NCBI GenBank assembly: GCA_025359915.1 | Contig: JANYDE010000131.1 | Coordinates: forward strand, 1 to 36,809 | Length of the DNA: 36,809 nucleotides | Reading direction: 5' to 3' | DNA from: Chamaesiphon sp. 336R_metabinner_41 | GTDB lineage: Bacteria > Cyanobacteriota > Cyanobacteriia > Cyanobacteriales > Chamaesiphonaceae | Shown: piece by piece, positions 1-36,809 of the stretch | How the letters are laid out: each line of letters opens with the position of its first letter | Position numbering within the stretch: position 1 is the stretch's first letter | Program-made: the position numbers and the translations under genes | Notes under the pieces: generated by a model | Databases searched by the model: none | Seen by the model: the letters and a program-made list of their open reading frames with translations, nothing else | What the model was told of the DNA's origin: nothing

Positions 1-77
1 TCCCAGCGACGAATCGTATCTACGCTCACCGCTTTCAATTCTGCTAGCTCACCAATGCTGATTAGTCTATCCATCAT
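1..77 (-). CDS. MerR/IS607-type helix-turn-helix protein, N-terminus only (partial)
   Basis: Reading leftward from ATG-ATG (start at 77 or 74), the frame stays open to the window edge and gives 25 codons. The visible residues carry ISIGELAELKAVSVDTIRRW, the usual first helices of a MerR-like HTH as found at the N-terminus of IS607-family serine recombinases (TnpA) and of some excisionases and regulators. The rest of the gene lies outside the window, so the catalytic serine of an IS607 resolvase cannot be checked. An IS607 element is plausible because the other edge of the window also holds transposase debris, but a stand-alone MerR regulator fits equally well. Confidence 0.55.
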   Translation of the reverse strand, partial: MMDRLISIGELAELKAVSVDTIRRW

Positions 78-138
78 TTACCCAGAATCAACTCGTTTAA
101 TTCTAGGTAAATCTATATATTATGGCAACTGTCAGCAA

Positions 139-163
139 CCCTTTACCCTTTACCCTTTACCCT
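139..163. repeat. Heptamer array, unit cccttta
   Basis: About 3.5 copies of cccttta end directly against the stop codon (complement of 164-166) of the Z-ISO-like gene. This is the short tandemly repeated repetitive (STRR) type of sequence known from cyanobacteria. Confidence 0.85.
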
Positions 164-877
164 CTAAAAGGATACCCTCGCAGTCATCTCAACTAACCAA
201 GGATGTCCCCACCAAAATAAACCGACAAATGCCACTACACCGAGATAGGCGGGACGGAGGAACTCAATTAGTGCTAGTTTCTGTCTGCCGTCTAGCACCG
301 CCTGGAAGGGGACGATCGAGGTGCGCGCCTTCACCAGTTCATATTCTGCTCCATACCGCTGTCCCAGGCGATAATCGCCATGCCAGACAGCAAATAAATG
401 ATGGAGCATCAACCCAATTGAGGTGACTAAGGTAAAAGTGCTTCCAATCCAGAGTGTGTGCGCGACACACCAAATTAATTGTCCAACCATTTGGGGATGG
501 CGCGTAATTCGCATGATCCCTGTCTCATAGATGCGAACTTGGGGTTTGACGACAGCCGCGACTTCGAGCAGATTGAAAGTAGCTGGATAGAGGAATAGGA
601 ACGAGATAAATGAGAGGATCCAGACCAGAGCGGGAACACCTGGAACGCCCTGCACCTGCCATAATTGCCAACCATCATAACGGTGATTGAAGAAATAAAT
701 AATCAGGATTGTCGCAAATGGAATACTGACTAATGCGAAGATGACACGGTAAAACCTCGCGCCGATTATACCCTCTCCCCAGGGGCGTAAAGCGGCTAAT
801 CCACTATGTACGATCGCAAAACCGAGTAATAATCCCAGTATAATCCCGTGGCTGATTGTCAATGAATCTAAAGGCAT
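164..877 (-). CDS. NnrU-family membrane protein, likely 15-cis-zeta-carotene isomerase (Z-ISO-like)
   Basis: The protein has 237 residues and six or so hydrophobic segments (about 8-28, 42-62, 81-102, 132-155 and 208-228 are clear). Family-typical features are HSGLAALRPWGE near residue 24, YETGIMRITRHPQMVGQLIW near 117 and HHLFAVWHGDYRL near 158. The NnrU family includes Z-ISO, the heme-dependent enzyme that isomerises the 15-cis bond of zeta-carotene in plants and in some cyanobacteria. The conserved histidines in RHP and HHL fit a heme-binding membrane protein. Cyanobacteria can also photo-isomerise zeta-carotene, so the exact role is inferred. It is transcribed divergently from the TPR gene. 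A heptamer array touches its stop codon. Confidence 0.75.
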   Translation of the reverse strand: MPLDSLTISHGIILGLLLGFAIVHSGLAALRPWGEGIIGARFYRVIFALVSIPFATILIIYFFNHRYDGWQLWQVQGVPGVPALVWILSFISFLFLYPATFNLLEVAAVVKPQVRIYETGIMRITRHPQMVGQLIWCVAHTLWIGSTFTLVTSIGLMLHHLFAVWHGDYRLGQRYGAEYELVKARTSIVPFQAVLDGRQKLALIEFLRPAYLGVVAFVGLFWWGHPWLVEMTARVSF

Positions 878-985
878 TAGCTAATAGTTGAGGTAAATAA
901 GGGAATAATAGATAGCAGGATCGAAGTGTGTTCTTTTGAGCATTGCCAACTCCTGACGACTCTATGCAAATTCTTCTATAAATCT

Positions 986-2146
986 ATGTTAGAGCAAGCT
1001 GCTGATGCCTTAAATCGTCAGGATTACAAAACTGCTGCTAAATTAATCGCTCTTTTAGTCGCAAATAAGTCAGACGACCATCAAGTACAACTTTACGCGG
1101 CAAAATTGCAAGAAGCAACTAATAAACTTGATAATGCCCTCGAAATTTATCGGTTGTTGCTTCAACACGCGATCGATCGTAAAATTACGACAGAGGCTCG
1201 TCAAGGGATCCAACGGATCGAGGAAATTCAGACAAAAATTCAGGCGAATGCTTTAGCTTGCGCTAGAGCTGGAATTGAAGATAATATCGAGCCAGGATTT
1301 TTGGTGCTCGAACCAATGTCTCTAGAACAAAAGCAGCTAGTCTCTGAGAGATTTGCCACGATTATGAATCTAGATTCTTATAGTGCTAAACTTCAATTAC
1401 CGAGTCGAGGTTGGCGACTATATCGAGTTGGCCCGATGGGAGAATTAGAATTTTATCGCGACCAACTTCTGCAAGCAGGTATTCTCTGTTTTTGTGTCTC
1501 TCAAGCTGACACCCAGCAACTGTATACGTTTGGGGTTAGTCATTTTCAGTCTTTTTATCCTAAAGCAACAATCGTCTGTATGGACGATAAATCCGAATTA
1601 CGCACCTTTAATTTTAACTGGTCGGAGGTCACTCAGATCGTGACGGGAATGTTGCCGATCTTTGAAGAGGTGGTGCAAATAGATGCGCACAATCGCACTC
1701 AACGCAAATCCAGGACGCTTGACTATGTTCATGTCTGCGATTTACAATTGCGCGATCGACGGAGTATTTTTAGATTGTGTTCGCAGACTTACGATTTTTG
1801 TGACTACAAACAGCTCATCACCCAAAATCGGAGTCAGTTTACTGGTGATTTAAGCACTCAATTAAGTGGCGATTTAAGTGGCTTATTAAATGGTCAACGC
1901 ATCCCTTCTACTAGTCGTGACAACTGGAAAAATCTCATGTCACAAATCCGCGAACAAGTCTCTGAAATTCCAACTCAAGGCAACTTTACCCCTTTTGCAG
2001 AAACCGCCATCGGCTATCCAGAGTTGATGATGCGGATCGATCCACATATTGAATTGCTACGTCGCGCTGATAGTCATTGGGATCGAGCTTTTCAGCTCTA
2101 TAGCACTCTCTCCATGTGTCGAGATCGCAACTCGCAGCTAAACTAA
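986..2146 (+). CDS. Tetratricopeptide-repeat protein of the cyanobacterial conserved type
   Basis: The protein has 386 residues from ATG 986. The frame is open back to a GTG at 926, but the first 20 residues from there look unlike the rest, and MLEQAADALNRQDY is a natural TPR start. Residues 1-80 form about two TPR-like helix pairs, ending in RLLLQHAIDRKITTEARQGIQRIEEI. The remainder (about 110-280) is a globular domain with SRGWRLYRVGPMGELEFYRD and a motif around DDKSELRTFNFNWSEVTQ. The C-terminus is hydrophilic and rich in Ser and Gln. No enzyme motif is visible. Probably a cytosolic scaffold; function unknown. Confidence 0.75.
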   Translation: MLEQAADALNRQDYKTAAKLIALLVANKSDDHQVQLYAAKLQEATNKLDNALEIYRLLLQHAIDRKITTEARQGIQRIEEIQTKIQANALACARAGIEDNIEPGFLVLEPMSLEQKQLVSERFATIMNLDSYSAKLQLPSRGWRLYRVGPMGELEFYRDQLLQAGILCFCVSQADTQQLYTFGVSHFQSFYPKATIVCMDDKSELRTFNFNWSEVTQIVTGMLPIFEEVVQIDAHNRTQRKSRTLDYVHVCDLQLRDRRSIFRLCSQTYDFCDYKQLITQNRSQFTGDLSTQLSGDLSGLLNGQRIPSTSRDNWKNLMSQIREQVSEIPTQGNFTPFAETAIGYPELMMRIDPHIELLRRADSHWDRAFQLYSTLSMCRDRNSQLN

Positions 2147-2255
2147 CACCGCCGATCCTCAGATTGCCGCTAATACCAGTCACTAATTCTGCTACAGTAG
2201 ATGAACGATATCTAAATCATTAGAAAAACTTTTAGTTCTCATCAAGGAAATAAAT

Positions 2256-2381
2256 ATGGACTTCGACTTTCGACTTCTGATTGTCCTTGCACCTCTTGCT
2301 GCCGCAGGTGGTTGGGCGATTTACAATGTGCTGCCATCACTTCTCAAACAAGTTCAAACGCTGATGAGCAATAAGAACTAG
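2256..2381 (+). CDS. psbY: Photosystem II protein PsbY
   Basis: This 41-residue ORF reads MDFDFRLLIVLAPLAAAGGW followed by AIYNVLPSLLKQVQTLMSNKN. It has a short acidic N-terminus, one transmembrane helix (about residues 6-25) and the W-x-x-[YF]-N pattern followed by an amphipathic tail. That is the cyanobacterial PsbY layout, a peripheral low-molecular-mass subunit beside cytochrome b559 in PSII. AAGGAAA (2244-2250) lies six bases before the ATG and can serve as ribosome-binding site. A strong palindrome follows the stop. It faces ndhO convergently. Confidence 0.85.
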   Translation: MDFDFRLLIVLAPLAAAGGWAIYNVLPSLLKQVQTLMSNKN

Positions 2382-2399
2382 TTCCGACAATATTTTAGC

Positions 2400-2473
2400 A
2401 GGGGCAATGTCTTGTCGGTTTTTTTATTCGGAGGGAACCTCCGAATAAAACCGCCGCTTCATGAATTGCCCCT
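2400..2473. terminator. Nested palindrome between convergent psbY and ndhO
   Basis: Inner stem 2422-2434 pairs perfectly (13 bp) with 2438-2450 around a GAA loop. The outer arms aggggcaat (2400-2408) and attgcccct (2465-2473) also pair. The T-run on one strand and the A-run on the other fit a bidirectional terminator. The right flank (aataaaaccgccgcttca, 2444-2461) recurs at 10808 and, in part, at 25547, so this is also a member of a dispersed hairpin family. Confidence 0.8.
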
Positions 2474-2486
2474 ACTACTAAAAGCC

Positions 2487-2699
2487 CTAAAACACTTCTA
2501 ATTGGTCGTTTCTGAGCCAAATATTTGGAGTGGGTACTTGTCCGAATTTGACTAAGGCGTAATCACCTCGCAGATCTAGGACTTCACCCTTAGTTTCAAA
2601 TAAATATTTCGGGAATCTCGCATCACTAGCTTTTGCTTCTAGACTATTTGCTAGCGAACTTGCGATCGCTCGAACTGAATCTCCTTTTTTTACTGCCAT
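2487..2699 (-). CDS. ndhO: NAD(P)H-quinone oxidoreductase subunit O (NDH-1)
   Basis: The protein has 70 residues, the normal size for NdhO, an oxygenic-photosynthesis-specific subunit of thylakoid NDH-1. NDH-1 carries out cyclic electron flow, respiration and CO2 uptake. It starts [12 protein letters not shown], contains [20 protein letters not shown] and ends with [12 protein letters not shown], all characteristic of the small SH3-like NdhO fold. There is no membrane segment, consistent with a peripheral stromal-side subunit. The gene appears monocistronic. Confidence 0.93.
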
Positions 2700-2851
2700 G
2701 ATTAAAATGCTAGCTGCTGCGATGGTTAGTTATCAGAATACAGGGGAGAGCGTAGGTTTTACCCAGCAATTCTAAATTTTTCAACGTCTCTTCAAGGATA
2801 ATCGATTGTTGTTGGTAGGGTTGGGCGGGTTTGTTTGACAGTTATTTGAAA

Positions 2852-4579
2852 TTAATAATGATTCCCCACCTTCCGATGATGAACTGCCGTCAGCGAATCA
2901 GCCTTAGCCACCCGCCCGATATCGACGGTACTATAGACAATCCAATGATCGTCGCCTTCCATCCGGCTGACGACTTCGCATTCTAAGTAGGCTAGCGAGT
3001 CCGCCAAGATAGGACAACCGTTAGAAGCAGGGTAAACCTTGATATTCGCAAATCGATCGGCTCCAGGCGGAAACCGTTTGAGGAAGTGTTTCATCAGGGG
3101 CTGATAGTTGCCCTCTTCTAAGATATTTAACACGAACCTGTCACCGACATGCATTAAGGATTCGATCGCGCGATCTTTGGCGACGGCGATCGAGATGCCA
3201 GCAGGTTCGACGCTGGCTTGAGCTACCCAGGATGCTAACATGGCACTGGTGGCTTCGCCGCGTTTGGCGGTGATGATGTAGAGTCCGCCACTAATCCGTC
3301 CGAGGGCTTTGTCGAGATCGTTATCAAGGGATTTCATCTGCTTGATACTACGATCTCGTGTTAGCCATTGTCCCAGATCTGTACCTGCTTCTTCGCACCG
3401 TTGGTACGTATTTTCAGTGGGAGCTACTTCGATCCGAATTGGCTCGAAGGCTTCGCGCACGCCGATTTCGCGGAGTTTATTTCGCAGCAGGTAGATAGAT
3501 TCATCATCGCCACCACCGGATTCAAATAGTCCGAAGTTTTGTTTGGCGTTAATTGCGGCTAGAATTGTACTGACTAAGGCTTGGGTTTGAGTCGCGTCTA
3601 CACCTGACTGGGGCGGCATTCCAACCACTACGCCAGCGGCGATATTTACTAGTTCGCGCACTTCATGCGGATCTGATTCGCGTAAGTCGATCAGTTCTAC
3701 GCCTACGCCTGTTTTGGCGATACCTTGTCCGATCGAGTTAGCAATTAAATCGCTATGTCCGTACTCGGAGATGTAAAATACCACTGCCATCGTTGTAGCT
3801 TTGGCTTGGGTTTGACTCCAATCCTGATACCGTCCGACGAGTTCGGTGATATTGTATTTTAATAATGGCCCATGTCCGGTGGCAATTGTGGCGATCGGTG
3901 GTAAATCACCCATTCGTTTAATTGCCGCTAATACCGATCGAGCATTTGGCCCCATTAGGCAATCATAATAGGTCTTATAATCAGCATCAAGGATCGCCAG
4001 ATCGTCATCATAGATCTGATCGTCGCAATAGTGCATCCCAAATACATCGCAAGTAAACAGAGTTTGAGTATGATGGTCGTAGGTTAGCATTGTATCTGGC
4101 CAATGCAGATTTGGTGCTGAGACAAATTCTAATTCATGTCCATTACCTAAGTCCAATCGATCGCCACTCTTGACCATCATTTTGTTGTAAGGTTGATGGA
4201 TCAAGTTATCTAGAAACTGCATCGCTACTTTCACTGCGACGATAGTAATGTTCGGGTTGAGTTGCAATAAGTCTTTTACCAAGCCACTATGATCTGGCTC
4301 GGTGTGGCTGATAATTAAGTAATCAATATCAGCGGGATCGATGATTCCCAACAAGGTATCTAGATAAATCTGGCGAAACTTGGCGTGGGAGGTATCTACC
4401 AGCGCAATTTTTTCACCCCGAATCAGGAAGGAGTTATAGGTGGTACCGTTTTCAAGTGCAAATTCAATATCAAATCTGTCACGATCCCAGTCAAGCGAAC
4501 GTAGGGCTGTTGTATCGGCGGCAATTTCCACCGTCTGCATCGTCAGCCGAGTTGGAATTTTCACACTGATTGCTACCAT
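2852..4579 (-). CDS. flv3: Flavodiiron protein with C-terminal flavin reductase domain (Flv3-like)
   Basis: The protein has 575 residues in the cyanobacterial class C order: metallo-beta-lactamase di-iron domain (about 30-250), flavodoxin FMN domain (about 263-405, starting AVVFYISEYGHSDLIA) and flavin-reductase-like domain (about 425-575). All seven canonical iron ligands are present: H92, E94, D96 and H97 in HTEPDH, H159, D178 and H236. Canonical ligands are typical of Flv3 and Flv2, whereas Flv1 and Flv4 have substituted sites. It stands alone rather than in an flv4-flv2 operon, which favours Flv3, the partner of Flv1 in NADPH-dependent reduction of O2 to water downstream of PSI. The symbol is an inference. 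A plausible AGAGG ribosome site precedes the ATG. Confidence 0.85.
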   Translation of the reverse strand: MVAISVKIPTRLTMQTVEIAADTTALRSLDWDRDRFDIEFALENGTTYNSFLIRGEKIALVDTSHAKFRQIYLDTLLGIIDPADIDYLIISHTEPDHSGLVKDLLQLNPNITIVAVKVAMQFLDNLIHQPYNKMMVKSGDRLDLGNGHELEFVSAPNLHWPDTMLTYDHHTQTLFTCDVFGMHYCDDQIYDDDLAILDADYKTYYDCLMGPNARSVLAAIKRMGDLPPIATIATGHGPLLKYNITELVGRYQDWSQTQAKATTMAVVFYISEYGHSDLIANSIGQGIAKTGVGVELIDLRESDPHEVRELVNIAAGVVVGMPPQSGVDATQTQALVSTILAAINAKQNFGLFESGGGDDESIYLLRNKLREIGVREAFEPIRIEVAPTENTYQRCEEAGTDLGQWLTRDRSIKQMKSLDNDLDKALGRISGGLYIITAKRGEATSAMLASWVAQASVEPAGISIAVAKDRAIESLMHVGDRFVLNILEEGNYQPLMKHFLKRFPPGADRFANIKVYPASNGCPILADSLAYLECEVVSRMEGDDHWIVYSTVDIGRVAKADSLTAVHHRKVGNHY

Positions 4580-4737
4580 AAACTAACCTCTATATGACTT
4601 GCTTTATAGATATCTCCTCTCTATTCTGACTGCTCGATCCCCTGCTTGTAAAGTTACGATCGCTCAACTCCCTCTCCCTCAGTGGAAAGAGACTACTCAC
4701 CATCACCGTTACACACTAATAACCAATTCACTGTCTT

Positions 4738-4781
4738 GAAAAGGTGCTCCCTTGGGGAAACCCCAAGACCGCACTTTTCGC
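4738..4781. repeat. Dispersed palindromic element with gaaaagtgcggtcttgggg arm
   Basis: cttgggg (4751-4757), aaa, ccccaag (4761-4767) form a hairpin with longer imperfect arms. The complement of 4761-4779 matches 25390-25408 closely, so the same element occurs twice in the window. It lies in the roughly 300-base divergent gap between the flavodiiron gene and cbiT. The rest of that gap holds only presumed promoters; no B12-box was seen. Confidence 0.7.
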
Positions 4782-4876
4782 TATTCACTATCCACTCACT
4801 GAATGTACTGGTGATAAGATATCAGTAACTAAACTCTAAACCTGTAGATATCTTCAGGTATCAACACCCCAAAATT

Positions 4877-5476
4877 ATGTCCGAACTGTGGAAATATGTA
4901 TCCCCAGGGATTCCTGATGAATTATTTGCAAGACTGCCAGGGATTCCCATGAGTCAGCGGGAGATTCGATTATTGCTGATTTCTGCCTTGAGATTGGAAG
5001 CAAATTCAGTCGTGTGGGATATTGGTGCCGGAACGGGGACAATTCCGGTAGAAATTGGGTTAATATGCCCTCAGGGTCAAATTATCGCGATCGAGCGCGA
5101 TGAGGAAGTGGCAAATCTAATCCAACTTAATTGCGATCGATTTGAAGTCAAGAATGTCCAAGTCGTCACGGGTAGCGCACCCCAATGTCTCAAGCAAATC
5201 ACCACGCTACCCCAACGAGTCTGTATCGAAGGCGGTGCAGCACTTAAGCCTATTTTGAAGCAAGTTTGGGAATACTTACCGATCACAGGCAGAATTGTCG
5301 TGACAGCAGCTAGTCTAGAAGCTCTCTATGAAGTGTCTGAAAGTTTTACCCAGCTTCAGGCGCGGAATGTAGAAGTCGTCCAAGCCGCTGTCAATCGACT
5401 CGAAACTAGAGGTACTAGTCGTCGGTTCGCCGCTGTCGATCCAATTTTTATTCTCAGCGCAGAGAAGTTGGAGTAG
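4877..5476 (+). CDS. cbiT: Cobalt-precorrin-6B / precorrin-6Y C15-methyltransferase subunit CbiT
   Basis: The protein has 199 residues with an SAM-dependent methyltransferase fold. DIGAGTG at 48-54 is SAM motif I, AIERDEE near 72 is the acidic end of beta 2, and VTGSAPQCL near 96 follows. The N-terminal YVSPGIPDELFARLPGIPMS segment is typical of CbiT, which methylates C15 with decarboxylation at C12 in cobalamin (pseudocobalamin) synthesis. In many organisms CbiT is fused to CbiE; here it is a stand-alone subunit. It precedes cdsA by about 170 bases, filled largely by a tandem repeat. Confidence 0.88.
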   Translation: MSELWKYVSPGIPDELFARLPGIPMSQREIRLLLISALRLEANSVVWDIGAGTGTIPVEIGLICPQGQIIAIERDEEVANLIQLNCDRFEVKNVQVVTGSAPQCLKQITTLPQRVCIEGGAALKPILKQVWEYLPITGRIVVTAASLEALYEVSESFTQLQARNVEVVQAAVNRLETRGTSRRFAAVDPIFILSAEKLE

Positions 5477-5540
5477 CGGAGTAGGGCGGTAGGGGTGTAA
5501 GGGAGCAACGGAGTACGGGAGTACGGGCATAATAAATACC

Positions 5541-5630
5541 ACACACCCCAACACCCCAACACCCCAACACCCCAACACCCCAACACCCCCACACCCACAC
5601 CCCACACCCCACACCCCACACCCCACACCC
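5541..5630. repeat. Tandem repeat: caccccaa octamers grading into acacccc heptamers
   Basis: About five copies of an 8-mer (caccccaa) are followed by about five copies of a 7-mer (acacccc). Together they fill the gap between cbiT and cdsA and end 20 bases before the cdsA ATG. All six frames of this block give open but repetitive reading frames, which are artefacts. Confidence 0.9.
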
Positions 5631-5650
5631 ATCCTTCCAACACTCCCGAA

Positions 5651-6523
5651 ATGTCATTACCCCGCGTTATCAGTAGCATCGTAGCGATCGCATTAGCTTT
5701 ATGTATGTTATTGCTGGGTGGCTGGTACTTTACAATCGGGATGTGTATTATTGTCTATCTCGGTCAAAGTGAGTACTTTAAGCTAGTGCGCGCAAAAGGG
5801 ATCGAACCAGCTAGCAAAATCACGCTGATTGCTAGTCAAGTGCTGCTCATCGTGGGGGCAATTGGCTCTAATATCGATGATTCTCTGTTTCCCATCGCAG
5901 GTACCCTAATTTGCTTTTACCTGCTGTTCCTGCCAAAAATAGCCTCGATCGCGGACATTTCTACTTCGTTGTTCGGGCTGTTTTATAGTGGCTATTTACC
6001 CAGCTACTGGATTCGGCTGCGGGTAGGATTGGATCCATTTACTGCACATTCATTTCCGTTTAGCATCGATTGGTCTCAATTTCTGCTAAATTTCGATCTG
6101 AGTACTCTGCCGCGTGCTTTTACGATTACTTCGCTCTCGTTCATGTGCATTGCTGCCGCAGATATTGGAGCCTATTTATTTGGCAAATGGCTAGGGCGCA
6201 CAAGGTTGTCCGAAATTAGCCCGAATAAAACGGTGGAAGGGGCATTCTTTGGAACGATGGGAAGTGTCACTGTGGGCACGATTGGTGCCTGGGCACTCCA
6301 CTGGCACAACTGGTTTATCGGCGGTGTGGCGTTGGGTAGTTTGATTGGGATGACTAGTCTCTTGGGCGATTTGACGGAATCAGTAATGAAGCGAGATGCT
6401 GGAGTGAAGGATTCGGGCGATTTGATTCCTGGGCATGGTGGTATGCTCGATCGCACCGATAGTTATATATTTACCGCACCGTTGGTTTACTATTTTGTTA
6501 AGTTAGTTTTACCGTTAATTTAG
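5651..6523 (+). CDS. cdsA: Phosphatidate cytidylyltransferase
   Basis: The protein has 290 residues with about seven or eight transmembrane helices. It makes CDP-diacylglycerol from phosphatidic acid and CTP, the entry to phosphatidylglycerol, which photosystem II needs. The C-terminal family signature is intact: SVMKRDAGVKDSGDLIPGHG followed by GMLDRTD (about 250-276), with the two metal-binding aspartates. SPNKTVEGAFFG near 190 is the other conserved block. ATG 5651 is chosen because the sequence upstream is a tandem repeat. No canonical Shine-Dalgarno sequence is visible, and the repeat occupies that region. Confidence 0.93.
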   Translation: MSLPRVISSIVAIALALCMLLLGGWYFTIGMCIIVYLGQSEYFKLVRAKGIEPASKITLIASQVLLIVGAIGSNIDDSLFPIAGTLICFYLLFLPKIASIADISTSLFGLFYSGYLPSYWIRLRVGLDPFTAHSFPFSIDWSQFLLNFDLSTLPRAFTITSLSFMCIAAADIGAYLFGKWLGRTRLSEISPNKTVEGAFFGTMGSVTVGTIGAWALHWHNWFIGGVALGSLIGMTSLLGDLTESVMKRDAGVKDSGDLIPGHGGMLDRTDSYIFTAPLVYYFVKLVLPLI

Positions 6524-6525
6524 GG

Positions 6526-6560
6526 GGGAGTTGGGAGTTGGGAGCTGGGAGCTGGGAGTT
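6526..6560. repeat. Heptamer array, unit gggagtt/gggagct
   Basis: About five copies begin two bases after the cdsA stop codon. The same unit occurs at 24718-24748 and, as cccaact, at 20170-20190. Confidence 0.9.
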
Positions 6561-6587
6561 CGGAATTTGGACACTTGTGTCCTTCTT

Positions 6588-6622
6588 TTCCCCCTCCCCC
6601 CTCCTCACTCCCCCCTCCCCCC
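6588..6622. repeat. C-rich degenerate repeat tract
   Basis: A polypyrimidine run of ccccct/cccctcc units ends directly at the stop codon (complement of 6623-6625) of the next gene. With the heptamers at 6526 it fills the convergent gap between cdsA and its neighbour. Confidence 0.75.
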
Positions 6623-7183
6623 TTATTCTTCATTCCACAATCGCTCTAATTGAGATTGCCAAGCTGACATCATTTCTTGGCGAATATCTTCAGTCGCACC
6701 CAGATCTCCCAGAATGCCCTCTGCATAAAACCTGTCGAGTGTTTGCATTGTCTGTGCGAGAGTATCACCACGTTGTTTAGCGATACTAACGATCGCTTTT
6801 ACCTGTTTGGTGGCAAAGTCCTGAAAGGCTCGATCAATCCCAACTCGCTTGAGATCGATCGATCTGTCGATCGCTGTATTAAAATCTTCAATAGTTAGTC
6901 CAGCGACACTATGCTGCCAGACACCCCACAAAACTCCCTGATGAATAGCATAACGAGTCTCTAAGGTGGCATCAAAGTTTGCAGATAGGAATTCCTCTAC
7001 AAAGGTCATTGCCTCGGCTGCGGGGGCAATTGGCACCAACATGCGAATCCAAGATTGTTGCGCCGATAAAATCATTAGCAGTCGATAGTCTGGCGTATCT
7101 ACCTGATAAGAGTCTACATCAGCTACTTTTAATGCTGTACCAAAACGGTTAGTCAGAAATGATTGAATATCTTCAGGTGTCAC
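6623..7183 (-). CDS. Conserved cyanobacterial protein, possible T3SS-chaperone/YbjN-like fold
   Basis: The 186-residue soluble protein is one I do not recognise by name. The first 110 residues alternate strand and helix (DYRLLMILSAQQSWIRMLVP, then AEAMTFVEEFLSANFDATLE, then VLWGVWQHSVAGLTIEDFNT), a pattern like the YbjN / type III chaperone fold. The C-terminal 75 residues are helical (FQDFATKQVKAIVSIAKQRG and following). No catalytic motif is seen. It is convergent with cdsA and lies downstream of the PRC-barrel gene on the same strand, separated by about 90 bases that include a taataag repeat, so co-transcription is possible. The fold suggestion is inference only. Confidence 0.7.
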   Translation of the reverse strand: MTPEDIQSFLTNRFGTALKVADVDSYQVDTPDYRLLMILSAQQSWIRMLVPIAPAAEAMTFVEEFLSANFDATLETRYAIHQGVLWGVWQHSVAGLTIEDFNTAIDRSIDLKRVGIDRAFQDFATKQVKAIVSIAKQRGDTLAQTMQTLDRFYAEGILGDLGATEDIRQEMMSAWQSQLERLWNEE

Positions 7184-7197
7184 AACGTAATTAAGTA

Positions 7198-7254
7198 ATA
7201 AGTAGTAAGTAATAAGTAATAAGTAGGTTGGGTCGAACGATAGTGCAACCCAAC
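7198..7254. repeat. aagtaat repeats plus gttgggt...acccaac palindrome
   Basis: Imperfect aagtaat/aagtagt heptamers (7198-7225) lead into gttgggt (7227-7233), which pairs with acccaac (7248-7254). A related gttgggt...acccaacctac sequence follows the heptamer array at 24741-24770. Confidence 0.7.
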
Positions 7255-7274
7255 AACAGATGGCTACTGTTTAT

Positions 7275-8315
7275 TTATTGTTGCTCTTCTTCTTGATGTT
7301 CAACTTGAACTTGCTTCACAGTTTGAGGAATATCTACTTTTTGAGCAGCATCGGGGATATTTAGTTTTTGAGGTTGATAGCTAGGTGATTGAGTATCATC
7401 GCCCCACATATCATCATCCAGAGTGAGGATATCCTCATCCACCTTTTCTATTGGTTTTGCGGGTGGATCGATCGGTGTATAGGCAACATCCTGATAGACT
7501 TTATTAGCTCTAGGCTGTTCGCGACTGGTATCGTTCCAGTTTTCACCCTCATCCTCATCCTCATAGTACAGCGGCTCGGCTTTGAGCCTTTGAGGTAATG
7601 GAGCTGCTACCGCTTGAACTTCTTCCCAGTTATCATCTTCCCACACGGTCTGTTGAACTGGTGGTGCAGCGCGAATTACTGGTGCGGGGGAAGCCATTGG
7701 TGTACCCGCTGCTAATTGATTTTCGGGGCGAATCACTGCTGGGCGATAGCTATATTCGTCTTCCCAGGGAGCTTTGCCTAGTCCGATGCGTTCGAGGAAG
7801 CCGACGGAAAGTTGTTCGAGACGTTCTTCCGAGCCTTCAAATACGATCAGTCGATTGGGGCCACTACTGACTACTTCATCGATCGAGAATTCATAGGTGC
7901 TGATTACATTATCGGGGATTAGGGGCAATCCGATCGCGGCGATAATAATCGAGGTGAGTTTACCATCATCGCAGCTAAATTTAAACCCGCGCACTTTGCC
8001 CAGCATATCGCCAGTTTCGGTAATGACTTCGCAGTTAATTAGATTAGTATAAGCTTCGGGGTCGATATCTTCGATCGCATCATCATTGGGCACGAGAATT
8101 ACATCGCCCATTTTCTCGATCGAATTGAGGAACATATATTTTACCAGTCCCCCAGGTGCCGCGAGCCAACCATCGCGCAAACCCAGTGCCGCGACTTCCC
8201 GACTATCGATATCTACGAGTAGATCTTTGACAATCCCTAGCCGTTTGCCAGTGTCTTTGGCGATAACTTGAGTATCGATGAGATCGGAGCGTTGACGAAT
8301 CAGTTCGGATGTCAT
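7275..8315 (-). CDS. PRC-barrel domain protein
   Basis: The protein has 346 residues. Two PRC-barrel domains lie in tandem, about 4-80 (IDTQVIAKDTGKRLGIVKDL, DIDSREVAALGLRDG) and about 88-165 (NCEVITETGDMLGKVRGFKF). They are followed by a long acidic, Pro/Gln-rich, presumably disordered tail (about 200-346) with WEDDNWEEVQ and DDDMWGDDTQ. PRC barrels are found in the photosynthetic reaction-centre H subunit and in RimM; in cyanobacteria such two-domain proteins are common and uncharacterised. The tail with spaced W-D/E motifs looks like a binding linker. Function unknown. Confidence 0.8.
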   Translation of the reverse strand: MTSELIRQRSDLIDTQVIAKDTGKRLGIVKDLLVDIDSREVAALGLRDGWLAAPGGLVKYMFLNSIEKMGDVILVPNDDAIEDIDPEAYTNLINCEVITETGDMLGKVRGFKFSCDDGKLTSIIIAAIGLPLIPDNVISTYEFSIDEVVSSGPNRLIVFEGSEERLEQLSVGFLERIGLGKAPWEDEYSYRPAVIRPENQLAAGTPMASPAPVIRAAPPVQQTVWEDDNWEEVQAVAAPLPQRLKAEPLYYEDEDEGENWNDTSREQPRANKVYQDVAYTPIDPPAKPIEKVDEDILTLDDDMWGDDTQSPSYQPQKLNIPDAAQKVDIPQTVKQVQVEHQEEEQQ

Positions 8316-8534
8316 ATTACCAGATTGGGATGCGGATTAAGGGGGCAGGCAGATAGCTATCGTGATTGTTGGCATTGCCTCGGCGCGATCAGAAGCCTGT
8401 GAAAATCAGCATCGATCGACTGCCACTATTTTATCTTGACCGATGCTCCGATCTATTGTACGGGTTCCTCTACCACAACGATCGTTTGCATCGGTTCTAA
8501 CCGGAAGAACCACACCAGATCTTAGTTTGATGAG

Positions 8535-8616
8535 CTAGTACTAAGCGGCATAAGTTTAGCCACCATCAGATCCCTCCATCTCCCCTCTAAAATACTAGCT
8601 TTATTGCCGCCTAGTA
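8535..8616. mobile_element. Short MITE-like element, left arm ctagtactaagcggc
   Basis: The arm 8539-8549 pairs with 8606-8616 (10 of 11 bases), bounding a roughly 80-base element with a pyrimidine-rich middle. The left 30 bases (ctagtactaagcggcataag, then tttagccacc) match the complement of 32504-32533 closely, so the element occurs twice in the window. It sits in the roughly 300-base gap between the PRC-barrel and S9 peptidase genes, where I see nothing else except the presumed PRC-barrel promoter. Confidence 0.65.
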
Positions 8617-8621
8617 ATAAA

Positions 8622-10547
8622 TTAGACAATAATCCCAATCGGTTCAATGTCGTCTGCGGATTGGAATTTGAAGATTTGAGCATAGAAGTAGAATTCACCA
8701 GTCAGAGCACGTTTGATATTTGCGGCTTCGCGGAATCCATGTTGCTCGGTGGGGAAGGTGACATAGGCGACGGGGATTCCTTTGGCTTTGAGTGCATCCA
8801 CCATCATTTCGGCTTGGTTGGGGGGGACGACTTTATCTTCTAAGCCTTGGAAGAAAGCGATCGGACAGGACAATTGATGGGTAAAATAGAGGGGCGATCG
8901 ATCTTGATACAATTTGGCTTGAGCTGGATAGGGTGCCACTAATCGATCGAGATATCGAGCTTCAAATTTGTGGGTATCTTTGGCAAGAGCAGCTAAATCG
9001 CTGACTCCGTAGTAACTTGCTCCGGCTTTGAAGGTATTGCCAAAGGTGAGAGCGGCGAGGGTAGTATAGCCTCCCGCGCTCCCACCAGAAATCGCCAATC
9101 GATTGGCATCGGCTAAACCCTGTGCTACTAAATATTTAGCTGCATTGGTACAGTCATCGACATCGACGATGCCCCATTTACCGTCGAGGCGGTGTTGATA
9201 GGCTTTGCCATAGCCAGTACTCCCGCCATAATTGACATCTACGACTGCAAAGCCGCGACTCGTCCAATATTGGGTTTTGAGGTTGAGTTGGCTGGAAGCG
9301 GCTGCGGTTGGACCACCGTGACTTTTGACGAGGAGGGGTGGTTTTTCGCCCAAGAGTGGCTGAAAATCGGGGTTGGTGGGTGGATAATAGAATGCGTATG
9401 CAGTCCCCTCTGTGGTTGGGAACTCGATCGATTGAGGGACTGATAGATAGGCAGGATCGAGATCTAGTTTGGTTGAAAGTTGGAAGATTTTGGTAGATTC
9501 TGTGAGAAGATCGATCGCAATAATTTGATTTGACTGAGTTGCGGCAGCGGCACAGCAGTATACTGAGTTACCAGCAGCACGCACGCTAGAAATATCGGTA
9601 TAAGGAACGTTGAGATGGGTTAGATGCTGACTGAGGGTATTAATCAGCGCGAGGTGCCAAGTTCCACCTTGACTATAGGTACAGACAATTCGATGTTTGC
9701 CGACGAAGGCGTAGGTGGACATCCCGAATACCCATTGGGGTAGACTAAATTCGGCATCTAATTTACAGATTGCGGCAACTTTCCCATTATTCCAGCAATA
9801 GAGATTGCCCCAACCCGTGCGATCACTGATAAAGTACAAGCTATCATCGTTCAGCCATTGGGGTTGAAATATCGTTTCATTCGCACCCCCAGCAATCAAT
9901 GTGGGTGCGGAGAGGTAGCCATTAATTACATTGGCAGTTTGTAAGTTGGTGCCATCCCAAGGTAAATTTGGATGATTCCAACTCAACCAGGCTAATCTAC
10001 TCCCATCAGGACTCAATCGCGGCGCAGCATAAAAATCACAGCCGCCAGCCAGGACAAACATGTCATCTGTTTTTGTCAGATCGATACTGACGATGGTATT
10101 CAACGGTTCTAAGTCGCTTGAATCATGATCCTCTTGTACGCAAATCAATCGCCGACGATGAGGATCGATGGTCAAATCGGCATATCTTTTTGTCTTATCA
10201 TGGGTGAGTTGATGAACTTGATGCGGGTTTTCGCCATCCAAATCTTGAACGTACAGACAGTTATCGCTATTGTTACTAAAATAAACCTGTCTCTCTAAAA
10301 CTGTATAGGCTGCGCCGCCGTATTCATGGACGCGATTTCGGACGTTATATTCTATTGGAGTGATATCACTAATTTTACCGTCTTCAGTCTGCCGAACAAT
10401 CACGTTCCGCCCTGCTTCTTGGGGGCGAGATTCCAGCCAATAAATATCCGTTCCATCCAGGACAATCGAACTAAGTCCAATACTATCAGCCACGATCGAA
10501 TCAGCAGTAATCGGTGACTTCCATGAACCAAAGGGCGCGAGTTTCAT
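8622..10547 (-). CDS. S9-family serine peptidase (prolyl oligopeptidase / acylaminoacyl-peptidase type)
   Basis: The protein has 641 residues. The N-terminal half (about 1-370) is a beta-propeller with repeating YFxSDR/LSPDGSRLAWLSW blades. The C-terminal half is an alpha/beta hydrolase starting around 375. The catalytic triad is complete: Ser490 in GGSAGGY, Asp571 in GLEDKVVPP and His603 in EQHGF. SHGGPTAAAS near 409 supplies the oxyanion region. No signal peptide is visible, so it is likely cytosolic and cleaves short peptides or acyl-amino acids. It appears monocistronic. Its substrate cannot be read from the sequence. Confidence 0.9.
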   Translation of the reverse strand: MKLAPFGSWKSPITADSIVADSIGLSSIVLDGTDIYWLESRPQEAGRNVIVRQTEDGKISDITPIEYNVRNRVHEYGGAAYTVLERQVYFSNNSDNCLYVQDLDGENPHQVHQLTHDKTKRYADLTIDPHRRRLICVQEDHDSSDLEPLNTIVSIDLTKTDDMFVLAGGCDFYAAPRLSPDGSRLAWLSWNHPNLPWDGTNLQTANVINGYLSAPTLIAGGANETIFQPQWLNDDSLYFISDRTGWGNLYCWNNGKVAAICKLDAEFSLPQWVFGMSTYAFVGKHRIVCTYSQGGTWHLALINTLSQHLTHLNVPYTDISSVRAAGNSVYCCAAAATQSNQIIAIDLLTESTKIFQLSTKLDLDPAYLSVPQSIEFPTTEGTAYAFYYPPTNPDFQPLLGEKPPLLVKSHGGPTAAASSQLNLKTQYWTSRGFAVVDVNYGGSTGYGKAYQHRLDGKWGIVDVDDCTNAAKYLVAQGLADANRLAISGGSAGGYTTLAALTFGNTFKAGASYYGVSDLAALAKDTHKFEARYLDRLVAPYPAQAKLYQDRSPLYFTHQLSCPIAFFQGLEDKVVPPNQAEMMVDALKAKGIPVAYVTFPTEQHGFREAANIKRALTGEFYFYAQIFKFQSADDIEPIGIIV

Positions 10548-10723
10548 AATGACGATCTATGTAAAGTTTGACAGCGACCGTCAATACAATTTAGCACGCA
10601 CGATCGGGTAAATAGTACCAACAAACAACTCGCTTACCAAGATTCTACCCGATCGAGTAGATGTCTTCTACCGTATATTGGCGGGAACTCAAATATCCCT
10701 CGGATGCCAGTGCCATCCCAATA

Positions 10724-10826
10724 CGGTAAGCGCAAAGCGCAGGCTGTGCTTACGGCAGGCTAACGCCAACGCCAACGGTTAGACCTATCTATTTATAGTT
10801 TCCGCCTAATAAAAACGCCGCTTCAC
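10724..10826. repeat. Intergenic palindromic repeats
   Basis: gtaagc (10726-10731) pairs with gcttac (10748-10753). The following ggcaggctaacgcc(aacgcc) stretch is a repeat type common in cyanobacterial intergenic DNA. A second piece, aataaaaacgccgcttca (10808-10825), matches 2444-2461 with one base difference. These fill much of the roughly 300-base gap between the S9 peptidase start and the GH10-like gene end; no gene is seen there. Confidence 0.65.
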
Positions 10827-10851
10827 GCCCGCTCTCTAGGGATTAAGCTGC

Positions 10852-11925
10852 TCATTTAGAATCTCTATAGCTGTTGAATATATCCATGAGATCTTGTCTA
10901 TTTCTAGGTACTAATATTGGTGATAGTTGCTCGTAAAATAGAGTTTCGTAAAAGAAGCAAGAGTATCCTCCAAACTTTTTTTTAATGCTCGTACTAACTT
11001 GTTGTTCGATCGCTTTAGTCGAAATTGGTTTAGTTCTTAATCCGGTAAGGATACCGATGATAGTTGGAATTTTTGTTTTGATAGATCGAACTTCTGGCTT
11101 GGTAAGTTCGCGGTCAAATGCGGTTAAGCTATCTCGGTAAATTTGCAGCACTAACTCATCGATCAGACCTAGATTAGACCACTGTTGCCAATCTACTAAA
11201 TAACGACTTTTGGAGAAATTCAAAGGATTGGGGGAAATTGAAATGAGGCAGTCGGATCGAATAGATTTGACCGAATTGACAATCTGTTTTAATAATTCTG
11301 TTAATTGTAATTCTCTCCATTCATTCCAGTTTAATCGATTTTGGCGATCGAATAGTTGCTGCGTCAATCGATCGTAACCCATCTCCACCGGAAAGCAAAA
11401 ATGGTCGTCTAATTGAATACCTGCGACGGGATATCTGTGGACAACATCAGCAATTAGATCGACAATAAAGTTACGGACTCGATCGTGACAGGGATTTAGC
11501 CAAATATTGGGATCTAGTTTATCATTAGCAGATTGAATTCGTTGGGTATTTCCATGTAGATCCAGCATTAGTAATTCTGGATATTGACGCGCAATCGTCG
11601 ATTGTGGTGGTACCATTAATCCATACTCAAACCAAGGAATTACGCGGATATTTAATGGTTGAGCTAATTCGATGAGTTCAGCTAATACATCTCGATCGAT
11701 AAAGGGACTATTTGGTAAGACTGCCGCGCAAGTTAATCCCCGTGCGACATCACTCGGATATAAAGTATATCCCCGCTGCCAAACCGCTGGATAAATCGTG
11801 TTAAATCCTAACTCCGCCAACTGTGACAATCCTACCGCCAAATTGTCGCGAGAATTCATTACTTGACTATCAACATTCGTCAGCCAAACAGCTCTAATTG
11901 GATCGGGTAGAATCACATCTTGCAC
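10852..11925 (-). CDS. GH10-like (GHL10/DUF187-type) family 10 glycosylhydrolase, short form
   Basis: The protein has 357 residues. IRAVWLTNVDSQVMNSRDNL at about 9-28, then GFNTIYPAVWQRGYTLYPS and PWFEYGLMVP, give the TIM-barrel layout of bacterial GHL10 proteins. GIQLDDHFCFP near 175 is the conserved DD-x-F strand. Members probably act on glycans or cell-wall material; substrates are unknown. No signal peptide is apparent, unlike the longer relative at 17832-19379. It lies 102 bases downstream of the usher-like gene on the same strand, so the two may share transcription. Confidence 0.8.
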   Translation of the reverse strand: MQDVILPDPIRAVWLTNVDSQVMNSRDNLAVGLSQLAELGFNTIYPAVWQRGYTLYPSDVARGLTCAAVLPNSPFIDRDVLAELIELAQPLNIRVIPWFEYGLMVPPQSTIARQYPELLMLDLHGNTQRIQSANDKLDPNIWLNPCHDRVRNFIVDLIADVVHRYPVAGIQLDDHFCFPVEMGYDRLTQQLFDRQNRLNWNEWRELQLTELLKQIVNSVKSIRSDCLISISPNPLNFSKSRYLVDWQQWSNLGLIDELVLQIYRDSLTAFDRELTKPEVRSIKTKIPTIIGILTGLRTKPISTKAIEQQVSTSIKKKFGGYSCFFYETLFYEQLSPILVPRNRQDLMDIFNSYRDSK

Positions 11926-12027
11926 CAGTTTAAAAATACTATACTATTACTTAGCGTAGATCCAGGGTACACTCGGATTAGTCTTTATATATTGGGGAAA
12001 GATGTGGGTAAATTCATTTGGTGAGAC

Positions 12028-14775
12028 TCAAAAGTTGAAAAAAGACATCCGATCGTTTCCCGTCTCTAAATGGGAAAATGAGGGCAACCTAGTTTGACTA
12101 GTTTGCTGGAGATCGACCTTTTGAAGCACTGGCGAACTAGACATGATCGAGATCGTATTCGGCTGTAACTGTCCTGAAATCGAGAGCTGATAGGCACCCA
12201 GTGGTAAATCGGCAAATTCATAACTACCATCAACCTTAGCGAACGTCGAACGTTGAACATCTGTACTAGTAAGATTGACTGCGGCTACTTCCACGCGCGG
12301 AATGGGTTTACCCACCGCATCGAAGACAATCCCTGTCACAGTATAAATCGGCGTTAAGGGGATCGAAATGGTGGTATAGCCACCGAGTGCCACATTGACA
12401 CGCACTGAGTCCAGTGGCTTCCCTGCGGCACTCACAATCGAACTCCGCCAGTGTGGGGGTAGATATGCAGAATTGAGATCGATGCGATAACTACCAGGTG
12501 CGGTGCGGACTTCGATTCGTTGGTGAAACCTCTCCCCTGGAGAATCTGTTAACTTGTTGATCTGACTGGGATTGAGTACCTTTTTATTGAGGGAAATTAA
12601 TTCGGGATGCCAATAACTTTCCTCGCCTGTATCTTGGATCCCATTGCCATTGCGATCGAAAAATGCCCCAATCACAATCCCACCACGGGTACGCAGCTCT
12701 TCGACGCGCGTAGTTGTCGATTGTTTCCCACCTTGGAGATCGAGGGTAGATTGCAATTCTAGCGAAAAATTCTCACGATTGGTAAAAGCCGAAATCCCCT
12801 GATATCTACCCATCAATTGTAACCCTGGGGCGAAAGTAATCCCCAGCCCCGCATTTGCACCCCGCCCAAATCCACTCCAACCATAGCCCAAATCTGAATT
12901 AAATACGGTAGACTGATATCGCCAGATTAATTGACCGAAAGTCGTCGGTGTGATCGAAGATGTCGATTGATAATTCGCGACAAGATTTTGAGTACTACCA
13001 GTCGCAGATGGTAACTGGTAACTAACTTCGGAGTTGAGACTAATTTCATTCCCCTGTACTCCTAACCGCCAATTCTGCTGTTGATGACTGGCACTCCACC
13101 GTAAAAAGGACTTACTATCGAGGGTACCTTGAATATTACTATTGCTATTAGCTGCCAAACTAAAATTATAATTACCGCCGATCGCGACCCCTGACAAACT
13201 ATCATATTTACTACTCGCTGTAAATTTGGGGGTGAGCTGCCAATTGAGATTGCCACGACTGGAAAACTTATCACTACTAAAATTGGCACTAAAATTCGAT
13301 GCTGGTTGATAATTGACACTACTGACAATATCCCATCGATCTCCAGTCACCGCCGATATTGACGCTTGCAGCGGTACCCCTGTCGGCTGCCAAAATACTT
13401 CACCCAAACCCCGCAGGGCAATTGGATCCGCAATTACCCCCGCACCCACAGTCAGCGATTCACTAATCCCCCGTCGATAAGCCGCCCCCCCCTGCAAGCC
13501 ATCGAATTTACCGATAAATTCAGTAGCACCCCGATTGTAATTCACCCCCGCTGAGGCAATCCACGCACCAGATCCGACAGGTAATTGACCTGGGACTGTC
13601 GTAAATGTCACATCTCGCACTTGTGGATCGGCGGTGAGTTGTCCGCTCGGATATAGCAATAGTCGATAACCACTGCCAAATTCCGCATCCTTGCTTACCA
13701 CCACATTCTCAAACCGAAAGACTCCCGAACTATCGACTAAAACTTGTCCGACAACTTCCGTACTAAAACCTCTAATTAGTCTGACGACTGTACCTGGTTG
13801 TGCTTGCCCAATTACAGTCCGCCCCAATCGACTCGATTGTAGTCGTTCATTCGGCACAAAATCGCCACCAGAGAGGGATGTCGGCGGCGCAAAGTCTTGC
13901 CGCTGAATCGTCGTTACGCCCCAATAGCTACCCGTCGGATTTCCCTGTCTGCGCCAAAACGGACTTTGGGAACCAGAAATCAAGTCAGCACTAGCACTTT
14001 GGTTGATGATCACTGCCTCACTCAGTCCCCAAGTGCGGAGATTCGTCAGTTGGGGTTGCTCAACACGTAGATACCAACTAGAACCTAAAACTGTACCGAC
14101 TGCTTTAAATTCACCTTGAGTATTGAGTCGATTATTTGCCGAGCCACTCAGGTTAATTCGCTCGTTTAGTGCGCTTAAATTGGCGGTGGGGGGATTGACA
14201 GTGACTAATCCATCTAAACTGACTGTTGGGGTACTTACCGCAGGTTGAGGCGGATTTTTAGGCAGTGTATAGCTAAATTTGAGAGCGATCTCTCGATCGT
14301 CAAATTCAATCTTGAGTCCTGGTAATTTTTGCAAGTCGCCAATCGTAATGGCTTTACCTAAGTGAGGATCTGATCGCCATTGGAGCGGATGCAATCGAAC
14401 CAGCAAATAAGGCGAGGTAAGTTCTATTTCGCCACTAGATAACTGCTGTTGTTGAATCTCTAATAGCTTGAGGGCGGCATCAAAAGGTACTAACCATTGT
14501 GCTAGTTTAATCGGCTGTTGCTGATTGTCTGTTTCACCCCGTACCTCAATCTGCTGCGGTGGTAGATTATTGACGATCGCGTTAATTCGGGTGATGGCAA
14601 TATTTTGACGATCGTTAACTAATGACGATGGGATCGCTACTGCATCAATGGTGAGTATATTTCCATAAAACACGCACCATAATAAAATCCGCGCCAACAG
14701 ATTTGTGCTTTGGCGAGGATCCGTTAAAGAGTCAGTCAACTTCGGTGGTTTAGCCTTTCCCTGAGAAAATCGCAA
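12028..14775 (-). CDS. Large outer-membrane usher-like beta-barrel protein with C-terminal carboxypeptidase-regulatory domain
   Basis: The protein has 915 residues. A signal peptide or hydrophobic anchor is at about 28-48. An N-terminal soluble domain (about 50-175) resembles a small beta domain (ITIGDLQKLPGLKIEFDDRE). Residues about 290-400 carry RTVIGQAQPGTVVRLIRG and YRLLLYPSGQLTADPQVRDV, which resemble the plug and barrel start of fimbrial ushers. Residues about 400-690 alternate polar and hydrophobic like outer-membrane strands (QPASNFSANFSSDKFSSRGN, WQLTPKFTASSKYDS). FFDRNGNGIQDTGEE near 700 looks like a calcium-binding or SdrD-like loop. Residues about 810-880 form a carboxypeptidase-regulatory-like fold (TGIVFDAVGKPIPRVEVAAV). 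No chaperone or pilin gene lies nearby, so the usher role is an inference from layout. GH10-like gene follows. Confidence 0.65.
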   Translation of the reverse strand: MRFSQGKAKPPKLTDSLTDPRQSTNLLARILLWCVFYGNILTIDAVAIPSSLVNDRQNIAITRINAIVNNLPPQQIEVRGETDNQQQPIKLAQWLVPFDAALKLLEIQQQQLSSGEIELTSPYLLVRLHPLQWRSDPHLGKAITIGDLQKLPGLKIEFDDREIALKFSYTLPKNPPQPAVSTPTVSLDGLVTVNPPTANLSALNERINLSGSANNRLNTQGEFKAVGTVLGSSWYLRVEQPQLTNLRTWGLSEAVIINQSASADLISGSQSPFWRRQGNPTGSYWGVTTIQRQDFAPPTSLSGGDFVPNERLQSSRLGRTVIGQAQPGTVVRLIRGFSTEVVGQVLVDSSGVFRFENVVVSKDAEFGSGYRLLLYPSGQLTADPQVRDVTFTTVPGQLPVGSGAWIASAGVNYNRGATEFIGKFDGLQGGAAYRRGISESLTVGAGVIADPIALRGLGEVFWQPTGVPLQASISAVTGDRWDIVSSVNYQPASNFSANFSSDKFSSRGNLNWQLTPKFTASSKYDSLSGVAIGGNYNFSLAANSNSNIQGTLDSKSFLRWSASHQQQNWRLGVQGNEISLNSEVSYQLPSATGSTQNLVANYQSTSSITPTTFGQLIWRYQSTVFNSDLGYGWSGFGRGANAGLGITFAPGLQLMGRYQGISAFTNRENFSLELQSTLDLQGGKQSTTTRVEELRTRGGIVIGAFFDRNGNGIQDTGEESYWHPELISLNKKVLNPSQINKLTDSPGERFHQRIEVRTAPGSYRIDLNSAYLPPHWRSSIVSAAGKPLDSVRVNVALGGYTTISIPLTPIYTVTGIVFDAVGKPIPRVEVAAVNLTSTDVQRSTFAKVDGSYEFADLPLGAYQLSISGQLQPNTISIMSSSPVLQKVDLQQTSQTRLPSFSHLETGNDRMSFFNF

Positions 14776-14846
14776 GCGGTAGATGAAATATCAATTTGTT
14801 TGATTTTATCAGATTTTTATGAACCTGAAATTACCTGTGGCAATTG

Positions 14847-15617
14847 CTACCTAATAGCTACCGGATCGAGCCACCGCAGCATCTCCCGTTTGAGTTGATG
14901 TAAATCGCGATGAACTTCTTGCTTAATCCATTGACCGATCGCATCAAAAGGTGTGAAAATTTGGGGCGTAAGTTGTACTTGGAAATCCTGTCCTAATGGG
15001 GTGAGGTGACTACCATTAATGATCTGAGTCGAAACCATTTTTGGATCGATGTTCTTGAGCGTTTGACTGAGGGTATATGATTGATCGATCGTGTCGTTAC
15101 TAAATTTGACAATTAGATTGCGGCGCACATCATAATAATCAGCAATTAGATCGAGGGTTTCTTGGGGACTAGGCGAAAATTCCACATTGAATTCTCGCGG
15201 CATTTGACCCATCAACGGTACGGCATCGCGAGCCGAGAAATTATTAAATGAAATTAAAATATTCCCCTCTCTGTTGACATCATACATACTGCCGATCAGT
15301 AGCTGAAGCTTGCAGCCCATACTATGTCCAACCCCATAAATAGGCAAGGAATCAGTTGGTAAATACTGACGATCTTGAAGGAATTCTAAGATATCTTCAA
15401 AACTGTTGTAGACATCACTAGCGATCGATCGATGGTCGAAAGTATTAAGAAATGGTGTCGCAATAATTGCATACCCTTGCTGTGCCAAATCTTCCAACAA
15501 CAATCGATAAGTAATATGTGGAGCCGCTGCCACAAATGCACCACCTAAAAAATGCACCACCGCACGCGGTTGACGCGGAATATAAACCCAATTACCAGAA
15601 ATTTCTTGCCAATCCAT
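14847..15617 (-). CDS. DUF1350 alpha/beta-hydrolase-like protein
   Basis: The protein has 256 residues from the ATG at 15617 (MDWQEISGNWVYIPRQP). The frame is open further upstream, but those 34 residues are a translation of a tandem repeat (SPSPPVSPSP), so the internal Met is preferred. HFLGGAFVAAAPHITYRLLL near 27 and IYGVGHSMGCKLQLL near 100 are typical of DUF1350, an alpha/beta-hydrolase family of cyanobacteria and plastids. The G-H-S-M-G elbow offers a nucleophile serine, and GSHLTP near 215 a possible histidine. No experimentally known role comes to mind. Confidence 0.85.
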   Translation of the reverse strand: MDWQEISGNWVYIPRQPRAVVHFLGGAFVAAAPHITYRLLLEDLAQQGYAIIATPFLNTFDHRSIASDVYNSFEDILEFLQDRQYLPTDSLPIYGVGHSMGCKLQLLIGSMYDVNREGNILISFNNFSARDAVPLMGQMPREFNVEFSPSPQETLDLIADYYDVRRNLIVKFSNDTIDQSYTLSQTLKNIDPKMVSTQIINGSHLTPLGQDFQVQLTPQIFTPFDAIGQWIKQEVHRDLHQLKREMLRWLDPVAIR

Positions 15618-15621
15618 TTTT

Positions 15622-15756
15622 GAGGGAGGAGGGGGGATGGTGAGACAGGGGGACGGTGAGACGGGGGGACTGGGGGACGGTGAGACTGGGGGACTGGGGG
15701 ACTGGGGGTGAATATTCACTATTCACTATCCCCTATCCCCTATCCCCTATCCCCTA
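15622..15756. repeat. Two repeat blocks: ggactggg/gacggtga units and a tatcccc heptamer array
   Basis: From 15622 to 15710 runs a degenerate G-rich tandem repeat. From 15727 to 15756 about four copies of tatcccc follow, and the last copy runs into the CTA that is the stop codon (complement) of the zinc-ribbon gene at 15754-15756. Confidence 0.85.
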
Positions 15757-16053
15757 AAAGTAGCCAAAAAAGCTATCATAATCCAGATCGCTATCCCCAC
15801 CATTATACGGAGTTCGATCTGCAAATTCATTGGGGGTGCGGTCATCACTCCATCCCCACCAGTCCTTCCCGCATTCGCAGTGATAAAATTCTTGCCACTT
15901 CCGTTTGCGATTTTCGAGCAAGATTGGCGAACGACGATTGATCCAAGCTGCGGTAGCTGCGGTAGAGCCAGCATGACAATTGGGACAACAAAATCCTTGT
16001 GCGTGAGTTGCGAGTGCTGTCCAGTCTGGTGGGGTAGGGCTAAAAGCTTCCAT
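15754..16053 (-). CDS. Small zinc-ribbon protein
   Basis: The protein has 99 residues. Cys22, Cys23 and Cys26 in CCPNC, with Cys59 and Cys61 in YHCECGKDWWGW, form a split zinc-ribbon, and the spacer contains a basic helix (LENRKRKWQEF). The C-terminus is acidic and aromatic (GGDSDLDYDSFFGYF). An overlapping reading frame in another phase (15747-16091) is Pro/Ala-rich and lacks this logic, so I chose this one. Codon phase and the clean Cys pattern support it as real. Function unknown; a nucleic-acid or protein-binding role is only a guess. It lies upstream of the DUF1350 gene on the same strand. Confidence 0.75.
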   Translation of the reverse strand: MEAFSPTPPDWTALATHAQGFCCPNCHAGSTAATAAWINRRSPILLENRKRKWQEFYHCECGKDWWGWSDDRTPNEFADRTPYNGGDSDLDYDSFFGYF

Positions 16054-16264
16054 GTATAATCAGTCGGTGTGCGTGTAGTGTCTACGGGCAAAAAAAGGTG
16101 TGCAAAAATCGTTTAACTGAGCTAAAAATAACAATTTAGAGCGATAGTTACATGAGCTACAGACAAACACTTTAGCTTCACTATAATAAGTAGTTTAACG
16201 AGGATCTACCGAACCTAGTTAAATTGGTACGATCTAAACAGACAAAATAATTAAATAAAATTCT

Positions 16265-16729
16265 ATGACAACTTTTGATACCCTCGCAGATGCGCCCGAT
16301 CTTACCGCTGATGACTATCTCGTCGTCGGTGTGGCTACCTGCTTCTTCCGTGACGATGATGGGGTACACGAACTCAAAGTCATCGAACCCATCCCTTCCT
16401 CTGCCTGGGAAGCTCTCCTCAAAGGCATTCCTACCTCCTACGAGATCGCCGCCGCTACCACTCTCGGCGCACTGATTGCTGGAGAGACACCTCAGATTCC
16501 CGCTAATTTCCCCGCTGACTGTCAACTAGGTAACGAATTTGCCTACCGTTGTATCGCCTCAGCTCGTACTTACAAGCGTCGCCAAGAAGCTACAATGCAT
16601 CTCGCGCAAGGTGATAGCTACAGCAGCTTCAATTATTCTACCGAACGGAAACGGGTACTCAATGCCGATCGAGTTGTCACCAAAGACGATAATGTCAAAC
16701 AGCACGCCTATACTCACCAGAAGCTCTAG
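16265..16729 (+). CDS. Conserved hypothetical protein, small and soluble
   Basis: The protein has 154 residues and begins MTTFDTLADAPDLTADDYLV. The middle (VVGVATCFFRDDDGVHELKV, then PIPSSAWEALLKGIPTSYEI) is compact and acidic. The C-terminal third is basic and rich in Tyr, Arg and Lys (YRCIASARTYKRRQEATMHL, ERKRVLNADRVVTKDD). I think such proteins are conserved in cyanobacteria but do not recognise a family name. The bases before the ATG are AT-rich (aataattaaataaaattct), with no clear ribosome site. A 13-bp hairpin follows 55 bases after the stop. The gene is monocistronic. Confidence 0.7.
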   Translation: MTTFDTLADAPDLTADDYLVVGVATCFFRDDDGVHELKVIEPIPSSAWEALLKGIPTSYEIAAATTLGALIAGETPQIPANFPADCQLGNEFAYRCIASARTYKRRQEATMHLAQGDSYSSFNYSTERKRVLNADRVVTKDDNVKQHAYTHQKL

Positions 16730-16783
16730 TTTTAGCTGATTTTTAAAAAAGATTGACCCTCAAACATAGACACAGTGACACTC

Positions 16784-16816
16784 ATATCCCTGACTTCTCG
16801 GATAAGTCAGGGATAT
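16784..16816 (+). terminator. Hairpin terminator after the 154-residue protein gene
   Basis: atatccctgactt (16784-16796) pairs perfectly with aagtcagggatat (16804-16816) around a 7-base loop. There is no long U-run directly after it, so termination strength is uncertain. Confidence 0.65.
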
Positions 16817-16868
16817 TGCCGCTCATTTGTGAATAGATTAAACTAAGTCTAGCTAACTAAGATCGAAA

Positions 16869-17117
16869 ATGAAATTAGTCAACATCCATCAAGCAAAAAC
16901 TACTCTTTCTCAGCTCTTAGAATCTGTACAAGCTGGAGAAGAGATAATTATTAGCAAAGTTGGGAAAACATTAGCGCGGCTCATTCCCTATCCTCTTGAA
17001 AAAAAGCCTTGAACTCCTGGCTACTGGAAAGGTCAAGTGAAAATGGCTGATGACTTTGAAGATCCACTTCCTCCAGAGATTTTAGCTGGTTTTATGGGAA
17101 TGGATGATGAAGTTTAG
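16869..17117 (+). pseudogene. Phd/YefM-family antitoxin broken by an in-frame TGA
   Basis: ATG 16869 opens a frame beginning MKLVNIHQAKTTLSQLLESV, then GEEIIISKVGKTLARLIPY, the standard Phd/YefM N-terminal DNA-binding domain. It stops at TGA 17010-17012 after 47 residues. The same frame then continues without interruption as TPGYWKGQVKMADDFEDPLP, then PEILAGFMGMDDEV, to TAG 17115-17117. That is the usual toxin-binding tail of antitoxins paired with PIN-domain VapC toxins. A single CGA-to-TGA change at the KKP-R-TPG junction would explain the stop. The full length would be 82 residues. No toxin gene follows; comF starts 15 bases later. Confidence 0.85.
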
Positions 17118-17131
17118 GACTATTTGAGAAC

Positions 17132-17806
17132 ATGTTTAAGTCTTGGCAACCATTACTAAATCAGGCTCTAAATCTCTTTCTCAAGCCAAATTGCCCAATG
17201 TGCGATCGAACCGCATCAGCGGTATTCTGTAAGTATTGTCAACGTCAAATCCAAGACTGTCAATTACCACATCCCGATTTATATTGGCAGGGAGATTTAC
17301 CTTTATTTGCCTGGGGTAAATATGAAAGTTCGGTCAAGCAATCGATCGGGAAGTTAAAGTATGATGGTCATAGATCGATCGGTCATCTATATGGCGAATG
17401 GCTAGCAAATAGTTGGCAAAAATCTATACCATCAGGTTCAGCAACTAAATTAGTCGTCATCCCAATTCCCCTGCATCCTGAAAAACTGGCGAGTAGAGGT
17501 TTCAATCAAGCCGAACTAATTGCGCGGAGTTTTTGTCAAATTACAGGTAATAAATTAGATCTAAGTTTACAGCGAAATCGATCGACAGTCGCTCAATTTG
17601 GACTATCAAAATCAGCACGCCAAGAAAATGTCGCAGGTGCTTTTACACTGGTGAATTCAGCTTTCAAGCCTGGTGATACAGTGTTATTGATCGATGATAT
17701 TTACACCACTGGTGCAACCGTTCGATCTGCTGCCGCAGTCATTCGATCGATCCAAGTCAAAGTCTGTGGAGTCGCAGTAATTGCCACAGGGAGAATTGAT
17801 AAGTAA
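17132..17806 (+). CDS. comF: ComF-family amidophosphoribosyltransferase-like protein
   Basis: The protein has 224 residues. The N-terminal zinc-finger-like cluster CPMCDRTASAVFCKYC (about 21-36) is followed by a type I phosphoribosyltransferase fold with the PRPP-binding loop VLLIDDIYTTGAT near 186-198. ComF proteins support DNA uptake and recombination in competent bacteria, and many cyanobacteria need comF for natural transformation. The ATG at 17132 lies 15 bases after the end of the broken antitoxin. It is convergent with the second GH10-like gene across about 25 bases. Confidence 0.88.
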   Translation: MFKSWQPLLNQALNLFLKPNCPMCDRTASAVFCKYCQRQIQDCQLPHPDLYWQGDLPLFAWGKYESSVKQSIGKLKYDGHRSIGHLYGEWLANSWQKSIPSGSATKLVVIPIPLHPEKLASRGFNQAELIARSFCQITGNKLDLSLQRNRSTVAQFGLSKSARQENVAGAFTLVNSAFKPGDTVLLIDDIYTTGATVRSAAAVIRSIQVKVCGVAVIATGRIDK

Positions 17807-17831
17807 TAAGTAATAACCTATTCCCTTTCCC

Positions 17832-19379
17832 CTATTTCAATTGACAAGAACTGCGATAATAATCTAACTCAGGTTCTTGCCAAGAAAAGGCAAAATGACT
17901 GATTGAATTAATCTGCGGGAGATTTCGACGAATACCATCCATTTGATCCTCCAGCGATGGACGACCTTCGGCTGGTTTACCCCAGGTTCCAGCGAGCGCG
18001 GGAACCACATTCGTCGTAGGTGGAGCGAAGCTCACAACGCGGCGGATTTGATCGACGATACAATTACTGCGGTTGCAAGTAGCATAAGCCATTGGATGCC
18101 ATTCATTTGTCGCAAAACGATCCCAAGGTTGCAACCGCGAATCATAGCCTCTGCGCCCAATTGGTTGATTGGCTTCAGGAAAGAATACCGAACCAGATTT
18201 AAGTCGTTGTTGCTCTACAGGTGCGACAGCTTTTTGCAAGAAATTAACAACCCCATCACTAGCATGAGCGAGGGTAAGTTGCCATAAGTCCCATTCAATC
18301 CAGGGGAATTTATCCTCGTAGGACATGTTAATTTCGTCTGCAAGGGGGGTGCGACCCTGCCACAGGGGGGAAACCTCATTGGGGTAGAGTTTATCCACCT
18401 CCTTGAGGTCATTAATCGTGATGGTACCCTTATTGAGAAATCGATCGATCAGGTCTGTACCTTTGCTATTTTGAGCTAAGGCGGCGAGCGTTTGTCTAGA
18501 TTCGTCGCTATAAATCCAGAGATCTTTGACTTGACTCGCGATCGATTGTCCGCCTTGTCCGCGTGGAAACCGAATATAATCAAACAATACGCCATCGGGA
18601 CGACGACGAACGACTTCGCGCACGAGTTTATCGTAATCAGCGCGAGCTTTGTCGCTGTAAGGATCGACAAATAAGACCGAACTGGCATCGCCATCAGTAG
18701 ATTTTTGGAAGCCTTCTTCACCTGCAAATAAAGTGGTCTCCCCACGACCATTAATTGCTACGGCTGACTGTCCTTCTGGGGTCACGCCATAGTCTGGCCC
18801 GAAATTGAGACTATACATCCAAGCATAGACCTTTAAGCCCCGTTCGTGGCCTTTTTGGATGGAGTCGGCAAGTAAATCGGTCTTTTCGGTGCCCCTTTGA
18901 GTCAGCACGGAATTCCAGGCGGTGGTATTACCCGTTCGAGGTAATAATGCTTTACCGTAGAATGTGGCGACATAGACTTGGTTATAGCCTTTGTTGACCA
19001 TGTGGTCAAAGATTTCTTCTAAAGCTCCAGGGCGAGTATCACAAGGGTACAGCCTTACCCAAATTGATTGGTTTTTTAGCCAACTCTTTTGCCTACATTG
19101 TTGGACATAATTGAGATGCTTTTTGACAATCTCGCTGTATTGCATTTGGCTAGCTCTATCGCCTTTTTGAGCAGCTACTCGCAACACATTCTTGGCACTG
19201 ACTTCTGCTGGCAAAATTTGACAATAATCTGCTGGTTGTGCCGTACTAGGTGGAGCATAGTAGCCTTGTCCGACAATGCTACTGAGCGTGAATGTGCCTG
19301 CTATTAATTTTTGATGCCAATTGTGACGATTCGGTGCCGATAGTAAGGTAGGAAAATGTTGGTGTAGCTTACAATCCAT
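17832..19379 (-). CDS. GH10-like family 10 glycosylhydrolase, long form
   Basis: The protein has 515 residues from the ATG at 19379 (MDCKLHQHFPTLLSAPNRHN); an ATG 69 bases further upstream is possible. A weak hydrophobic stretch near residues 24-42 (KLIAGTFTLSSIVGQGYYA) may be a signal peptide or anchor. The barrel begins SIWVRLYPCDTRPGALEEIF, with GYNQVYVATFYGKALLP, LKVYAWMYSLNFGPDYG and PDGVLFDYIRFPRG; the last is the GHL10/DUF4015 hallmark strand. ATNEWHPMAYATC near 430 carries more conserved residues. The substrate is unknown, probably a polysaccharide. It is a second, distinct relative of the protein at 10852-11925. Confidence 0.82.
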   Translation of the reverse strand: MDCKLHQHFPTLLSAPNRHNWHQKLIAGTFTLSSIVGQGYYAPPSTAQPADYCQILPAEVSAKNVLRVAAQKGDRASQMQYSEIVKKHLNYVQQCRQKSWLKNQSIWVRLYPCDTRPGALEEIFDHMVNKGYNQVYVATFYGKALLPRTGNTTAWNSVLTQRGTEKTDLLADSIQKGHERGLKVYAWMYSLNFGPDYGVTPEGQSAVAINGRGETTLFAGEEGFQKSTDGDASSVLFVDPYSDKARADYDKLVREVVRRRPDGVLFDYIRFPRGQGGQSIASQVKDLWIYSDESRQTLAALAQNSKGTDLIDRFLNKGTITINDLKEVDKLYPNEVSPLWQGRTPLADEINMSYEDKFPWIEWDLWQLTLAHASDGVVNFLQKAVAPVEQQRLKSGSVFFPEANQPIGRRGYDSRLQPWDRFATNEWHPMAYATCNRSNCIVDQIRRVVSFAPPTTNVVPALAGTWGKPAEGRPSLEDQMDGIRRNLPQINSISHFAFSWQEPELDYYRSSCQLK

Positions 19380-19647
19380 AGATGGTATCGATCGAAGGTC
19401 GCAGGTAGATTGGTTCAGCCTCTCAGTATAAAGGAGAAGCCAATCCACAGATCGACTTCTCCCTCAACTCTTTTAGTTCAGACAGCTAATTTAGATTTAA
19501 TGTTCCATTTGCGAATTTCTACGTTCGTAAATTGCGAAGTCTCTCAGCGTAGATATTTGGTAGATATAAATTGCCTAAAACCTAAACATTAGGAATTGCT
19601 TAAACTACTTCTACAGCTATCTCCTAAGCCAAGAACGAGAGACTAAA

Positions 19648-20049
19648 TCATGATCCCCGTTGCAATGCTAACTCAATCTGCTTGAATTTTTCTGTTAGAC
19701 TAGTTCTCAGTTTTTCTGGTAAAGGACGATTTGGGTACGCCGCGTAGTGAGCGGCGAGGGAGTTGAGCGCAGTCCGCATACTTGTAAAAGAACTAAGTTT
19801 TGTCAGTGCGGGATCCTGACGGTAGCGGGAAGAAAAGTCATTAATATTCACCCGCGCCAAAGACTGCGCGGCTGGTTTGTCTGGGGAGTCATCGGGTAAA
19901 TCCAGCACAGCTTTCATACTATTGAGGACAGTCATGGTATCCTGACGATAATTTCCGACTAGTCCACCAGAGCTAGCAGAACAGCCAGCCAAGCCAACCA
20001 CAACCACTAGTACTAAAGCAATTAACTGCGACCACAGACGTTTAAACAT
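19648..20049 (-). CDS. psb27: Photosystem II assembly/repair lipoprotein Psb27
   Basis: The protein has 133 residues. A signal peptide with lipobox LAGC (Cys23) is followed by a four-helix-bundle domain that starts NYRQDTMTVLNSMKAVLDLP, the typical Psb27 opening. Psb27 binds the lumenal side of CP43 in immature PSII and keeps the oxygen-evolving subunits off until the manganese cluster is built. Length and the lipid anchor are as expected for cyanobacteria. The roughly 200 bases between it and the GH10-like gene start contain no recognisable gene. Confidence 0.93.
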   Translation of the reverse strand: MFKRLWSQLIALVLVVVVGLAGCSASSGGLVGNYRQDTMTVLNSMKAVLDLPDDSPDKPAAQSLARVNINDFSSRYRQDPALTKLSSFTSMRTALNSLAAHYAAYPNRPLPEKLRTSLTEKFKQIELALQRGS

Positions 20050-20106
20050 GGTTTGTAATGTAAAAATTTAAAATTCCAAAATTACTATCCATCCTAGCGT
20101 GAATTA

Positions 20107-20242
20107 GGGGATAGGGGATAGGCTTTAGGGGAAAGGGGAACAGTGAACAGTGAGTTTTCTCTCCCAGTCTCCCCCAACTCCCCAACTCCCCAACTCCTTC
20201 ACTCCCTCACACCCCATCTCCCATCTCCCATCTCCCATCTCC
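20107..20242. repeat. Heptamer blocks (ggggata, cccaact, cccatct)
   Basis: ggggata copies (20107-20122) and then cccaact and cccatct copies (about 20160-20242) fill the region just before bioY. The last cccatct copy ends three to four bases before the bioY ATG, so the ribosome-binding region is itself repeat DNA. Confidence 0.85.
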
Positions 20243-20245
20243 GAC

Positions 20246-20863
20246 ATGACTAGAATTGCTCGTCCTTACATTTTAGCGTGGACGATTGTTGGCTTATTTC
20301 TAACGATCGGTGCCAACTTTATTTCAGCTTATGCGGTTAGTTCTCCATTACAATGGATTGGAGCCGGAATTACTGCTTATCCATTGGGATTTAAGTGTCA
20401 AGTTGGTGCGGTATTATTAGTAAGTTGTTTGGGTGGTAGAATTGCGGGAGTATTAGCGCAAGTTGCTTATTTATTGCTAGGATTAGTATGGCTAAAAATT
20501 TTCAATGATGGCGGTAGTTTTGAGTATATTCAGAAACCTGCTTTTGGTTATTTACTAGCATTTATACCTGGATCTTGGGTATGTGGACAGCTTGCTTTTA
20601 AGCAATTTTCCTCTAGTAAAACTGTGGTAAAGCCTGAATTAGAGTTCCTAGGATTGAGTTGTTTCTGTGGACTGCTGACGATTCATTTGTTCGGGATTAT
20701 CTATTTGCTTTTCTTTAAGTTGATTAATTCGCACCAATCGATTGATTTCAAATTATTAGATGCGATTATCAATTATTCTGTTTATCCTTTTGGTAGTCAA
20801 TTAGTGCTAGCTTGCGCGGCAACATCAATCGCGTTTGTCTTGCGACGAGTTATGTTTTATTAG
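20246..20863 (+). CDS. bioY: Biotin transporter, BioY S-component
   Basis: The protein has 205 residues from ATG 20246 (MTRIARPYILAWTIVGLFLT). The longer open frame from 20150 only translates the heptamer repeat and is rejected. Six or so hydrophobic helices are visible. The region GFKCQVGAVLLVSCLGGRIA, then GVLAQVAYLLLGLVWL, is the conserved BioY segment, and YPFGSQLVLACAATSIAF closes the protein. BioY binds biotin and works alone or with an ECF energising module, which is not in the window. lspA follows after 10 bases, so the two form an operon. Confidence 0.85.
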   Translation: MTRIARPYILAWTIVGLFLTIGANFISAYAVSSPLQWIGAGITAYPLGFKCQVGAVLLVSCLGGRIAGVLAQVAYLLLGLVWLKIFNDGGSFEYIQKPAFGYLLAFIPGSWVCGQLAFKQFSSSKTVVKPELEFLGLSCFCGLLTIHLFGIIYLLFFKLINSHQSIDFKLLDAIINYSVYPFGSQLVLACAATSIAFVLRRVMFY

Positions 20864-20873
20864 TATTCGATCG

Positions 20874-21350
20874 ATGAAGATTAAAAATTATTATTTTTGG
20901 CTGGCGGCAATCGTAAATATCACGATCGATATTATCAGTAAACGTGCAATTGTCGAAATGCTCCAAATTGAGCGAACATCTATTCCATTAATTCCCAACA
21001 TTTTTCATCTTACGTATATCCGCAATCATGGTGCTGCATTTAGCATCCTGCAAGGAAATCCCTTGTTAAGATGGTTGTCTCTGATTGTTAGCTTGATTTT
21101 AATTGCGATCGCAATTGTCAGAACTTTTGATAATATTTGGGAACAATTAGGCTTCGGTCTAATTTTAGCAGGTGCAGTTGGTAATGGGATCGATCGATTA
21201 TTCTTTGATGGCTCTGTTGTTGACTTTATCGATGTCCGAATAATTCATTTCGCTATTTTTAACTGGGCAGATGTATCGATTAATGTAGGTATTATTTGTT
21301 TATTAATTCATAGCTTTATCGATCGACCAAAGCAGTCTATTTTTCGGTGA
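20874..21350 (+). CDS. lspA: Lipoprotein signal peptidase (signal peptidase II)
   Basis: The protein has 158 residues with four hydrophobic helices. It cleaves prolipoprotein signal peptides, such as that of Psb27 in this window, at the lipidated Cys. YIRNHGAAFSI (48-58), GNGIDRL with catalytic Asp107, SVVDFID (114-120) and FNWADVSINVG with catalytic Asp133 are all intact. ATG 20874 is preferred over an upstream in-frame start at 20835 that would overlap bioY. The gene is the second in a bioY-lspA operon. Confidence 0.92.
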   Translation: MKIKNYYFWLAAIVNITIDIISKRAIVEMLQIERTSIPLIPNIFHLTYIRNHGAAFSILQGNPLLRWLSLIVSLILIAIAIVRTFDNIWEQLGFGLILAGAVGNGIDRLFFDGSVVDFIDVRIIHFAIFNWADVSINVGIICLLIHSFIDRPKQSIFR

Positions 21351-21441
21351 ATAGTGATTTGGTGCGTTGCGGCTACCGCCTAACACACCCTACTAATTCT
21401 CGCTAAAAGGTGGATAGTGGATAGTGAATGGTGGATAGTGT

Positions 21442-21530
21442 AACTATCAACTATCAACTATCAACTATCAACTATCAACTATCAACTATCAACTATCAAC
21501 TATCAACTATCAACTATCAACTATCAACTA
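21442..21530. repeat. Heptamer array, unit aactatc (about 12.7 copies)
   Basis: A near-perfect tandem array of period 7 ends three bases before the stop codon (complement 21533-21535) of fabI. The same unit occurs at 24791-24815 and 32565-32585. The array fills the convergent gap with lspA together with a gcgttgcggctaccgcctaa-type repeat at about 21362. Confidence 0.95.
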
Positions 21531-21532
21531 AC

Positions 21533-22309
21533 TTACATTCCAATCGTTTCGTAACCAGCATCTACATAGATAATCTGTCCAGTAATCCCACTTGCAAGAT
21601 CGCTAGCTAAGAAAGCGGCTGCATTACCAACTTCTGTTTGGGTAACAGTACGTTTGAGTGGAGCGACATCTTCAACGTGGTGAATCATATCCAAAATACC
21701 ACCGACAGCCGAAGAAGCCAATGTGCGAATTGGCCCAGCAGAAATCGCATTGACGCGGACATTTTGGGCACCAAATTCTGAGGCTAGATAGCGAACATTC
21801 ATTTCTAAACCAGCTTTTGCAATGCCCATCACGTTATAATTGGGGATTACTTTTACGCCGCCTAAATAAGTAAGCGTGATAATACTTCCACCCTCAGTCA
21901 TTAAATGTTTCGCCGCACCAGCTAACCGAATCAGTGAATAAGCACTAATATCCATCGCCTGGGCGAAACCAGCGCGAGAAGTCTTGCTAAAATCACCCGA
22001 TAAATCTTCCTTGTTTGCAAAAGCTAAACAGTGAATCAGAATATCAATTCGTCCCCATTTTTCGCCAACTTCTGCAAAAGTTCTATCTATCTGCTCATCA
22101 TCTTGAACATTGAGCGGAAGATAAATACTCGGATTCAGCGGTGCAACCAATTCTTCAACCTTGCGCTCCATCTTCCCCCGTTCGTCAGGTAGATAGGTAA
22201 TCCCAATATTAGCACCAGCCGCGTGCAGTTGTTGGGCGATGCCCCAGGCGATCGATCGATTGTTGGCAATTCCAGTTACTAATGCGTTTTTTCCGCTTAA
22301 ATTTAACAA
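21533..22309 (-). CDS. fabI: Enoyl-[acyl-carrier-protein] reductase (NADH)
   Basis: The protein has 258 residues of the short-chain dehydrogenase fold. The nucleotide motif VTGIANNRSIAWGIAQ (about 11-26) is the FabI version of the Rossmann glycine loop. The catalytic region around residues 145-165 reads TLTYLGGVKVIPNYNVMGIA, then KAGLE, with the Tyr-x6-Lys of FabI (Y158 and K165 region). It performs the last reduction of each fatty acid elongation cycle. The start MLNLSGKNALVTG is standard. It is divergent from ntcA. Confidence 0.95.
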   Translation of the reverse strand: MLNLSGKNALVTGIANNRSIAWGIAQQLHAAGANIGITYLPDERGKMERKVEELVAPLNPSIYLPLNVQDDEQIDRTFAEVGEKWGRIDILIHCLAFANKEDLSGDFSKTSRAGFAQAMDISAYSLIRLAGAAKHLMTEGGSIITLTYLGGVKVIPNYNVMGIAKAGLEMNVRYLASEFGAQNVRVNAISAGPIRTLASSAVGGILDMIHHVEDVAPLKRTVTQTEVGNAAAFLASDLASGITGQIIYVDAGYETIGM

Positions 22310-22370
22310 AGGTAATGATTACTCCATCTTAACTCGCACGGCTAATGATATCAGTTGCCAGTTACCTTTG

Positions 22371-22408
22371 TCCCATCTCCGAACTCCCATCTCCCATCTC
22401 CCATCTCA
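22371..22408. repeat. Heptamer array, unit cccatct
   Basis: About four copies lie in the 320-base divergent region between fabI and ntcA, some 50 bases upstream of the NtcA box. The unit is the same as that upstream of bioY. Confidence 0.85.
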
Positions 22409-22459
22409 TTCGTAGTCTATGATACAAAAAACTATTGACAAGTCAGATTAAGTATTTAG

Positions 22460-22500
22460 GTATTCTGTAATACCGTTGAATAAATGCGATCGCCTAGACT
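22460..22500 (+). promoter_or_regulatory. NtcA-activated promoter of ntcA (GTA-N8-TAC plus -10 box)
   Basis: GTA (22460-22462), 8 bases, TAC (22471-22473) is a perfect NtcA consensus site within the larger palindrome ggtatt-ctgt-aatacc (22459-22474). The -10 hexamer TAGACT (22495-22500) fits TAN3T, with 21 bases between TAC and TAG. This is the class II NtcA geometry, with the site centred near -41.5, and predicts a start near 22508. A HIP1 octamer (22486-22493) lies in the spacer. NtcA autoactivation under nitrogen limitation is established in other cyanobacteria; for this strain it is inferred. Confidence 0.8.
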
Positions 22501-22629
22501 TGAGTAAACACGCCAATTAATTTGGGTTTGTCAGAACTGAGATCTTGAGATCCTCAGTCAATTGGGTTCATATCTTGTTCGAGTCTGAAATTATAAGTCC
22601 AAATTATTTTAAGTGAGTGTAAAGTTGAG

Positions 22630-23307
22630 ATGGTGATGATGCAAGATAAACCGATCGCTACGATTTTTCAGCAAATGGCTGGGGGAGCCTTCCCGCCTGT
22701 GATTGAGACATTTGAGCGGAATAAAACTATTTTCTTTCCTGGCGATCCTGCTGAACGGGTCTATTTTCTCACGAAAGGGGCGGTAAAGTTGTCTCGCGTG
22801 TACGAAGCGGGCGAAGAGATTACGGTGGCTCTCCTGCGCGAAAATAGCGTGTTTGGAGTGCTATCTTTGATTACGGGGAATAAGTCTGACAGGTTCTATC
22901 ATGCAGTTGCATTTACATCTGTAGAGTTATTATCAGTGTCGATCGAGCAATTTGAGAAGGCTCTCAAGGAAAATCCCGAATTATCCTGGATCATGCTCAG
23001 AGGTTTATCTTCGCGGATTCTGCAAACGGAGATGATGATCGAAACATTGGCGCATCGAGATATGGGTTCACGGCTGGCTAGTTTCTTGCTGATTCTCTGT
23101 CGAGATTTTGGCGTACCTAATGGGAATGGGATCACGATCGATCTTAAATTATCACATCAAGCGATCGCCGAAGCAATTGGTTCGACTCGCGTGACGGTGA
23201 CTAGATTACTCGGTGATTTACGCGATGAAGAAAATCAGGTAATCTCGATCGACAAGAAGAAAATCACCGTTCATAATCCAGTCGCGTTGAGTCAGCAGTT
23301 TAATTAG
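22630..23307 (+). CDS. ntcA: Global nitrogen regulator NtcA
   Basis: The protein has 225 residues of the CRP/FNR family. It activates nitrogen-assimilation genes when 2-oxoglutarate is high. The effector domain contains [20 protein letters not shown], then [20 protein letters not shown], then [12 protein letters not shown]. The C-terminal HTH reads [20 protein letters not shown] (about 175-194). These match NtcA rather than other CRP members. ATG 22630 is the natural start; an ATG nine bases later is possible. The leader is about 120 bases if transcription starts near 22508, and includes an imperfect inverted repeat ctgagatct-tg-agatcctcag (about 22538-22558). Confidence 0.96.
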
Positions 23308-23430
23308 GGTTTAAGCTTGAGGGGATTCGATCGATCGAAGATGACGCGAAGGAGATCGATTAGCTATGATATACATTCTGGGACACCGTATCAATTGGCG
23401 CAATCCCTAACTTATTTTTACTAGACTAGA

Positions 23431-24714
23431 ATGACAAAAACTAACTTAGAATTTTTAGCAGAAACAGATGCCGCGATCGCCAGTTTAATTGGTTCCGAGC
23501 TAGGTCGTCAACGGACACACCTCGAATTAATTGCTAGTGAGAACTTCACCTCGGCGGCGGTAATGGCGGCGCAGGGTTCGGTTTTAACTAATAAATATGC
23601 GGAAGGCTTACCCAGCAAGCGTTATTATGGTGGGTGTGAATTCGTCGATGAGATAGAACAAATTGCGATCGATCGAGTCAAGCAATTATTCGGTGCTACT
23701 GCTGCAAACGTTCAGCCTCACTCTGGCGCACAAGCAAACTTTGCTGTCTTCCTCGCGCTGCTCAATCCTGGCGACAAAATCATGGGGATGGACTTATCCC
23801 ACGGTGGACATCTTACCCACGGTTGTCCGGTAAGTGTCTCTGGTAAATGGTTTGAGCCTCATTACTATAACGTCAACAAAGAAACTGAGCAACTAGATTA
23901 CGACCAAATTCGCGACTTAGCCAAACAGCACAAACCAAAAATGCTGATTTGCGGTTACTCGGCATATTCTCGCACGATCGACTTCGCTAAATTCCGCGAG
24001 ATTGCTGATGAAGTAGGTGCATTCCTGATGGCGGATATTGCCCACATCGCCGGATTAGTCGCCACCGGACATCATCCCAATCCTATCCCTTACTGTGACG
24101 TAGTTACAACCACGACCCACAAAACCCTCAGAGGTCCCCGTGGTGGTTTAATTATGACCCGTGATGCAGAATTAGGCAAAAAATTTGATAAAGCCGTCTT
24201 CCCTGGTACCCAAGGTGGACCATTAGAACACGTAATTGCGGGTAAAGCAGTTGCCTTCGGCGAAGCTCTCCAGCCCGCCTTTAAGACCTATTGCGGCAAC
24301 GTGATCGCCAATGCCCAAGCTCTGGCTACTCAACTCCAACAACGGGGCTTTAAAATCGTTTCTGGTGGGACTGACAATCATCTCATGTTAGTCGATCTCA
24401 GATCGATCGGCATGACTGGAAAAGTAGCAGATTTACTAGTCAGCGGCGTAAATATCACAGCTAATAAAAATACCGTACCCTTCGATCCCGAATCTCCATT
24501 CGTCACCAGCGGTTTGCGCCTCGGTTCTCCCGCGATGACAACTCGTGGAATGGGTACGACTGAATTTACAGAGATTGCCAATATCATCGCCGATCGACTC
24601 CTAAGTCCCGAAGATGATACCGTAGCAAATAACTGTATCCGTCGCATCGCCACCCTCTGCGAAGCCTTCCCACTATATCCTCATCTGAGTATGCCTGTTC
24701 CAGCTTTGGTTTAG
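23431..24714 (+). CDS. glyA: Serine hydroxymethyltransferase
   Basis: The protein has 427 residues. It interconverts serine and glycine with tetrahydrofolate, feeding one-carbon metabolism and photorespiratory glycine use. [20 protein letters not shown] near 30, the PLP-lysine segment [14 protein letters not shown] near 225-238 and the C-terminal [17 protein letters not shown] are the family hallmarks. Length is standard. The 123-base gap after ntcA shows no terminator, so it may have its own promoter. A gggagtt heptamer array begins right after the stop. Confidence 0.97.
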
Positions 24715-24818
24715 ATGGGAGTTGGGAGTTGGGAGTTGGGAGTTGGGTTTCGCGCTGCTCTACCCAACCTACTACAATCCTATATTCGCCATCAACTATC
24801 AACTATCAACTATCAACT
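24715..24818. repeat. Heptamer arrays gggagtt (24715-24748) and tatcaac (24791-24818)
   Basis: The first array starts at the glyA stop and the second ends inside the stop codon of the DUF151 gene. Between them is a gttgggt...acccaacctac palindrome like that at 7227-7254. The convergent gap is therefore entirely repeat DNA. Confidence 0.9.
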
Positions 24819-25307
24819 AACTTGCCCACCATTGCGAATGAGATCGTCAGGGCGTAGATTGGAGACAAAACTGCGGAAAGCTTGACGCTCTTGTTCGTCA
24901 GCATCACGATCTACGGGAATAGACGCATCAGCGATAACTTCTTCGATTACCCAAATTGGTGCTTTAGTCCGAATGGCGATCGCAATAGCGTCACTAGGAC
25001 GAGCATCGATTTCCTTGAGGACACCATTGTTATTAATCACGATCGAAGCATAAAACGTGTTATCTTGCAACGAATTAATCGTAACTCGATCGACCTTGAT
25101 ATCACAGCTATCAAAGATATTGACCATCAGATCGTGAGTAAATGGTCTAGGTGGTGTTTGCTTTTCTAAAGCATTGACAATTGCCTTAGCTTGTTCCTGA
25201 CTGATATAAATAGGTAAAGCGCGACGATCGGCAGCATCTTTGAGTAAGATAATTGGACTGCGAGATACAGCGTCTAATGCAATACCAGCTACTTTCATTT
25301 CGATCAT
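24813..25307 (-). CDS. Bifunctional nuclease family protein (DUF151)
   Basis: The protein has 164 residues. The DUF151 core is intact: SPIILLKDAADRRALPIYIS near 17-36, then ASIVINNNGVLKEIDARPSD, then AIAIAIRTKAPIWVIEEVI. Plant members of this family show both DNase and RNase activity, which gives the name; bacterial roles are unclear. The stop codon TGA (complement of 24813-24815) lies inside the tatcaac heptamer array, so the array may have defined the C-terminus. It is divergent from ribE, with about 370 bases between. Confidence 0.88.
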   Translation of the reverse strand: MIEMKVAGIALDAVSRSPIILLKDAADRRALPIYISQEQAKAIVNALEKQTPPRPFTHDLMVNIFDSCDIKVDRVTINSLQDNTFYASIVINNNGVLKEIDARPSDAIAIAIRTKAPIWVIEEVIADASIPVDRDADEQERQAFRSFVSNLRPDDLIRNGGQVS

Positions 25308-25383
25308 GGTGCTTCCTTTGTCGTTATTTACTGATGAGGGTGGTTGAGAGCGTTAAAATTTAATATAGAAGTTGAAAGCTGAT

Positions 25384-25560
25384 TTAGCGAAAAGTGCGGT
25401 CTTGGGGTCTCCCCTGTCTTGTCTTGACGCACACAACTGGGAGGTTTCCTCCCAGTCGATGCGTCGCTGTCTCACCTTTTTTGACGGGGAACCCGTCCAA
25501 AGGTGAGCCGCTGTCTTGTCGTTTTCTTATATCTCCGACAGGAGACATAAAAACGCCGCA
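25384..25560. repeat. Composite element of three successive hairpins
   Basis: Left end: gaaaagtgcggtcttgggg (25390-25408), also found inverted at 4761-4779. Hairpin A: actgggagg (25436-25444) with cctcccagt (25448-25456), enclosed by gacgc/gcgtc. Hairpin B: ctcaccttt (25471-25479) with aaaggtgag (25499-25507), enclosing gacggg/cccgtc around GAA. Hairpin C: tctcc/ggaga at 25532-25545 within cttgtcgttttcttat...ataaaaacgccgc, the same frame as the palindrome at 2411-2456. It fills the DUF151-ribE divergent gap; small open frames here are artefacts. Confidence 0.75.
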
Positions 25561-25677
25561 AGTAGAGCATCTTTTCAAGAAAGTATAATAATCTTCAACT
25601 TTAGTGATTTGTGCAGCTATATATCAAGGATGGCTTACGAAATGCTCGATCGATAATAGTAATTTGACTGAAAAAAG

Positions 25678-26367
25678 ATGTTTACAGGACTAGTCCAATC
25701 GCTGGGAAATTTGCGCCTTTTGACTGAGGACAGGCTGGAAATTTTATGCAATTCTTCAGGTTCCCAGCTCATTTTAACCGATTTAGCTATTGGTGATAGT
25801 GTAGCTGTAGATGGCGCATGTTTGACAGTAGAACAAATATTACCACAAGGATTTATCGCTACTGTTTCCCCTGAGACTTTAGATCGTACAACGATCGGTC
25901 AAAAAGATCGCATTTCTACCTATGTAAATTTGGAAACATCTCTACGCGTTGGTGGCAAAATTGGTGGGCATTTTGTCACCGGACATATTGACGGTATCGG
26001 CAGATTGATATCGGCAAAAGCGACAGCTACTTCCTGGGAGCTAAAATTTGCAGCACCACAGTCGCTCACCGAACAATGGTCAAATTATCTCAGTCGATAT
26101 CTAGTCTCTAAAGGTAGTATCGCAGTGAATGGTGTCAGTTTGACGATCGCTGATTGCGATCCTAGCGGAAATTGGTTTACTGTCGCCGTCATTCCCCATA
26201 CCTACACGGAAACCAATCTCTCCCAGCTCCAACCAGATACATGGGTAAATTTAGAAGCAGATATTTTGGGTAAATACGTCGAAAAATTGATGTTGCCTCA
26301 ACATGCCAATTCCAGACAACGCGAGATTATTACACCTGATTTCCTCGCCGCAAATGGTTATTCGTAG
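25678..26367 (+). CDS. ribE: Riboflavin synthase (alpha subunit type)
   Basis: The protein has 229 residues and two tandem lumazine-binding barrels, about 1-97 (MFTGLVQSLGNLRLLTEDRL) and about 98-205 (GHFVTGHIDGIGRLISAKAT). Each has the conserved G-D-S-V-A-V-D-G-x-C-L-T or K-G-S-I-A-V-N-G-V-S-L-T block. It dismutates 6,7-dimethyl-8-ribityllumazine to riboflavin. Riboflavin and FMN also serve the flavodiiron protein here. No FMN riboswitch pattern was noticed upstream. A bidirectional hairpin terminator follows. Confidence 0.96.
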   Translation: MFTGLVQSLGNLRLLTEDRLEILCNSSGSQLILTDLAIGDSVAVDGACLTVEQILPQGFIATVSPETLDRTTIGQKDRISTYVNLETSLRVGGKIGGHFVTGHIDGIGRLISAKATATSWELKFAAPQSLTEQWSNYLSRYLVSKGSIAVNGVSLTIADCDPSGNWFTVAVIPHTYTETNLSQLQPDTWVNLEADILGKYVEKLMLPQHANSRQREIITPDFLAANGYS

Positions 26368-26397
26368 GGATTGGTGCTTTGGACGACTAGCTTCGCC

Positions 26398-26432
26398 CAG
26401 AAACCCGACTTTTCCAAAAAGTCGGGTTTCTG
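26398..26432. terminator. Bidirectional hairpin terminator between ribE and trpD
   Basis: A perfect 16-bp stem (26398-26413 with 26417-26432) encloses a CCA loop; the arm reads cagaaacccgactttt. It sits between convergent genes. A related arm design (gacttctt...aagaagtc) appears at 28813-28845. Confidence 0.88.
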
Positions 26433-26471
26433 AACCTCACTACAGTATAAATACTCGATATTTTGTTGATT

Positions 26472-27515
26472 CTAACCACCCAAAAACTTCACCAATGCTG
26501 TCAATTTATCCCAAGCAACACCACTATCCATCACCGTTTGAGCGATCGAGATTCCTTCTTTATGCGCCCCTACAGGTACAATTCCCGCCACCTGTAGAGC
26601 CAACCCAGCATTCAGCGCAACCACATCCCTTTGTACCGAAGTCCCCTTACCCTGCAAGATAGCAGTCAAAATCGCGGCATTTTCAGCAACACCACCACCT
26701 CTAAGTGCGATAATTGGTGCAGGTGTAAGTCCTAATTCTACCGGATCGATACTAGTGAGTTTTACCTCTCCATTAGTCAAAATTGCCAAGTCTGTCAGAT
26801 CGCCCAACCCCGCTTCATCAAGACGTTCCCGTCCATGTACAACAATTGCCTGTTGAGTACCCAAAATACCTGCGGCGGTAGCAATAGTCTCCAATAAGTA
26901 AGGTGTACCGCTTCCAATCACTTGTCCCGTCGGACGTAATGGATTGACAAGTGGACCAAGTAAATTGAATACTGTCCGAACCTTCAATTCTTGCCGTAAG
27001 GGTGCAACCGCCTTCATCGCTGGATGCCAACCCGCCGCAAATAGAAAAGTAATCCCCACTTCATCCAAAGCTGCCTTTACCCGTGCTGGTGGAGCCATCA
27101 ATTTCACACCCAGAGCCTCTAATACGTCCGCAGAACCAACAGGACTAGATGCCGACCTGCTACCATGCTTCGCTACTTTGACCCCTGCTGCTGCGGCAAC
27201 AAATGCCGCTGTGGTAGAGATATTGAACGTCGAGGCACCATCGCCACCTGTCCCGCAGGTATCGATAACCGGAACAGCATGATCGATCATTGGAGCTTGT
27301 AATACTTGTGCCATCCCCGCCAATTCGGGGGCGGTGATTTTCTTGGCTTCCATTGCGATTAAAATCGCCCCAGATAGAACGGGAGAGATTTCCCCGTTTA
27401 ACCAACCCTGCATAAGTGTGGTGGCTTGTTGTTGACTCAGAGATTGCTTGTCTAGCAGTTGTTGGAGTAGCTGCGACCAATTTGTGGATTCGGAAGGGAT
27501 GGCGGATGTGCTCAT
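26472..27515 (-). CDS. trpD: Anthranilate phosphoribosyltransferase
   Basis: The protein has 347 residues from the ATG at 27515 ([20 protein letters not shown]); ATG 27527 or GTG 27554 are alternatives. It transfers phosphoribosyl from PRPP to anthranilate, the second step of tryptophan synthesis. [17 protein letters not shown] near 85-101 is the PRPP/anthranilate loop. [20 protein letters not shown] near 115 follows, and [20 protein letters not shown] is the other signature. No other trp gene is nearby. The upstream neighbour is the GTPase-like gene at 27566, divergent and only about 50 bases away. Confidence 0.95.
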
Positions 27516-27565
27516 AGATTTGGGCATAATACTAGCAATTAGATTATCCACCACTAGGTGAGTAA

Positions 27566-28792
27566 ATGCGACTTATTGCGGCACAACCCAAACGTATTTA
27601 CCTCAATTTGTCCGATCGAATACTGGATTTCAATCGTCCTCATATTGGTAATATTATTGATACGCGAGGATTGGATTTAGCCACTAAAGATCGGAGAGAT
27701 TTGGCTTATTATATCCGCGAGACCGAAAACTCAATTTGTATTTTCACCGAAAGGTTCGCAGCAGCACCAGCAAATGTCATTCAGATTATTGGTAAATATT
27801 TAACCCCGACAGCAAAAGATATCAATACAAAAGTCTCCCTGCTAGTCATGCCCCGAAAAGGTGAACCAGAAAAAGTCATCGGTGCCGATGGACAAGCTGT
27901 GGAAGATCTAGATCGGGGAATAGCACTAAGAAAAGCTAATATTGATAATGTATTTACCAATGAAAATATTAATTTTCCGTTTAATGACATCTTGTTCTAT
28001 GATGCTTTGCAAGGATATTTAGGTGATGGGAGTTTAGATCGATCGGATGAATCAGTAGACATCGATCTAGATCGTCAGCGGGTATTTGCAGAAATCGATC
28101 GAGTTATTATCGATCGCGAACAGCAATTAGAAAAAGAAATTCAAATTCTTGCCCACCAAGTCGGACAGATTGAATCGGGCGATAATTTTGCCCCACATGA
28201 GGATGACATCATCATCATTACTAAACAGAAAATTAGTGAATTTAGTAGTTTAAATTTAGGAAGCAATAATTTCTCAACAGACTATGTAGAGATGCTGCCC
28301 GCTCATCATTGTGTTCTTCGGGCTACCAATAACCGTTATGGACAATATGAATTGAGAGATATTGATATTTATTTTAATGGACGATACCTAGCCGAAAATT
28401 TAATTCGTCAAAGTACTCAGAATTTCAAAGCTGAGATTTTGAAAGTCGTTGATTTCGTTGAAGCTGAAATCAGTCATGGCTCAACACTATCTCCAGCAAT
28501 GCAGAGATTATGTAGCCAAATCAATGAAAATTATGAAGATTTAGCTGTCAATCTCGGTGTAGAAATTGAAACTATGTTAAGCGATCGGATTCTCGCACCT
28601 CAAGATTATGATGAGTCTATATTCTGGCAACAAGCGATCGATCGATGGGGTCAAGGTTCGGGATATAAAGTGGATGTGTTAGCTCTATATATTCAACAGG
28701 TAGGTGGAATTGATGCGATGTTTGCTAAACTAATCCAAGCAGCTTGGATTGATAGAATTATCCAGCTAATCTTAACATTTTTAGGCGACTAA
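27566..28792 (+). CDS. GTPase-like protein lacking the P-loop region
   Basis: The protein has 408 residues. Residues 28-37 read [10 protein letters not shown], like the beta3/DxxG (G3, Walker B) step of a P-loop GTPase. [10 protein letters not shown] and [20 protein letters not shown] follow, in the place of later G-domain strands. There is no Walker A (GxxxxGK[ST]) before or after, and TAA (27563-27565) directly precedes the ATG, so the normal first 40-60 residues of a G domain are absent. The middle (about 180-215) is charged and helical. The C-terminus has a moderately hydrophobic stretch, [13 protein letters not shown]. This could be a 5'-truncated gene or a natural half-domain. Function unknown. 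Confidence 0.6.
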
Positions 28793-28812
28793 TGGGGAGT
28801 AAACAGGGAAAT

Positions 28813-28845
28813 AGATCCCCGACTTCTTCAAGAAGTCGGGGATCT
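28813..28845. terminator. Bidirectional hairpin terminator between GTPase-like and pepN-type genes
   Basis: agatccccgacttctt (28813-28828) and aagaagtcggggatct (28830-28845) are perfect complements with at most one unpaired base at the centre. In RNA the tip opens to a small loop. It lies between convergent genes. Confidence 0.85.
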
Positions 28846-28858
28846 CGTCGCCTACAAG

Positions 28859-31453
28859 TTATATTGTTGACTGTTTACTTTTAGCCTCCAAGTTTTCCAA
28901 CCGACTCTTCAATTCCTGATTAGTTTTCTTAACTTCTTCCAACTCCTCCCGCAATTGCTTGACGGCTTTATCCGAACCGATTTTCTTCTGTACCTTTTGA
29001 ACGCCTTCATCCGCCATCCGTTTGACACGCCCGTCGGGACTTTGACTGGCTAATCCTTGTAATACGCCGATCGCTCTGACGGTTTCCATCTGGCTCAAGG
29101 CGTTGACTACCGACACTTGAGTCAGGAAGAATGACTCGCAAGAAAGTTCGGCTAGTTTCTCGATGATGACGGTCAGATTTGCCTCTGATTGACCTTGAGA
29201 AATCGCTCCAAGGGCACGAATGGAGGGTAAACGCAGTGGTTGAGGTACGCCAGGTTTGACGTACTCTAGGATGGTATTTAGGGCGGTGGGTGAATCGGTC
29301 ATTTTGGCTAAACCGCCGATTGCGCCAGCGCGGACGACTTCACCCCAGCCAGCGCGGGTATTGAGGACATTGGTGAGCAGGGTAATTACTTCTTCCTGTT
29401 TATCTTTGAGGCTAGCGGTTGTCATCCCACCGAGAGCGCGACAGGCGGCGGCTTCGACGTAGTAGCTTTCGTCGCCTGTTTCGACTAGTTGTTTAATTGC
29501 GGCGTAGGTTTGGGGTGTTTTAATATTAGCTAATTCATCGACAATCGCTTTCCGCACAAATGCATCTTCGTCGCCGATTTCAGCGATCAGATTGGTTGCG
29601 GAGATGTCGAGTTTGATTTTAGCTAGTTGTTGTGCGGCTTCGAGGCGAACAGCCCAGAATTCTTCGGTGGCGAGACATTCAGTTAGCGCGGTGACGGCTT
29701 CGAGGTTGCCTTTTTTGGCGATCGCTTCCGTAGCATAGATCCGCGAAATTGGGTCTGGATCTGACTTGAGCTGTGCTTTGAGTTCGGGTAAGGGGTATTC
29801 GAGGCTGACGGTTTTGAGATAGTTATTACCGACATCAAAGCTGATGAAGTCGGGTTTTGTTTCGAGGGGGAAGTAGAGAACTTGTTCTTTTTCGTAGATC
29901 CGAATTTTGGTGACTTTGAGATCGGCTACGCCATCTTTAATATATCCAAATCCAATCGGAATTTTCAGATCGAACAAGTCATTTGTGAGAGTGTGAATTC
30001 CTTCTTTGGCTTGAGTTTGGGTAACAGTCAGTTTAGCTAATTTACTATCGCCATCCCAACTATAAGCAACCTTATAATCTGGATGTCCGCCGCGATAGAC
30101 ATATTGATCGAATAAGAAGGCTAAATTACGTCCGGTGGATTTATCGATCGCGCGTAGAAGATCGATCGTTTCTACCGTCTTATGAGCATTATCTCGAACG
30201 AAAGTATGGACGAATCGATCAAATAATTCATCACCTAATTCTGTCCGAATCATATGATAGACACATGCCCCCTTTTCATAGAGATGTCGATCGTATAGCT
30301 CGATCGCTTCTCGATAGATATTCGTCACAATTGGCCGACGATATCGACTGCTATCTTCACTCAGATAGCTCTGCGCTTCACCTAATAAATAATAAGCCGC
30401 TTCATCCCGATCATATTCATGTTCTGCCCACAATACTTCACAGTAAGAAGCCATCCCTTCCTTAATCCAAGCGTGCGACCAATGCTTAATTACCACCAAA
30501 TCGCCAAACCATTGGTGCGCCAATTCATGGGCGACTAAGAACTCGGTATTAAAATTATCGATCGCTGCCCGTTCATCCAATAAACACCGATCCATTAATA
30601 ATGTTGTCGAAGTATTTTCCATCCCTCCGAAAATGAAATCAGCGACGCAGACTTGAGCGTACTTAGGAAACGGATAAGGATAGCCAAACTTCTCGCTGAA
30701 AAACTCAATCATCTCAGGAGTTTTGCCCATACTCAGTTTGGCTGATTCTTCAAATCCTTTTTCCACATAATAGGTGACAGGCTTGCCCTTCCATTCATCA
30801 GCAATCTCCGCAAACCGCCCCACTGCTAAAGTCATCAAATAAGTAGGATGAATCTCCTTTTGTAACCAGTGATAAACCTTCTCCTTGCCGACTATCTCAG
30901 TACCAACTAATTCACCATTAGAAACAGCAATAAAATCTTCAGATACTCGTACCTTAATCTCTGAAGTTGCTAATTGTCCAGGATAATCAAAACAGGGGAA
31001 CCAAAACCGCGAATCCTCATCCTCTCCCTGCGTCCAAACCTGCGTCGGTTTATTGGGATAATGTTCATCAGGCTGAATAAAATACAACCCCCGCTGCGGC
31101 TTCTCCACCCCATAATCAATCGCAACTTTCAACACCTTCCCCGTCACCACATCCAGCTTCAGCGGAATATGTAGCAATTCCCCATCATAATTAAACTCAT
31201 GACTGGTACCGTCAATTTCCACCCCCTGAATATTGAGATTCACCGCATCCAGCGTCAGCGAATCAATCCCACTCCGCACCGGATTGAGAGAGATCGTACA
31301 ACTCCCCGCGAAACTCTGATTCGGGATATCCAGCGTCAAATCCAGACAAATATGCTCGACCTGTCCGGGTCGATCGGGATTATAATGAGGGCGCGAGCCA
31401 GGTAGTTGAAATGATTTGTGTCCGTTGCTCTCATCAAGATGGCTGTAAGGCAT
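28859..31453 (-). CDS. M1-family zinc aminopeptidase with HEAT repeats
   Basis: The protein has 864 residues. An N-terminal beta domain (about 30-220) precedes the catalytic domain with the substrate motif GGMEN (about 276-280, the GAMEN variant) and zinc motif HELAH (309-313) with Glu332 about 18 residues on. All ligands are present, so it should be active. Residues about 550-830 form HEAT-like helical repeats (AVTALTECLATEEFWAVRLE, AAACRALGGM), and the last 35 form a coiled coil (LREELEEVKKTNQELKSRLE). The HEAT and coiled-coil tail differs from the classic PepN C-terminal domain. It probably trims peptides in the cytosol. It is divergent from the DUF433 gene. Confidence 0.9.
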   Translation of the reverse strand: MPYSHLDESNGHKSFQLPGSRPHYNPDRPGQVEHICLDLTLDIPNQSFAGSCTISLNPVRSGIDSLTLDAVNLNIQGVEIDGTSHEFNYDGELLHIPLKLDVVTGKVLKVAIDYGVEKPQRGLYFIQPDEHYPNKPTQVWTQGEDEDSRFWFPCFDYPGQLATSEIKVRVSEDFIAVSNGELVGTEIVGKEKVYHWLQKEIHPTYLMTLAVGRFAEIADEWKGKPVTYYVEKGFEESAKLSMGKTPEMIEFFSEKFGYPYPFPKYAQVCVADFIFGGMENTSTTLLMDRCLLDERAAIDNFNTEFLVAHELAHQWFGDLVVIKHWSHAWIKEGMASYCEVLWAEHEYDRDEAAYYLLGEAQSYLSEDSSRYRRPIVTNIYREAIELYDRHLYEKGACVYHMIRTELGDELFDRFVHTFVRDNAHKTVETIDLLRAIDKSTGRNLAFLFDQYVYRGGHPDYKVAYSWDGDSKLAKLTVTQTQAKEGIHTLTNDLFDLKIPIGFGYIKDGVADLKVTKIRIYEKEQVLYFPLETKPDFISFDVGNNYLKTVSLEYPLPELKAQLKSDPDPISRIYATEAIAKKGNLEAVTALTECLATEEFWAVRLEAAQQLAKIKLDISATNLIAEIGDEDAFVRKAIVDELANIKTPQTYAAIKQLVETGDESYYVEAAACRALGGMTTASLKDKQEEVITLLTNVLNTRAGWGEVVRAGAIGGLAKMTDSPTALNTILEYVKPGVPQPLRLPSIRALGAISQGQSEANLTVIIEKLAELSCESFFLTQVSVVNALSQMETVRAIGVLQGLASQSPDGRVKRMADEGVQKVQKKIGSDKAVKQLREELEEVKKTNQELKSRLENLEAKSKQSTI

Positions 31454-31504
31454 AATAGAATCTACAATTCCCTTGTTTGGATATCTAAGGCTATATCTTA
31501 AATT

Positions 31505-31828
31505 ATGACGCTCACAGACCTAGAATCCCAGTTACTTGCATTGACTCGCCCAGAAAAGGAACACATCATTCAATTATTGACTCAAAGTTTGGCGACTACC
31601 GCAGCAGGAGAAGCACCAACCCCAGCAATTTCTAGCGGTAGTGCCAAAATCGCCAATACTCAAATCGCTGTCTGGGAGCTAGTAAACGCCAAGCAGCTCG
31701 GCTGTAGCGATGCAGATCTACTCCAGATCTATCCCCAGCTCACAGCGACAGATTTAGCTAGTGCGTGGGAGTATGCAAATGATCATTATGATGAGATTTC
31801 CCTAATTCTCCAAGAAATCGACGAATGA
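31505..31828 (+). CDS. DUF433-type small protein
   Basis: The protein has 107 residues. The N-terminal segment MTLTDLESQLLALTRPEKEH, then IIQLLTQSL, is the short helix typical of cyanobacterial DUF433 proteins. KIANTQIAVWELVNAKQLGC, then SDADLLQIYPQLTATDLASA, then WEYANDHYDEI, is the DUF433 winged-HTH-like core. DUF433 proteins are often antitoxins paired with PIN-like toxins (DUF5615), which is missing here. It is followed after 41 bases by the HicA-HicB pair on the same strand, so all three might be one transcript. Confidence 0.78.
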   Translation: MTLTDLESQLLALTRPEKEHIIQLLTQSLATTAAGEAPTPAISSGSAKIANTQIAVWELVNAKQLGCSDADLLQIYPQLTATDLASAWEYANDHYDEISLILQEIDE

Positions 31829-31869
31829 TCCTTGATTTTGAAAAATGAATTAGTTGAACTGGGGTGACT

Positions 31870-32121
31870 ATGGGAAAAAGAGAAAAACTAATCGAGCGAC
31901 TAACAAATAATCATCAGAACGCAACGTTTGCCGATCTTCATAATTTACTAGAATATGAAGGGTTTTATCTAGATAATGTTACAGATACTCACCATATTTT
32001 TATATATGCGGAAACAATCTTCGCGATTCCCGTTGATCGCGATCGAGTGAAAACAATCTACGTCCAAAAAGTTTTAGAATTAATCGAACAAGCAGACACA
32101 GAATTAGAGGATAATGACTAA
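31870..32121 (+). CDS. hicA: HicA-family mRNA interferase toxin
   Basis: The protein has 83 residues from ATG 31870 (a GTG six bases upstream is in frame). FADLHNLLEYEGFYLDNVTD, then THHIFIYAETIFAIPV, is the double-stranded-RNA-binding-like HicA core, with the catalytic histidine in the THHIF position (usually GSHHIF). The C-terminal helix is longer than in the minimal HicA. The stop codon overlaps the hicB start by one base (TAATG), which supports coupled translation. The Thr in place of Gly-Ser before the His is a small deviation. Confidence 0.78.
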   Translation: MGKREKLIERLTNNHQNATFADLHNLLEYEGFYLDNVTDTHHIFIYAETIFAIPVDRDRVKTIYVQKVLELIEQADTELEDND

Positions 32122-32318
32122 TGGATTACCCGATCGTAACTTATCCCTGCGAAGAAGGCGGTTATGTTGCCGAAATTCCATCATTAAAAGGCTGCTTGGC
32201 TCAAGGCGAAACCTTAGAGGAAGCTCTCAATCAGTTAAGGATTGTTAGGGATCTATGGTTAGAGACAGCCGAAAAATATGGGCAAAAATTACCAGATGTA
32301 ACAGGATCGAAAAAATAA
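32121..32318 (+). CDS. hicB: HicB-family antitoxin, short form
   Basis: The protein has 65 residues. YPIVTYPCEEGGYVAEIPSL, then KGCLAQGETLEEALNQL, is the HicB partial RNase H-like fold that binds and blocks HicA. Only this domain is present; there is no C-terminal ribbon-helix-helix or HTH DNA-binding part, as in many short cyanobacterial HicB proteins. The start overlaps the hicA stop. The pair is a type II toxin-antitoxin system. Autoregulation may need another DNA binder, and the upstream DUF433 protein is a candidate by position only. Confidence 0.85.
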   Translation: MDYPIVTYPCEEGGYVAEIPSLKGCLAQGETLEEALNQLRIVRDLWLETAEKYGQKLPDVTGSKK

Positions 32319-32370
32319 ATTTATTGAGTAATTGAGAAAATTTAGCTATCGATCGATATGAATTAAGTAG

Positions 32371-32533
32371 CTAGTACTGAGCGGCTCAAATAGAGTTACT
32401 ATTTCGGGAAAGGGAAAAGGGGAAAGGGAAAAGGGGAAAGGGGAAAGGGAAAAGGGGAAAGGGAAAAGGGGGAGCTGGGAGTAAGGAATAGGGTATGGGA
32501 AATGGTGGCTTAACTTACGCCGCTCAGTACTAG
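32371..32533. mobile_element. MITE-like element with 15-bp perfect inverted ends
   Basis: ctagtactgagcggc (32371-32385) and its exact complement (32519-32533) bound a 163-base element without a gene. The core is a purine-rich tandem repeat (gggaaaa/ggggaaa units, 32403-32470). The right arm continues inward as cgtaagttaagccacc (on the minus strand), shared with 8550-8564. No transposase is present, so it would be mobilised in trans if at all. Confidence 0.72.
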
Positions 32534-32561
32534 GGCAATAAAATGTGATATGAATGCTACT

Positions 32562-32585
32562 ATCTATCAACTATTAACTATCAAC
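32562..32585. repeat. Heptamer repeats tatcaac before ureB
   Basis: Three imperfect copies end about six bases before the ureB ATG, in the position of the ribosome-binding site. Confidence 0.8.
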
Positions 32586-32591
32586 TAATTT

Positions 32592-32915
32592 ATGATTCCT
32601 GGTGAAATTATTGCTAAAGATGGCGAAATCGAACTAAATATAGATCGTCCCATTTTAAAACTAAATGTAGCAAATACAGGCGATCGACCGATCCAAATCG
32701 GTTCTCATTATCACTTTTATGAGGTTAATGCAGCCTTAGCCTTTGACAGAGCTGCTACCAAAGGAATGCGCTTGGATATTCCGGCTGGTACCGCCGTCAG
32801 ATTCGAGCCAGGAGACGAGAAACAAATCCAACTAGTCAATTTAGCCGGCTCCCGCGAAATCTACGGATTTAATTCCCAAATCGAGGGTAAACTCGGTGAA
32901 GCAAATTCACCATAG
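32592..32915 (+). CDS. ureB: Urease subunit beta
   Basis: The protein has 107 residues of the usual UreB length. [16 protein letters not shown], then [20 protein letters not shown], then [20 protein letters not shown], are family hallmarks. UreB is a structural subunit of nickel urease, needed to hold UreA and UreC. Neither ureA nor ureC nor accessory genes are in the window, consistent with scattered urease genes in some cyanobacteria. NtcA often controls urea use, but I saw no NtcA box upstream. Confidence 0.95.
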
Positions 32916-32962
32916 AATCAAATCTGCTATCGATATCGCTGAGTTTCAGTCCTCTAACTAAC

Positions 32963-33760
32963 CTAAGAGTTAATTGTGCCTGTTTGGGGCGAACTGGCTG
33001 CTGCTACCTTGGAGATCGGAATCCGCCCTGCGAGATATCCCAACCGTCCTGATACAGCAGCTAAACCCATCGCCTGAGCCATCAGGGGGGCATTCTCAGC
33101 GCAAGCAATAGCCGTATTGATCAAAAGTGCGTCTGCACCGAGTTCCATCGCTTGAGCTGCCTCGCTGGGACTACCGATACCCGCATCGACGACGACGGGG
33201 ACTTTGGCATTTTCGATGATGATTTGGATATTTGCCAGATTTCTAATGCCTTGACCAGATCCGATTGGCGAACCCAAAGGCATAACTGTGACACAGCCAG
33301 CTTCTTCTAGCCGCTTGGCAAGGAGTGGATCAGCATTTATATAGGGGAGTACAGCAAAACCTTCTTTGACAAGCTGTTCCGCAGCCTGGAGGGTACCAAT
33401 CGGATCTGGTAATAGATATTTACCTGCGGGAATTACTTCCAGTTTGATGAAGTTATTATCTTCCTGCCCTAATAATTTTGCCATCTCCCGCCCTAATCTC
33501 GCTACCCGCACGGCATCTTCGGCGGTTTCACAACCAGCAGTATTCGGCAACATCCAGATCTTAGTCCAATCGATCGCTTCTGCCAAGCCTTCATGTCCAG
33601 CGGCTTTTGTCTGAACTCTCCGCACGGCGACAGTGACAATCTCACAACCACTAGCAATGATGCTCTGTTGCATTTCGGCGATGCTGCGATATTTCCCCGT
33701 ACCCGTCATCAGTCGGGAGTTAAAGGTTTTTCCGGCAATAATTAGCGGTTTGTCTGTCAT
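32963..33760 (-). CDS. thiG: Thiazole synthase
   Basis: The protein has 265 residues with a TIM barrel. It makes the thiazole phosphate of thiamine from deoxyxylulose phosphate, dehydroglycine and ThiS thiocarboxylate. [20 protein letters not shown] at the start, [16 protein letters not shown] with the Schiff-base lysine, and [20 protein letters not shown] are diagnostic. ThiS and ThiO are not adjacent. The ATG is preceded by ggagatt heptamers within about ten bases. It is convergent with ureB. Confidence 0.96.
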
Positions 33761-33765
33761 GTCAA

Positions 33766-33796
33766 AGATTGGAGATTGGAGATTGGAGATTGGAGA
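33766..33796. repeat. Heptamer array, unit ggagatt
   Basis: About four copies lie just upstream (in coding sense) of the thiG start at 33760. Confidence 0.85.
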
Positions 33797-33807
33797 AATG
33801 GACTGAG

Positions 33808-33933
33808 GCGGAGATTTTTACCCCCCAGCCCCCCTTGGAAAGGGGGGCTTTTAATCCCTTTACCTTGGGAAAGGGAACCTCTTGCTCCCTCCCCTTGGAA
33901 AGTGGAGGGTTGGGGTGGGGTAAAAATCTCCGC
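33808..33933. repeat. 126-base inverted-repeat element with perfect 13-bp ends
   Basis: gcggagattttta (33808-33820) and taaaaatctccgc (33921-33933) are exact complements, followed inward by C-rich and G-rich arms that pair imperfectly, and by ccttggaaagg-type inner hairpins. The element carries no gene. It fills the gap between thiG and the MBL-fold gene. Confidence 0.8.
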
Positions 33934-33966
33934 ATCCCCTCAAATAATTTTAAATAATTTCAAATT

Positions 33967-35577
33967 CTAATTCGCTTCAAATGCTGGACAAAAGCCGTCA
34001 GGAGTGACCTTAAAGCCATGTAGGGGCGATCGAATATTATAGCAGCGAGCAGCCCGTTGATGACGACAATTGCCGCAACAGTGGAGATCGGGATCGAGAT
34101 TTAGTTCTTGTTGTCGATCGAGTATTTCTCGTTGGGAGATGCCTCTAATGACGACTTCTTCTCCTTGCCATCTCGCTTCTATTAATCCAGTATCCCCGAA
34201 ATTGTGCCATCGTGGGTCGCTGGCGATCGCATTTGGTAAGGTAATATTAATTTCGCGATCTGATTCGCTGAGTTCGCCCTCATAATTGGGATCTGCTGGT
34301 GGTGCGGGTTGGATGAAGGTGTCGCCGATGGGGAGTGAGACTAGAGTTCCGGCGGCTGGGGAGTGGAGATGATAACGGTTTTGGAGTTCTTCTAATCCGG
34401 TGAGATCGGCGAGGTACGGCGGTGAGCCGTGAATGAAGATAACGTGTTTGGGGCGAATGTTGTGGATTAGTTGAGCGGTACCAGCACCATCAGAATGTTC
34501 GCTCAGGAGGTATGTTTCGACAGCAATTTGTGGGGGTGTGGTTGGGAGTAATGTAATGCCATCCGGTTGAGCGGGGAATAATAGCAGCCAGGGGAAGGGA
34601 TGTCCTGCTGTGTAAGTTTGGAGATCGATATCTGTGTCGGTGATGATGATACACTGACGCTGATGAATACTGGGCAGCAGTTCTGGAGTTAGTTGGCGCA
34701 CATGGGGACGAACTTTTTCATCCCAAAATAGAGACTGATGACGGGCAAAATTTTGAACTGCGGGGGGGAAATGAGGGAGGAGCTGCAAATAAGCATCGCA
34801 ACCTGCGGCAATCGTACCATCTACCCAGATATCAATGTCGCGTCCGGTAAATAAATGATGACTCCGCAGCAGGATCAGCAGTTCCTGCGCGATGCCGATC
34901 GTGTTGACTGGTAAGATAATCGAATGCTGTTGAATGATGGCTCGATCGATCCGCGCCATCAAGGTATTTTCCTGTTTGCGGCGATGAGGATGACGAGCGG
35001 TGCCATAACTACCTTCGATAATCAGGACATCGGGATTGAGGTGCCGAATCGAATCTAGGTGTAAGCCTTCGACTAAGCGCGAATTGGACAGGAAAAAGTC
35101 GCCCGTATAGAAGACACTATAAGACTGATAAAATCCGGTATAAGTTAATAATATCGCCGCCGCTCCAGGTAAATGTCCAGCGGGAAAAAGTTCTGCGGTT
35201 AAACCATCTTGAAACTCGATCGATCTCCGCCAGGGCAACGCCTGACTGAATTGTGGCACGCCCTCAGTGTCATCCAGCCAATTGAGCGGTAACAGTAGAC
35301 TGGTAACTTCGCTACTATAAATCGGTAATTTGGGACAAGCGCGATGGAGATATAATAAACCTCTAGCTCGATCGGCATGAGCGTGGCTACAGATGACCAG
35401 ATCGCAGACAGGTAAACCGTCTGCCGTAATTAGTGGCGAAATATCGGCTAAACCACAGTCGAGTAAGATCCGATATGGCCCCATCTTCACCAATAAAGAT
35501 ACACCCTCGCCACCATGACCAACGCCATAGGGAAGGCAAACTAGATCTTCATTACTAGGTTGAGGTAAGGTAGGCAA
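33967..35577 (-). CDS. MBL-fold / beta-CASP-like hydrolase with C-terminal cysteine cluster
   Basis: The protein has 536 residues. Metallo-beta-lactamase motif 2 is HAHADR (His65, His67, Asp69, Arg70), where His is normal at the last position. Motif 3 is His135 (AGHLPGA) and motif 4 is Asp160 (YTGDF). Beta-CASP-like motifs are E188 (LIIEGSYG), H361 (SEHSD) and H383 (FIHG). RNase J and CPSF73-type nucleases share this plan. The last 40 residues have Cys500, Cys501, Cys504, Cys512 and Cys530, suggesting a metal or Fe-S site. The gene appears monocistronic. Nuclease activity is inferred and the Arg substitution makes it uncertain. Confidence 0.78.
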   Translation of the reverse strand: MPTLPQPSNEDLVCLPYGVGHGGEGVSLLVKMGPYRILLDCGLADISPLITADGLPVCDLVICSHAHADRARGLLYLHRACPKLPIYSSEVTSLLLPLNWLDDTEGVPQFSQALPWRRSIEFQDGLTAELFPAGHLPGAAAILLTYTGFYQSYSVFYTGDFFLSNSRLVEGLHLDSIRHLNPDVLIIEGSYGTARHPHRRKQENTLMARIDRAIIQQHSIILPVNTIGIAQELLILLRSHHLFTGRDIDIWVDGTIAAGCDAYLQLLPHFPPAVQNFARHQSLFWDEKVRPHVRQLTPELLPSIHQRQCIIITDTDIDLQTYTAGHPFPWLLLFPAQPDGITLLPTTPPQIAVETYLLSEHSDGAGTAQLIHNIRPKHVIFIHGSPPYLADLTGLEELQNRYHLHSPAAGTLVSLPIGDTFIQPAPPADPNYEGELSESDREINITLPNAIASDPRWHNFGDTGLIEARWQGEEVVIRGISQREILDRQQELNLDPDLHCCGNCRHQRAARCYNIRSPLHGFKVTPDGFCPAFEAN

Positions 35578-35614
35578 GGGAAAAGTCCAGAAGACATCTA
35601 AATTAGACTACTAT

Positions 35615-35737
35615 CTAGTGAGCAGAACCATTTCCATGATATTTGTCAGAATCATAAAAGCCATTACGGGTACCAAAAAATAGAACACCAAGCACGAACG
35701 GGATTGTCAGAATCGGTAAGATAATTTGAACGCTCAT
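35615..35737 (-). CDS. 40-residue single-span membrane protein
   Basis: This short ORF begins MSVQIILPILTIPFVLGVLF and continues FGTRNGFYDSDKYHGNGSAH to a TAG stop. One hydrophobic helix (about 3-22) is followed by a polar, aromatic, glycine-rich tail. It looks like the small subunits of photosynthetic or NDH-1 complexes in size and layout, but I cannot assign it to a named family. Start codon ATG 35735-35737 has no strong ribosome site. The composition and the clean helix-tail split make it more likely real than chance. Confidence 0.6.
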   Translation of the reverse strand: MSVQIILPILTIPFVLGVLFFGTRNGFYDSDKYHGNGSAH

Positions 35738-35983
35738 AATTTAGGCTCGATCGCTTTTAGGGTTTAGGCTTGAGGGGGAATTAAATTCTTTAGTCTTAAA
35801 GCCGCTTAATGTGATGATTTTTTGAGTCATCACCTAATTATGTGTCAATCGATCGACCACATGCAATACTTGTTAAACATTTGTGATATCGCAAAATTCC
35901 AGCAATATTAACCAAATTTGCTCAACTTCACTAATAGTTACAGCTTGTGTCGGCTGTTCGAGATGGGACACTGAGCGATCGAT

Positions 35984-36175
35984 ATGGGGATATATACCGT
36001 TCGCGGAGCGTACCGTATATATCCAGATCAGCCGCCAATTGTCCCCTATGCGTTCTTGAGTTTAGGCGTAGAACGATGTACACAGCAGGAAGCTCAACGT
36101 GCTGTTCGATCAGAGCAACGGGTGGCAGAATTAACGCGGCGGTTGAGAGCATTCAGATATTTGCTAGGGTTGTGA
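35984..36175 (+). pseudogene. Possible C-terminal fragment of a Uma2-family nuclease
   Basis: The 63-residue frame ends PYAFLSLGVERCTQQEAQRA, then VRSEQRVAELTRRLRAFRY. The Gln/Glu/Arg-rich heptad tail resembles the coiled-coil ends of cyanobacterial Uma2 (DUF820) proteins. The catalytic core is missing. The first 15 residues come from a palindromic repeat (ggatatatac 35987-35996 with its complement gtatatatcc 36011-36020). Treat as a tentative remnant. Confidence 0.4.
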
Positions 36176-36252
36176 TGCAAAAGCCTATCTGAAGGCGATT
36201 ACCGATGTTAGGCTACCAAGAAAGCCGATTCGGCCGAGCGATTCGTGACAAG

Positions 36253-36636
36253 TTAAGAAACAAGCGCAGTTGTCAAGCAGGTTTGAGCGGATGGCTCAAA
36301 AAAGAATGACCCTTCCCTGCTCACTCGATCTGGGAAGGGGTCAATAATCAATTTCTTGAATGGCTTGCGGATAGATTTAATAACACCCAAATCTCTATTT
36401 TCAGGAGCTGCAAAATATTTAATCGGATCGGTAGCTAAACCTTTATGATGAGCAACATAGAAATGATAAAGACCACGATAGATCATCTCTAAAGAAATCC
36501 GGTCGAAAGGAAGATATAATTCATCAGCAACAGCATCACCCAGATCGACTAATACAGCGTAAAAGAGCCAAGTCCCCCAGAGTTGTAATTTAATACCATT
36601 AAGTGAACCTGTCCATAAATAACTCAAGCCTAACAA
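36253..36636 (-). pseudogene. IS4-family transposase, C-terminal remnant
   Basis: The frame of about 127 residues has WTGSLNGIKLQLWGTWLFYA, then VLVDLGDAVADELYLPFDRI, then SLEMIYRGLYHFYVAHHKGL, then YFAAPENRDLGVIKSIRKP, which closely resemble the end of cyanobacterial IS4-type transposases. The frame is closed upstream by TGA (36637-36639), and just beyond is a palindrome at 36645-36679, so the catalytic DDE part is missing. No ATG begins the frame (first codon TTG). It is a non-autonomous relic. Confidence 0.75.
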
Positions 36637-36644
36637 TCACCTAC

Positions 36645-36679
36645 CTGAGTTCGATGAGGCGTAGCCTTATCAAACTCAG
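36645..36679. repeat. Palindrome at the truncation point of the transposase relic
   Basis: ctgagttcgatgaggc (36645-36660), gta, gccttatcaaactcag (36664-36679) pair with two mismatches. It lies directly upstream of the point where the transposase frame breaks off. The last 130 bases of the window beyond it are AT-rich and show no gene. Confidence 0.65.
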
Positions 36680-36809
36680 ACAGAGCAATAAAGCTAGGTA
36701 AAGAGCCGATTTAATCTGAATTTTGGCACAGTAAAACTCACCATTAATATGATTAATAGTTGAAAATATTAAGTTAAATCAAAAAATAATAGAAATTTAA
36801 ATGGGTACA

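Follow-up and report, generated by a model that had tools for sequence, protein, structure and literature searches.

The window, by which we mean the whole stretch of 36,809 nucleotides that was analysed, contains a 408-residue open reading frame lying between a trpD-like and a pepN-like gene, with the following features.

26472–27554, minus strand: trpD-like gene, with Glycos_transf_3 and Glycos_trans_3N domains, divergent from the frame; one match in its own genome at E ≤ 1e-50
27566–28792, plus strand: 408-aa frame, probable C-terminal remnant of a P-loop protein of about 675 aa (open reading frame and homology)
27566–27586, plus strand: MRLIAAQ, seven start residues without homology; the ATG and the bases up to 27571 match the trpD flank of genome G392 (GAGTAAATGCGA), and the other 15 bases match neither side
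27571–27587, no strand: left junction, trpD flank/GTPase-like sequence (DNA and protein homology limits)
27587–28788, plus strand: stretch homologous to the full-length family, profile positions about 254–661 (profile match)
27653–27676, plus strand: IIDTRGLD, a G3/DxxG-like motif, residues 30–37, the counterpart of VVDTKGLD in full-length copies (alignment)
28788–28807, no strand: right junction, GTPase-like sequence/pepN 3' flank (homology limits)
28859–31453, minus strand: pepN-like M1-type aminopeptidase gene with HEAT repeats (domain matches), convergent with the frame

A preliminary description of this DNA, made from the letters alone, had a protein starting about 30 residues before IIDTRGLD, without a P-loop, with a stop codon before its ATG and with some 400 residues remaining unbroken. 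All of this was confirmed. The motif occupies residues 30–37, a motif scan of the 408-aa frame found no Walker A sequence (GxxxxGK[ST]), an in-frame TAA abuts the ATG (GAG TAA ATG), and residues 7–408 align with a copy in the related genome G387 as a single match of 75% identity with no stop. The frame is present as a single copy in its own genome (4.23 Mb), probably that of a Chamaesiphon-type cyanobacterium. The protein by itself had no match in Pfam (Dynamin_N included), NCBIfam, PDB or PADLOC, and no relative was found in phage records or viral contigs. A contig search with it returned one relative, a fragment of the G390 type described below, in a Chamaesiphon metagenome-assembled genome. 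The AlphaFold2 model, made from an input of two sequences, had a mean pLDDT of 37.5, too low for any use in judging the fold.

Longer homologues with a P-loop were found in other genomes. In a sample of the phylum, 6 of 386 genomes had a match, that of the window included. Four of the other five copies had frames of 678–692 aa, and the fifth (G376) had a frame of 574 aa, with a stop between it and an N-terminal piece of 105 aa. The window protein was 31–36% identical to these five (single-sequence E values of 2.8e-43 to 2.8e-33) and aligned from about position 254 of 662, from PKRIYLNL onward; its profile match extended over positions 254–661 of 662, with an E value of 1.7e-176 for a profile that includes the window sequence as one row. 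In a sample of the order, matches were found in 26 of 388 genomes. Nine close-type copies were matched end to end without stops, and five more distant ones were uninterrupted, with frames of 627–740 aa that the profile covers in part. Nine copies inside contigs were partial or broken by stops (G000, G390, G376, G658, G663, G664, G167, G199 and G643, the window's included), those of G199 and G643 being very short pieces, and two were cut by contig ends (G387 and G391). In G508 the match was weak (E 9e-4) and fell in a 1324-aa frame; we did not take it for a copy.

A GxxxxGK[ST] P-loop was present in all 14 uninterrupted copies of the order sample, as well as in the three plasmid copies inspected out of 20 plasmid records. 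In an 11-row alignment, the order of motifs from N to C was GxxGxGK[TS]T, a TGxGxTT-like motif, and DTxGxD about 190–220 residues past the P-loop. On this alignment, DTRGLD in the frame is a G3-like motif that a long insertion separates from the P-loop located upstream in the full protein, and the start of the frame falls near the end of that insertion. The alternative that the frame represents a natural, nucleotide-free half-domain, one of the two readings put forward in the preliminary description, would call for a family always starting where the frame starts. Three copies of the genus do show no P-loop half (those of the window, G390 and G387, the contig of the latter ending there), but their 5' ends differ, G387 and G390 carrying about 90–100 more residues upstream of the window's start, which are homologous to each other; moreover, none of the 14 uninterrupted copies found elsewhere begins at this point, all of them starting well upstream and having a P-loop. 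This alternative is therefore hardly credible.

Our preferred reading, to which we give a probability of about 0.86, is that the frame is a gene remnant: a P-loop gene of about 675 residues was probably cut near trpD, and its C-terminal piece was left. The truncation is deduced from copies in other families, an intact N-terminus not being known inside the genus. The full-length gene would have encoded, in succession, an N-terminal P-loop, a TGxGxTT switch-like motif, the long insertion, DTxGLD and a long C-terminal half. The break would have fallen just before DTxGLD, the C-terminal piece now having the trpD flank on one side and that of pepN on the other, and the start codon would have been supplied by trpD's own flank. 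The reading frame would have been kept because the loss is recent in comparison with the time at which these species diverged. If translated, the remnant should neither bind nor hydrolyse nucleotide. The other reading of the preliminary description, a rearrangement next to trpD that cut a dynamin-like or AAA-like gene, thus stands as far as the rearrangement is concerned, with Walker A-containing homologues and both junctions placed, while the likeness to dynamin is weak.

Within the genus, 4 of 9 genomes had a match, the window's own included, and no copy was demonstrated to be full-length. The G387 copy runs for 507 residues up to the end of its contig. The G390 copy lies inside a contig and immediately follows a gene for a HAD-like hydrolase (Pfam); it has no P-loop and also lacks about 250 internal residues. 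Of the G391 copy, 44 residues are present, next to glgC and at the end of a contig. A neighbour of the aldehyde-dehydrogenase family is common to G387 and G390, and the neighbours in the window and in G391 differ. The preliminary description had suggested a search of the genome for the missing Walker A part. No such part was found in the window's own genome with one full-length N-terminus as query, and a 7-row profile gave no credible match in 11 genomes of the family (its own and 10 others), these searches having no positive control from within the genus. The profile had three weak hits (E 0.06, 0.20 and 0.32), which were rejected: the one in G387 is a different small GTPase, and those in G408 and G420 are ABC transporters. 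A related profile (A1) did detect N-terminal pieces as short as 33–39 positions in a different family of the same order. Broken copies are frequent in the gene family, which makes that of the window an ordinary case.

The two junctions can be placed, from the limits of homology, to within about 20 bp each. On the left, G392 is colinear with the window through trpD to 27571, including GAGTAAATGCGA with the ATG of the frame, while homology to the G390 copy begins at 27587, i.e. at codon 8, leaving 15 unmatched bases in between. On the right, homology to the G387 and G390 copies ends at 28788, and homology to the 3' flank of pepN in G388 begins at 28807. The trpD 5' flank as found in G388 and G392 is cut off in the window. 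The listed GTG start of trpD is 11 bp from the frame, compared with 38 and 50 bp for the in-frame ATGs at 27527 and 27515; the homology of trpD in three relatives (L066, L070 and L071) begins at 27515, so that the earlier statement that trpD starts divergently about 50 bases away is a fair one.

Among the genus loci fetched, trpD and pepN were adjacent in the window only. The 5' side of trpD is occupied in G388 by a Phd/YefM–PIN toxin–antitoxin pair and a purL with an intein (Pfam), in G392 by frames similar to those of G388 and by purL, and by other genes in G389 and next to one of G386's two trpD copies. In both G393 and G392, pepN has as its 3' neighbour a radical SAM gene resembling miaB, and other genes take this place in G386, G387, G388 and G389; pepN is at a contig end in G391, and no pepN match was found in G390. 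The synteny of trpD in relatives, another check that had been proposed, is therefore variable, and since the neighbours of both trpD and pepN differ among genomes, gene order around these genes is fluid within the genus.

Several other observations were made on these neighbouring regions. An element upstream of trpD, CTAAGTCTAGCTAAGTAAATATCCTA, is identical in G388 and G392 (L065:4275–4300 and L069:6018–6043), while neither the window nor any other trpD locus that was checked has it; the break also took away this element. The purL frames of the same two loci are about 1,300 aa long (L065:4926–8837 and L069:1001–4855, two Chamaesiphon-type genomes), that of L065 having the intein splicing domain PF14890 at residues 215–675, above cut-off. 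Two trpD-like genes occur in G386 (G386:C1:5402985–5404028 and 1546257–1547279), each with about 80% identity to that of the window. Between the remnant and pepN lies a palindrome, CCCCGACTTCTTNAAGAAGTCGGGG (28817–28841), which has 55 occurrences in the genome when up to one mismatch is allowed, compared with 0 for the reversed control, and is a dispersed hairpin repeat. Seven terminator-like sites were counted in 27300–28900, against a shuffled mean of 1.2, several of them overlapping inside trpD. In G388, trpD and pepN are about 32 kb apart on one contig, which had suggested a circle. We rejected the idea that the 36.8-kb contig arose from a circle or a tandem, as the ends of the window do not overlap and positions 6517–25582 of the G388 contig have no match longer than 80 bp in the window.

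The junction could also be an artefact of assembly, the gene being intact in the strain. The assembly is indeed a draft, with 169 contigs and an estimated contamination of 3.4%. Yet the remnant and both flanks, that of trpD and that of pepN, share one genus type, the N-terminal half was not found in an assembly rated 100% complete, and a second genome, G390, has a copy devoid of the N-terminus inside a contig. We consider an artefact very unlikely.

The preliminary description had seen in the 400 intact residues a hint of retained function, and we compared the constraint on the frame with that on its neighbours. Between the window and G387, dN/dS was 0.149/1.42 (about 0.10) by NG86 and 0.159/1.192 (about 0.13) by YN00, with 0.143/1.236 for trpD and 0.085/0.929 for pepN, these values being rough because dS exceeds 1 and the 7 non-homologous start codons are included. 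Strictly conserved columns were kept at 15 of 16 positions in the window and 16 of 16 in G387 (21/26 vs 22/26 with a laxer cut), and 99 of 227 close-type columns were kept in the window and in G387 alike. Over the parts that it retains, the G390 copy had values of 0.118/1.616 against the window and 0.137/1.29 against G387. As this defective copy has an equally low ratio, a low dN/dS was rejected as proof of function; the ratio neither proves nor excludes present function. Because the gutted G390 copy shows the same low dN/dS, most of the constraint predates the breaks, which look recent.

A ribosome-binding-like sequence, AGGTGA, is present just before the ATG; it lies within the trpD flank and reads AGGGGA in G392. 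The scan for sigma-70-like sites found none from 27300 up to the ATG. The plus strand of 27300–28900 has two, both inside the frame, against a shuffle mean of 4.7. The shortened protein could still be made and be useful, as a P-loop-free binding partner, an inhibitor or an assembly platform. An open frame of 408 codons, a dN/dS close to that of trpD, the AGGTGA sequence and 401 remaining residues whose conserved positions are kept about as well as in G387 are all compatible with this. They are offset by the G390 copy, which indicates that the ratio mostly reflects history before truncation, by the location of both the ATG and the AGGTGA position in the trpD flank, by the scarcity of sigma-70-like sites and by the absence from view of a partner gene beside the frame (see below). 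Retained function is thus unlikely. Somewhat less likely still is the particular case in which the C-terminal half would be kept as a separate protein without a P-loop, able to bind or block intact relatives, or their nuclease partners, brought by plasmids; if true, it would be a domesticated dominant-negative piece of a P-loop/nuclease module. On the preferred reading, that of a remnant, the locus illustrates how a recent in-frame remnant can mimic a new half-domain protein, with a borrowed start codon and a low dN/dS dating from before the break.

The closest known counterparts of the full-length gene belong to an uncharacterised group that we call the cyanobacterial P-loop + HsdR-N family, a name coined in this analysis. 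An example of this family is found on the Pseudanabaena galeata plasmid pPg_01 (WP_281009481.1 and WP_281009480.1, a P-loop protein and an HsdR-N gene), and nearly all of the 401-residue remnant is homologous to the family. The window protein has the C-terminal homology of about 400 residues to this family; in contrast to the family, it lacks about 255 N-terminal positions with the P-loop, as well as the partner gene, and the N-terminal GxxGxGK[TS] is absent from both the frame and the genome. Plasmid P-loop proteins of rhizobia, sphingomonads and enterobacteria, many of them annotated as helix-turn-helix/XRE regulators, are more remote relatives, only 25–29% identical to the full-length query. 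The two that were aligned (Citrobacter and Rhizobium) have the P-loop, TGxG-like, DTxGxD and C-terminal motifs in common with the full-length family; an N-terminal HTH match was found in both proteins scanned, one of them below Pfam's cut-off, and no HsdR-N partner was found alongside the plasmid-type loci L106 and L107. With the dynamin family G domain (PF00350), the likeness is that of a large P-loop protein with a DxxG motif. Dynamin_N matched 2 of 11 family members scanned, the best with an E value of 5.5e-4; both matches fall below Pfam's cut-off. Among PDB profile hits, the best are confined to the FtsY P-loop region. No [NT]KxD was found within 200 residues past DTxG in 10 of 11 rows, the other having one chance-like match. 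The family is called GTPase-like on the basis of its motifs and of weak profile hits, and it would be weakly dynamin-like.

Further information on the possible role of the family was obtained from the genes next to its uninterrupted copies. A gene of the HsdR-N/PD-(D/E)XK type was found directly downstream at all 10 uninterrupted close-type loci (9 genomes and 1 Pseudanabaena plasmid), as well as after the five broken copies checked outside the genus (G376, G658, G663, G664 and G167, with G199 and G643 left out). HSDR_N_2 was above the Pfam cut-off in the two partner genes scanned, and the D...ExK residues were invariant in the seven aligned. No such gene was seen in the ORF lists beside the copies of the window, G387, G390 and G391, and the window frame is followed by pepN instead. 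Hits of the partner profile occurred in all 11 family genomes (E 2.2e-7 to 0.047); they were weak, none was seen next to any of the remnants, and they were not counted as partners.

The uninterrupted relatives would most likely be a nucleotide-driven switch with a PD-(D/E)XK nuclease-like partner encoded beside them. Because of their patchy distribution, plasmid relatives, frequent decay and nuclease-like partner, a defence or conflict module is suggested, and the family may plausibly act in defence against foreign DNA, although PADLOC models support this poorly. The PADLOC-DB defence models gave 0 hits with the window protein; with relatives, they gave mad8 (E 0.0025 and 0.067), LeoBC (0.41) and, in two HTH-type members, HTH_VI (9.4e-9). 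The partner gene had incomplete matches to a part of MTase_I (E 2.5e-9) and to mad2 (E 5.5e-4). The more distant copies have an N-terminal HTH, HTH_31 being found in 4 of 11 members scanned, and one of the 20 plasmid records covers at least 80% of the query. The frame of the window is best read as what a recent truncation left of a P-loop protein that is sporadic, often decayed and possibly related to defence. No published description of the P-loop/HsdR-N gene pair was apparent in a narrow literature search, which does not prove its absence from print. The P-loop protein with its HsdR-N/PD-(D/E)XK gene, unnamed, sporadic, often broken and also found on a plasmid, is a candidate anti-phage or anti-plasmid module. 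In the Pseudanabaena plasmid copy (L104:4884–7595), the P-loop protein and HsdR-N genes follow each other with no gap between their annotated ends, with a UvrD-helicase gene and others upstream and a MazF-type toxin gene after the pair, which makes this region a candidate defence neighbourhood.
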